DNA of 64,000 nt from Aquilaria yunnanensis (lineage: Eukaryota; Streptophyta; Magnoliopsida; Malvales; Thymelaeaceae), in contig CM077597.1 of the NCBI GenBank assembly GCA_039654915.1, forward strand, positions 92,506,001 to 92,570,000, in the 5' to 3' direction. Shown piece by piece: positions 1-64,000 of this stretch; the stretch's first letter is position 1, and every line of letters starts with the position of its first letter. The position numbers and the translations under genes are program-made. Below the pieces are notes generated by a model, which saw only the letters and a program-made list of their open reading frames with translations, was not told the origin of the DNA and did not search any database.

Positions 1-136
1 CATATATTCAATTTATGAAGTTAATGTTTCCCTTTATTTGATTAGTCATAATTTTAATGTATTTTTAATATTTGAAGTTTAAACACATTTGTTCCATTTA
101 AAAATTCTTTATATTAGGAAAATAATATTAGTATTT

Positions 137-566
137 GAAAAGGATGAGTGTCAAGTGTTTATGTTTTGAAACTTATGTCTACATATCTATATAAGGCTTC
201 CACATTTCTCACATGTGAGATATGGGGGTGTTACAAACTTCTTCCCCCTTTTATATACTCAATGTTGTTGTTGGACTCACTCATATTACACATTCGCTAG
301 CCAAGTAACCTCTCTAATTCATGATCAATCTCGATAGACAGTACATGTACATATCCAGTATGTCACAACATCGCAGTCCTCAGTCAGCTCTGATACCATC
401 TATAATAACTCAAGTCCAAAACCGATGACTAAAACACTTGCCCACATCACATAGGTTATTCTTTGTGAAAAAGATAAATATTACATACTTATATTCTGGA
501 GCTTATGTTTATATATCTACATAAGACTTCCCACATTTTTTTCATATGGAATATGAAGGTTTTGCA
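137..566 (-). mobile_element. TRIM-like miniature LTR element, 5'-truncated (copy A)
   Basis: A fragment of one LTR (137-235, ending TGTTACA) is followed by about 165 bp of non-coding internal sequence and a second LTR (about 401-566). On the minus strand the bases next to the second LTR (387-400, plus strand GCTCTGATACCATC) form a primer-binding site like that for initiator tRNA-Met (TGGTATCAGAGC). There is no coding capacity. The left LTR is cut at the same base (near 'gaaaagga') as in the copy at 9676-45211, so the truncation is older than the segmental duplication. A complete relative is at 8514-9001. Confidence 0.65.
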
Positions 567-587
567 TCTTTAATTTATATGACTATT

Positions 588-599
588 AAACATGTCTAA
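588..599. repeat. LINE target-site duplication, 5' copy
   Basis: AAACATGTCTAA is repeated at 6463-6474 just after the LINE poly(A). The matching unoccupied site, slightly diverged (aaacatgcttaa), is at about 45226-45240. This fixes the 5' boundary of the LINE at about position 600. Confidence 0.8.
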
Positions 600-1174
600 T
601 GTTAAAAGGGTTCCACCTGTTCCTCTCTCTCTCTCTATGAGAGTTTCTCTCTCTTTATGAGAGTTCCCGCTGAAAAAACATTTCAGCTCCTTTCAATATT
701 CGCTTTCAATTCCCAAGTGCTAATGCTTGATTCCTTGCTGATTTTGGTTGCGAATTTCGTCATCAAAGCTGAATAGAAACCCCGAATCAATTGGTTCGAT
801 AACAACATTTCTCTGGAGGGATAGAATCAAGAATTGATCCAGATCGGAGCTCAAATCTAAGAGCATTGTTAGAGTGAAGGTATTGAACAATGCAGATGAG
901 TAGCGATTGAATGGTAGAATTGTTTGGTTGGTAAGATAGGGGCGAAAGAAATATCGCCTTCTTGATTGCTTTCTTGATTGATTACTTGATTCTTGCTCTC
1001 TGTTAGAACTGTGACCGACGAGAGTAGCTGGAAATTTAGGTCTTGCTAACTTTGCAGCTATAGAAGAGTAGATTGCCATAGAATAACAATTGGCATTTCG
1101 ATTGAATGCAGATTACAGAATCGATGGAATAGACAACTGAGGATGATGCTTTCGCCAATCTAAAGTCTGAAGAG

Positions 1175-2317
1175 ATGGAGGAATTAGTTCTGGAGCTTCA
1201 GCCTGATTCGGAAACAGGTGAACAGACTATATCATTAGTTGGAAAAATCATATCGGATAAAAAACTGAATCAGAAAGGAATCATGAATATATTGTTGAAG
1301 ATCTGGAAAACCTATGGAATTCATGTGATTAATTTTCTGGATGACAAAACGGTGCATTGTGTGTTTAAGGAATGGGAAATGATAGATCGTGTTATGGCTG
1401 ATGGTCCCTGGAACATCATGGGAAGTATACTTTCATTACAAAAATGGATGCCAACACAATCTTTGCAGGAGCTAAGCTTTACAGAAGTTTCATTTTGGAT
1501 CCAAATCCATGGTTTGGCCTTGAACTTAATGACTGAGGCGAATGGCAGAATAATTGGTAAGTAGTTTGGCCAAGTGCTGGAGGTGGAGGACCCAGGAAAT
1601 ATGGGAAAATTCTGCAAAGGTTACCTTAGAATCAAGATAAAAATAAATGTGAAGGAGGCCATCAAAGTAGGGTTTTGGCAGAAGAAGTCTCAGGGGTGCA
1701 AAAAATGGATAGCTGAAAAATATGAAAGACTAGGGGATCTATGTTATATATGTGGCAGGCTGGGACATTCTGACATTAGTTGTAGAAAAGCTACACAACC
1801 AGTCTTAATGAGTACTGGTCAGCAGATGTTTGGACCATGGATTAGAGCTGCTACACCAAGGAATACAGAGGATATTGTAAAATCTTTTCCACCAAGGCCA
1901 GAACATTTATTGCCTGGAACCCTAGTGAAACCTGATAAGAGAATAAAAGACATGTATTCTCCATCAACAGCATCCCCAGAGAGCCAGGACTCCCAACAAA
2001 TGCTTATCTCCCGGTCTGGACCACTTCATTCCAACTTGGAGATGAATACAACTTGTCAACTGGGAATAATTCATCAAGGACAAGAGACTGTTAACTCAGA
2101 GGAAATAAATACAACTGGGAATGCAACAGGGACAGAGGAAGATGAGGCTCTGGATATAGTATTTCAGAAAGGGGGCCGCAAGAGAGGGAGACCTCCAAAA
2201 AGGAAAACAGCTGAATTGGAGAATTTGGGGGAGGCAAATGTAGACAAAAAGCTGAAAGAGAGCAATACAACTGAGAATGGGTCTGGTGACTGCCCTTCAG
2301 TCACCTGGGAGCCATGA
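1175..2317 (+). pseudogene. LINE ORF1: DUF4283 / zinc-knuckle RNA-binding protein, one stop
   Basis: The product would be about 380 aa and would act as the nucleic-acid-binding partner of the LINE ribonucleoprotein. The first part (residues about 20-100) matches the DUF4283 pattern of plant LINE and gag-like proteins, including 'DGPWNIMGSILSLQKW'. A CX2CX4HX4C knuckle (LCYICGRLGHSDISC) lies near residue 190, followed by a hydrophilic, low-complexity tail with a basic KRGRPPKRK stretch. An in-frame TAG at 1562-1564 splits the frame, and reading resumes in the same frame. The terminal TGA (2315-2317) overlaps the ORF2 ATG (2314-2316) in an ATGA arrangement. Confidence 0.88.
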
Positions 2318-5300
2318 TTCTTATGAGTTGGAACTGTCAGGGGATAGGGCCAACTCTGACAGTTCAGAATCTTGATTGGCTCCTGAGGAAACACAAACCT
2401 CAGATATGCTTCTTAATGGAGACAAAGAATAAGGAGGAGAAGCTAGAAAAAGTGAGAAGGAAGGCGCAGTATAAAAATGCATGCTATATAGATCCTACTG
2501 GAATGTCTAGAGGGCTTGCCCTTTGGTGGTCTGAGGTTGTCCAAGTTAGGGTAAGTATGAAGACAAAGAATATGCTGGATACGGTAGTTACAGATGAGAA
2601 GAATAACAAAAGCCATATTACTTGGGTGTATGCAGATCCAAGATTTCCTGACAGGAAGAGAAACTGGGAAAGTATAAAAAGGCTAGCTGCCAAAAATTCC
2701 ATGCCATGGCTATGCATAGGGGACTGGAATGATATTGCTGCTCAAAATGAAAAAATTGGGGGTAGGCTGAAAGCACAGGATAAAATTATGGAGTTTCAGG
2801 AAATGCTTCTAAAAACCAATCTTCAAGATGTTGGTTTCAAAGGACAAAAGTACACCTGGTCAAATGGTAGAAAGGAGGGAATAGTCCAAGAAAGAATAGA
2901 TAGAGCTCTAGTAAGCCATGAATGGAGAAGGATGTATCCAGATACACAAGTGTACCATTGTCCAAGGATAGGCTCGGATCATTGTCCCATATCCTAAGAA
3001 CAAAATGCGAAAACAGTAGGGGCAGGAAAAAATTCAGATTTGAGAACATGTGGACTAGAGAACCGGCATGTAGGGAGATTATAATAAAAACATGGGATAC
3101 GAAGGTAGGCAATGACAGCTATGCATTGCAGAGAAATTTAAAAGGATGCAGTAGAGCTCTGAGAAATTGGAGTAAAAGTTACTACCCGAACAACAGACAG
3201 GCGATTGAAGAGTTGAATGTGAAGTTGGTTGAACTACAAGACAGCATTGCACCCTTGGATAAAAAAGCTGAAAACCAGTTAATAAACCAGATTGAGGAAT
3301 ATTGGAGTCGAGAAGAAATGTACTGGCAGCAGAGAAGTAGAGTTGATTGGTTAAATTTGGGGGACAGAAATACTGCCTACTTCCACAATGTGACTATACA
3401 GAGAAGAGCATCAAATAAAATCCTAAAAATTCAGAATGAGAAGGGCAGCTGGATGGAAAATGAGGAGGACATCATAAACATGTTCAAACATCATTATACA
3501 GAGCTTTTTACTTCAGAAAGTCTGGTTGGCATGAATGAAGTTCTTGCCCATGTCAAAGCGGTAGTTCAGGAAGATTTAAAAGAAAATCTCCAAAGGGACG
3601 TGTCAGATGAGGAGATTAAGTCAGCTGCCTTTCAAATGGCCCCGCTAAAGGCTCCAGGACCTGATGGCTACTCAGGAGTATTCTTCCAAAAATATTGGGA
3701 TGAGATTGGGGAAAGTGTCATCACAGCAGTACAAGCATTCTTTACGCAAGGTATCTTTAATACTGCTCTAAATAAAACAACTATTGTGTTTATTCCTAAA
3801 GTTCCACACCCAGAGAAAGTCACACAATTTAGACCTATTAGCCTGTGCAACTATTGCTATAAAATCATATCTAGAGTACTTGTGAATAGATTAAAGAATC
3901 ACATGACAGATATCATCTCGCCTTTCCAAAATGCTTTTATTAAAGGGAGACAAATCCATGATAACATATTAATAGCTCATGAAGTATTTCATTGGCTAAA
4001 ATCAAGAAAAAAAGGCTTAGATTGGAACATGGCCATAAAAATTGATATGGAAAAAGCGTATGATAGAGTAGAGTGGTCTTTTTTGGAAGGTATTATGGAA
4101 AAGATGGGGTTTCCGCCTAGATGGATTAATTGGATTATGACTATGGTTACTTCGGTATCTTATAGCCTTATGATCAATGGAAAGGAAACTGAATACTTCA
4201 AACCTACAAGGGGTATAAGACAAGGTGACCCATTATCACCATATCTGTTTATCATTATTACTGAAGCATTGTCCCAAATGCTAGTAAATGCAGCTGAAGC
4301 TAAATCAGTAGAGGGCATTAAATTGAGCAAACAAAGTCCTGTCTTAACCCATCTATTATTTGCAGATGACTCTCTATTCTTTGGCAAAGCTAGTATCAAG
4401 AATGGTCATCGCCTGCAGCAGATTATTTCACAGTATTGCCAGGCTTCTGGGCAACGAATCAACTTAGGAAAATCTGCTATATACTTCAACCCTAACACCC
4501 CTACTACTCTGCAGGATAAGATTAGCCTATTTCTGAAAATTCCTAAGGAAGAAAAGCCAGGAAATTACCTTGGACTGCCTACTCAGTGGGGGAGATCAAA
4601 ATGCGAAGCATTGGCATTCCTGAGGGACAGAGTTATCAAAAGACTCCAAGGGTGGAAGGAAGCATTACTCTCATATTTAGGCAAGGAAATTCTCTTGAAA
4701 TCTGTTATTTCTGCCTTACCATCATATGCTATGACTTGCTTTAAGTTCCCTAGGAAATGGTATCAGAACATTAACTCCTTAATGGCAAAATTCTGGTGGG
4801 AGGGTAAATCATCAGAATCTAATATTCATTGGAAAAACTGGGATTATCTAACTATGCCAAAGAAAAAAGGGGGAATGAGGTTTAAAGATTTAGAAGCTAT
4901 GAATATTGGAATTTTGTCAAAACTTGCTTGGAGGATTATCACGAACCCTAAAACCTTTTTAGCTCAGGTTCTTGAAGGAATTTATTTCCCAGATGGAAAT
5001 CTGTGGAATGCAAAGAAAGGTCATAATCCTTCTTGGGGATGGACTAGTATTGTAGAGGGAAGGGATTTTTTGAAAAATAATGTTTGCTGGCAAGTTCATG
5101 ATGGTAATTCTATATCCATATGGAATGATCCTTGGATACCAAATATAAGGGGTTTTAAACTTCAGCCGAATATAGACATTCCATTGGATGTAAGAGATAT
5201 GACAGTAGGAAATCTTATAGATCCTTGCACCCACACATGGAAATTAGACAAGATATCAGATCTGATTTCTCAAAAGGAAAAACAGGCCATACTACAGATA

Positions 5301-6419
5301 CCCACTAGCTTATTTCCAGGAATAGATAAGCTAATTTGGCCTTATGAAAAGGCAGGTAGTGTAACAGTGAGGTCAGCCTACAGAATTCAAAAGGACATTA
5401 TTCCTAATACCTCCTCTGCTACAACATCACATCAAATAGACCCTGGAATCTGGAACTTGATTTGGAAGATTAAATGTACTCCCAAAGTCCAGAACTTCAT
5501 GTGGAGAGTTTGCCAAAATGCTGTTGCTGTCCGGATGAACTTAGCAAAAAAAGGTATCAAAATCCATAATAGATGTCCATTCTGTTCTTATGCTGAAACA
5601 GTGGAGCATATGTTATTAAAATGTGAGTGGACTCACTTAGTTTGGTTTGCATGCCTGGATTATAAACCTCAAAACTCAGAAATTCGAACTTTTGACCAAT
5701 GGTTCATTGAAGTATGTCATTCAATAAAGCATGCTCAAGAAGAAAAAGAGATGGTTAGATCTATTATTGCTTATACATGTTGGTTTATCTGGTTGGAAAG
5801 AAATGATGCTGTGTTTCAAAAGAAAAATATTTCTCCTGAGAAAGTTATATGCAGGATCCAAAGAACAGTTGCTGAGTTTCACCAAGCTCAACAACAAATG
5901 GGAAGGAAAAATCACAATGTACACACAGCTGTGGACTCAGAACATTGGAGCAAACCAGTAAGGGGGAGGATAAAGCTCAACGTGGCTGTTTGCAGAGGGA
6001 AAACTACAGGAATGGCTTACCTGATGCGAGACTGGCAGGGGAACTCAATGGGCAATCAGGTGAAGGCTGAAGCTGAAGGCCATAAGGAGGTAGCAGTAGT
6101 TGAAACAATCAGAACAGCCCTCCAGGACATGATGAAGCTGGGACACACAGTAATTGAAATTGAGTACTCAGACAAAAAGACCAAAGCCAGCTTAAAGGAT
6201 AATGGAGACTGGAAAATAGGAGCATTAATGTCTGATATTAAGGTGCTGAAACAGGTTTTCTCCTACTGTTCTATAAAGGAGATTTCATATAAAGCAAATA
6301 TGTGTGCTTTTAGTATAGCTAAGTGGGCAAAAGAGCATAAGAGAAAAAATTGGACAACTTGTCCCTCTTATGTGTATGCCCCTCAGTACTTGCTGGATGT
6401 CCAATTTAAGCCTCCTTGA
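2314..6419 (+). pseudogene. LINE ORF2: endonuclease-reverse transcriptase, one frameshift
   Basis: This is the catalytic protein of target-primed reverse transcription. Bases 2314-2997 encode an exonuclease-endonuclease-phosphatase domain that opens with MILMSWNCQGIG and reaches the catalytic SDHCPI. At about 2990 a one-base loss shifts the frame, and the rest (to 6419) is open. Reverse transcriptase motifs include 'APGPDGYSG', 'QGDPLSPYLF' and FADD (about 4359-4370). A zf-RVT domain with CPFC and HMLLKC follows at about 5490-5660. The C-terminal 150 residues look like the RNase H domain of plant L1 elements, but the expected first Asp motif reads KLNVAVC, so the catalytic Asp seems lost. Confidence 0.92.
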
Positions 6420-6451
6420 GGCTATGGAATAAAATGTGTTGTGGTTGTGCT

Positions 6452-6474
6452 AAAAAAAAAAAAAACATGTCTAA
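6452..6474 (+). other. LINE poly(A) tail and 3' target-site duplication
   Basis: About 14 A residues follow the ORF2 3' UTR, then AAACATGTCTAA, the same 12 bp as at 588-599. An A-run followed by a duplicated target is the footprint of target-primed reverse transcription. Confidence 0.85.
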
Positions 6475-7081
6475 AAAAAGATGTTTATCAATTTATTTAC
6501 TTTTCAAACATTAAATATTTTTATTAAAATCTAAAAGCACAACTTAATATGTGTGTGTGTGTGTATGTTTATATTTGTATATTTATATCTATAGAATAAA
6601 AAGTGCAAAAATATAAAATGACTAAATGTTAAATTATAAGTTATTTGTTTTCCTTTTAGGTATTAGAAACTTATTCTATTTTAAGAAGTTTATTTTCACA
6701 TGGTTAACTAATTATATTATAAGAATAATGAGTAAGAATAGGTTTTCAAAACTCAGTGATGTGAGTATAATTTTTAAATCAATTGACCTCAACCTTTGGA
6801 ACAATCACATTAACTCGATCATATGCTTGCTTTTTTTAATAATGTATAGTTACTATGTCATTGGAAAAATACAATGTTTATTTACAATGTCTATACTTTG
6901 ACATTATGGCTCATATTTATGTCATACTATTAATTTTAAGTTTCACGCTAAGGAGAGAAAATTTAACAGCTTTGATAAGATATTAAAAGTATGACGATAA
7001 AATTTTGATAAGTACTCTAGCATCACAAATAAAAAAAAATTTCAATTTTTTTGTAACCATTGTTACCTATAGCATGTTCTA

Positions 7082-7120
<39 letters not shown>

Positions 7121-7930
7121 AAATAAATAAAAATTAAATACAATTAACAATCTTTTATAATGAATGACACAAATGAGAATAGTTATGATAAAATATTATA
7201 ATAAAAAATTATAAAAAATAGAAAAATGAAACTAATAAGAAATATATCTAAACTAAAGAAATATAAAATTATTATTGCTATTATTTATTTTGAAAAATAT
7301 AATTAGAATTATAGTTAGTTGAGTGGAAAATAACTTAATATTTTGATTCACTTGCAACGCACGTGTTCATATACTAGTATATAAATGTCCACAGTCCCCA
7401 CCATTATTTTTTATTGGATCCCACCATTCCAAATAAAAATCTAGAAAAAAAGGCAAATGCAATATTATCTTCCCAAAAAGGTATTTATTGATATATATGT
7501 ACACACACGAACCTTAAATGCTACATTAGCTTTTGTATTTTATTTAATTGTTTAGTTAACACTCAAATTATGAGTTAGCCTATAGTCAATTAAACTTCAC
7601 AAATCAAGTTAAGTTCAAAATTTTCAAATAAGTCACACTAATCCTTAATAGAAGTGTTAATGTCATCAAAGAAATATATTATTCTCTATTTTTTTTAGTG
7701 TAAAATTATAAAATTTTCCAGGTTTGGGTTTTTTTACTCCAAAAAAATTAAAATTGGCATATTTATAGGAAGTCACCCTTGAAACGTAGGACACAAGGTT
7801 TAAATTTTTTCTAAATTTAACTAAATATCTAGTATTTTACTTAAATATACAATAATATTTATTTTTTAAAATTCATTATTTTTAAAGTTTCTAAAAAATA
7901 GTAAAGGCTTACTTAATTTAAAGTAATTTT
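6475..7930. repeat. Segmental duplication, copy A (right part)
   Basis: AT-rich non-coding DNA is closely matched at 45236-46730, with small indels and shared landmarks: a TG microsatellite (6547-6566 versus 45321-45342), an ATT microsatellite (7083-7118 versus 45856-45883) and a run reading 'gtccacagtccccacc'. Part of it (from about 7520) also matches 49530-50262. I see no gene in it. Confidence 0.85.
7083..7118. repeat. (ATT)n microsatellite
   Basis: About twelve ATT units. The homologous tract in the duplicated copy is at 45856-45883 with fewer units, so it has changed length since the duplication. Confidence 0.9.
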
Positions 7931-8513
7931 ATAATTTACACCTTATAGAAATTTAAACCTTTGGCTTCATCTATACTAATAGGGGCCTCTTAGTGTCAAG
8001 TGGAATTAGAGTTATGCAGTCGACTTAGCCTATTTATTAGAGAGTTATAAGGCTTCATGAATGCTCTAACTTGAAGATTGAAGGTTTAAATGATACATTT
8101 GAAAAAAAATAGATGGTTTTTTTAAAGTTAATTAGTAAAAGATTATTTATTTTTATTTTTTTGAGATTTTTATATGAAACTAATATCATTTGATAACTAA
8201 TCCTATATGTGTATAATAATTTATTGAATAACATTTTTATAGACTAATTGCTATGATTTTTTCTCTTATTCAACATAAAAGATTGCTCAAAATTAAACTA
8301 CACTATAAAAATGTTATTCAATGCATTATTATTATTATTATCATTTATAGTATTAATTTTAGATAATATTGATTCCAAACAAAAAAAATAAAAACATATT
8401 TGGATTAATCTGACTTAATGATAAATGAATTGGATCTTTATCTTAATGGTTAGGTTTAAGCATTTTTTTTTGTTGATGTTCTATGTTTCAATCCTTTTCT
8501 TACAAGTTAGTTT
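7931..8513. other. AT-rich spacer, nothing recognisable
   Basis: No open frame, RNA gene or repeat is supported here. Homology to the copy at 45236-46730 fades at about 7930. Confidence 0.6.
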
Positions 8514-9001
8514 TGCAACGACTCAAGTTTAGAACCAGTCAATGGAACACCTGCCCATACTACATGGGTTATCATTTGAAAAAATATTAATGCGAGTTCC
8601 TTGTGCTCTGGGACTTTAGCCTATATATTCATTTAAGGCTTCCCACATTTCTCCCATATAGGATAAGTGGGTGTTACAAACTTCCTCTTATATGGTCAAT
8701 CGGATTGTGGTTCCTTAGACTAGCAACCTCTCTAATTGGATTACCTGGCCGCTAATCCAATATCAGCCCAGTAGATGATGCATGTGCACGCCCAATGTGT
8801 TATATCATCATGGTCTCGGGTTGGCTCTAATACCATCTGTAGTGACCTAAGTCTAAAATAAGTCAACGAAATATCTGCCCACACCACATGGGTTATCTGT
8901 TGAAAAAGGTTAAGTGTTAGTGTCTGTGCTCTGGAACTAGAGACTATATATCCACATAAAGTTTCTTACATCACTCTCATGTAAGATATAGGCGTGTTAC
9001 A
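8514..9001 (-). mobile_element. Complete TRIM-like miniature LTR retrotransposon (488 bp)
   Basis: Two related LTRs, 8514-8678 (165 bp) and 8838-9001 (164 bp), flank about 160 bp of non-coding sequence. Read on the minus strand, each LTR starts TGTAACA and ends in CA. The primer-binding site beside the LTR at 8838 reads GATGGTATTAGAGC, close to the initiator tRNA-Met type, and a purine-rich AAGAGGAAG tract precedes the other LTR. The flanks agt tt (8509-8513) and tgttt (9002-9006) are a possible 5-bp duplication with one mismatch. With no coding capacity it must have moved with proteins from another element. No 5S rRNA-like stretch is apparent, so it is probably not the Cassandra family. Confidence 0.72.
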
Positions 9002-9540
9002 TGTTTTATATGCTAATAATTGTTTGACCTACACAAATTTTTAATTTTTTTAGAGCCAATCAAATCTTAAAAGTTGTTTAAAAAATTAGAAATAATTTTT
9101 TTAATATTATATATCATGGTTGAAGCTCATAGCCTAGAATTAGTTTTGGAGTCATTAAAAGATAAGGTTAATAATTTTATTTTGTATTTGCAAGTTTTTA
9201 TTTTATCTAAGATTAAGAAAATTAAAAATTTAGAGGTTTATATGTTCCAAAACTAAAATTAAATTGCATATTTTTATATCTTGACTACAGGTTTTGACCA
9301 TAAAAGGGATTATACGACAAAAGAAGAAGTTGGAGGACATATGATAAGTTTTAGTAAAATAAAAAACCATGTTGGATCAAAATTTTATATATTTTTATCC
9401 AAAATATGATTTTTTTTGTGTTTATCAATTTTTCATTGTTGTAATATTGAATTCCTATACTTTCATATTTGGCATTGATACACAAAATTCTTTAAACATG
9501 AAACATATTTTAAGAATTTCTAATTTTTTAAAAATAGTAG
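9002..9540. other. AT-rich spacer, nothing recognisable
   Basis: Short open frames on the plus strand are AT-rich, lack recognisable motifs and are what is expected by chance at this base composition. Confidence 0.6.
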
Positions 9541-10042
9541 CATTATATTCAATTTACTAAGTTAATATTTTCCTTTATTTGATTAATCATAATTTTAATG
9601 TATTTATAATATTTAAAATTTAAACACATTTTTTTCATTTATAAATTCTTTATGTTAGGATAATAAGATTAGTATTTGAAAAGGATAAGTGCAAAGTGTT
9701 TATGTTCTAAAACATGTGCCTATATATCCACATAAGAATTTCCACATTTCTCTCATGTGGGATATGAGGGTGTTATAACCCTCCTTTATTTACCCAATTT
9801 TCTTGTTGGGGTCACTCGGATTGCATGGCCCTTAGCCAAGTAATCTCTCTAATCTAGGATCAATCCTGATAGACGATGTTGTACATACCTAGCATGTCAC
9901 GTCTTTGTAGTCCCGGTCAGCTCTGATATATACCATCTGTAATAACCCAAGTCTAATACCGGTTAACAAAACACCTACCCACATCACATGAGTTATCTTT
10001 TATGAAAAGGATAAGTGCTAGATACTTATGTTTTGAAACTTG
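9541..10042. repeat. Segmental duplication, copy B (left part)
   Basis: Matches 1-566 along its length. The copy is cut at 10042 by retrotransposon G1, resumes as 23217-23241 between G1 and G2, and continues at 45149. Confidence 0.85.
9676..10042 (-). mobile_element. TRIM-like element, copy B, split by G1 and G2
   Basis: It has a truncated left LTR (about 9676-9776), an internal part, a primer-binding site with a 4-bp TA insertion (about 9922-9937), then a right LTR starting TGTAATAACCC at 9938. That right LTR is interrupted at 10042 by G1, resumes for 25 bp at 23217-23241, is interrupted again by G2, and ends near 45211. It is the counterpart of 137-566. Confidence 0.7.
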
Positions 10043-10891
10043 TGATGCCCTCCAGCATCTCTGTTTGATGACATGGTGAACTCCGAGGGAGCTTCCGAGG
10101 AGGGGGGACGTCTTGCTGAGATATTCCCCAGGTGGGAAAATACCTGAAAGGCTCAGAAAAAAGGGTTAGGAGGTCCCCGGGGTGCTTTTCCGGGGAGGAG
10201 CCTCCGACGCCCAAGTTAGTGCCCTGAAAGTGAGTAAAGTAGGAACACTAGAGGGGTGTAAGAGCTGGCCTGTATAAGTTTTCTGCTATGCGCGAGGGCT
10301 GATCGCAGGATCCTTTGCCAAGTCCTATTTCCCAGTATTTATAGAAGTACCTGGCCCGTTCAGATCTTGACACGTGTTCGGTCGGATTCTCTCTGTGCTT
10401 TTTGGGCGTAGGGAACAGGTAGCCGTTTGTAGGCTCCTGGTTTTGTGGCTGAGATGGGACTTGGACGGCGTCAGCGCGTCAGGCCGCCGTTTCAGGTGGC
10501 GTGCGGGCTTCCTGTCAGAGGCTCCTTAAATGTTCATGCCGTACTCCCGAGGTCCTTTGGGCGAGGTCGCCCCTTGGAACGGACGCCCTTCCTCGGGGAT
10601 CACGCTGGTGGCTCGGGGAGTTTTCTAGCTCTGGAGTTCTGTCTTCGGGGGAATCTCTCCTGCTCTTAGTAGCTGGCTCTTTGCTCCCGAAGACGATATG
10701 TTCGGTTTCCCGAGGGAGTCAGCAACACATTTAAATGATCCTGGCGTTTCAGCCGAAGTGCTTACTTCGTTGTGCTCGATTCCGCTTCTGCCGAGGTCGT
10801 TGGCAATGCTTCTTTCCGAGCTACGTTAGGTTCCCTAGACAAACCTTCGGGGAAGTATGTACTGGAAGAGGCGAGAGCCCTTCGGCTATCA
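10043..10891 (-). repeat. G1 3' LTR
   Basis: 849 bp; on the sense (minus) strand it begins TGATAGCC and ends GGGCATCA. It carries a TATA box (plus-strand coordinates 10336-10343) and an upstream CACGTG G-box near 10370. The twin is at 22363-23211. Confidence 0.93.
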
Positions 10892-10905
10892 CAGGCCCTC
10901 CTCGA
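10892..10905 (-). other. G1 polypurine tract
   Basis: On the sense strand GAGGAGGGCCTG lies directly upstream of the 3' LTR, the expected place for plus-strand priming. Confidence 0.65.
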
Positions 10906-11175
10906 AAAGCCGAAGTGGAAACTTCGGTTTGTTCGCTTCCTGAGGGTTTTTCTTTGGGCTTTAAGCGTAGCACTTGTTCCGAAGACAAACCTTTCGTCCG
11001 AAGACGTAAGCTTTTCTACCACAACCTGTCTGTTGGTGTCTTCGAAGTAACCTGCTTTCCAGCTTTTTATGTCCGCGCCACGTCATGTGCCAGGAATAGG
11101 TGTGTCAGTCTGGAACGACGTGCCTGAGGATGATAAGTGTCAGGATACGCATCCCCCTTTTGGCGCGATGGTTGA

Positions 11176-11318
11176 CACGTGGCAGCCAGTCATTGGTGGG
11201 GATTGTGCTGTAACGGCAGGTGCGCCTTTTTAGGCACAAAAGAGCAGTTATGGCGACGTTTCGCCTTTGCAGAGCACTTATGACGCCGGTTCGCCTACCT
11301 CCCTCGGCTTATATATAT
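11176..11318 (+). promoter_or_regulatory. Promoter of the G1 antisense gene: G-box and TATA
   Basis: CACGTGG (11176-11182) and TATATATA (from 11310) lie 134 bp apart, start to start, 251 bp before the ATG at 11561. The same pair occurs at 135 bp in G3 (27377, 27512) and 135 bp in G2 (44015, 43880, minus strand), although the stretch between the LTR and the G-box varies from about 263 to 471 bp. The promoter drives transcription opposite to the retrotransposon's own mRNA. Confidence 0.65.
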
Positions 11319-11560
11319 GCTTGTTCCGTCATTTGTTCTCTTTTGCTTTTACTTTTGCTCTGGTTTTCCTTCTGCTTTCTCCTGCTTTTCGCGGCGGTTC
11401 TTTCTCCTGAGCTTTTTTTCGGCCACCTTTCACGACGGCGTCTTCACACACAGATTTCGGCAAGAGTTTTGGTGGGTTTTGATTTCCAGAACTCTTTGTT
11501 TTTTCAAAGTTTTTCCAAAGTTCGTTTTTGCCTTTTTCCGAGCTCATTTTTCAGCCAAAA

Positions 11561-13937
11561 ATGCCTATTCCTGAGAGTTGGCAACCTCTTTTGTCCCATC
11601 CTTGCTGCACTACTCCCGAAAAATTAGCAAGGTGGAAGAAAAAAATTTTCCTCCCTTCGTACGCTGTTACGTGGTTGCCGCGTCCTGACCATTACAGCTT
11701 CTCAAACCATAGCAATGAGGTTACCGTTTTTCGAGCTCAGCTGAAAGCCGGACTTCGGTACCCCCCTTCGGAGTTGATTTGCAAGTTTTGCAGATTTCAT
11801 GGCATTGCCGTAAATCAACTCCCTCCGAACTCGTACTGCTATTTCAACGCCTTCCTCTGTATGTGTGGCGTTTGCAAAATAAAGCCCCACTTCGTTATTT
11901 TTATGCAGTACTACAAGCTCTACGTGGTCCCGAAGGGTGGCTTTTACTTCATGCTACCTCGGGGATCCGAGAGCAAAAAGTATATGTTCACCTTCGCCAC
12001 CAAGGACAGCTGGCGAGGGTGGCAAAAAAAGTTTTTCTTTCTGAAGATGGAGGAGGCCTGGTCGCACGTTCCGACCAAGTGGGCTCAGGGAAGGCTGGAG
12101 GATGACATCGTAGATCCGAGGATGCTGCAGACTCCAGAGTTGGCTCCTGTATTCACGGATTTCGACAGACGTATCCGAGCCGTCACTAACTGGGGTCCCG
12201 AGGTCCCTTCGCGTTCTTTTTACCCCTTCCCCATCAATTGGAGGCTAATGACCGAGGAGGTCCTTCAGGAGCTCAAGGTGGTAAAAGAGCATAAGACGGA
12301 CCTCGGGATGCCGGCTCCTGCCATTGCTGGGAAGGATTCCTGGCTTTTGCAACTTCTTCGGGAGGAAGTTTCTTTCGAGACCTTTTTTGAGAGTGATTTA
12401 TTTTCTAGTCTCGTTATTATAACTTCATTTTGCACTCACACTGATGTCTTCCCTCTTTTTCAGAAATGGGCGAGGACACGGCTGCCTTCTACAAAGCCCT
12501 TTTCACCGGCCAAGCCGAGAAGGGCGAACAGACGAAGAAAGCCGTCTCCCAAAGGCGTAAAACAACCGGGGCCAGTCCTTCGGTGGCCAAACGGGCGAGG
12601 AAGGCCACTCCCGAGGAGGCTATCGAGGAGCCGGGAGCTGTTACCATTTCTCAGCCTGAGGTTATTGCTGAGGTTCCTCTTCAAAGTCCTACCCCGTCGC
12701 AGGCTCTTCTGGACGCCGTGGTAGAGCCCCCTTCTGCCGAAGAGCGGCGCAGAATCAAAGGCAAGGGGATCCCTACCGAGGAGGTTCCAGATCCTGACGA
12801 CGATGTGGTCGAGGTGCCTGCAGGTTCGTTTTATGATGCCTTTACCTTTTTGGATTTTTTGATGTCTGCTTGCCTTAATCCAGCTCCATGTTTTGTTGTG
12901 CAGAAGAGTTGCTCACTCCGGGTTGGGTGGCCGAGCATGCGAAGAGGAGAGCCCTTCGGGACGCCCATGTCTCGAAGGGGAAGGTCCCAAAGGAGCCTTT
13001 CTGGACATTCACGGAGGACATGAATATGTACTCCGGAGATTGCCCACAAATGGCTAAAGAGATCTCGAAAGGGATCCTTACTGAGGCCTCATTTAGAGCC
13101 ATTGCCGAGGCCCATCCAGGGGATGACTCTCTTGCTGCGAAGCTTTCCGAGCACGCCGCCCAGGTATATTTCACGTTTTTCTTTCTTGAATTTTTTCTAA
13201 GTGTTTGGTTTTCTCTTTGTCTTAGCAACCTTGCCTTCGTCCTTTTGCAGCTACTGGGATATGCCGGCTTTCTCAGAGTTCGGGTGGTGAGGCAGACGGC
13301 GTTCTGAACTCAGGTCTTAGACTCCTTAGAGAAAACTAAGGCCATGTGTTCGGATCTAGCTGTCAAGAATTTGCAGCTGGCCAGTGCTGCGGAGAAGGAA
13401 GTTGCCGCCTTTCGGGAGGAGTTCCGGAAAGAAAAAGAGGAACTTTCAAAGGACTCCTCCTAGAAAATTTCTGACCTCGGCTCCCATGTAGCGGAGCTGA
13501 TCTCGGCAAATGAGGCGCATCAGAAAGAAAAGTCAGAGGCTGAAGATCGCCTGGTGAAGGTGCTTGCTGAGAAGGTTGCGCTTCAAGCCGAGGTTGATGC
13601 CTTGAAGAAGGAGCCAAAGAAGAAGAAGATGAAGGCATTGAGGGAGGAGGTCGCCGAACTGAAGAAAGACCTTGACGACCTTGGGGTCGAGAAAGACAAA
13701 TCTGACCAGATGACCAAAGTTGGTTTTCAGGATGGATTTTATCTTGTTCGTCACCAAGTTCTTCAAAGGTTCCCAGATCTGGACCTTTCTTTCCTGGAGG
13801 CCCTGAATATTCCCGAGGGGCCTCGGTGGTCCTGGTCCAAAATCGAGTATCTCAACCTGCCATCTTCACTCCCTGCGCCGAAAACAGTAGAGAAAAACGC
13901 GGGAGCTGGCGGTTCTCAGGATGCCGGGAATCCTTAG
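11561..13937 (+). pseudogene. G1 antisense gene (4 exons): gypsy-type transposon-domain/coiled-coil protein
   Basis: Exons are inferred at 11561-12392, 12464-12823, 12904-13163 and 13251-13937, with GT-AG introns of 71, 80 and 87 bp; the joined exons total 2,139 bp, exactly 713 codons. The ATG at 11561 begins MPIPESWQPLL, shared with G2 and G3. Exon 1 resembles the plant family 'putative gypsy type transposon' (Transposase_28), with ELICKFCRFHGIAVNQLPPN and a later SWRGWQKKFFF. Exon 2 is acidic/basic and low in complexity, exon 3 has PFWTFTEDMNMYS, and exon 4 is a long Lys/Glu/Leu coiled coil ending DLSFLEALNIP. In-frame stops at 13304-13306 (CGA to TGA) and 13461-13463 (CAG to TAG) interrupt exon 4. 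The function is unknown; antisense extra ORFs are known in Tat elements. Confidence 0.75.
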
Positions 13938-14353
13938 TTTTGTTTAGGGCCCTTTGCCTTTTGCTTCTTCTTTTTTGGTCTTCTTTCTTTGTAAGCACTT
14001 TCATCTTTAATGAAGAAAATTTGGCTAAGTCTTTTTTGCGAGATCTGTTTATTTTCTTTCGTCCCGAACTAGTTCGCTCCAAAGACTTCGGAAAAAACTC
14101 GTCTGCGCTTAATATGGTGACCTTCTTCGTGAAGTTCCTACTTACGAGGGCTTTTGCTCAAGGATTTTGGCCAAGTCTTCTTGCGAGACTTTTTTCGTTG
14201 TCCTGAACACCTTCGCTCTAGAGACTTCAAAAAATGACACCTTCGCTTATCTGGTCACCTTTGCGAAATTTGCGCCACTTATGCTGAAGGCAATTTTTTG
14301 TACTTAGAGAAAATTTTGCTAACTTGTGTAGTACAATTTTCTTTGCCGAAATC
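13938..14353. other. G1 convergent 3' region between antisense gene and pol
   Basis: 416 bp separate the stops of two genes pointing at each other. It contains two diverged copies of a motif of the type 'cccgaac...ttcgctc...gacttcgg' (about 14064-14096 and 14199-14236), the same unit that is tandemly repeated in G3 at 30326-30600. Confidence 0.6.
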
Positions 14354-17300
14354 CTAAGCATAGAATTTTCTCAAGGCGTCCGAATGCCAAGTATTTTTCA
14401 ACTCTACTCCTTCAGAATTGCCGAGCTTGTAGACCCCTTTTCGTACTTCGGCTAGAACCAGGTAAGGGCCTTCCCAGTTTGCGTGAAATACCCCGTGGGA
14501 TGGCTTTCGTGGTGCAAATTCAACCTTTCGGAGAACGAGGTCTCCTTCCTTTATTCCTTTCGTCCTAGCGCGCAGATTTGCAGCTGCGGCCACTCTTTGC
14601 TGAAAAGCTTTTCTTCTCAACTCGGCTACTTCTCTGTGTTCGCTGACGAGGTCCAGCTTGGTTCTTAGGCCGAAATCATTTCCTCTTTCATCAAACACTT
14701 GTACTCGCACCGAAGGTCGTATTATCTCTATCGGGATGATGGCCTCTGTTCCGAAAACAAGCGAAAAAGGTGTTTCCCCTGTGGCTCTTCGGGGTGTTGT
14801 TCGGTAGCTCCACAATACACTCTGGAGTTCGCCTGGCCATTTTCCCTTTGCTTCCCCTAGCCTCTTTTTCAGACCATCTTTTATGGTCCTATTAGATACC
14901 TCTACTTGGCCATTACTTTGAGGATGGGCTACTGGGGCGAAGTGCATCTTTATTCCGAGGTTGTTGACAAAGTCCTGGAACCCTTTGTCTATAAACTGGG
15001 ATCCATTGTCGGCTACCAGTATCCTCGGTATGCCAAATCTGCATACAATGTTCTTCCATACGAACTTTTGCACTTCTTTAGCTGAGATAGTTGCTAATGG
15101 TTCTGCCTCGACCCACTTAGAGAAATAGTCGACTGCGACTACGCAGAATTTTACGCTCCCAGGTGCTGTTGGGAGTGGCCCGATGAGGTCTATGCTCCAT
15201 ACTGCGAACGGCCAGGGATAGTCAGCCGAAGTCACCATCTCCGAGGGTACCCTCTGGATTTTAGCGTGTCTTTGGCAGCTGTCACATTTTCGGATGAACT
15301 GCCGGGCATCCTTTCTTAGGGTAGGCCAAAAATATCCTTGGCGAAGTACCACTGTGGCAAGAGTGTCAGTTCCGATGTGTGAACCACAAGTGCCTTCGTG
15401 AACTTCTTCGAGGATCATTTCAGTGTCTTCTTCGTCGACACACCTCTGTAGCGGATTGGTGTATCCCTGCCGATATAACTCTTCCCCGATCAGGAAGAAT
15501 CTTCTGGCACGTCTTCGGACCTTTGCCGCATCATTGGGGTCTTCGGGGAGGGCATTGGTTGCGAGGTACCTTTTTATTGAATTCTTCCAGCCTTTTTCCG
15601 AAGTCACTATGTTTATTACTTTGATGCTTGGGCGGTCTAGTACCTCGGTATACGTTTTTGACTTTGCCAAGCAATCTGCCTCGGCATTATATCGTCGAGG
15701 CACATTTTCGATTCGAACATTGTCGAATTCTCGAATGAGCTTGGCCACGAGCTCGTGGTATTTTGCCAAGGTTGGGTCTTTTGCGCCGTAGTCTCCTGCT
15801 GTTTGTCGAACTACCAGCTGGGAGTCGTTGTGGGCCTTCAAGTTTCTTATGCCAATTTTCCTGGCCAGGCGCAACCCTGCTACGAGAGCTTCATACTCAA
15901 CCACATTGTTGGTGGCGTTAAAGCCGAACTTGATGGCCTTTATTACTTCTAAACCTTCGGGTCCTCTGATAATTACCCCGGCTCCCTGGTGTTCGGAACC
16001 TGAGGCTCCATCTACATGCAGCGTCCATTCTGGCTCATCTTTACCGAAATCTTGATGGCTGTCTTTGGTTATGGGTACTTCGGCGATGAAGTCTGCCAAT
16101 GCTTGAGCTTTAATGGATTTTCTGGGCTCGTAGGTAATGTCATGTTCGCCTAGCTCTATGCACCATTTGGAAAGTCTTTCTGAATGATCAACTTTTTTCA
16201 TGACGTCCCGTAGAGACAGACTACTTCGGACGATAATGGGGTGAGGCTGAAAGTATGGGCGCAATCTTCTTCCTGCCAACAGCAAGGCATATATGGCTTT
16301 TTGGAGCAATGGGTACCTGACCTCGGTGCCGTGCAGGGATTTGCTTACGTAATAAACTGGCCATTGCTTCGACCCTTCCTCTTTCATAAGGACCGAGCTT
16401 ACTGCTTTTTCTGAAACAGCGAGGTACAGGATGAGGGGCTCTCCTTCGCGAGGTTGTCGCAGAGTAGGCAGTCGAGACAAATAGATTTTGAGTTCTTCCC
16501 AGACTTTTTGACAATCCTCATTCCAAGGATGGCCGTCGTGCCCGATGTCATTTTCTCTTTTTGCTGCCTTAGTAAGGACTTTGAAGAATGCCCGGCACTG
16601 ATCTCCGTACCTGGAGATAAACCTGCTGAGAGAGGTTATCCTTCCAGTGAGTCTCTGTACATCTTTTATTGTGACGGGAGTTCGGAATTCGAGCAAAGCC
16701 TTGATTTTTTCTGGGTTAGCATCAATGCCTCTTTCTGACACCATGTACCCCAGAAATTTTCCCGAGGTCACGCCGAAGATGCATTTTTCGGTGTTAAGGC
16801 GAATTCCGAAGGTTCTGAGTTGTTGGAAGGTTTCCTTTAGATCTATGACGTGGTCACTCGGCATCTTACTTTTTACTATCATATCATCAACATAGACTTC
16901 CATGTTCCTCCTTATTTGGTCATGAAAGACTTTGCTCATCAGCCTTTGGTAGGTGGCTCCTGCATTTTTGAGCCCGAAGGGCATCCTGGTATAGCAATAT
17001 GTTCCACCTTCGGTGATGAAGGCAGTTTTCTCTTCATCTTCGGGATCCATCCTTATTTGATGATACCCACTGAAGGCGTCGAGGAAGCTTAGGAGCCCAT
17101 ATTCGGCAGTTGAGTCGACCAACTGGTCTATCGGTGGGAGAGGGTAGGAGTCTTTTGGGCAGGCATCGTTCAAGTTTCTGAAGTCGATGCACATTCGGAG
17201 CTTACTACTCCCTTCTTTTGTAGCAATGACCACGTTGCTTAGCCATTCAGGGTATTTAACCTCCCTAATTACATTTACGTCCATCAAGCGCTGTACTTCG

Positions 17301-17406
17301 GTTTTGACGAATTTGCTTTTGTGAACCGAAATGCCTCATTTTTTTTGCCGGACAGGTTTTACTTCCGGACTTACTTTCAGGCTATGTTGTATTATGCGAG
17401 GGTTTA
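14354..17406 (-). pseudogene. G1 pol: reverse transcriptase, RNase H, archaeal-type RNase H, integrase
   Basis: The open part from 17287 gives 977 residues. Reverse transcriptase has DFRNLNDACPKDSYPLPPID and YVDD at residues 132-135. A gypsy RNase H follows (about 260-400), then a second RNase H starting LHVDGASGSEHQGAGVIIRG (about 420-545), the Tat hallmark. Integrase has an HHCC finger ending CDSCQRHAK, a core with IDLIGPLP, VADNGSQF and HPQSNGQVEVSNRT (D-D-E), and a C-terminal region ending DALRKFYA. An in-frame TGA (17336-17338) lies just upstream of the long open stretch, where G2 and G3 have Arg. Upstream the frame is cut by the solo LTR at 17407. Confidence 0.93.
17402..17406. repeat. 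Solo-LTR target-site duplication (GTTTA), left copy
   Basis: GTTTA is repeated at 19935-19939. The intact sequence in G3 (about 33749-33760) carries a single GTTTA followed by CCCCTGGCAT, which shows the original target. Confidence 0.9.
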
Positions 17407-19934
17407 TGTGACGGAACGGGGCCCCAATGCCCCTAATCTTGTAGGCTCTTAGGGATTATGAATCTCACTAGTTACTATTGGCTAACTATTACTCGTCAAT
17501 ATAAATTAAAACAATTTATATGCAACTAGTTGCTTAGCCTACTCAGATTACTTATGCATGCTTCTGACTTGGCAATGCAACCGAAATTTAAAAGTCTTGG
17601 ATTAAAACATTGCTCGAGCATTTCATTAAAACATACTAAAAACATACCAAGTCATTGAAATACTAGTTGCTTTGACTACAAGTAACAGTTTGTGCATACA
17701 TTACAACTCTAGCATGCACCCAAAAGTAACAAGATGGATTTACATCCTAATGTATCCTATTAGAAGCAACTTGATTTAGTACACAAAGTACTATGTACAA
17801 GAGACAAAAACTACTAACTACTAAGATCAACTACTTGAGCCCACCTTGAGCTAAGCTAAGCTCCAAGTGTAGCCCTTCCTTAAACTTGTTCTTGTGTACT
17901 CTTGCCTCTACACTGTAAAGGCACAACTTGGTTAGCACATAACTTATACTGCAAGAAACTAGAATCACTAGGATTCTCAATAAAATACCTGCAAAACAGA
18001 AAGCTTAGGCCTCAGCTATCACTTCAGTGATTAGGCCCGGGATTAGATCCTGCACAATAAAACTAAGGGAATGAGTACTTGAAAGTACTCAGTAAGGATT
18101 CCCTTCTTAAACACCTGCAAGGAAAAATGCAACAAATATGCAATATGGCAACCAAGCAATCAAACATGCAATTCAAACAACAACCAATCAACAAAATATA
18201 AGATATGCAATGTATGGATGTATGGTATGAAATGCACACAATAAATGCACTTGGGACTTTCTGCACTCTAAGTGCCTTAACTCTTGCCGTGAGCTCAAAC
18301 GGCTGAGGTACTTGAGATACTGGCCCTCGTATCCCGGACACTTTACCTCAATTAAGTCCCATCTACGGGTTCTAGAGTATGTTGTCACCTCTCTCAAACT
18401 TACCCGTCTTTACCCTTGATTTATTGTACAGGGTAGTCTTCCTATGTGGTTTAACTAGTCAAACCCTCAAGGTTTAACTCAAAATACTACTAGTGGCTCA
18501 CTTACCAAACCACATGGTTCGGTTGGGATCGACTTAGGTTTTTCTCTCAATTGGCCATATGTAATTGATACTCTATACGGCCAATAAAGAGTCTAAAAAC
18601 CCACTTAATCCTCTTAGTGCTCATTCAAAAGCTTAAGCACTTTGAATTACTTAGCCACCAAGTCACATTTCTTTATCCTTAACCACACAACTTGACTACC
18701 TCTTAAATAATGCACAATTCCCACCTTAGGAATGAATTGTAGACCCAACCGAGGCTATGGAACGTCTTAGAATAGCCTAGGGATAGAAACCGAGAGTCTA
18801 AGTTAATCTTAGGATGGCCGGAAATCGAGGCCAAAATTGCAATTGGCGACGCGGCGCCAAAGAGTATTTGCTTCTGGCGACGCGGCGCCGCCGAACAAAC
18901 GTTCTGTGTACATTTTCGCATTCTGGCGACGCGTCGCCAATATGGCGTCGAGCTTGGCGACGCGTCGCCAACGCCTTACTCTGCGTTGCGCGATACGTGC
19001 GTTCTTGTACACAACCTACTCAAACTTTCTCATTTCTATACCAAACTCAATGGGTCTTGTTCCTAATTCATCCCCACACACAAAACTACCAAACCATGCA
19101 TTATTTGAGCTTAATTACTTGAACCCTTACCTCAATTTTGCCACACAAGCAAGCAATCAACAAAGCCTCCTAAGCTCAATTAAGCTTCCTTGAGTTCCAA
19201 GCCTAAAACCAAAGCAATTTGGCACCCAAACCAATCAAACTAAGACCATTTCTAGCTCTAGAAACAACCTATAACCACGCCAAATGATCTCAAGAAGCTT
19301 ACCTACGAAATTGGATTCCAAAACAAGCTTCCAAAGATCAAATGAGGCAAGAACACCTTAAACAAAGCTTGGTGATCTTTCTAACACCTTGGGCACCCTT
19401 AATTCAATGGAAATTTGCAAGAAAATGCTAGTTTGAGCTGCCAATTTGAGAGAGGAGAGGGAGCTACGAAATTTTGGAGGCTTGAACAATGACTAAGTGA
19501 AGAAGAGAAGAAGAAAACCTTAGCTTATAAGCATAATAAGCAACTTTTCCCTCTCTTGCACTTAAGTCCTCAAGCTTTCAAAAGCTTCAAATAGCTCACC
19601 AACTCACACTCCAAACTCACTTTTCTTTGCTTTAAAGCATACTAAAAGCTTCTCAAACTAAATTTTCTTGAACACTTTAGCCACTTAAGTTCTAAATGGC
19701 TCAAAAGAACACTTAGTGCCACAAGTTGTCAAAACTTACTAGGATGGTTCTAAAAGCTAGAATAACTAATGGTCTTGACTTAACTATGCCAAATCACACT
19801 TAGGAACTCACTTACTTAATTAAGCTTATCTTACTTGCTTAACAAAGCACTAACTTGAGGTACTTAATTTAATAAACACTTAATCAAAGTAAAGTAAACA
19901 CTTACTTGATTAACCAACTAGGAGAGCTGTCACA
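17407..19934. mobile_element. Solo LTR (2,528 bp) of an unassigned LTR retrotransposon, inside G1
   Basis: It begins TGTGACGGAACGGGGCCCC and ends AGAGCTGTCACA (TG...CA) and is flanked by GTTTA on both sides. No gag or pol lies within. A second copy of almost the same length (2,529 bp) is at 53637-56165. The likely history is insertion of a full element and loss of its interior by LTR-LTR recombination. The length and the CG-palindrome cluster (about 18844-18975) suggest a large-LTR Ty3/gypsy family, but no internal domain is present to prove it. The element separates G1 protease from reverse transcriptase. Confidence 0.85.
18844..18975. repeat. Cluster of CG-rich palindromes (GGCGACGCGTCGCC-like) in the solo LTR
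   Basis: Four 14-bp motifs of the form GGCGACG-CG-CGTCGCC or the variant GGCGACGCGGCGCC occur at about 18844, 18877, 18925 and 18957, plus the half site TATGGCGTCGAG. The rest of the LTR is AT-rich. A matching but more decayed cluster is at 55082-55202. Confidence 0.7.
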
Positions 19935-21002
19935 GTTTACCCCTGGCATATCCTTTGCCGAGTAGGCGAACAGACCTTTATTCATTAGTAGAAAGGATAC
20001 AAGGTTTTTCTTGTCACATTCGGCCAAGTTTTTCCCTATTCGGGTATTTTGGCCTGGGACAAGTTCTATATCTTCCGTTTCTACTTCTTCAGCCTCGCCC
20101 ATTTGTGGTTCTTCGGTGGGCCGAGTCCCTCCTGCTGTGGTTTGTGCGAAGTTGGCTGTTGGGGCCTTTTGTGCTTTGACAAACACCTTTCTGACCTCGG
20201 CTTGATCGATGAATATTTCGGCGTCTCCATCCTGGGTGGCGAAGGTGATTGTTAAGTACTTCACATTTGGTCGGATGTGCAAATTTCCTTGTGTTTGCCT
20301 TCCAAGGATGGCGTTGTACGACGAAGGGACATCCATGACGATGAACCTTGTCATTGTGGAGGCAAAAACTTCTCCTTTTTCGTTGACCGCACTCCCTCTC
20401 ATCATCAGGGGAAGGTCGATCCAACCGAGGACGGGCAGCTCTGAGGGTCCTACTCCAAAGGTTGGCGAAGTAACCGATTTGAGATCGATGTTGGATATTC
20501 CGAAGCTTGGGAGCAGATGCGAGAATAGGACGTCGGCATTTGATCCGTCGTCAAGCAGCACCCTTTTGACGTCCCAATTTCCTATTCTCACCATAACCAA
20601 CAATGGGTCGTCATGAGGGAAGATGACGGAGGAACCATCTCTTCGGATGAGTTTTTTCGATGGGCTTTGATACTCCATCGTTGCTATTTCCCTAACCTTC
20701 CTCTTTCTTCCCGAGGATGGCAGTCCAGTGGTGATGGTTTGTATTACCCCCGCCGAAGGTGGGATGCGCTTTTTTGGACTTCGGTTCCTCCTCCTGTCGG
20801 AGTCGTACTCCTCTTCATCAGCCCTTCCTTCCTCCTCCCTTCTTGCCTTTGGCGAAGGCATTCGCAGATAGCGCCGAAGCTGGCCTTGCTTAATCAGCGA
20901 CTCAATGTACTTCTTCAACTGGAAGCAGTCCTCGGTGTCGTGACCGTGGTCGCGATGAAACTGACAAAACTTCTTCATATTCTTTTTGTTGTCAGCAGTC
21001 AT
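19935..21002 (-). pseudogene. G1 gag C-terminus and protease
   Basis: The frame begins with a zinc-knuckle-like CX2HX4HX4C (CQFHRDHGHDTEDC), then a basic linker (KRKVREIATMEYQSPSKK) and an aspartic protease whose active-site segment reads VLLDDGSNADVLFS, that is DDG instead of the usual DTG or DSG. A conserved PSSYNAILGRQTQGNLHIRP follows. At its 3' end the frame runs into the solo LTR after PGVN. It is separated from the rest of gag by an in-frame TAG at 21021-21023 and a TGA at 21120-21122. Confidence 0.85.
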
Positions 21003-22394
21003 TGACTTTGGTCGCTGAATCTAAGACCCCTGTTTCTCCATTGTCATGAGAATGTTGGTCCTTGTGGTGTTCAGGGGTGTAAAGTTCGGAGGAGGCTTCC
21101 TTCCCCTGAACCTCCGAGGTCATCCTGTTTGCTCCGTCGGATACTTGGCTTGCTGGCTTGACCCTTCGGGGCGGGAGTGATCGTTCTTCGGCCCCCCCAT
21201 TCTCAGCTCTTCGGCTGTCATATGCTGCTCTTCCCTTCGGAAAAATTCACCGAGCGTGTCCGGGGGGTCCTTGGAAAACTCATAAAATAACTGTGAGTCT
21301 CTTCGAAGGCCCCATATCATTGCGAGAATGCGTATTTCTGGCCGAAAGTCTGGAACACTTAGGGCTTCTCCGTTAAATCTTTCGACATAGTCACGGATGG
21401 TTTCTCCGTTCCTTTGTGCTATGTCGAACATCTGTACTGGCATCTTTGCCGTAGGGCGACTTCCAATAAACTGCTGGGTGAAGGCAGTGGACAGCTCCTG
21501 GAACCCTCTGATGGTTCCTGGGGCCAGCGAATTGTACCATGCTGTAGCAGGACCGGCAAGGGTGACCTCGAAACATTTACATAGGGTGGCATCGTCAGCC
21601 CCATGCAACACCATGCTCCGTTTATACTTCATTAGGTGGGCCTGAGGATCTGTTCGGCCATCGTACGTTTCTAGCCGAGGTACGCGGAAGTCACTGGGCA
21701 TGGCTGCTTCGACTATTGCTCGGGTGAATGGTGACTCATCACCACAGAAAGTTTCAGATAGTCTGGCCCAGACAGGTTTGCGGGCTACCTGTTTCTCTAC
21801 CCTTTCTAACCTCGCCAGCATTTTCTCCAAAAGGAGTGTGGCGCTAGGCCCTTCTTCGGGACAGGGAGATCGTCGGCACCTCTTCGGGGAATGAGCTCGG
21901 CGCCGTGGGGACAAAGACCTCGTTTCAGGTGACGAGCTCCTTTGGTGCGGGATTCTGGGTCGTCTGGACCCCGTTTGCTCCGCACGCCCTGCCCTGAGGG
22001 GCATGTTTTCCATTGAAGACTCCTCCTGTGGGTCTCCACTGCCCGAACTGGGATGAATTGACTTGGGGCTTTTCCCCCGAGGGAGTGCTGGTGATGCAGG
22101 TCTTTGGGCCTGAGCCGGTTGCGGCCATCTTTGGTCTATTTGTTGTGTCACTTCGGCCACAATGAACCATTGTAAGTCACGCAGAAAACTCATGGTTACG
22201 ACCAGAGGACGTTCTTCCTCCGGCAGAGAAGTCCCTGGAGTGGGTAGCTCGGCAGCTGGCTGGACTTCGGGCGCGGACGAGGAATTCGGAAGCGGGTTGT
22301 CCTTGGAACGCCTAGTCTCAACGACAGCCACCTGAGGGTGGGTTCCCACAGACGGCGCCAAATGATGCCCTCCAGCATCTCTGTCTGATGACAT
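21003..22394 (-). pseudogene. G1 gag (capsid part), starting inside the LTR
   Basis: The ATG at 22394 lies 31 bp inside the right LTR. The first residues run MSSDRDAGGHHLAPSVGTH, and the part HLAPSVGT is the translated primer-binding site. A charged, proline-rich region (about residues 60-190) is followed by the retrotransposon gag domain with ETFCGDESPFTRAIVEAAMP, ATAWYNSLAPGTIRGF and NGETIRDYVERFN. A TGA at 21120-21122, where G2 and G3 have CGA, ends the frame after 424 codons, and a TAG at 21021-21023 (CAG in G2 and G3) follows. The product would be the capsid precursor of virus-like particles. Confidence 0.9.
22343..22360 (-). other. G1 primer-binding site
   Basis: Sense strand TGGCGCCGTCTGTGGGAA, two bases inside the 5' LTR. 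The TGGCGCCG start matches a tRNA 3' end of the type used by Tat/Athila elements; the tRNA is not assigned. The same 18 bases occur in G2 and, with one change, in G3. Confidence 0.75.
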
Positions 22395-23211
22395 GGTGAA
22401 CTCCGAGGGAGCTTCCGAGGAGGGGGGACGTCTTGCTGAGATATTCCCCAGGTGGGAAAATACCTGAAAGGCTCAGAAAAAAGGGTTAGGAGGTCTTCGG
22501 GGTGCTTTTCCGGGGAGGAGCCTCCGACGCCCAAGTTAGTGCCCTGAAAGTGAGTAAAGTAGGAACACTAGAGGGGTGTAAGAGCTGGCCTGTATAAGTT
22601 TTCTGCTATGCGCGAGGGCTGATCGCAGGATCCTTTGCCAAGTCCTATTTCCCAGTATTTATAGAAGTACCTGGCCCGTTCAGATCCTGACACGTGTTCG
22701 GTCGGATTCTCTCTGTGCTTTTTGGGCATAGGGAACAGGTAGCCGTTTGTAGGCTCCTGGTTTTGTGGCTGAGATGGGACTTGGACGGCGTCAGCGCGTC
22801 AGGCCGCCGTTTCAGGTGACGTGCGGGCTTCCTGTCAGAGGCTCCTTAAATGCTCATGCCGTACTCCCGAGGTCCTTTGGGCGAGGTCGCCCCTTGGAAC
22901 GGACGCCCTTCCTCGGGGATCACGCTGGTGGCTCGGGGAGTTTTCTAGCTCTGGAGTTCTGTCTTCGGGGGAATCTCTCCTGCTCTTAGTAGCTGGCTCT
23001 TTGCTCCCGAAGACGATATGTTCGGTTTCCCGAGGGAGTCAGCAACACATTTAAATGATCCTGGCGTTTCAGCCAAAGTGCTTACTTCGTTGTGCTCGAT
23101 TCCGCTTCTGCCGAGGTCGTTGGCAATGCTTCTTTCCGAGCTACGTCAGGTTCCCCAGACAAACCTTCGGGGAAGTATGTACTGGAAGAGGCGAGAGCCC
23201 TTCGGCTATCA
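22363..23211 (-). repeat. G1 5' LTR (promoter LTR)
   Basis: 849 bp, about 1% different by eye from 10043-10891. The TATA box on the sense strand is TATAAATA (plus-strand 22656-22663) with a CACGTG G-box near 22691. The gag ATG lies within it (22394). It ends with ACTTG at 23212-23216, the target duplication. Confidence 0.93.
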
Positions 23212-23241
23212 ACTTGTATCTATATATTCACACAAGGCTTC

Positions 23242-24106
23242 TGATAGCCGAAGGACTATCGCCCCTCCTAGAACGTACTTCCTACCGAAAGCATGCTCGG
23301 GAAACCTGGCACCATCCGAGGGAGGCACTAGTACTGACCTCGGATTGGGCGAATTCCAGTGCCTCAAACTCGGGATTTAGCCTAGTATCCCAGAGAACTC
23401 CAAAGGTGCAGACAGCCCCATCGGGGGATTAAACGGATCACCTTCGGGATAGAAGAACCAGCTACCGCAAGCAGGAGAGGATTTTCCGAAGGCGAAACCT
23501 CCGAGCTAGCCAGCTCCCTGAACTGCGAACATAACTCCCGTAGAAGGGTGTTCATCTCAGAGAACGACCTCGCCCAAAGGACATCGGGAGTACGGCAAGA
23601 GCATTTAAGGAGCCTCTGACACATCGCCCACAGACGCAACATGTCGCCTCAAACGGCGCTCTGACACGCCGACGCCGCCCAGGCCTTGTCACAACCTGTC
23701 TCGGACCAAGGCTCGAGGGAGCCTACAAACAGCTACTTGTCCCATATGCCCAAAGGTACACAGCAGATCTGACCGAACACGTGTAATGATCTGAACGGGC
23801 CAGACACTTCTATAAATACCAAAGAGCAGCTCCTTGCAAACGGTTGGTTGGCTGGTCAGTCAGTTGAGAGAATACGAACATGCAAGGCCACTAAACCCTT
23901 GAGTGCTCTCTTTCCTTCACCTCTCAGAAAACTGACTTGGGCGTCGGAGGTTCCTCCCCGGAAAAACATCCTGGGGACCTCCTAACCTTTCCTTTTGGGC
24001 TCTTCAGGTACCTCTCCCTGGGAAACCTCCACTCCGGGCGTTCTCCTCCTCAGGAAGTCCCTCCAGTAACCACCATGTCCTCCAGCGAAGATGTCTCCGG
24101 ACATCA
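23242..24106 (+). repeat. G2 5' LTR
   Basis: Begins TGATAGCCGAAGG and ends CTCCGGACATCA. The TATA box TATAAATA is at 23811-23818, with an ACACGTGT motif about 35 bp upstream. The gag ATG (24075) is in its last 32 bases. G2's LTR differs from those of G1 and G3, so these are related but distinct subfamilies. Confidence 0.92.
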
Positions 24107-25675
24107 TTTGGCGCCGTCTGTGGGAACCCACCCTCAGGTTGCCGTCGTTGAGACTCGGCGTTCTAAGGACAAAGGACTCCCAAAGTCCCCGTCCGCGCCT
24201 GAAGTCCAACCGGCTGCTGAGCAAACTCTTCCAGGGACTTCCACGCCCGAGGAAGAACGTCTTCTGGTCATAACCATGAGCTTCCTCCGTGACTTCCAAC
24301 GGTCTGTTGTGGCTGAGATGACACAATAGATAGACAGAAGATGGCCACAACAAGCTCAAACCCAAAGGTCTCCTTCACCGGTACGCCCTCGGGAAAGGAG
24401 CCCCAAAGCAGTTCGCCGCAGTTCGGGGAGTGAAGACCCACGTGAGGAGTCTTCAACAGAAAATATGCCCCTCGGGGCACGCCTTCCAGGGCAAACGAGG
24501 CCCAACCAACCCAAAATTCCATGCCGAAGGAGCCCTTTGCCTGAGACGAGGTCACCTTCTCCCCGACGACGAAGCCATTCTCCGAAGAGGCGCCGCCAAT
24601 CTCCTCCACCCAAGGAAGAACCTAGCGCCACCGCCCTCATGGAGAAAATATTGGCAAGGCTGGACAGAGTCGAGAGGCAGGTGGCTCGCAAGCCAGTTTG
24701 GGCCAGACTGTCTGAGTCTTTTTGTGGGGATCAGTCGCCTTTCACCCGAGCTGTGGTCGAGGCAGCTATGCCAGGTGACTTCAGGGTACCTTGGCTAGAT
24801 ACGTACGATGGTCGGACCGACCCACAGGCCCACCTGACGAAGTACAGACGCAGCATGATGATGCACGGTACGGACAACGCCACCTTGTGCAAGTGCTTCG
24901 AGGTCACCCTCTCTGGGCCAGCAACCGCGTGGTACAACTCCTTGGCCCCAGGAATCATCGGAGAATTCCAGGAGTTATCAACAGCCTTCACCCAACAGTT
25001 CATCGGGAGTCGCCTGACGGCGAAGATGCCCGTTCAAATGTTCAACATAGCGCAAAGAAGTGGAGAAACTATACGCGACTATGTCGAGAGGTTCAACAGA
25101 GAGGCCTTAAGTGTCCCAGACTTTCGGCCCGAAATACGCATCCTCGCCATGACAAGGGGCCTTCGGAAGGATTCTCAACTTTTCTATGAATTCTCCAAGG
25201 ACCCTCCAGACACACTGGGCGAATTCTACCGACGGGCCGAGCAGCACATGACGGCCGAAGAACTAAGGATGGGTGGACCTAGGCCCGAGCACACCCGTGG
25301 CGAGGGGTCCAGCCAGCAGGCATGCTATCCGACCGACCAGCCACCCCGACCTCGGAGAATGCGAGGAAGGAAATCCCAGAACTTCACAGCGCTGAACACC
25401 ACGAAGACCAACATCCTCATGACTCTGGAGAGGCAGGGAACACAAGTTCAGAGGCCAAGGGCCATGACGCTGAAAATAGAAAAAACATGAAGAAGTTCTG
25501 CCAATTTCATCGCGATCATGGCCACGACACTGAGGATTACTTCCAGCTGAAGAAGTATATTGAATCGCTGATAAAACAAGGCCAACTTCGGCGGTTCCTA
25601 CGGCTGCCTTCCCCGAAGGGGAGGAAAGAGGAGGAAGGAAAGGTAGAAGATGAGGACTACGACTCCGACAGGTGA
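24075..25675 (+). pseudogene. G2 gag, with stops and a frameshift
   Basis: The ATG (24075-24077, context caccATGtcc) is inside the LTR, and the reading frame crosses the primer-binding site as HHLAPSVGTH. A TAG (24327-24329, from CAG or CAA) cuts the N-terminal region. The gag domain follows with ESFCGDQSPFTRAVVEAAMP and SGETIRDYVERFN. A one-base loss near 25468 shifts the frame just before the zinc-knuckle-like CQFHRDHGHDTEDYF, where the last Cys is Tyr. A TGA at 25673-25675 replaces CGA. It is equivalent to G1 gag on the opposite strand. Confidence 0.88.
24109..24126 (+). other. G2 primer-binding site
   Basis: TGGCGCCGTCTGTGGGAA, two bases after the 5' LTR and in frame within gag. Confidence 0.75.
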
Positions 25676-25992
25676 AGAAACCGAAGTCCAAAGAGGCGCC
25701 CTCCACCCCCTGCGGGAGTCATACAAACAATCACGACGGGGCGCCCATCCTCGGAAAGGAAAAGGAAGGCCAGGGAAGTAGCTGTGATGGACTATCAAAG
25801 TCCGGCGAAGAAGCTATCCCGAAAAGATGGTTCCACAGTCGTCTTTCCTCACGACGACCCACTCCTGGTCATGGCAAGAATTGGAAACTGGGATGTCAAA
25901 AGGGTATTACTTGATGACGGATCAAATGCTGACGTCCTATTTTCAAAACTGCTGCCGAGCTTGGGCATATCCATCAGCGATCTCAAGCCTGT
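25676..25992 (+). pseudogene. G2 protease, N-terminal part (interrupted by G3)
   Basis: It has the linker MDYQSPAKKLSRKDGS, then VLLDDGSNADVLFSKLL (active site DDG). After ISDLKPV the frame meets G3 at 25993. The continuing half, from TSPTFGVGPFELPVLGW, resumes at 37082 after G3. Confidence 0.88.
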
Positions 25993-26905
25993 TGATGCCC
26001 CAAAGCATCTTCGTTTGTTGTCATGTTGACAGGTGGAGAGACTTCCTGAGGAGGCGAGCGCCTGGAGCTCTGGTTTCCCAGCTGAGTGTGCCTGAAAAGC
26101 TCAAAGGAGAGGTTAGGAGGTCCCCGGTTTGCTTTTCCGGGGAGGACCTCCGACGCCCAAGTCAGTTTTCTGAGTGAAAGTGGAGGAAGAACACTAAAGG
26201 ATCAAGTGTCTTGCCTGTTTGGTGCTTTCTCAGAGGGAGGAAAATGCCCATCCATTGCCCAGTCCCTTTTCCTAGTATTTATAGGAGTAGATGGTCCGTT
26301 CAGATCATGACACGTATTCGGTCGGATTTGATCTGTGCTTTTGGACCTAGGGGACAGGCAGCCGTTTGCAGCCTTTTTTAGCCTTGGACCCGGACAGGTT
26401 GTGTCAGGACTAGGGCGGCTGCGGCATGTCAGTTCGCCGTTCTGATGTGACGTGTAGGGCTTGTGGGCGACATGTCAGAGGCTCCTTAAATGCTCATACC
26501 GTACTCCCGAGGTCCCCTCGGCGAGGTCGCCCTTCGGTGTGTGCACCCTCTTCGGATTCTATCCGTCCTTTGGTGCGAGCACCTCCTTCGGGATCTATCC
26601 CATAGTTCTGGGAGTTCCCTTGATGGACACCTCCTTCGGGACTCACACCCATAGTTCGGGGATTCCCTTGTTCAGGTGTTTCTTGTTCGGGGAAAATCCT
26701 CTTCGGGGCAGTCAGTTTGGCCCCTCGATGGAGACGGTGTTATCCTCGGAATTCCTGACGAGCTAACCAAAGTCTCGAGCTCATAGTGTTTGACTTCGCA
26801 CCTTCCGAGGTCAGTGAAAAGATCCTCTCTTGGGTGACGTCACACTCCTTGGCCAATATTCTGGCAGGGAGTTACTACTGAGGAGGCAATAGCCTTTGGC
26901 TATCA
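25993..26905 (-). repeat. G3 3' LTR
   Basis: 913 bp; the twin is at 36168-37081. A sense-strand TATA box lies at plus-strand 26276-26283. Confidence 0.92.
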
Positions 26906-26918
26906 CAGGCCCCCCTCC
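26906..26918 (-). other. G3 polypurine tract
   Basis: The sense strand reads GGAGGGGGGCCTG, adjoining the 3' LTR. Confidence 0.65.
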
Positions 26919-27041
26919 GAAAAGCCGAAGTGAGAAACTTCGGTTCATCGATTTTCGGGTCCTGTGGCTGTGATATCTACGCCGAAGACGCCTTCTTCTG
27001 CTTGTAGTGATGGGCAGCATTTTTGCGTCCTCGAGGCGCGA

Positions 27042-27199
27042 GAAGATAGGTTGTCCCTGTGCCGAAGATACACCCTCTGCCCGAAGTCACAGGCTGTCTC
27101 TTGGTGTCCTCGTGTCGAGGGAAGATAGGATAACCTTGTATCGAAGATGGACCTTCTGCCCGAAGTCACAGGCTGTCTTTCGGTGTCTTCGAGGTAACC
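27042..27199. repeat. Two 79-bp direct repeats upstream of the G3 antisense gene
   Basis: Units at 27042-27120 and 27121-27199 share 'gaagatagg', 'gcccgaagtcacaggctgtc' and 'ggtgtc(c/t)tcg'. G1 and G2 have only one unit, so this is a local duplication in G3. Confidence 0.75.
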
Positions 27200-27305
27200 T
27201 ACTTTTTTGCCTTTATAGGTTTGCTCATGCGTCGCGTCCTGCGTCTAGCGGAGTCAGTCTAGGGCGGCGCCCCTAAACCAAACGATGTCAGAGGGCGTGC
27301 TCGAC

Positions 27306-27520
27306 GTGATGGGCGACACGTGGCACGTTCGCTGTGCGATGACCGACACGCGGCACGTTTGCTGCGCGATGGTTGACACGTGGCGCACTTTTACTGGGCG
27401 AGAATGCACTGAGTACGGCAGGCGCGACTTTTCAGGCTCACTTAGCAGTTATGGCGACACTTCGCCTTCCGAGGGGTACTAATGACGACGGTTCACCTGG
27501 CCTTCTCGGCCTATATATAC
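27306..27520 (+). promoter_or_regulatory. Promoter of the G3 antisense gene: tripled G-box repeat and TATA
   Basis: Three 30-bp units (27306, 27336 and 27366) contain CACGTGG, CACGCGG and CACGTGG (27317, 27347 and 27377). TATATATA follows from 27512, 135 bp after the last G-box, and the ATG is 252 bp after the TATA. G1 and G2 carry a single G-box at the equivalent place. Confidence 0.62.
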
Positions 27521-27763
27521 CAGTCCTATCATAACCCTCTTTTTGCTTCTGCTTTTGCTTTCTTCTGCCTTCTAATTCTCTCTCATTTTTCCGCGGCGGT
27601 TCTCCTTTTTCAGGTGTTTTTCCGAGAACTTTTCACGACGGATTCCAGAAATCCAGATTCCGGCAAGACCTTTGGTGGGTTTTAGTCTTTTTGCTTTTTT
27701 CAAAGCTTCTTCTTTGTTTTTCCCGAACTCGTTTTCCTTGTTGTTTCTGAACTCGTTTTCACC

Positions 27764-30187
27764 ATGCCTGTTCCCGAGAGTTGGCAACCTCTCCTTTCTC
27801 ACCCCTGCTGCACTACTCTGGCAAAACTAGCGAAGTGGAAGAAAAAGTTTTTCATACCCTCTTATTCTGTGACGAGGTTGCCCCGTCCTGACCAATTTCC
27901 TTTCTCCAACCGAAGTGATGAAATCACCGTTTTCCGAGCCCAATTGAAGGCCGGACTTCGGTATCCCCCCCAGAGATGGTTAGCGCGTTCTGCGACTTCC
28001 ATGGCATTGCCGTTAACCAGCTCCCACCGAACTCGTACTGTTATTTTAACGCCTTCCTCTGTATGTGCGGCGTTTTCAAAATAAAACCTCACTTTGTAGT
28101 TTTTCTTCAGTACTACAAGCTCTTCGTGATCCCGAAGGGTGGCTTCTACTTTATGCTACCTCGGGGATCCGGGAGCAAAAGGTATACGTTCACTTTTGCC
28201 ACCAAAGACAGCTGGCGAGGGTGGCAACAAAATTCTTTTTCCTGAAGAAGTCGGAAACTTGGTCGCACGTCCCGACCAAGTGGGCTCAGGGGAGGCTCAA
28301 GATGGATGTTGTTGACCCAAAGATACTGCTAGACGCCGACGTAGCACCTATCTTTGAGGACTTCGACAGGCGCATCTGGGCCGTCTCTGACTGGGTTGCC
28401 GAGGTCGCTCCTCGTGCCCTTTACCCCTTTCCGATCAACTAAAGGCTCATGACCGAAGAGGTCCTTCGAGAACTCAAGGTGGTAAAGGAGCATGAGACGG
28501 ACCTCAACATGCCGAAACCGGCTTCTTCGGGGAAGGACTCCTGGCTCGTGAAACTCCTTCGGGGGAAAGAGACTTATGAGTCTTTTTGTGAGAGTAAGTT
28601 ACTTTCTTATTTTTCCCTTCATATCTTCATCTTGGACTTACACTGATCTTCTTTTTCTTTTTTCAGAGATGGGCGACGACGCGGCTGCCTTCTACAAGGC
28701 TCTTTTTACCGGGCAGGCCGAGAGGGGCGAACAGACAAAGAAGGCCGCCTCTCGGAGGCGGAAACAGACTTCGGGCGGCCCTCCTCCCAAACGGGCAAAG
28801 AAAGCTGCTCCTTCCTCTCTTCCGCAAATTCCGGAGGAGGTAGGCGAGGAGCCCGAGGACCCTGCCGCCCTTTTGCCCGAGGTTCCTTCTGCCGACGTCC
28901 CTTCTTCCGACGTCCTACCTCAAAGCCCCACGCCTTCGCATGCTCTTCTGGAGGGCGATGGGGAGGAGACCCCTTCTGCCGAGGAGCGGTGTCAAATAAA
29001 AGGCAAGGGGATCTCTACTGAGGCGACGTCGATTCTTGACGACGACGTTACCGAGGTGCCAGCAGGTTTGCACTTTTGTCGAATCAACCTTTTGTTTTTT
29101 GCAAATCCTTAAGACTTTTCTGGCCTTAACCAATTTTTCTGCCTTGTTGCGCAGCGGAGGTGGCCGCTCCTGACTGAGTTGCCGAACACGCCCGCAAGAG
29201 GGCCCTTCAGGATGCCAAAGTCCCGGCAGGGAAAGTTCCAAAGGAGCCCTTCTGGACGTTCACGGAGGACATGAATATGTACTCCGAGGACTGTCCCGAG
29301 ATGGCCAGGCAGATGTGCAAAGGGGTGCTTACTGAGGCCTCTTACAAGGCCCTTGCGGCAGCTTACCCAAGCGACAATTCTTTGGCTGCCAAGCTTACTG
29401 AACAGGCCGCCCAGGTACGCTTCTCCGTTTCCTGAGTGCCAATTTCGCCTTTGCCTTTTACTTAGCATCATTTTCCCTTTGTTTGCCTTTTTTGCAGCTG
29501 ATGGGGTATGCCGGGTATCTCCGTGTTCGGGTGGCGCGAGAGTCAGAAAAGAGGGCGTCGCTCTGGGATTTTTACACCAAGGCGAAGGCCCAGTGTTCGG
29601 CGCTGGAAGCCGAAAATACTCAGCTGAAGCAGTCTTCGGAGAAGGAGGTTGCTGAACTTCGGGAGGGGTTCAAAAAAGAGAAAAAGGAACTTTAGAAAGA
29701 CACCTCCCAGAAACTTTCCGACATCGGTTCTCGGGTGGCGGAGCTGACCTCGGCCGTTGAAGCGATTCAAAAGGATAAGTCAGAAAGTGACGCGATCCTT
29801 GCGAAGACGCTCGAGGAAAAGGCTCAGCTCGAGGCCGAGGTCGCAACTCTGAAGGAGCCTTCAGAAGAGAAGAAGAAGATAAAGGCATTGAAAAGGAAGC
29901 TCAGGGACCTGGAGAAGGACTATGCGGATTTGGCGGTCAGGAAGCGGGAGTCCGATGATATGACGAAGTTGGGCTTTCAAGACGGCTTCTGTCTTGTTCG
30001 ACACCAAATTCTGCAGAAGTTCCCAGACTTTGACCTCTCCTTCCTGGAAGCCATGAACATCCCCAAGGAGCGTCGGTGGACTTGGTCCAAGATCGAGCAC
30101 TTGAGACTGCCTCTTTCTCTCCCGGCGCCGAAGGCTACTGACAAAAGCACAGAGGCTGACAGTTCTCAAGACGCCGAGGTTCCTTAG
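27764..30187 (+). pseudogene. G3 antisense gene (4 exons), broken
   Basis: The ATG is in the good context accATGcc. Inferred exons are 27764-28593, 28667-29065, 29155-29414 and 29498-30187, with GT-AG introns of 73, 89 and 83 bp in the same phases as in G1. The same domains occur: DFHGIAVNQLPPNSYCYF, GWQQN, a low-complexity exon 2 (RRKQTSGGPPPKRAKK), PFWTFTEDMNMYSED, and a coiled coil ending DLSFLEAMNIP. Damage: a frameshift near 27970 and another near 28225 in exon 1, TAA at about 28441 (Trp in G1), TGA at 29175-29177 (TGG in G1) and TAG near 29693. The frame and domains confirm the gene model of G1; this copy cannot make the full protein. Confidence 0.75.
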
Positions 30188-30325
30188 TTTGCACTAGGGC
30201 CCTTTGTCTTCATTTTCTTCTTCTTTTTTGTAGCCTTTCAGCAACTTTCTTCTCTGTAAGCACTCTTTGGCTTAATAGATACAACTTTGGCTAAGTATTT
30301 CTTGCCAGATTTCTTTGTTTCCCCT

Positions 30326-30600
30326 TGTCCCGAACATATTCGCTCAAGAGACTTCGGAAAACCATACTTTTGCTTTCCTTTGTCCCGAACATATTCGCTC
30401 AAGAGACTTCGGAAAACCATATTCTTGCTTTCCTTTGTCCCGAACATATTCGCTCGAGAGACTTCGGAAAACCATATTCTTGCTTTCCTTTGTCCCGAAC
30501 ATATTCGTTCAAGAGACTTCGGAAAACCATATTCTTGCTTTCCTTTGTCCCGAACATATTCGCTCAAGAGACTTCGGAAAACTTACTTTTTGCTTTCCTT
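30326..30600. repeat. Five 55-bp tandem repeats in the G3 convergent 3' region
   Basis: Units start at 30326, 30381, 30436, 30491 and 30546 (for example TGTCCCGAACATATTCGCTC and GAGACTTCGGAAAACCATA). They are nearly identical, so the expansion is recent. They lie between the antisense gene's stop (30187) and the pol stop (30701). Single diverged units occur in G1 near 14064-14096. Confidence 0.93.
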
Positions 30601-30700
30601 GGTGATTGCTTTCGTGAGACTCTTGTTTTGTACTTCTTCAGAACTTTTTGCTTAGACAAATTTTTCCAATTTGTACAATGCAACCTTCCCACCGAAATTC

Positions 30701-33700
30701 TTAGGCATAGAATTTTTTCAAGGCCTCTGAGTGCCAAGTATTTTTTAATTCTATGCCTTCGGCATCACCGAGCTTATAAACTCATTTTCGTACTTCGGCA
30801 AGTACCAGGTAGGGTCCTTCCCAATTTGCGCGAAGTACCCCGTGGGATGGCTTTCGAGGTGCAAATTCAGCCTTTCGGAGAACGAGGTCTCCCTTCTTTA
30901 TTCCTTTTGGTCTAGCGCGTAGGTTTATGGCTGCTGCCACTCTTTGCTGGAAAGCTTTTCTTCTCAGCTCGGCCACTTCTCTGTGTTCGCCGACGAGGTC
31001 GAGCTTGGTTCTCAGGCCGAGGTCATTTCCTTTTTCATCGAACACTTGGACTCGTATTGACGGTTGTACTACCTCGACGGGGATGATGGCCTCTGTACCG
31101 AAGACGAGTGAAAAGGGCGTTTCCCCTGTGGCTCTTCGGGGTGTCGTTCGGTAGCTCCATAACACGCTTTGGAGTTCTCCTGGCCATTTTCCTTTTGCTT
31201 CTCCCAATCTCTTTTTCAGACCATCTTTTATGGTCCTGTTAGATACTTCCACCTGCCCATTACTTTGGGGGTGAGCTACTGGGGCGAAGTGCATTTTTGT
31301 CCCGAGGTCGCTAATGAACTCTTGGAATCCTTTATCTATGAACTGGGATCCATTGTCCGCTACGAGTACCCTCGGTATGCCAAATCTGCATACGATGTTT
31401 TTTCATACGAACTTCTGCACTTCTTTTGCCGAGATAGTTGTCAGAGGTTCTGCCTCGACCCACTTAGAGAAATAGTCTACTGCTACTACGCAGAACTTTA
31501 CGCCTCCGGGAGCCGTTGGGAGTGGCCCAATGAGATCTATGCCCCAAACTGCGAAGGGCCAAGGATAATCTGCCGAAGTCATGAACTCTGAGGGTGTTCT
31601 TTGGATTTTCGCATGTCTCTGGCAACTACCACACTTCCGGACGAACTGCTTGGCGTCCTTTCTCAGGGTAGGCCAGAAGTATCCTTGGCGAAGTATCACT
31701 GCTGCCAGGGCGTCGGTTCCGATGTACGAACCACAGGCACCTTCGTGAACTTCTTCGAGGATCATTTCAGTGTCCTCTTCACTGACACACCTCTGTAGTG
31801 GATTTGCATATCCTTGCCGATATAGTTCTTCTCCAATTAAGAAGAATCGTCCGGAGCGCCTTCGCACTTTTGCGGCTTCGCTGGGGTCTTCGGGGAGTGT
31901 GTTGGTTGCGAGATACGTTTTGATTGGTTCTTTCCATCCTTTCCCCGAGGTCGCTATGCTTAATACCGCGATGCTGGGGTGGCTCAGCACCTCAGTGCAA
32001 GTTTTGGACTTCGCCAAACAGTCTGCCTCAGCATTTTCCCGTCGGGGTACGTTCTCGATTTTCACGACGTCGAACTCCCGAATAAGCCTTGTTACCAACT
32101 CATGGTATTTTGCCAAGGTTGGGTCTTTCGCGCCATAGTCCCCTGCCATTTGCAGGACCACCAGCTGAGAATCACTATGGGCTTTCAAGTTTCTCACGCC
32201 AATTTTTCTGGCCAAGCGTAATCCTGCTATGAGGGCCTCATACTCAGCCATGTTGTTGGTGGCGTTGAAACTGAACTTGATGGCCTTCATTACTTCTAGG
32301 CCTTCGGGGCCTCTGATAATCACTCCAGCTCCCTGGTGTTCGGATCCTGAGGCCCCGTCAATGTGTAAGGTCCATTCTGGCTCACCCTCTTTTGGATCTG
32401 AATGGCTCTCCTCAGTGGTGGGTATTTCGGCGATAAAATCTGCCAGTGCTTGAGCTTTTATGGCTTTCTGAGGCTCATACGTGATCTCGTGTTCGCCCAG
32501 CTCTATGCACCACTTGGAGAGCCTTCCTGAATGATCAACTCTCTTCATGACATCCCGTAGTGGCAGACTACTTCGGACGATGATGGGGTGAGCCTGAAAG
32601 TATGGCCGCAGCCTTCTCCCTGCAAGCACTAAGGCATATATAGCTTTTTGAAGCAAAGGATACCTGACTTCGGCGCCATGCAGGGACTTGCTGACATAGT
32701 AAACCGGCCACTGTTTCGGCCCTTCTTCTTTCACGAGGACCAAGCTCACAGCTTTTTCCGTGACGGCGAGGTATAATACCAGGGGCTCTCCCTCCCGAGG
32801 TTGCCGCAGAGTCGGCAGGCTGGCCAAGTAGACTTTGAGTTCTTCCCAGGCTTTTTGGCAATCTTCAGCCCAAGGATGGCCATTCCTTCCGAGGTCGCCT
32901 TCTATCTTTGCCGCCTTTGTGAGGACTTTGAAGAAGGGTCGACACCTATCTCCGTACCTGGAAATAAACCTGCTCAGAGAGGTTATTCTTCCGGTGAGTC
33001 TCTGCACGTCTTTGACTGTGGTAGGAGTTCGGAATTCAAGCAGAGCCTTAATCTTCTCAGGGTTAGCATCGATGCCTCTTTCGGATACCATGTACCCAAG
33101 GAACTTTCCCGAGGTCACCCCGAAGATGCACTTCTCTGGATTAAGGCGGATCCCGAAGGCTCTGAGCTTGTGGAAGGTTTCCTCTAAATCTGCAACGTGG
33201 TAGCCAGGCAGTTTGCTCTTGACTATCATATCGTCAACATACACCTCCATGTTCCTCCCCATTTGGTCTTTGAAGACCTTGTTCATCAGCCTTTGGTAGG
33301 TGGCTCCTGCATTTTTGAGCCCGAAGGGCATTCTGACATAGCAATATGTTCCTCCGTCGGTGATGAAGGCAGTCTTCTCTTCGTCTCCGGGGTCCATCCT
33401 TATCTGATGGTAGCCACTGAAGGCGTCTAGGAAACGTAAGAGCCCGTATTCGGCAGTTGAGTCTACCAGTTGGTCTATTGGTGGAAGAGGATATGAATCT
33501 TTCGGGCAAGCATCGTTCAAATTTCTGAAGTCGATGCACATCCGGAGCTTACTACTTCCTTCTTTTGTGGCAATTACCACGTTGCTTAGCCATTCGGGGT
33601 AGTTTACCTCCCGGATAACGTTAGCGTCTATCAGACGCTGGACTTCGGTTTTGACGAAGTCACTTTTGTGAGCTGAGATGCTCCGTTTCTTTTGCCGGAC

Positions 33701-34009
33701 AGGTTTTACTTCCGGACTCACTTTGAGGCTATGCTGGATTACGCGAGGGTTTACCCCTGGCATGTCCTTCGGCGAGTAGGCGAACAGATCTTTATTTGTA
33801 AGCAGAAAAGATACAAGTTTTTCCTTGTTTCCTTCGGCCATACTTTTCCCTATTCGGGTACTATGGCCTGGGACAAGCTCTACTTCTTCTGTTTCCGCTT
33901 TTGTGGGATCTTCTGCCTCGCCCTTTTCCAGCTCTTTTGCTTCTACATCATGTGCTAAGTTACTTGCTGGAGCCTTTCGTGCTCTGACGAACACCTTTCT
34001 CACCTCGCC
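30701..34009 (-). pseudogene. G3 pol: reverse transcriptase, RNase H, archaeal-type RNase H, integrase
   Basis: From 34003 there are 866 open residues. Reverse transcriptase has YVDD near residue 260, then a gypsy RNase H, then the second RNase H beginning LHIDGASGSEHQGAGVIIRG, then the integrase finger CGSCQRHAK and core IDLIGPLP. A TGA at 31403-31405 (TGG in G1) cuts the integrase core; the rest continues in frame with HFAPVAHPQSNGQVEVSNRT. A further TGA near 30782 precedes the natural end (stop at 30701-30703, DALKKFYA-like in G2). The upstream TAA at 34010-34012 separates it from protease. Confidence 0.92.
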
Positions 34010-36199
34010 TTAATCAATGAAGATCTTTGCGTCTCCTTCTTTGGTGGCGAAGGTGACGGTCAAGTACTTTACATCAGGGCGAATGTGCAAATTTCCCTGT
34101 GTCTGTCTGCCGAGGATGGCGTTGTATGACGAAGGAACGTCCATGACTATGAACCTTGCCATGGTAGAGGCGAACAACTCAGTAGTTCTTTTCTCTGAAG
34201 TTCCTTTCATCATCAAGGGGAGGTCGATCCACCCGAGGACAGGTAGCTCAGATGGTTCTACGCCGAACGTGGGTGAAGTAACAGCCTTGAGGTCACTCCT
34301 GGATACGCCCAAGTTTGGCAGCAAATGTGAGAACAAAACGTCGGCGTTTGACCCATCATCCAGCAGTACCCTCTTGATGTCCCAGTTTCCTATCCTCGCC
34401 ATTATCAGCAATGGATCGTCATGGGGAAATACGATGGTGGAGCCATCCTCGCGGGCCAATTTTTTCGTTGGGCTCTGATATTCCATCACCGCTATCTCTC
34501 TGGCCCTTCTTTTCCTTTCCGAGGATGGAAGTCCGGTTGTGATCGTCTGTATTACTCCTGCCGAAGGTGGAGGACGCCTTCTCGGACTTCGGTTCCTTCG
34601 CCTGTCTGAATCGTAATCCTTGTCATCGGGCTTTTCTTCTTCCTCTTTTTTCCCTTTCGAGGAAGGCATTCTCAAATAACGCCGAAGCTGGCCCTGCTTT
34701 ATCAGTGATTCAATGTACTTTTTCAACTGGAAGCAGTCTTCGGTGTCATGACCGTGATCACGGTGGAACTGACAGAACTTCTTCATGTTCCTTCTGTTGT
34801 CAGCAGTCATGCCCCTCGGTCGTTGGATTTGAGCCCCCTGTTTTTCCAATGCCATGAGGACGTTAGCCCTCGTGGTGCTCAGAGGTGTAAAGTTTTGGGG
34901 GTTCCTTCCTCCTACTCGCGTCCTCCGAGGTCGGCCTAACTGTTCCGTTGGACACCGGGCTTGCTGGCTGGACCCTTTGCCACGAGCGTGAATATGGTCA
35001 GCCTTCGGTCCAGTCATTCTCAGCTCTTCGGCTGTCATATGTTGTTCAGCCTTTCGGTAGAATTCTCCCAGCGTGTCCGGCGGGTCTTTGGAGAATTCAT
35101 AAAACAAGTGCGAATCCCTCCGAAGGCCCCTCGTCATGGTGAGGATGCGGATTTCGGGACGAAAGTCCGGAACACTGAGGGCCTCTCTGTTGAACCTCTC
35201 GACATAGTCACGGATGGTTTCCCCGTTTCTTTGTGCTATGTCAAACATCTGGACGGGCATCTTCACCGTCGGCTTGCTCCCAATGAACTGTTGGGTGAAC
35301 GCTGTGGACAGCTCCTGGAACCCCCTGATGTTTCCGGGAGGCAGGGAATTGTACCAGGCAGTTGCTGGTCCTGCGAGGGTGACTTCAAAGCACTTGCAGA
35401 GTGTAGCATCATCAGCCCCGTGTAGCACCATGCTGCGTTTGTATTTCGTTAGGTGGGCCTGGGGATCAGTCCGACCCTCATAGGTCTCTAGCCGAGGTAG
35501 CCTGAAGTCGCTTGGCATGGCCGTCTCGACCACTGTTCGGGCGAAAGGAGTTTCATCTCCAGAGACAGTTTCAGTTAGCCTGCCCCAAACAGGCTTGCGT
35601 GCCACCTGCTGTTCCACTCTCTCCAGTCTTGCCAAGACTTTCTCCAGGAGGAGCGTAGCGCTGGGCTCCTCTTCCTGGTGCCGTCCCCTCGGGGAGCGAC
35701 TTCGGTACCGAGGTGAGGGGGACCCTGCTTCTGGTGATAAACTTCTTCTGGACGGGACTTCGGGTCATTTAGACCTTGCTCTTTCCGCCAGCCGTGCCCC
35801 GAGGGGCAAGTTATCTGTCGAGGACTCTTCTCGTGGCTCCCCACTTCCCGAGCTATGATGGGTTGCCCTTGGGCTTTTCTCCCGAGGTCGTGCTGACGAA
35901 GTGGGTTTTTGCGCCTGGGCTGGTTGCGGCCATCTTCGGTCTATTTGTTGTGTCATTTCAGCCACAACAGACCTCTGAAAGTCTCTTAAAAAACCCATGG
36001 TGATGACAAAAGGGCGTTCCTCTTCAGGCAAGGAAGTCTCTGGGGGACTTTGTTCGATAGCTGGTTGGGTTTCAGGCGCGGAAGGGGACTTCGGGAGTCC
36101 TTTGTCCTTCGAACGCTGAGTTTCGACAATAGCTACCTGGGAGTGGGTTCCAACAGACGGCGCCAAATGATGCCCCAAAGCATCTTCGTTTGTTGTCAT
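34010..36199 (-). pseudogene. G3 gag and protease
   Basis: The ATG at 36199 is inside the 5' LTR and runs MTTNEDALGHHLAPSVGTH across the primer-binding site. A TGA at 35765-35767 (a CGA-type codon) cuts the charged N-terminal region. Then come the gag domain (ETPFARTVVETAMPSDFRL, NGETIRDYVERFN), the knuckle CQFHRDHGHDTEDC, the basic linker, protease with VLLDDGSNADVLFSHLL, and PSSYNAILGRQTQGNLHIRP. A TAA at 34010-34012 (CAA in G1) closes it. About 640 residues apart from the N-terminal part. Confidence 0.9.
36148..36165 (-). other. G3 primer-binding site
   Basis: Sense strand TGGCGCCGTCTGTTGGAA, one base different from G1 and G2, two bases inside the 5' LTR and within the gag frame. Confidence 0.72.
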
Positions 36200-37081
36200 G
36201 TTGACAGGTGGAGAGACTTCTTGAGGAGGCGAGCGCCTGGAGCTCTGGTTTCCCAGCTGAGTGTGCCTGAAAAGCTCAAAGGAGAGGTTAGGAGGTCCCC
36301 GGTTTGCTTTTCCGGGGAGGACCCTCCGACGCCCAAGTCAGTTTTCTGAGTGAAAGTGGAGGAAGAACACTAAAGGATCAAGTGTCATGCCTGTTTGGTG
36401 CTTTCTCAGAGGGAGGAAAATGCCCATCCATTGCCCAGTCCCTTTTCCTAGTATTTATAGGAGTAGATGGTCCGTTTAGATCATGACACGTGTTCGGTTG
36501 GATTTGATCTGTGTTTTTGGACCTAGGGGACAGGCAGTCGTTTGCAGCCTCTTTTAGCCCTGGACCCGGACAGGTTGTGTCAGGACTGGGGCGGCTGCGG
36601 CATGTCAGTTCGCCGTTCTGATGTGACGTGTAGGGCTTGTGGGCGACATGTCAGAGGCTCCTTAAATGCTCATACCGTACTCCCGAGGTCCCCTGGGCGA
36701 GGTCGCCCTTCGGTGCGTGCACCCTCTTCGGATTCTATCCGTCCTTTGGTGCGAGCACCTCCTTCAGGATCTATCCCATAGTTCTAGGAGTTCCCTTGAT
36801 GGACACCTCCTTCGGGACTCACACCCATAGTTCGGGGATTCCCTTGTTCAGGTGTTTCTTGTTCGGGGAAAATCCTCTTCGGGGCAGTCAGTTTGGCCCC
36901 TCGATGGAGACGGTGTTATCCTCGGAATTCCTGACGAGCTAACCAAAGTCTCGAGCTCATAGTGTTTGACTTCGCACCTTCCGAGGTCAGTGAAAAGATC
37001 CTCTCTTGGGTGACGTCAGACTCCTCGGCCAATATTCTGGCAGGGAGTTACTACCGAGGAGGCAATAGCCTTTGGCTATCA
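36168..37081 (-). repeat. G3 5' LTR (promoter LTR)
   Basis: 914 bp, twin of 25993-26905. Sense TATAAATA lies at plus-strand 36452-36459, and a CACGTG lies upstream at about 36486. It is flanked on the right by the target duplication CCTGT (37082-37086). Confidence 0.92.
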
Positions 37082-37086
37082 CCTGT

Positions 37087-40000
37087 CACTTCACCGACCT
37101 TCGGGGTAGGACCGTTCGAGTTACCCGTCCTCGGATGGATCGACCTTCCATTAATGATGAGAGGGACTTCAGTCAAAGGACCAGCTGAGTTGTTTGCCTC
37201 GACAATGGCGAGGTTCATCGTCATGGATGTCCCCTCATCATACAACGCCATTCTTGGAAGGCAGACGCAGGGAAATCTGCACATTCGCCCTGACGTGAGA
37301 TATTTGACTGTCACTTTCGCCACCAAGGAAGGAGACGCAGAAATCTTCATAGATCAGGGCGAAGTGAGAAAGGTCTTCGTCAAAGCCCGAAAAGCTCCAG
37401 CAAACAAATCCACACAAGCTGTAGAAGCAGGGGCTTCAAAGTCAAAAAATGACGAGAAAGAAGATTCCGGCAAGGTAGAAATGGAGGAAGTGGAACTTAT
37501 CCCAGGATGAAGTACCCGAATGGGGAAAAACTTGTCCGAAGGAGATAAGAAAAAACTTGTATCCTTTCTAATAACGAATAAAGACCTGTTCGCCTACTCG
37601 CCGAAAGACATGTCGGGGGTAAATCCGCGCGTAGTACAACATAGCCTCAAAGTAAGTCCGGAAGCAAAACCTGTCCGGCAAAAGAAACGGGGCATTTCAG
37701 CCCATAAAAATGACTTCGTCAAAACTGAAGTCCAACGCTTATTGGAGGCAGAAGTAATCAGGGAGGTCAAGTACCCCGAATGGCTAAGCAATGTGGTGAT
37801 CGCCACAAAAGAAGGAAGCAACAAACTTCGGATGTGCATCGACTTCAGAAACCTGAATGATGCTTGCCCAAAAGATTCATATCCTCTCCCGCCAATAGAT
37901 CAACTGGTAGATTCAACTACCGAGTACGAGCTCCTAAGTTTCCTAGACGCCTTCAGCGGCTACCATCAAATAAAGATGGACCCCGAAGATGAAGAAAAAA
38001 CAGCCTTCATCACCGAGGGGGGGACGTACTGTTACACCAGGATGCCCTTCGGGCTCAAAAACGCAGGAGCCACCTACTAGAGGTTGATGAGCAAGGTCTT
38101 TAACGACCAAATTGGGAAGAACATGGAAGTCTACGTAGATGACATGATAGTTAAAAGCAAGCTGCCTGTTGACTATGTCACAGACCTAAGGGAGACTTTT
38201 CACCAGCTCAGGACCTTCGGGATTCGCCTTAACCCCGAGAAGTGCACCTTCGGGGTAACTTCGGGAAAGTTCCTTGGGTACATGGTATCAGAAAGAGGCA
38301 TTGATGCTAACCCAGAAAAAATTAAGGCTCTGTTGGAATTCCGAACTCCTGCCACAATAAAAGATGTGCAGAGACTTACTGGAAGAATAATCTCCCTTAG
38401 CAGATTTATTTCCAGATATGGAGACCGGTGTTGAGCATTCTTCAAAGTCCTCACTAAGGCAGCAAAAAGGGAGGACGACCTCGAGAGTAATGATCATCCT
38501 TGGAATGAGGACTGCCAAAAAGCTTGGGAAGAACTCAAAATCTACTTGGCTCGCCTGCCCACTTTGCGACAGCCTTGTGAAGGAGAACCACTTGTGTTGT
38601 ACCTCGCCGTCACAGAAAAAGCAGTAAGCTCAGTCCTTGTGAAAGAGGAAGGGGCGAAGCAGTGGCCAGTCTACTATGTGAGCAAGTCCCTGCATGGCGC
38701 CGAAATCAGGTATCCTTTGTTACAGAAAGCTATATATGCCTTGGTCCTGGCAGGAAGAAGGCTACGGCCATATTTTCAGGCTCACCCCATCATCGTTCGA
38801 AGTAGTTTACCCCTACGGGATGTCATGAAGAAGGTTGACCATTCGGGAAGGCTCTCCAAATGGTGTATAGAGCTTGGCGAACACGACATCACTTATGAAC
38901 CTCGGAAAGCCATAAAAGCTCAAGCCTTGGCAGATTTCATTGCCGAGGTCCCCATTACCGAGGACAGCCACCCAAGTCCCGAAAAAAATGAGCCAGAATG
39001 GGCCTTGTACGTTGATGGTGCCTCGGGCGCCGAGCACCAAGGAGCAGGGGTAATCATCAGAGGCCCCGAAGGCCTGGAAGTAATGAAGGCCATTAAGTTC
39101 AGCTTCAATGTCACCAACAATGTGGCTGAATATGAAGCTCTCATAGCGGGCTTGCGCCTGGCCAGAAAAATTGGTGTCAGAAACTTGAAAGCCCATAGCG
39201 ATTCCCAGCTAGTAGTTCGGCAAACAGCAGGGGACTACGGGGCGAAGGATCCAACACTGGCAAAATACCATGAATTAGTGACGAAGCTTATTCGAGAATT
39301 CGACACTGTGCAAATCGAGAACGTGCCTCGCAGACATAACGCTGAGGCAAATGAATTAGCAAAATCAAAAGCATATACCGAGGTGCTAAGCCAGCCGAGC
39401 ATCACAGTGCTGAGCATAATGACTTCAGGAAGAAGCTGGAAAGACCCAATAAAAACATATCTCGAAACCAATACGCTCCCTGAAGACCCCAATAAAGCAG
39501 CAAAAGTACGGAGGCGCTCCGGTCGTTTCTTTCTATTGGAGAAGAGCTATATCGGCAAGGATATGCAAATCCGCTACAGAGGTGTGTTGGCGAAGAGGAT
39601 ATTAAAATAATCCTTCAAGAAGTTCACGAAGGCACTTGTGGTTCGCACATCGGAACCGACGCCCTGGCAGCGGTGATACTTCGCCAAGGATACTTTTGGC
39701 CTACCCTGAGGAAAGACGCTAGGCGGTTTGTCCAGAAATGTGGTAATTGCCAAAGACATGCAAAAATCCAGAGAACACCCTCGGAGCTGGTGACTTCGGC
39801 AAATTATCCCTGTCCCTTCACAGTTTGGGGCATAGACCTTATTGGGCCGCTCCCGACAGCGCCTGGGGGCGTGAAGTTCTGCGTAGTCGCAGTAGACTAT
39901 TTCTCTAAATGGGTTGAGGCAGAACCTTTGACGACTATCTTGGCAAGAGAAGTGCGCAAGTTCGTGTGGAAAAACATAGTATGCAGATTCGGCATACCGA

Positions 40001-40671
40001 GAGTACTAGTGGCTGATAATGGATCCCAGTTCATAGACAAAGGGTTCCAAGAATTTATCAGCGACCTCGGAACAAAGATGCACTTCGCCCCAGTAGCTCA
40101 CCCCCAAAGCAATAGGCAGGTGGAAGTATCTAATAGGACCATAAAAGATGGTCTGAAAAAAAGACTGGGGGAGGCAAAAGGGAAATGGCCAGGAGAACTC
40201 CAAAGCGTACTATGGAGCTACCGAACAACTCCCCGAAGGGCTACAGGGGAAACTCCTTTCTCGCTCGTCTTCGGTACAGAGGCCATAATCCCAATAGAGG
40301 TAGTGCAACCATCAATACGAGTGCAGGTATTTGATGAAAGTGGAAATGACCTCGGCTTAAGAACCAAGCTCGACCTCGTCGGCGAACATAGAGAAATAGC
40401 GGAACTAAGAAGGAAAGCTTTCTAGCAAAGAGTGGCCGCCGCTATAAACTTGCGAGCTAGGCCAAAAGGAATAAAAAAGGGTGATCTCGTTCTCCGAAAG
40501 GCGGAATTCGCACCCCGGAGACCATCACACGGCGTACTTCGCGCGAATTGGGAGGGACCTTATCTGGTTCTTGCCGAAGTATGAAAAGGGGTGTACAAGC
40601 TCGATGACGCCGAAGGCGTGGAATTAAAAAACACTTGGCATTCAGACGCCTTGAAAAAGTTCTATGCTTAG
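37087..40671 (+). pseudogene. G2 protease C-terminus and pol, with stops and a frameshift
   Basis: Protease continues with ELPVLGWIDLPLMM and PSSYNAILGRQTQGNLHIRP. Reverse transcriptase has DFRNLNDACPKDSYPLPPID and YVDDMIVKS (near 38130), followed by RNase H, the archaeal-type RNase H (YVDGASGAEHQGAGVIIRG, about 39005-39360) and integrase (CGNCQRHAK, IDLIGPLP, VADNGSQF, HPQSNRQVEVSNRT) ending ALKKFYA with stop 40669-40671. In-frame stops are TGA 37508-37510, TAG 38078-38080, TGA 38432-38434, TAG 40423-40425 and TGA near 40582; each matches CGA or CAG in the sister copies. A one-base loss near 39535 shifts the frame. The integrase Gly before the catalytic Glu is Arg here (SNRQ for SNGQ). Confidence 0.92.
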
Positions 40672-40770
40672 AATCTTGACGAAAGGGTTTACATTGTACA
40701 AAGTTAGAAAAATTTTCTAAGTACAAGGGCTTCTGAAAGAAAGATTCTTGAACCATAGATATACTAAAAT

Positions 40771-41035
40771 TCCGCGAAGGTGGTTGCCAGAGTAAGTATG
40801 GGTATCATTTTCCGAAGTCCCTCGAGCGAACATGTTCGGGACAATAGGAAATAAAGATTCCGCGAAGATGGTCGCCAGAATAAGCATGGGTGTGATTTCC
40901 TGAAGTCCCTCGAGCAAAGCATGTTCGGGACAATAGGAAATGTAAAACCTTGCGAAAATTTCTAAACACAAAGGCTCACAGAGAACCGATCTAATCTTCC
41001 GAAGTCTCTTGAGCAAATGCGTTCGGGGCAAAAAG
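40771..41035. repeat. Imperfect 87-bp repeats in the G2 convergent 3' region
   Basis: Two units (about 40771-40857 and 40858-40944) carry CCGAAGTCCCTCGAG and ATGTTCGGGACAATAGGAAA, and a shorter third occurs at about 40985-41035. The minus strand of these units contains the same core (tgttcgggaca / ttcgctcgag) as the 55-bp repeats of G3. Confidence 0.8.
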
Positions 41036-41190
41036 GAATGAACAATCTCACAAAAAAGACTTAGCCAAAATTTCTTACAGGAAAGAAAAAAGTCTTTATT
41101 AAACAAGATCGGTTTACAAAGAAGAAGGACTACCAAGAAAGAAAGAGTACAAGGAAGAAGAAAAAGAAGGCAGAAGGGGCCTGAGATAAA

Positions 41191-43617
41191 TTAAGGGTTC
41201 TCGGCGTCCCGGGAGCCACCAGCCTCTGTGCCCTTTTCCACCACCTTTGGCGCCGGAATTGTGGAAGGCAGGTTCAAGTGCTCAATTTTTGATCAGGCCC
41301 TCCGAGGCCCCTCGGGAATGTTGAGAGCTTCCAAAAAAGAGAGGTCCAGACCTGGGAACCTCTCAAGGACTTGGTGCCGAGCAAGGCAGAATCCGTCCTG
41401 GAAGGCAACCTTGGTCATTTGGTCGGATTTTTCCTTCTCAACCTCAAGGTCCTCGAGCTCGTCCTTCAAGTCTGCAACCTCCTTCTTCAGCGCCTCCACC
41501 CTCTTCTTTGCATCGGGCTCCTTCTTCAAAGACTGGACCTCGGCTTTGAGAGCCTTTTTCTCACTCACCAACGACCGAATGAGATTGTCAGAATCTGACT
41601 TATCTTTGAGAAGGTCTTGGTTGGCAGCAAGCATCCCTTTCACCTGATCGCCGAGGTCAGCAATCTTCAAAGAGGAGTTCTTCTCAAGATCTTCCTTCTC
41701 TTTCCGGAACTCCTCCCGAAGGGCAGCAACTTCTTTCTTCGCAGCATCTGCCAGCTGCTGGTTCTTGGCGGTCAATGCCGAGCACGTGACCTTCGCTTTC
41801 TCTAAGGCCTCTAAGGTCGAAGCTCGGAACGTCGCCTGCCTGGCCACCCGAACTCGGAGAAAGCCAGCATACCCCAGCAGTTGCAAAAAGATGAACGCAA
41901 GGTCAGTAAGAGCCAAGCACTTAGGAAAAATTGAAGGGAAAAATGTGTGAAGAACATACCTGAGTAGCATGCTCGGTGACTTTCGCGGCGAGGGTGTCAT
42001 CGCCCGGATGGGCCGCCGCAATAGCCTTGAAGGAGGCCTCTGTAAGCACCCCCTTCGAAATCTGTTTCGCCATTTCAGGATAGTCTTCGGAGTACAAGTT
42101 CATGTCCTCCGTGAATGTCTAGAAAGGCTCTTTTGGTATCTTCCCTTGCGGGACTTTGGCGTCGCGAAGGGCCCGCGCCTTCGCGTGTTCGGCCGCCCAG
42201 TTCGGGGTAAGCAACTCCCCTGCTTGGCGAAAATGAGAAGCAGGTCAGAGACACAGGAAAATTCAGAGAAACAAAAGAGCCATACTTGTTCTGAAAACAA
42301 CAAACCTGGCGGTACTTCGACCACGACGTCCTCGGAGTCCTGAGACTCCTCGGTCGAAATCGCCTTGCCTTTCTTCTTGCGCCGCTCCTCGGCAGAAGGA
42401 GCCTCTGCCACGGTCTCCAGAAGGGCCTGCGGCGTAGAAGGGCTCTAGGGGGGGGACGTCGGCAGAAGGAACCTCGGCAGCGACAAAAACCTCGGCAGAA
42501 GCCTCGGTCGGCGGAATCTCGGCTGTCCCAGGCTCCTCATTAGCCTCCTCGGAAATTTCCTCCAGAGGAACCTGGGCAGTTTTCTTTGCCCGTTTCGCCG
42601 AAGGCCCAGCGCCAGTAGACTTCCGCCTTCGGGAAGCCGCCTTCTTTGTCTGATCGCCCTTCTCCACCTGGCCGAAAAAAAAGGACTTGTAAAATGCAGC
42701 AGTCCCGTCGCCCATCTCTGAAAAAGAAAAAAGACATCAGCGTAAGTCCGAGGGAAAAACAACAAGGGAGTAGAAGATAGCTCACTTTCGACAAGCGTTT
42801 CGAAAGAGATTTCCTCCCGAAGGAGCTGCACCAACCAGGAATCCTTCCCGGCGATGGCAGGAGCCGGCATCTCGAGGTCGGTCTCGTGCTCCTTAACCAC
42901 CTTTAACTCCCGGAAGACCCCTTCGGTCATCAACCTCCAGTTGATAGGGAAGGGGTACAGAGAGCGCGGAACGACCTCGGGAGCCCAGTCAGAGACGGCG
43001 CGGATGCGGCCGTCGAAGTCCGCAAAAGTGGAAGCCAACTCTGGAGTCAGCAACAACCTCGGATCAACGACGTCCACATCTAGCCTTCCCTAAGCCCATT
43101 TGGTCGGAACATACGACCAGGCCTCCTCCATCTTCAGGAAGAAGAATTTCTGTTGCCACCCCCGCCAGCTGTCCTTGGTGGCGAAGGTGAACATGAATTT
43201 TTTGCTCCCGGATCCCCGAGGTAGCATAAAGTAGAAGCCACCCCTTGGGACCACGAAGAGCTTGTAGTACTGCATGAAGATTATAAAATGGGGTTTTATC
43301 CCAAAGACGCCACACATACAGAGGAAGGCGTTAAAATAGCAGTACGAGTTCGGGGGAAGCTGATTCACAGCAATGCCATGAAATTGGCAGAACTCGCAAA
43401 CCATCTTCGGGGGAGGATACCGAAGTCTGGCCTTCAGCTGGGCTCGGAAAACGGTAACCTCGGTACTACGGTTTGAAAAAGCATAGTGGTCAGGTCGTGG
43501 CAGCCGGGTAATGGCGTAAGAAGGAAGAAATAACTTCTTCTTCCACCTCTCTAATTTTTTAGGGGTAGTGCAACAAGGATGGGATAAAAGAGGCTGCCAG
43601 CTCTCAGGGATAGGCAT
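41191..43617 (-). pseudogene. G2 antisense gene (4 exons), broken
   Basis: Inferred exons on the minus strand are 43617-42786, 42717-42306, 42219-41960 and 41880-41191; introns are 68, 86 and 79 bp. Exon 1 (832 bp) and exon 3 (260 bp) have exactly the G1 lengths. The protein begins MPIPESWQPLL and contains CQFHGIAVNQLPPNSYCYF and a coiled-coil C-terminus ending DLSFLEALNIPEGP. Damage: TAG 43090-43092 (CAG), a one-base indel in a C-run near 42445, TAG 42119-42121 (Trp codon in G1), TGA 41293-41295 (TGG) and loss of the third intron's acceptor (AG to AA at 41881). Confidence 0.75.
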
Positions 43618-43872
43618 TTTGGACAGAAAAATGAGTTCGGAAAAGACAAGAAAACAGTTTCCGGAAAAAACTCGAAAGAACAAAGGGATCAAAACACTCT
43701 GGGAAACAAAAACCCACCAAAAGATTTGCCAAAATCTGAGGTCGCCGTCATGAAAGGTTGCCGGAAAAAAGCTCTGTTAAGACAGCTCCGCCGAAGCAAG
43801 AGAAAGCGCAAAGAAAAGGACAAGCAGAGAAAAAGCAGAAGCAAAAGCAAAAGGGCCTATGACGGAATGGGC

Positions 43873-44015
43873 TATTTATAGACCGAGGAAGGGTAGGTGA
43901 ATCGACGTCATAAGTGCTGTGCGAAGGCGAACCGTCGCCATAATTGCCCATTCTGCATAAAAAGACGCGCCTGCTGTAACTGATGTAACCCTCTCCAATG
44001 ACGGCGTGCCACGTG
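43873..44015 (-). promoter_or_regulatory. Promoter of the G2 antisense gene: G-box and TATA
   Basis: On the minus strand CACGTGG is at 44015-44009 and TATAAATA at 43880-43873, 135 bp apart. The ATG is 263 bp after the TATA. Confidence 0.62.
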
Positions 44016-44261
44016 TCAGCAATCACGACAAATAAGGAACATGCTTTCTGACGAATAGCGCGCCGTCCCAGACTGATAAGCCTGGTCACGAGACGAGACG
44101 TTTCAGTGACCTACAAAGGCTACAGAAAATAGGTTACCTCGAAGACACCAAGAGACAGGCTGTGCTACGTCTACGGACAGAAGCCTGGGTCTTCGGACAG
44201 AAGGTGTATCTTCGGCACAGGTACCCTCCGGAAGCTAACAAAGCCAAAGTCCCTACTTCGG

Positions 44262-44278
44262 CTTCTAGGGGGGGCATG
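44262..44278 (+). other. G2 polypurine tract
   Basis: CTAGGGGGGGCATG directly precedes the 3' LTR. Confidence 0.65.
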
Positions 44279-45143
44279 TGATAGCCGAAGGACTATCGCC
44301 TCTCCTAGAACGTACTTCCTACCGAAAGCATGCTTGGGAAACCTGGCACCATCCGAGGGAGGCACTAGTACTGACCTCGGACTGGGCGAATTCCAGTGCC
44401 TCGAACTCGGGATTTAGCCTAGTACCCCAGAGAACTCCAAAGGTGCAGACAGCCCCCTCGGGGGATTAAACGGATCGCCTTCGGGATAGAAGAACCAGCT
44501 ACCGCAAGCAGGAGAGGATTTCCCGAAGGTGGAACCTCCGAGCTAGCCAGCTCCCCGAACTGCGAACATAACTCTCGTAGAAGGGTGTTCATCTCAGAGA
44601 ACGACCTCGCCCAAAGGACATCGGGAGTACGGCAGGAGCATTTAAGGAGCCTCTGACACATCGCCCACAGACGCAACATGTCGCCTCAAACGGCGCTCTG
44701 ACACGCCGACGCCGCCCAGGCCTTGTCACAACCTGTCTCGGACCAAGGCTCGAGGGAGCCTACAAACAGCTACTTGTCCCATATGCCCAAAGGTACACAG
44801 CAGATCTGACCAAACACGTGTCACGATCTGAACGGGCCAGACACTTCTATAAATACCAAAGAGCAGCTCCTTGCAAACGGTTGGTTGGCTAGTCAGTCAG
44901 TTGAGAGAATACGAACAGGCAAGGCCACTAAACCCTTGAGTGCTCTCTTTCCTTCACCTCTCAGAAAACTGACTTGGGCGTCGGAGGTTCTTCCCCGGAA
45001 AAACATCCCGGGGACCTCCTAACATTTCCTTTTGGGCTCTTCAGGTACCTCTCCCTGGGAAACCTCCACTCCGGGCGTTCTCCTCCTTAGGAAGTCCCTC
45101 CAGTAACCACCATGTCCTCCAGCGAAGATGTCTCCGGACATCA
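44279..45143 (+). repeat. G2 3' LTR
   Basis: 865 bp; TATA at 44848-44855. It is followed by GCTTC (45144-45148), the target duplication, and then the resumed TRIM LTR. Confidence 0.93.
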
Positions 45144-45148
45144 GCTTC

Positions 45149-46219
45149 CCACATTTCTCTCATATCTCAGGCTTCCCACATTTTTCCTATGTGGGATATG
45201 GAGGTTTTACATCTTTGATTTATATGACTATTAAACATGCTTAAAAGCACGATGTTTATCAATTTATTTACTTTTTTAAACATTAAGTATTTTTATTAGA
45301 ATCTAAAAGAACAACTTAATATGTGTGTGTGTGTGTGTGTGTTTATATTATATATAATAAAAAGTGAAAAATTTTAAGGTGACTAAATGTTAAATTGTAA
45401 GTTATTAGTTTTCCTTTTATATATTAAGAATTTATTCTATTTTAAGGAGTCTATTTTCATATGGTTAGCTAATTATATTATAAGAATAATGGGTAAGAAT
45501 AATTTTTCAAACCTAAGTGATGTGAGTATAATTTCTAAATCAATTGACCTTGATCTTTGGAACAATCACATTAACTCAAATATATGTTTTTTAAATAATG
45601 TATAGTTACTCATAGTTACGTATGTCATTGGCAAAACACAATGTTCACTGACCAAGTCTACACTTTGACATTATGGCTCATATTTGTGTCATACTATTAA
45701 TTTTAAGTTTCACACTAAGAAGAGAAAATTTGGCAGCTTTAATAAGATATTAAAAGTACGAGGAAGAAATTTTTATAAATACTCTACCATCACAATTAAA
45801 AAAAATTTGTCAATTTTTTTAGTAATTAGTATTACCTATAGCATATTCTATATTGTATTATTATTATTATTATTATTATTATTCTTATTCATAATAAATA
45901 GAAATTAAGTACAATTAGCAATCTTTTATAATGAATGACACAAATGAGAACAATTATGATAAAATATTATAATAAACAATTGTGAAAAATAGAAAAATGA
46001 AACTGATAAGAAATATATCTTAACTAAATAAATATAAAATTATTATTGCTATAATTTATTTTGAAAAAGATGATTAGAATTATAGTTAGTTGAGTGAAAA
46101 ATGACTTAATATTTTGATTCACGTGTAACGCACATGTGCATATAGTAGTATATAAAATGTCCACAGTCCCCACCATTCCAAATAAAAATCTAGAAAAAAG
46201 GCAAATGCAATATTATCTT

Positions 46220-46250
<31 letters not shown>

Positions 46251-46730
46251 ACAAACAAACACACAACACATATATATCGACGCACAGACCTTAAACACTA
46301 CATTAGTTTTTGTATTTTATTTAATTGTTTAGTTAATACTCAAATTATGAGTTAGCCTACAGTCATTGAACTACACAGATCAAGTTAAGTTCAAAATTTT
46401 CAAATTGGTCATACTAGTCCTTAATAGAAGTGTTAATGTCATCAAAGAAATATATTATTCTTTACTTGTTTTTAGTGTAAAATTATAAACTTTTTTATGT
46501 TTAGGTTTTTTTATTCCAAAAAAATTAGAACTGGCATATTTATATGAAGTCGCCCTTGAAAAGTAGGACACCAGTTTTAATTTTTTTGAAAATTTAACCA
46601 AATATCTAGTATTTTACATTTAAATGTACGATAATATTTATCTTTTTAAAATTCATTATTTTTAAGGTTTCTAAAAAATGTTAAAAGGCTTATTCAATTT
46701 AAAGTAAAATGCAAGGCATATTAGTGACTA
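45149..46730. repeat. Segmental duplication, copy B (right part, LINE-free)
   Basis: It contains the end of the TRIM (to 45211), the unoccupied LINE target (about 45226-45240), a TG tract (45321-45342), an ATT tract (45856-45883) and a CA tract (46219-46242). It matches 6475-7930 throughout. No gene is visible. Confidence 0.85.
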
Positions 46731-47010
46731 TAAAAGTGCTTTATTTTGTAAATCAATAAAACATGACAACTTATTCAAATTGAAATTAAATGTTACCTAA
46801 AATAATATTTATTTGTTTCTTTTTGTACTGAAAAATTTACAAGACAGTGGATACAAAAGATGTGTTATAGTTTAAAGTTTAACTTTTGATCAGTTCAAAT
46901 TTCAAAATCTGTTGCAGTTTAGGCTTATAGATAGACCTCACTTTAAAAATATTATAGACTCACCATTGCTCTTGGACAACATGCTAATATCTTTATAATT
47001 CAACTCTAGG
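46285..47010. repeat. Spacer shared with 49530-50262 (copies B and C)
   Basis: Matching landmarks include 'tatgagttagcc', 'ttgatcagttcaaatttc' against 'ttgatcaatttaaatttc', and 'caacatgctaa'. This is the upstream part of a tandem unit that ends in an F-box gene. Confidence 0.75.
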
Positions 47011-47829
47011 GATCGAGGAAGCGTTCAATTGCTACATTTTACATTCTAAGGTATCCATTTGTTTTAGGGATGTGGTTTTAACTAAAAAATATGTGATGTT
47101 TCTTGATTCTCTTAGTAGGAACAAAGGCTGGAAATTAGCCAGCTTAATACTTTTTTTTATGTTTGGATTGAAAAAGATTATGAATGAGCCATGAGGGAGC
47201 TATTAATGAGTTTTAAATTGATCGAGTTCAAGTTTTTCTTATAAAATAAATAAACAATCCAATTTATCAAAATAAATAAATAAATCAATAATTTAAAATT
47301 GAGTTTTATTATAATTATATATAAGTTTAAAATTTTATCCGCACTTGGCTTGATAATAATTTGGATAAGCTCTAACCCACATCAAGTTTGAGCCAAACTC
47401 GAATTGTTTGATCAGTTTTCACTCCTATTAGGAATTGTCCATTAACTGGGTTCTAGGCGACTTGGGTCATTACTAAGTCGTTTTGGGGCATTGGAGCTGA
47501 GTTTAGGCTTATTGGACCAGTTCAGTGTAAATATTGTAACTCTTTGTTGTTTAATTTTCCTTACAAAGTCAACAACAAAGAAGCAAAAGAGAAACAAACT
47601 AAAAGAAGACAACATAACATACATTTGGCACATTCTCACTATATGTATATGTGTATGTGTGTATTTCACTTTATGCTTAATTGATCTGATTTGATTTATT
47701 TAGTAATTTGAGCTAAAAATTACATTTTTCAAACTAAAATTTGACGGACAAAAAAAATTGTCCGGTCTCCATCAAGAATGGGCAGGGGTTCTATCAAGTA
47801 TATGTTAAGGCCTCCAATATATGAACTTT
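47011..47829. other. AT-rich spacer, nothing recognisable
   Basis: No convincing coding or RNA feature. It is upstream of the F-box gene and could contain its promoter. Confidence 0.5.
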
Positions 47830-48272
47830 TTTGCGAACAAGTATTAGGAATTTGACGCTGGCCCATTACAAGAACTGTTTAGGCCTCCAATAAAGTGTGG
47901 ATCCACAATAGAGAAAGACTGCGTTATTTAGAGAGAGAAGCTCGCCCAAGTTCCTTGTGGCCGAAGGAAAGAAATCGTCCTAGTTTTAGGCTAAAAACTT
48001 GTTTTTCCGAACTTAAATCTTTATATATTATATTGATAAAAAAAAAAATAGACAGATCCCCCCAGAAACCTAAACGTATGGTCTCCAAAGCGATAACGAT
48101 TGCGTTGACTAGGTTACGAAAATTTGACTCTTTATATAGATTTTAATTTCGTTTCAATAGGTTTGGAGAAAGAAGGGAAAAACCTGTCCCTCCGCCGTAT
48201 TTCGTTCAAGATTGCCAGCAAAGATAAGTTTGACACGAGCAACAAGCGGAAGCAAAAAAAAAGGTTGTGGCA
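47830..48272 (+). promoter_or_regulatory. Leader of the F-box gene, shared with the second F-box unit
   Basis: Matches 53440-53612 joined to 61015-61121, the leader of the second copy, which is split by a copia insertion. Shared landmarks are 'taggaatttgacg', 'ggcccattac', 'atggatccaca' and 'gacagaagcaacaagcgg'. I do not see a clear TATA box. Confidence 0.5.
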
Positions 48273-49406
48273 ATGGAGGCTGCTTTTAGGCTATGTGATC
48301 TTCCCGATGGGGTTGTGATCGACATTCTGGACAGAATCAATTCCGTGGCGAGGGTTCGCTTCTCTGCTGTTTGCAAGGCCTGGAAGCTTCTGCTCCGTAG
48401 GCTTCTCCCACTTCTCGCAGAAGCAAAAGAGGTCCCGTAGTTTGTAACCATCGACGTTGTTCAGGGGAACCAGTCCATGGTTCTTCACCAGATATGCTTA
48501 GGAAACCTGCAGCAGAAGCCCTGTGCCAAAATCAAGCGCATTTTGAAGCAAGAACTTGTCGACGCAATCACACTACGCACAGGGGACCCCCATGTGAGTG
48601 TGCGTAGCACTAACTTCGGTTGGGTTGTTTTAGAAGGCAGAACCATGCCTCCTGCTCCCTGCTTGTACTCCCCTTTCACTGATAAATTTATCCATCTGCC
48701 TCCTGGTTTGCCTCCTCTCTTTAGGCGGTTCGCGATGTCCCATCCTCCAACGTGCTCAGATTGTGTGCTTTTCGCTTTGGCGGATTGCACCACGGAGGTG
48801 TTTGCTTACACTTGCCGCCTTGGTGACAAGAACTGGAAGAAGCATGACATTGAGATTGACATTCGTGGCCCCACGAACAGTTTGATGTTTCTTGAAGGAA
48901 GCTTCTATTGCCTGTTTCGCAGTGGCCAACTCGTGGCATTTAAGGTCGCGGACGAATCCTGGAAACTGTTAGCTGATTCTATGCCATTAGAAGATGCTAC
49001 GCCGTTACGCGCTGTTTGTAGAAATCATCGATTGGCTGATTGTGATGGTGATATCTTACTGGTGCCCTCCTTTTACCTGCCAAGATCACCAAGAGATTGT
49101 GGTTGCAGAGTGTGGAAGTACGAGTGGGCGGCGAAGGGCTGGAGGAAGATGAAAAATTTGGGTGGACGGGTGTTATTTCTCAGCGTCGAAGGCTCTGAAA
49201 ACGTGGCGGTGGCAGCAGTCGGGGAGCTGGATGGTTTGGCCGATAGGATCTATCTCTCTTTTGGTAGGAACCTCAAAAACTATTTTTCATTGGCGGATGG
49301 GTAGTTCCATTTTTGTAATGAGTATGATTGTAAAATTGCGTATTGGATTATGCCCCACCGTTACAAGTTTGAAGTTGCTTTTAGGACCAATATGTGCATA
49401 ATATGA
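48273..49406 (+). pseudogene. F-box / DUF295 protein gene with two in-frame stops (copy B)
   Basis: The ATG context is caATGg. An N-terminal F-box of about 40 residues (LCDLPDGVVIDILDRIN, then FSAVCKAWKLLLRR) would bind SKP1 in an SCF ubiquitin ligase. The C-terminal part resembles DUF295 F-box/kelch proteins (KFIHLPPGLPPLFRRFAMSH, GSFYCLFRSGQLVAFKV, DESWKLL). A TAG at 48438-48440 (codon 56) lies where the other copy has CAG. A second TAG at 49302-49304 ends the apparent frame, yet the same frame reads on for 34 sensible residues (WIMPHRYKFEVAFRTNM) to TGA 49404-49406. It looks like a recently disabled single-exon gene. Confidence 0.8.
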
Positions 49407-49529
49407 TGAAATTATATAATGGTTTTCTTGAGAGATTTACTCATTATAAACTATACACACACTCAGATATATATATGTATACACACACACATCTATAGTA
49501 CTTACCTTTCTTATCTTAAAATTATGCCT
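49407..49529. other. Downstream of the F-box gene, low complexity
   Basis: Contains short TA and CA runs (49460-49492). The third spacer copy begins here. Confidence 0.4.
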
Positions 49530-50262
49530 TAAATACTATATTGGCTCTTGTATTTTACTCAATCATTTAGTGAACATTCAAATTATGAGTTAGCCTATAT
49601 AGTCAATAAACTTCACAAATCGAGTTAAGTTCGAAATTTTGAAACAAGTCATGCTAAGATCTCTAAAAGAATGTCAACGCTGTCAAAGAAATATATTATT
49701 CTCTACTTGTTTTTAGTGTAAAATTATAAATTTTTCTATGTTTGAGTTATTTTACTCTAAAAAATCACATTTGGCATATTTATAGGAAATCCCCCTTGAA
49801 ATGTAGGACACCAGTTTTAATTTTTTAATAATTTAACTAAATATCTAATGTTTTACATTTAAAAGTAACCATAATATTTCTATTTCAACATTTATCAATT
49901 TTAAAGTTTTTAAATAATTTTAAAGGCCTATTCAATTTAAATTTATAGACAAAGCATATATTTAGTGACTATAAATGTACTTTATTTTGAAAATCAATAA
50001 AACTTAACAACTTATTCAAATTTAAACTAAATGTTATCGAAAATAATACTTATTTATTTAGTAAAAAATTTACTAAAAAATGGTTATAAGAGATATATTC
50101 TCTTAGATAACAGATTATAATTTAAAGTTTAACTTTTGATCAATTTAAATTTCAGAACCTGTTGTAGTTTAGGCTTATAATGGACCATACTTTAAAAATA
50201 TTTTGGACCTGCCATTGCTCGTGGGCAACATGCTAACATATCTATAATTCAACTATTTATGT
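49530..50262. repeat. Spacer duplication, copy C
   Basis: Matches 46285-47010 and, more weakly, 7520-7930. It is more diverged than A is from B, so the unit was copied more than once. Confidence 0.75.
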
Positions 50263-50821
50263 AGCCTCAAATCAAGTCTCTTTCTCCCTCTCTAGTACAT
50301 ATAAGAGAGAATTGGAGAGTTAAAGCTTTGAACCTTCGAACTAAGAATTTCAGGTGAAGGGTTTCAGATCCAAGCAAACTCGGCTGCTTGTTTTTTCAAC
50401 AATGGCCAGGCCCCATTGCCTTTTTTTTCGGTTTAGCAAGCTCGTTCAACTTTTTCATTTACTAAGCCTAACATCTTCCAAGCTATACGACGCCCATGTT
50501 GTTGAATTTGGGCGTCATTGCTAGGGTTTAATAGATTTAGTAGGAGATGAATTTCATTGGTTCATATCAGTTTGGAAGAAGTTCATCGTGAACCCTTCAG
50601 TTGGAATGGGAGATCAAAGTGTAAGATTCTTTTTTTTTTTCGGGGTCCTAGCTAGGTGGTGTGATCTTTGGGGCTAAAGCGTGTAATTTTTATCTCTGGT
50701 AGGCTGTGTTTATTTTTATGCTTAATCAGTTTTTTTTTTAAATTAATTTGGGTTCTAGAAGTTGGTGGTGGTTTTTTCTTCTGGGTGTTTGCATGGGTGT
50801 TTGATGTTGGGGTGATATAGT
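50263..50821. other. Spacer before the hAT-like element
   Basis: Contains a short ATG-led stretch (about 50607) before a T-run, but nothing I recognise. The last 8 bp (GATATAGT, 50814-50821) form the left target duplication of the next element. Confidence 0.45.
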
Positions 50822-50837
50822 TAGGGGTGTAAGTGTT

Positions 50838-50990
50838 GACCCTAAACCCGAACCCGATCCTAATTTTAGGGTTCGGGTCGGGTTGGGAGAAGAGAAAACG
50901 TAAATTCTGGTTGACCCGATCCAATTCGTGTTCAAAATTTAAAGAATCGATTTGGGTCGGGTGAGCCCAAAAAAATCTGACCCGACCCTA
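50838..50990. repeat. Left subterminal repeats of the hAT-like element
   Basis: About ten short copies of ACCCGA/GGGTCGGG in both orientations. The equivalent block is at 53127-53270. Confidence 0.7.
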
Positions 50991-51002
50991 TTTCTGATTT
51001 TC

Positions 51003-51549
51003 AGCAAACTGGCAAAGGCAAAGCCCAGCGGCCCCAGCCCAACTATGAACCAGAACTATCCTTGCTTGTTTGCAGGTTGTAGCCTTGCTCCACTTTCTAG
51101 CCAGCCCAGCCCAAGTCACGCACACCAGACCAGGCTGGCAGGCTCCAGCCCCATTCACTCTTCACTCTTCAGCTCTGAATCAATCCGATCTGAATATGAT
51201 CCGAGGCCTTCATTTTTGCCGTCTTCACTCTTCACTCTTCAGCTCTGAATCTGATTCCTCTCTTCAGTTAAGCTCTTCGCCTCTTCCCGACTTTCCAATC
51301 TCCACCATTCTCCAGTCCGGCAGTCCCGAGTCTCCCGACACTTCGTCCAATCATTCGATTCATCCCTACGGGCTACGGCAAATGGCAAACGAACGTGAGC
51401 GAGTCATGACAGTCGTCAATCGACAGCGGTAGTGATGAGTTCCGATTGTCCTCCTCCTCCGTCCCTTTTCTCAACGTTCTCTGCGACTGACTGCTGCGAC
51501 TGACTGCTGGTCTCTGCTGGCTGCTGTGACAAATTGCATCTTTTGTCAG
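51003..51549 (+). other. Second insert in the hAT-like element, G+C-richer, unidentified
   Basis: It is C/T-rich and richer in G+C than its surroundings, with a direct repeat of 'cttcactcttcactcttcag' (51158-51177 and 51223-51242). It ends at an intron-like TTTTGTCAG acceptor joined to the first kinesin exon. It may be leader or exon sequence from another gene, but I cannot identify it. Confidence 0.35.
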
Positions 51550-52931
51550 GTTGAGATTATCAAAGGAGAGGCTGAACGACAGCGATTGCAAAGAGATGAG
51601 CTAGAATTGGAGCTTGATGTTGTGAGAGGTCATATGCAGAATGCTAAAACTACTGATACTGACATGAAAAGGTTTGGAGCAATTACTAAATTTTTAGTTT
51701 TTTAATTTGACAAGCTTGCTCTACTTATGGATATATTAGCTCTATTTGCCTATGCTTGATTTTTTTAATAGGTACATAGATGAGAAAGAGAAGGATCTTG
51801 AACAAGCACTTGAGCATATACAAACTCTTGATAGGGAGATGGCCAGCAAGGACTCCGAGGTGAAGTATTAAGTCCTGCCTTTGAGCCTTAGTGCTGTTTA
51901 ACGTTTTCCCAAGATTTTGGAAGAATAACTATGTATTGCTGCCATTTATGGATCAACCTTGATCCTCATTTCAACAGATTGCCCAGTGTAAGGCTCATAT
52001 TTCTGAGCTGAATTTGCATGCAGAAGCACAAGCCAATGAGTATAAGCTGAAGGTAGGAGCATAAGATGGTGATGAGGTGTTACTTTTACATGTATTTTCT
52101 CTCAAATATAAAATATAATGGCACATAAATTTGCCTTACTGTTTTATGTTTCATGACTGTAAAATTTGGAGAACAATTCAAAGAATTGCAAGTCATGGCC
52201 AAACAAGTCAAGCCTGAAACAAATACAACAAATGCTATAAATCATTCATCAAGCAATGCGGAGAAAAATGCTATGAAGCCCAGGGGCTCTGGTTCCCCGT
52301 TCAAATGTATTGGCTTAGGCTTGGCTCAACAAATAAAATCTGAAAAGGATGAGGATCTTACTGCTGCAAGGTGTCGCATTCAAGAGTTGGAATCTTTAGC
52401 AGTTACTAGACAAAAAGAGGTTAGCATTCCTGCATAAGACTACATTGCTCCTCCCTATAAGCAATGGTATAGTTTCTAACTGTTGTTTATTTCCTTGGCA
52501 ATATTCCACCAGATATTTGCCCTGAATGCCAGATTAGCAGCTGCTGAAAGCATGACTCATGATGTAATTAGAGATTTATTAGGAGTCAAGTTGGATATGA
52601 CCAGTTATGCTATAAAGTACACTGTTAATTTACTTTGTGTCCTAGAAAAGATCTTCCCTACTAATAAAAGCAGAAGTATTTTTTGTTACAACTTTATAAT
52701 TTCTTATTTCTAATAAATAGGAAAGATGTCCAATGTCTAACTGGGTTTGCTTATTTATATGATGCATCTTTTATTTACCTTTTCCAAACGAGTCATCCCA
52801 CTGATTGGCTGTGTATTTACCTATCTGTTTATTGATTTATGTAATTGTCACTGCAGCCATTGTTGGATAATCAGCAATTGCAACAAATGGCAGAGAAGGT
52901 TAGACTTAATAATTCAGAACCTCAAATAAAG
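51550..52931 (+). pseudogene. KIN-12 (POK-type) kinesin fragment with intron-exon structure
   Basis: Exons are visible at 51550-51671, 51772-51859, 51978-52052, about 52150-52419, 52513-52611 and 52857-52931, separated by introns. They encode coiled-coil segments: GEAERQRLQRDELELELDVV, KEKDLEQALEHIQTLDREMA, IAQCKAHISELNLHAEAQAN, then the highly conserved RGSGSPFKCIGLGLAQQIKS, then IFALNARLAAAESMTHDVIR and DLLGVKLDMTSYA. From memory of the family this is the mid/C-terminal stalk of plant KIN-12 kinesins such as PHRAGMOPLAST ORIENTING KINESIN. The motor domain and C-terminus are absent. Introns are retained, so the copy came from genomic DNA, not from mRNA. The 3' border of the fifth exon reads GCT|ATAAAG, as if a GT donor had become AT. 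Confidence 0.8.
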
Positions 52932-53126
52932 GTATAACGGGTTTGATGAGGAACCATATTTCCATCGGTAGAAGGTTGGTTTTTTAACTGGCTCAAAAAC
53001 TATGATCCTTCATGTTGTGGCCATTTTTATGTTTGTTACTAGTTCTTTTAAGTGGATATTTTTAGGACCTGTAGGTTGGACATATTTGAATGTGGAATGG
53101 AAATTATGGAATTATTGAACTATGCA

Positions 53127-53270
53127 GTAAGAATTTCGGGTCAACCCGACCCTAATTGGGTTAGGGTCGGTTCGGGTTATCAATGAAATAGGGTCAGGTT
53201 AGGGTTAGGGTTAATCGGGTTAGTGATAGCTTAAAAAAGTCGGGTTTCAACCCGAACCCAACTCTACAAC
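53127..53270. repeat. Right subterminal repeats of the hAT-like element
   Basis: Runs of GGTCAACCCGACC, GGGTCGGTTCGGG and AACCCGAACCC, mirror to 50838-50990. Confidence 0.7.
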
Positions 53271-53287
53271 CTGAACTTTCGCCCCTA

Positions 53288-53612
53288 GATACAGTTTAGT
53301 ATCTTTCTTGAGCTGGGAAGTATGTATCCTTTAATTTTATATCTAATAAAAAATTTATTTTTCCATTAAAAAAATTTTCAATTAACTTGGCTTGATAATT
53401 ATAATTATAACGTAAATTGAGATAAATGAATTGATATTTTTTGCGAACAAGAATTAGGAATTTGACGTCGGCCCATTACAAAACACTGTTAGGCCTCCAA
53501 TAAGGTATGGATCCACAGTAGACAAGGATTGCGTTATTTAAAGAGAGCTTTGCCGAAGTTCCTTGAGGCAGGAGGAAAGAACTAAATTGATCAAATTTTG
53601 TTACAAGGTTTC
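53288..53612. other. Spacer and leader of the second F-box unit, cut by the copia insertion
   Basis: 53440-53612 matches the F-box leader at 47830-48010. It ends at the copia left LTR with GTTTC (53608-53612), whose partner is at 61015-61019. Confidence 0.7.
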
Positions 53613-53636
53613 TGTAGAAAAGTATTTGTCTGGAAT

Positions 53637-56165
53637 TGTCGCGGAACGGGGCCCCAGTGCCCCATAATCTTGTAGGCCCTTAAGGATTATGAATCCAACT
53701 AAGTTACTATTGGCTAACTATTACTCGTCAATATGAATTAAAACAATTTATATGCAACTAGTTTCTTAGCCTACTCAGTTTAAGATATGCATGCTTTTGT
53801 CCTGGCAATGCAAACGAATAAATAGCTCAATAGTTAAAAGTGTTGCTTGAGCATTTCAATAAAACATACTTAAAACGTGCCAAGACATTGAAGTACTAGT
53901 TACTTTGACTACAAGTAATAGTTTGTACATACAATACGTTTCTAGCATGCACCCAAAAGTAACAAGATGGATTTACATCACAATGTATCCTATTAGAGGC
54001 AACTTTCTTAGTACACAAGGTACTATGTACAAGAGACAAAAACTAACTAACTAAGGTCATCTACTTGAGCCCCACCTTGAGCTATCCAAGCTCCAAGTGT
54101 AAGCCCTCCCTTAGTTCTTGTTCTTGTGCACTCTTAGCCTCTACACTGTAAAGGCGCAAACTTGGTTAGCACATAACTTATACCACAAGTAACTTAGAAT
54201 CACAAGGATTCTCAAGGAAAGTACCTGCAAAAGAGAAAGCTTAAGCCTCTGCTGTCAACTAGTGACTAGGCTCGGAGTTAGAACCTGCACAATAAACTTA
54301 AGGGAGTGAATACTTAAAAGTACTCAGTAAGGGTCCCTTGAATACCTGCAAGAAAATGGCAACATTCCAAAAATGCAACCATGGCAACCACACAACCAAT
54401 CAAGTATATCATCCAACAAGTAACTCAAACAATCAACAACAATTAAGATATGCAATGCATGAATGTATGATATGAAATGCACATAATGCATGCACTTGGG
54501 ATTTCCTGCACTCTAGGTGCCATAAAGCTTGCCATGAGCTCAAATGGTGGAGGTACTTGAGATACTGGCCCTCGTATCCCGGGTACTTTACCTCCCTCAA
54601 GTCCCACCTACGGGTTCTAGAGTAGGTCATCACCCTTCTCAAACTTACCCGTCTTTACCCTTAACTTATTGCGCAAGGTAGCCATCCTATGTGGTTTACT
54701 AGTCAAACCTTTAAGGTTTAACTTAGAGCACTCATAGTGGCTTACTTACCAAACCAAATGGTTCGGTCGGGATCGACTTAGGTTTTTCTCCTCATTGACC
54801 GTAGGTAATTGACGCTCTCCTTGGCCAACAAAGAGTCTAAAAATCCACTTAATCCCCTTAGTATTCATTTAGAAGCTTAAGCACTATGACTTTCTTAGCC
54901 ACCAAGTCATATTCTTTCTTAACCACACAACTTAACTACCACTTAAATAATGCATAATTCCCGACTTAAGAAGGAGTTCTAGACCCAACCGAGGCTATGA
55001 AATGTCTTAGGATAGCCTAGGGATGGAAACCGAGAGTCTAAGTTACTCTTAAGATGGCCGGAAAATGGGGCCAAATTCCTTGGCGTCGCCGCTGGCGACG
55101 CGTCGCCAAGGAACAAACGCTCTGTGAACATTTTGGCATTCTGGCGATGCATTGGCGACACGTCGCCAATATGGCATCGAGACTGGCGACGCGTAGCCAA
55201 CGCCTTTCTCTGCGTTGCGCGACAGCGTGCGTTCTTGCACACAAACTACTCAAACTCCCTCATTCCATAACCAAATGACTTGGGTCTTGTTTCTAACTCA
55301 TTCCCACACACAATACTACCATTCCATGCATTATTTGAGCTTAATTAACTTGAACCCTTACCTCAATTTAGCTACAAAGCAAGCATTGAAACATAAACAT
55401 CCTTAGCTCAATCAAGCTCCCCTTGAGTTCCTCACCTAAAACCAAGGTAATATGGCACCAAACACTTCAAACCAAGACCATTTCTAGCTATGGGAACAAC
55501 TTAGAACCAATCCAAATGAACCCAAGAAGCTTACCCACGAATTTTGAGTTCAAACAAGCACTAAAGAGCAAATTGGAGCTAGAACACCAACAAATGAGCT
55601 TGAGGATTCCTACCAACACCTTGGGCCTCCTCAAATTGATGAAGATTTGCAGGAAAATGGAGTTTTGGGCAGCCAATTTGCTGGAGAAAGAAGAGCTACG
55701 AAATTGGTGCATGAAACAAAATGACTAAGGAAGCGGAAGACTTAACAAATATACTAACTTCCCCCTTCCTAGCAACTTCTCCCTCTTTTACTCTTTAGCC
55801 CACAAACTCTCAAATGCTTTAATTTGGTCACTAACTCTCACTCAAAACTCACTTTCCTTTGCTTTAATGGATGCTAAAAACTTCTCAAACTTGATTTCTC
55901 GGACACTTTAGCCACTTAAGATTTAAATGGCCTAAAAGAACACTTAGTGCCACAATACTCAAAACTTTCAAGGATGGTTCTACTAGCTAGGATAACTAAT
56001 GGTCTTGATTTAACTATGCCAAATCACACTTAGGAACTCACTTACTTAATTAAGCTTACCTTACTTGCTTAACAAGGTGCTAACTTGAGGTACTTAATTT
56101 AATGAAACACTTAAATAAACTAAAATAAATACTTACTTGATCAGTCAACTAGGAGAGCCATCACA
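53637..56165. mobile_element. Solo LTR (2,529 bp) inside the copia left LTR
   Basis: Begins TGTCGCGGAACGGGGCCCC and ends AGAGCCATCACA; GGAAT is duplicated at 53632-53636 and 56166-56170. It is the same family as 17407-19934 and nearly the same length. It contains a decayed CG palindrome cluster (55082-55202) with four GGCGACGCGTCGCC-like motifs. It shows no coding regions. Confidence 0.85.
55082..55202. repeat. CG-palindrome cluster in the second solo LTR
   Basis: TGGCGACGCGTCGCCA-like motifs near 55092, 55142 and 55183, partly changed at CG sites (for example CATTGGCGACACGTCGCC), consistent with decay at methylated CpG. Confidence 0.65.
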
Positions 56166-56364
56166 GGAATGATTATTTTCATTGTATTACATGGTTTATA
56201 TACACGGTGTATGCTTGTCCAATTAAGGTTCTCCACCAAGTCAAGAGACCAGTAAGGAAGGACAACTAATACAATTGCAATCTCTAACAAGTCAATTCTA
56301 ATTATATACTAAGATATTTTGTCAATCAAATTGAATGCTGAGATACACTTTCCAACACTCCCCC

Positions 56365-59300
56365 TCAAGTTGGAGAGTGAATGTCATGAACTCCCAACTT
56401 GCTCACGAGTGATTTAAATTTTCCCTTCCCTAGAGCTTTGGTGAACAAATCCGCCAATTGTTGTGAAGAAATTACATGTCCAACAACAACTTCACCTTGT
56501 AAAATCTTATCCCGAATAAAGTGGCAGCTCATCTCAATGCGCAGTGTTCTTTCATGAAACACAGGGGTTTGCAGCAATATGCAATGGTGCTTGATTATTG
56601 CAATGTAGAATGGCAGCACTTAAGGTGGGCATGTGTAAATCAGCTAGTAAGTATTTTAACTAGGTGAGCTCACAGCATGTACCTGCCATTACCCTGTACT
56701 TTACTTCTACACTTGATAACGAAACATTCCTTTGCCTCTTAATCCTTCATGAGATCAAAGAACTTCCCAAAAATATAAAGTAACCAATGGTGGAACGATT
56801 GGTAATGGGGCAACCCGTCCAATTAGAGTCATAGAAAGCCCTTAAATTCATAGAGTTGTTTGCATGAAAGAGTAAACCTTACAAGGGGATGTCTTTAGGA
56901 AATGGACGACTTGAAGGGCAGCAACCATGTGGTGTTGGCGCGACTCATGCATAAAATAGCCGAGAATGTGTACCGAGTACATGATGTCAAGTTTAGTAAT
57001 GGTCAAGTAAATCAGTCAACCGACTAGGTGCCAATATGCAGCAGGGTCTCTGAGTAAATATCTTTTGTGTGAAAGTTTGGATTCTTCTATCAAAAATTCT
57101 ACCAGCTTAACACCCAGGTAGTCGCAACCCTTGTTAATTTCCAAGGCATATTTACGCTAAGACATGTATATCCCTTTTTGGAGCGAGCTATTTCAATGCC
57201 AAGGAAAAACTTCATATCACCAAGGACTTTGATGTGGAAACGAGCATGAAGGAATTGCTTGAAGGCATTGATGGATTCCACATTGTTGCTTGTAATTAGA
57301 ATATCATCCATATAAATTAGCAAAATGGTGAGAGATGTACCATCTTTTAGGACAAACAAAAAGTAGTCGGTTTTGGATTGAGAAAAGCTAGCAGCAAGAA
57401 TAACTTTTGTGAGCTTGGAAAACCATTAGTAAGAGGCTTGCTTTAATCCGTATAACAATTTGTGAAGGCGACACACAAGGTTGTCCCCCTGTCGTCGAAG
57501 ACAGGAGGGGGATGCATGTAAATTTCTTCCAGCAAATCTCCGTGGAGGAAAGTGTTATGGACATCGAGTAGTTGTAGAGGCCAACTCAAACTGGCAGTGA
57601 CGGCAAGCAGGCATCGAACAATTGTCATTTTTATAGTGGGATAAAAAGCATCATTATAGTCGATGTCGTGAGCTTGAGTGAAGCCTCTTGCAACCATTTG
57701 AGCCTTATAGCGGTCAACGGATCCATCAGCTTTATGTTTAATACGGTATACCCATTTTGCAGCTGATGGGCCATTTGCCAGGTGGTAAAGGAATAGGACT
57801 CCATGTCTTGTTATCGATTAGTGCTTGTAGCTCTAGATTCATAGCCTCCTGCCACTTTGGATTTGTTGTAGCAATATTATAAGAAGTTGGTTCCTTATCC
57901 CGACTTACATTAGCAACATAATTTAGGTATGAAGGAAAATATTGATGATATGATAAGTAATTGAAGAGAGGGTATTAGGTACGTGGTAAAGGACTAGGTG
58001 AGGCCAATGAGGTTTAGTGTGGTGGCATAGTCTCTTGTGATCAAATGTAGTACTTGAAATGGATGTTGGCTTTTTTTATTCATTGGGAGCCACGGAGGAA
58101 TGGTATTGGAGTAGCCGGAAACTGGTCTAGTTTAGTTTGAAGAATGATGGGATTGGTCAGAGTTATGTTAGGATTGGCAGGAGGACAATCGGAGGGAATT
58201 TCTAGGGAAGAAATCAGTGGTGAAGAAGGATGTGTTGCAACTTCATGTGTAAAGGATGGTGGTAGGGTGTTTTTGGGTGATTGAGTTAAGGTCATTGGTT
58301 TTAGTTGTCACTGTAGCGTCTATTGTAAAAGAATCAAATAAGAGGGGCAAAGGAATGGGATGAGTTGTGGTGTTGGGTGTGGTTGGATTTGGGCACGGTG
58401 AATAATTAAAAATGTCCTACAAAAAAATGACATCCCTATTTGTGAATATCTTTTTGGTTTCAAGGCTGTGTAATTTATACGCCTTTTGACCCATAGGATA
58501 ACCAAGAAAAATGCATTTGATGGCGTGAGGTGCAAATTTTGAAGATGGATTAACAGAGGTTGCAAAAGCAACACAACCAAAGACTTTCACTTGAGAATAA
58601 TCTAATGGCTTATTGTAGAGAATTTCAAAAGGTGATTTTTTATTTAGCAATAAAGTGGCGAGATAGTTAATTATATAGACAACAGTAAGAACACACTCTC
58701 CTTAAAAATCAATAAGAAAATGGGATTAAAAATGAAATGCTCATGCAGTCTCAAGAATGTGTCTATGTTTATGCTCAAGAACACCGTTTTGTCGAGGTAA
58801 ACGCAAGAATGTTGGGAAATGACGCCATTTTTAAGGAAGAAATTTTGTAGGGAAATAAATCTAGCACTATTATCAGATAGAAATTGTTGAACTTTAGTGT
58901 TGAATTGAGTGGTCACATAATGAAAAAATGGGCATAATATTGATTGTGTTTTAATTTTGTGGTGCATAAAAAATAACCATGTAAAATGAAAAAAATCATC
59001 CACAATAGTCAAGAAGTAATGGGCACCAGATAAAGAGGGGTGTTTAAAGCGACCCTAAACGTCACAGTGAATAAGTGAAAAACATTTTGAAGTTGAAATT
59101 GAACTAGGAGAAAATGGTTGACGAGTTTCTTTTGCTAAGGGACAAATGTCACATTTGTGACTAGAATAAAAATCAAAATGAAGCCAATTTTTAGCTAGAA
59201 ATTGTAAATGACCTAAAGAAGGGTATCCTAAATGTTGATGCCAAAGGTTGGAGGGTAAAACCATATTACAAGTGGAATGAGGAGAATGAGCCAACGCCAC

Positions 59301-60780
59301 CAGGTAATATAGGTCACCACAATGCTTACCCACACGAATCATCGTCCTCGTAGCTAAGTCCTGTAAAATGCATCAAGATGGGAAGAATGTCACTGAGCAA
59401 TGTAAGCCATCAGCTATTTTCCTAACAGACAAGAGATTAACGTTAAAGTTTGGCACACATAAAACATTATTCAATTGAAAAAATCATTAAGCCATATTGA
59501 GCTAGTCATAGTAATTCCAGCCTTTTCTCCACTAGGTAATGAAACTGTTGCCAAAAAAAGATGCTCCTTAACATTTATCAATGTGGTAGCAGAAGAGGTA
59601 ATGTGATGAGTTGCTCCACCATCAATTATCCAATGAATGGGAGCAACTGGTGATAAACTTGGGGCATATTCAGATGATGTAGTGGCATTGGCTGTGGATT
59701 AGAAGAATTGGGAGTTAAAACATGAAGTATTTGACTGTATTGATCTTCAGTTAGGTTCGGAAGAAAGGCCTGAATGTCCAGGAGAGTTAGCTTGAAATCT
59801 GCCTGATTTACAGAATGTTTGTTCAAAGCTTTGTCTAAAGAGTCATTGCTTTGATGGGTATATCATTTTTCTTTGCACTTGGGATGATTGGGAGGATATT
59901 CGATCAACTTGTAGCATGTTTCCCTTTTATGGTACATATCACCATAATAGGTGCATTAAAAGGGCTCATTGTTGTGTGGATTATTCATTTGATTGTTTTG
60001 TCATCCCTTTGGAGCATTGCTACGCACCACCATGGTTGTTGTGTTTGAAGGGATGGAGATAAAAGTCCCCAACTCGCACTGTTTTTCTTCTTGAGCAACA
60101 GCTGCATAAGCCTTATGAACAGAAGGCAAGGGATTCATTAGTAAGATCTGGCCTTGCATACCTGAATAAGATTCATTGAGTCCCATGAGAAATTGCATCA
60201 GTTTCGTGTGATCATTTGATTTCCATAAGTACAACTCATAGAGGAGTTGAAGGATGCTAACTCGTCCCATAATCCTTTTAGCTTTGTGTAGTACGTAGTG
60301 ATGGTCATCGATCCTTGCTTGATCTTATAGATGTCTCATTGAATCTGAAAAACACGATAAGCATTCCCCAAGGAGAACCTTTCACACAAATTTTCCCAGA
60401 TTGCGTGAGGAGTATTGCATGAAAGCACAGAGTTAGCCAGATCAGGTTCAATTGAGTTGAGAATCCAAGATAGTACCATATCATTACAACGCTGCTAGAG
60501 AGCATATTCATTAGGTCTTGAAGTTGCATCAGGTTCTTTGATCTTGCTAGTACTGAAGCTAGTTTTGTTCTTGGCACTTAGTGAAATTCTCATGGCACGA
60601 CACCAAGAATGGTAGTTGTCACCATTTAATATATTGGAAACCAAAAAAAGATCGAGATGATCAGAATGGTGCAGAAATAGTGGATTGGTAAGAGCATCAG
60701 AAGATGTTCCTCTATAGATTAAAGAGCTTTCTTTGTCAATCTCAATGATGATATTGTGACAAAACAAAGAAGACGAAGAA
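56365..60780 (-). pseudogene. Copia gag-pol remnants
   Basis: Fragments run in the order gag, integrase, reverse transcriptase, RNase H (the copia order). Gag: LFLVSNILNGDNYHSWCRAM (60770-60495) and a middle part with MQFLMGLNESYSGMQGQILL (60270-60001). Pre-integrase finger: LWHQHLGYPSLGHLQF and CDICPLAK (59342-59055). Integrase core fragments: VDDFFHFTWLFFMHHKIKT and FGCVAF (59012-58417). Reverse transcriptase: MVARGFTQAHDIDYNDAFYP (57697-57443) and YMDDILITSNN (57359-57099). RNase H: QQLADLFTKALGK (56619-56365). Many stops and frameshifts rule out function. Confidence 0.85.
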
Positions 60781-60804
60781 GAGAAGAACTAGGATCTCAA
60801 TCCC

Positions 60805-60816
60805 GCTCTAATACCA
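60805..60816 (-). other. Copia primer-binding site
   Basis: The sense strand reads TGGTATTAGAGC, complementary to initiator tRNA-Met 3' end apart from one base, directly after the sense LTR end TTTCTACA. Confidence 0.75.
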
Positions 60817-61014
60817 TGTAGAAAAGTATTTGTTTAGAATGATTATTTTCATTGCATTACATGGATTTTATACACAGTGTATGCTTGTCCAATTAAGGTT
60901 TTCCACCAAATTAGGAGACTAATAAGGAAGGACAACTAATACAATTACAATATCTAACAAGTGTACTAAGATATTTTGTCACTCAAATTGAATGCTGAGA
61001 TACACTTTCCAACA
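60817..61014 (-). repeat. Copia 5' LTR (right end)
   Basis: 198 bp. It is intact, whereas the left copy is split. It lies between the F-box leader (to 53612) and the F-box coding start (61122). Confidence 0.85.
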
Positions 61015-61121
61015 GTTTCGATGATGAAGAAGGGAAAAACTTATGTCCCTCCGTAGTATTTTGTCAAGACTATGATCAAAGATAAGTTCGACAGAAGCAA
61101 CAAGCGGAAGCAAAAGAAGTC
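61015..61121 (+). promoter_or_regulatory. Leader of the second F-box copy (proximal part)
   Basis: Matches 48165-48271, including 'gataagttcgacagaagcaac'. It is separated from its own distal leader (53440-53612) by the 7.4-kb copia insertion. Confidence 0.65.
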
Positions 61122-61690
61122 ATGCCAATGGAGAATGATTTTAGGCTATCTGAAGTTTCTGATGAGATTGTGACCCACATTCTTGATAGACTCAACTTCG
61201 TGGCAAGAGTTTGTTTCACTGCGGTTTGCAGGGCCTGGAAGCTTCTTCTTCATTGGCTTCCCTTATTTCTCATAGAAACAAAAAAGCCTCCCCAGTTTAT
61301 AAAAGCAGGGGAACACAAGAAGTGCCACTCCATTGTTCTCCAACAGACATGTCCTTGTAACAACCAGCAAGTAGCATACACCAAAATGAAGCTCGATGCA
61401 ATCCCTCCAGCCACAGCAGAACACCTTGTGTATGTGAGTGGCACAAGCTCCAGCCAGTTGCATAGTATTTGAAGGCATACACATGCCTTCTACTTTCTGC
61501 TTGTACTCCCCTTTCACTAAGAAATCTATCCATCTACCACATGGTTTGCCTTTTTCTTTTAGTTGGTTTGCGATGCCCCATCCTCTAACTTGTTCGGATT
61601 ATACTCAATCACCAGATAGTTGCACTGATGAACAGGGTGATAGAGTTAATAATCTTCATCCAACATCTAAAGTTATTGTTTGTGCTCAAC
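61122..61690 (+). pseudogene. F-box gene fragment (copy C), frameshifted and truncated
   Basis: The N-terminus MPMENDFRLSEVSDEIVTHI, with CFTAVCRAWKLLLHWLPLFL, is an F-box homologous to 48273-49406 (LCDLPDGVVIDILDRIN). The frame stays open to about 61470, then shifts. DUF295-like text (SIHLPHGLPFSFSWFAMPHP) appears in a second frame to about 61600, and the remaining C-terminal part of the gene is missing. The codon that is TAG in copy B is CAG here (PPQF). Insertion of copia in the leader probably removed its promoter. Confidence 0.75.
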
Positions 61691-62060
61691 ACTAAGTAAT
61701 ATTTCCTCGACTTCTACTATAATGAGAGAATTTATCTGGTGGCCATTGCACAACAATTTCTAGCTCTACTACTACAAGAAAAAGAAGCTTCAATAATCGA
61801 AGTCATGAATAGGTTTATGCATACTATTCATCAAAGGTAACAAGGAGGAGTTTCTTCAAACCATTTGTTTTATTAGCTCAAACACTAAGTAGACTTATGT
61901 AATTTTGTTTTCTGGAAAAATTCTCTACTTCAATTAAAGTTTTGCTATGGAGTTTTTGGAGTCATTTCCACATGTATATACACAATATAAACTTCTCTAC
62001 AACTATCTAAGATATTTTTCTCTTTGGAAAATTTGGAGATTTTTTTTCTATAGCAATAAT
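61691..62060. other. AT-rich spacer, nothing recognisable
   Basis: No gene supported. A stretch 'actactacaagaaaaa' near 61777 is weakly like a CACTA end but has no partner nearby. Confidence 0.5.
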
Positions 62061-63467
62061 TGTTAGTGTTCTGCCCAAAAGCCAATCATGAAATGATTGT
62101 ATTTTTTACATTGAGTCATGGTATTTTATTAAGGCATTACTCCAATAATTGTGTTTGTTGTTTTGTTTCTGTGTGACATGATCAAACACAATTATAACCC
62201 TAGAATGAAAGTATTCTTAAATGCCCCTGGTCTAGTTTTACTGTGGAGTGGGTTGCAATAATATATAAAGACTAGCATATATGGAGACTAATATGAGACA
62301 TGTAGTCTACATAACTTGTGTACTAAACTGACCCACCATGAGAATGGTATATGGATCATTATATAAATGTCATAAGTGATTCCCATAGTGATCATGTATA
62401 TGTAGTCCTTTGACCTAAGGTCATCAAGGTTCCTTACATGTGAGTCACATACTTTGATACTTCCTTTTGTTGCTCGTTACTGAGTGAACATGAAGGTGGT
62501 CATTGGGTGTATCACATATCAAGCAGAGGATTTTGTATGATCAAGATGAGATTTGTCCTTCCTATGTAACGAGAGTGATGTCTTTGGACCCCTTGATAGA
62601 GTGAGACTAAGAAAATGCGTAGCCATGCTCGGATGAGTTGATATATGATATCAATGTCATCAGTTTAAGTTAGTCTCCTCGATAATCAAGAAACCATAGA
62701 TTGGGTTATACGAGAGTGACATATTCCATGTCTCATGCTTGGTCTTGATATCTTAGACAAAGGAATAATAACATATATGGATAATATTCATAGAGGTTTA
62801 GTCGAATCAACGACTATCTTGTCACTTGGGGTAGTAATGATGTGTTGCTAAACACCGTTTATTGTTTATAATCATAAATGTGATTTATGATTGTTGTCAA
62901 TATGATGGAAGCCTATTGAGTAGCACACATATAGTAAATTGGATTATTTGAGTGCATGGGCCAAATTGTTTGGGTTTTGGTTTCATGATAATTTTAGATT
63001 AGTAATTGGCCCAAAGGTTGGGCCATTATGAAGCCCAAAATTAAACCTAATTAGATTAGGGTATTGAAACCCATTAGGCTTGAGAGTTGAGTCTCACTAT
63101 ATATACATCATATAGTGAGAATTTTCATAGCTATTGTTCTAGCCTCCCTAAGGATGAAATCAGAAAGGTTCTAAAAAGTTCCGATCGCACTCTTGTCTTG
63201 TCATTCTTTGGAGGACACAAGCTAGCACTGCTGGCGCAAGAGAAACACATATGCGGGGATGTGGTGATCCCGGGAGGCTCGTGTGGATACTGTAGAGAGC
63301 TTGAACACATCAATTGTTCAAGTTTGTGATTCGACTCGATAGCTAGGTGAAAAATCTCAATCAACTAGGTATAAAATTTTCAAACACCCAATTTACCCCA
63401 TTTCACTTGGATCCTGGATGGTTTCAGTTGTCTTCTGCTACACTAGTTTGGCTCCTGAAACCCTACA
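62061..63467 (+). repeat. 5' LTR of an incomplete LTR retrotransposon (probable copia)
   Basis: Begins TGTTAGTGTTCTGCC, ends CCTGAAACCCTACA, has a TATA box (63098-63106, ACTATATATACATC), and is followed by a tRNA-Met-type primer site. About 1.4 kb, non-coding. The start position is the less certain end. Confidence 0.72.
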
Positions 63468-63468
63468 A

Positions 63469-63480
63469 TGGTATCAAAGC
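63469..63480 (+). other. Primer-binding site of the edge element
   Basis: TGGTATCAAAGC, one base off the initiator tRNA-Met complement TGGTATCAGAGC. Confidence 0.7.
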
Positions 63481-64000
63481 TACTTGTGAAACCCTAAATC
63501 AGGATTGAGTGTTGAATCACATGATCCGTTATATGTTTGGTTGCTTTTGATCATGATTAATTAGATTGATTCATGAGGCATGAACTTGAACTTGTAATAT
63601 ATATATGAGATATATAAAGAAACAACATACATTGGTTAATGAGATTAACCCTAGGTTGATGCATATGAGATACTTATCTAAATAAAGATTGTTGCAACAG
63701 TTGTACTAATCATTACAGGCATTAGATTAGGGCTGTTCAGGCACCTTGAGTAGGGTACTTTTGGTGGCTCGAACGGAGGTGGTCTTGGGTGATTAGTTTC
63801 TTGAAATAATAGATCTCGGACAATGTAATTTTAAGACAATGTTTTACGTCAAGGGTGCTGCCCCTTTTTCACCCTCCACAAGGGCGACTCCCCTTGACCC
63901 TGCCTGTTGATTGGCCAGCGAGACCATCATATGTGAAGCGGCACATTAATAAAATTGGTTAACAAACACATGTTAATTGACATGCATTTTTTTGAATGAG
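63481..64000 (+). mobile_element. Start of the internal region of the edge element
   Basis: Non-coding AT-rich leader before any gag frame; the element continues beyond the window. No domain is visible. Confidence 0.5.

Follow-up and report, generated by a model that had tools for sequence, protein, structure and literature searches.

Each of the three Ty3/gypsy elements (G1, G2 and G3) found with its own pair of LTRs in the 64-kb window, the whole stretch of DNA analysed here, appears to carry one and the same four-exon gene, which lies between pol and the 3′ LTR and runs antisense to gag-pol (Table 1). The conserved splice sites, the shared intron phases and the constraint on the exons together argue for splicing, and we think it probable that this is the antisense TRP28 accessory gene of Tat/Retand-type LTR retrotransposons, with a nuclear transcript that comes from element DNA and is spliced to encode one regulatory protein. 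Judged from its sequence, the gene appears to be of a known kind, and its conserved intron structure looks new.

Table 1. Positions in the 64-kb window of the three elements, the parts of their antisense genes and the promoter-like words upstream.
Feature	Positions	Strand	Remarks
Element G1	10043..23211	-	LTRs 10043-10891 and 22363-23211; ACTTG 5-base target duplication on both sides
G1 G-box	11173..11183	+	upstream of antisense gene
G1 TATA block	11304..11317	+	TATA 251 nt before ATG
G1 exon 1	11561..12392	+	TRP28 domain (PF04195)
G1 intron 1	12393..12463	+	GT-AG, phase 1
G1 exon 2	12464..12823	+	basic then acidic linker, NLS-like clusters (by eye)
G1 intron 2	12824..12903	+	GT-AG, phase 1
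G1 exon 3	12904..13163	+	
G1 intron 3	13164..13250	+	GT-AG, phase 0; reading frame open in this copy
G1 exon 4	13251..13937	+	coiled-coil-like, conserved C-terminal block; two internal stops
Element G2	23236..45143	+	LTRs 23236-24106 and 44273-45143; BLAST-match borders, unrefined
G2 G-box	44008..44018	-	
G2 TATA block	43873..43886	-	263 nt before ATG
G2 exon 1	42786..43617	-	one stop
G2 exon 2	42306..42717	-	1-base frame difference
G2 exon 3	41960..42219	-	one stop; followed by intron 3 with AA acceptor
G2 exon 4	41191..41880	-	one internal stop
Element G3	25993..37082	-	nested in G2; LTRs 25993-26906 and 36168-37082; BLAST-match borders, unrefined
G3 G-box	27374..27384	+	
G3 TATA block	27506..27519	+	252 nt before ATG
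G3 exon 1	27764..28593	+	two 1-base gaps and a stop
G3 exon 2	28667..29065	+	
G3 exon 3	29155..29414	+	one stop
G3 exon 4	29498..30187	+	one internal stop

Pfam searches of a subset of the element ORFs, one that left out the G2 gag, matched reverse transcriptase in all three elements, gag in G1 and G3, and an integrase core in G1. Reverse transcriptase and two RNase H-like Pfam matches were found; the two-RNase-H make-up is a Tat feature. LTR stretches from different elements are about 69-75% identical, and the two LTRs of one element differ at 10 of 849 sites in G1 (10 of them transitions), 24 of 871 in G2 (18 transitions) and 17 of 914 in G3 (14 transitions). No target duplication was seen at the LTR borders of G2 and G3, which are unrefined BLAST-match borders.

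Alignment of the copies bears out most of the preliminary description, which had proposed the same four-exon antisense gene for three Tat copies. The introns lie at like places, and exon 1 (832/830/832 bp in G1/G3/G2) and exon 3 (260/260/260 bp) have the lengths that had been given for them; exon 2 measures 360/399/412 bp and exon 4 687/690/690 bp. Intron phases 1, 1 and 0 are common to the three copies, again as proposed, provided that the two 1-base gaps in G3 exon 1 and the 1-base difference in G2 exon 2 are discounted. When the G1 exons are joined, the frame is indeed restored, over 713 codons including the final stop, save for the two nonsense codons already reported. One detail required correction. 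The description of three GT-AG introns of 68-89 bp per copy holds for the lengths (71/73/68, 80/89/86 and 87/83/79 bp for introns 1, 2 and 3 in G1/G3/G2) and for eight of the nine introns: all nine donors are GT, and the third acceptor of G2 is AA. The gene begins with MPIPESWQ in G1 and G2 and with MPVPESWQ in G3. All three copies in the window are broken, G2 having also lost the one acceptor.

The introns are rich in T (46-50%, against 22-23% in the exons). Intron 1 contains CTGAT in all three copies, its A standing 19-20 nt before the intron end, and intron 2 has a YTRAY word 25 nt before its end, also in all three. Intron 3 is the weakest case, with a YTRAY branch-point word in G2 and none in G1 or G3; its 87 bp are open in G1, and the 83 bp of G3 and 79 bp of G2 shift the frame.

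An excess of third-position substitutions was significant in all 12 exon comparisons (P 0.028 to 1.7e-13) and in none of the nine intron comparisons (P 0.11 to 0.95). Over all exons, Nei-Gojobori dN/dS came to 0.158 for G1-G2 (701 codons), 0.224 for G1-G3 (698) and 0.200 for G2-G3 (696), ratios that are approximate because dS is near 1, close to saturation; codons holding stops (7, 6 and 8, the final one counted) and codons touching gaps were left out. The three copies thus lie at 0.16-0.22 rather than near 1, the value that had been named beforehand as speaking against the gene. Individual exons range from 0.09 to 0.32, with the minimum in exons 1 and 3, and forward shifted frames give 1.0-1.8. 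One frame on the gag-pol strand is also low (0.25-0.31); it is the mirror of the coding frame, with coinciding third positions and with stops at 31-39 of its codons. Codon periodicity and dN/dS together rule out chance ORFs. Since pol stands at 0.066-0.078, the antisense gene is constrained, but two to three times less than pol. The exons differ by 18-36% between elements, against 1.2-2.8% within LTR pairs, so that most of the selection signal is older than the present insertions.

These signals also bear on the possibility that exons 1, 4 and perhaps 2 are separate antisense ORFs, each translated alone from unspliced RNA, with the GT-AG gaps as chance spacers. Such an arrangement would suit the ATG that exon 2 has two bases after its acceptor, the open intron 3 of G1 and of a G1-like protein described below (P0005), and the single antisense ORFs reported in the accessible part of a published survey (PMC11963269). 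Exon 3, however, is constrained even over its first 38 codons, which lack a Met (dN/dS 0.20-0.25; periodicity not significant, with 36-37 usable codons), and exon 4 of G2 has no Met before residue 83 (in G1 there is none before residue 32; G3 has one at residue 2). Moreover, all but one of the 12 splice-dinucleotide columns are invariant, compared with 83 of the 253 columns inside the introns (binomial 4e-5), and the introns are devoid of codon signal. The start of exon 4 is different: its first 27 codons show weak constraint (dN/dS 0.73, 0.38 and 0.34; periodicity not significant), which suits separate ORFs and counts against a spliced gene at that border. On balance we consider separate ORFs very improbable.

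The same measurements weigh on the idea that the antisense RNA is itself the product, pairing with genomic RNA to feed siRNA or limit copying, with the reading frames secondary. Complementarity between the transcript and the 3′ part of the genomic RNA would be expected, and the part of PMC7264820 available to us raises the idea; the dN/dS of 0.16-0.22 and the codon periodicity in all four exons show instead selection on protein. We regard the RNA as an unlikely main product, although both roles may coexist.

Returning to the spliced, protein-coding gene, splicing acts on nuclear RNA, and a splice signal is effective on its own strand alone. Read on the gag-pol strand, the intron borders are CT...AC and so are not splice sites there, in agreement with the earlier argument that the introns cannot be removed from the genomic-sense transcript. 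With the splice signals on the other strand, genomic RNA would retain the introns through reverse transcription, and the protein therefore could not come from packaged RNA. Antisense is the orientation in which introns survive reverse transcription. We propose that integrated element DNA gives rise in the nucleus to an antisense transcript from which the introns would be spliced out, yielding one protein of about 710 residues in which a TRP28 domain is followed by a basic NLS-like linker, the residues of a short conserved exon and, at the C terminus, a coiled coil. This protein may return to the nucleus, dimerise and act on element DNA or chromatin, and might in this way regulate the element's own copies. 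The introns may in addition shield the antisense mRNA from RDR6-type silencing. According to the accessible part of PMC7488869, intron-bearing transgenes in plants yield fewer RDR6-dependent siRNAs, and retained introns may accordingly give protection to an mRNA whose sequence is antisense to the element it comes from.

The gene may have a promoter of its own, as previously suggested: a promoter-like TATA/G-box block lies upstream of all three ATGs. The conserved block sits between the 3′ LTR and the ATG in each copy, and the G1 TATA block lies about 410 bp outside the LTR match. TCGGNYTATAWATA and TGACACGTGGC each occur exactly three times in the window, once upstream of each of the three ATGs, and not once in 100 shuffles, a comparison that overstates the surprise because the patterns were picked after viewing the alignment. 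Beyond the stop codon the flank is rich in T and contains AATAAA in G2 and similar words in G1 and G3.

At the protein level, G1 exon 1 matches PF04195 (Transposase_28/TRP28) with 36.1 bits, above the Pfam cut-off of 26.2. Exon 2 is K/R-rich, with clusters in all three copies that look NLS-like by eye. Exon 4 is charged, by eye coiled-coil-like, and holds a conserved block FQDGF...RHQ...DLSFLEA.NIP; its pieces and relatives gave no Pfam match above the cut-off. A PDB sequence search returned a best E of only 0.59, and an AlphaFold model of exon 1 built with five sequences predicted no fold (mean pLDDT 31).

Relatives outside the window were found with profiles of single exons. The exon 1 profile identified four proteins among 1266 candidates, two of which (P0001 and P0002) also exceed the PF04195 cut-off. 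All four stop within about 50 residues of the end of exon 1, and all continue past it with Ser followed by Glu or Lys, consistent with a GTGAG or GTAAG donor at this position; P0001 apparently (by eye) passes an acceptor into exon 2 in another frame. The exon 4 profile identified 12 proteins among 7997 scored candidates. Eleven begin within exon 4, and the other, P0005, reads through intron 3 as G1 can, its exon 3 part being identical to G1 at 46 of 46 residues and its intron reading at 22 of 29 (by eye). Exon 4 of P0005 is free of stops, which shows that copies intact in this exon exist. The source name Agrobacterium sp. ST15.13.040 is common to P0003 and P0015, and each is on a contig of 10,446 nt; they probably represent plant DNA within a bacterial assembly, on a single contig that would connect exon 1 with exon 4. 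Beyond the window, intron conservation is visible in protein translations only, and mainly for intron 1. The joined G1 protein found no match as a query (7994 candidates scored), which we ascribe to common words filling the candidate list because the exon 1 and exon 4 profiles later matched. The viral contigs and genome contigs scanned contained no relative.

Published work describes antisense TRP28 ORFs as a hallmark of Retand elements. In the accessible part of the Retand survey, 61 of the 63 tabulated clusters have one, and among 104 antisense ORFs 57 carry TRP28 and 11 Smc domains (PMC11963269). The gene described here shares with them PF04195 above its cut-off, the antisense orientation and the location between pol and the 3′ LTR; Retand elements are also known to have a coiled-coil (Smc-like) antisense ORF, and the published ranges cover the LTR length and the pol-3′ LTR span seen here (about 3.5 kb in G1). 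It differs in that the published TRP28 ORFs are single ORFs, whereas TRP28 and the coiled coil here seem to belong to exons 1 and 4 of a single gene. The survey took its ORFs from ORF Finder with a 600-bp limit; exons 1 and 4, at 830-832 and 687-690 bp, are long enough to be listed if open, exons 2 and 3, at 260-412 bp, are too short, and the published TRP28 and Smc-like ORFs may therefore be exons of one gene. A term search of the survey text gave no hit for "intron" and two for "splic", both from one reference title printed twice. If the gene is spliced, ORF-only surveys have split one protein into pieces and the joined protein is the proper object to test, and RNA-seq junctions would reveal expression strand-specifically, in a way the genomic transcript cannot mimic.

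The survey also argues against a host gene, recently captured or nested, that lies in these elements by chance. Introns are typical of nuclear genes and would suit such an origin, but the gene is found at one position in three elements with LTRs that are only about 70-75% alike, and PF04195 ORFs hold that place in all but two of the surveyed clusters (PMC11963269). We consider a recent capture the least probable of the alternatives; an ancient capture of a host gene is possible.

Other known systems offer partial parallels. The accessible part of PMC7264820 reports an own promoter and a nuclear product for gene23 of maize Grande and points out the need to examine antisense and spliced transcripts; likened by description only, gene23 resembles the present gene as an antisense accessory gene, its upstream promoter may have a counterpart in the promoter-like block, and the NLS-like clusters would fit its nuclear product. 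Common bean has an antisense ORF2 in 15 Ty3-gypsy families, likewise between pol and the 3′ LTR and in some cases with an SMC-type coiled-coil match; its prediction by FGENESH and GENSCAN means that spliced models of it may already be available, and the accessible text does not discuss introns in ORF2 (no hit for "intron" in a term search; PMC4093653). HBZ of HTLV-1 is also a spliced antisense gene of an integrated retroelement but, as far as the available text describes it, belongs to a human retrovirus, starts inside the 3′ LTR, has an intron of 1400-1540 nt and encodes a bZIP protein (PMC1459196); no homology is implied. Ogre is a plant Ty3/gypsy element that keeps an intron, as stated in the accessible part of PMC6317226. 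The portions consulted of that paper and of PMC12786077, PMC7730604, PMC11728184 and PMC3091746 describe no introns in antisense TRP28 genes, and we found no report of them in the literature searched, a scope that leaves out most subscription journals. The remark in the preliminary description that a conserved multi-intron antisense gene with its own promoter is less described thus holds for the introns and not for the remainder, given the TRP28 ORFs of the surveyed clusters (PMC11963269) and the reported gene23 promoter (PMC7264820), insofar as the accessible texts go.

The function and origin of Retand antisense genes are stated as open in the parts of PMC7264820 and PMC11963269 at hand. Introns bear on the origin of the gene and on possible ways for an element gene to escape RNA silencing. 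One tentative and rather doubtful extension is that Retand-type elements acquired a true nuclear gene in antisense, with its introns, and retained them as a shield against RDR6-driven silencing; in that case the TRP28 and Smc-like ORFs recorded in many plants would represent exons of a single ancient protein, and the introns would favour a cellular over a viral origin.

Several further features of the window were recorded. Between pol and gag, G1 holds a 2.5-kb insert (17407-19934) without an ORF of more than 150 residues, and a second copy, 82% alike, lies elsewhere in the window (53642-56166). In G3, a 55-bp repeat is present five times (30325-30600) between the 3′ end of the antisense gene and the end of pol, a place from which tandem arrays are known in Retand elements, as the available part of PMC11963269 reports. 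A 1165-residue ORF at 2922-6419 with reverse transcriptase, zf-RVT and RNase H-like matches is LINE-like, and an ORF at 48477-49304 that matches the KIB1-4 beta-propeller family is probably a plant gene or part of one.
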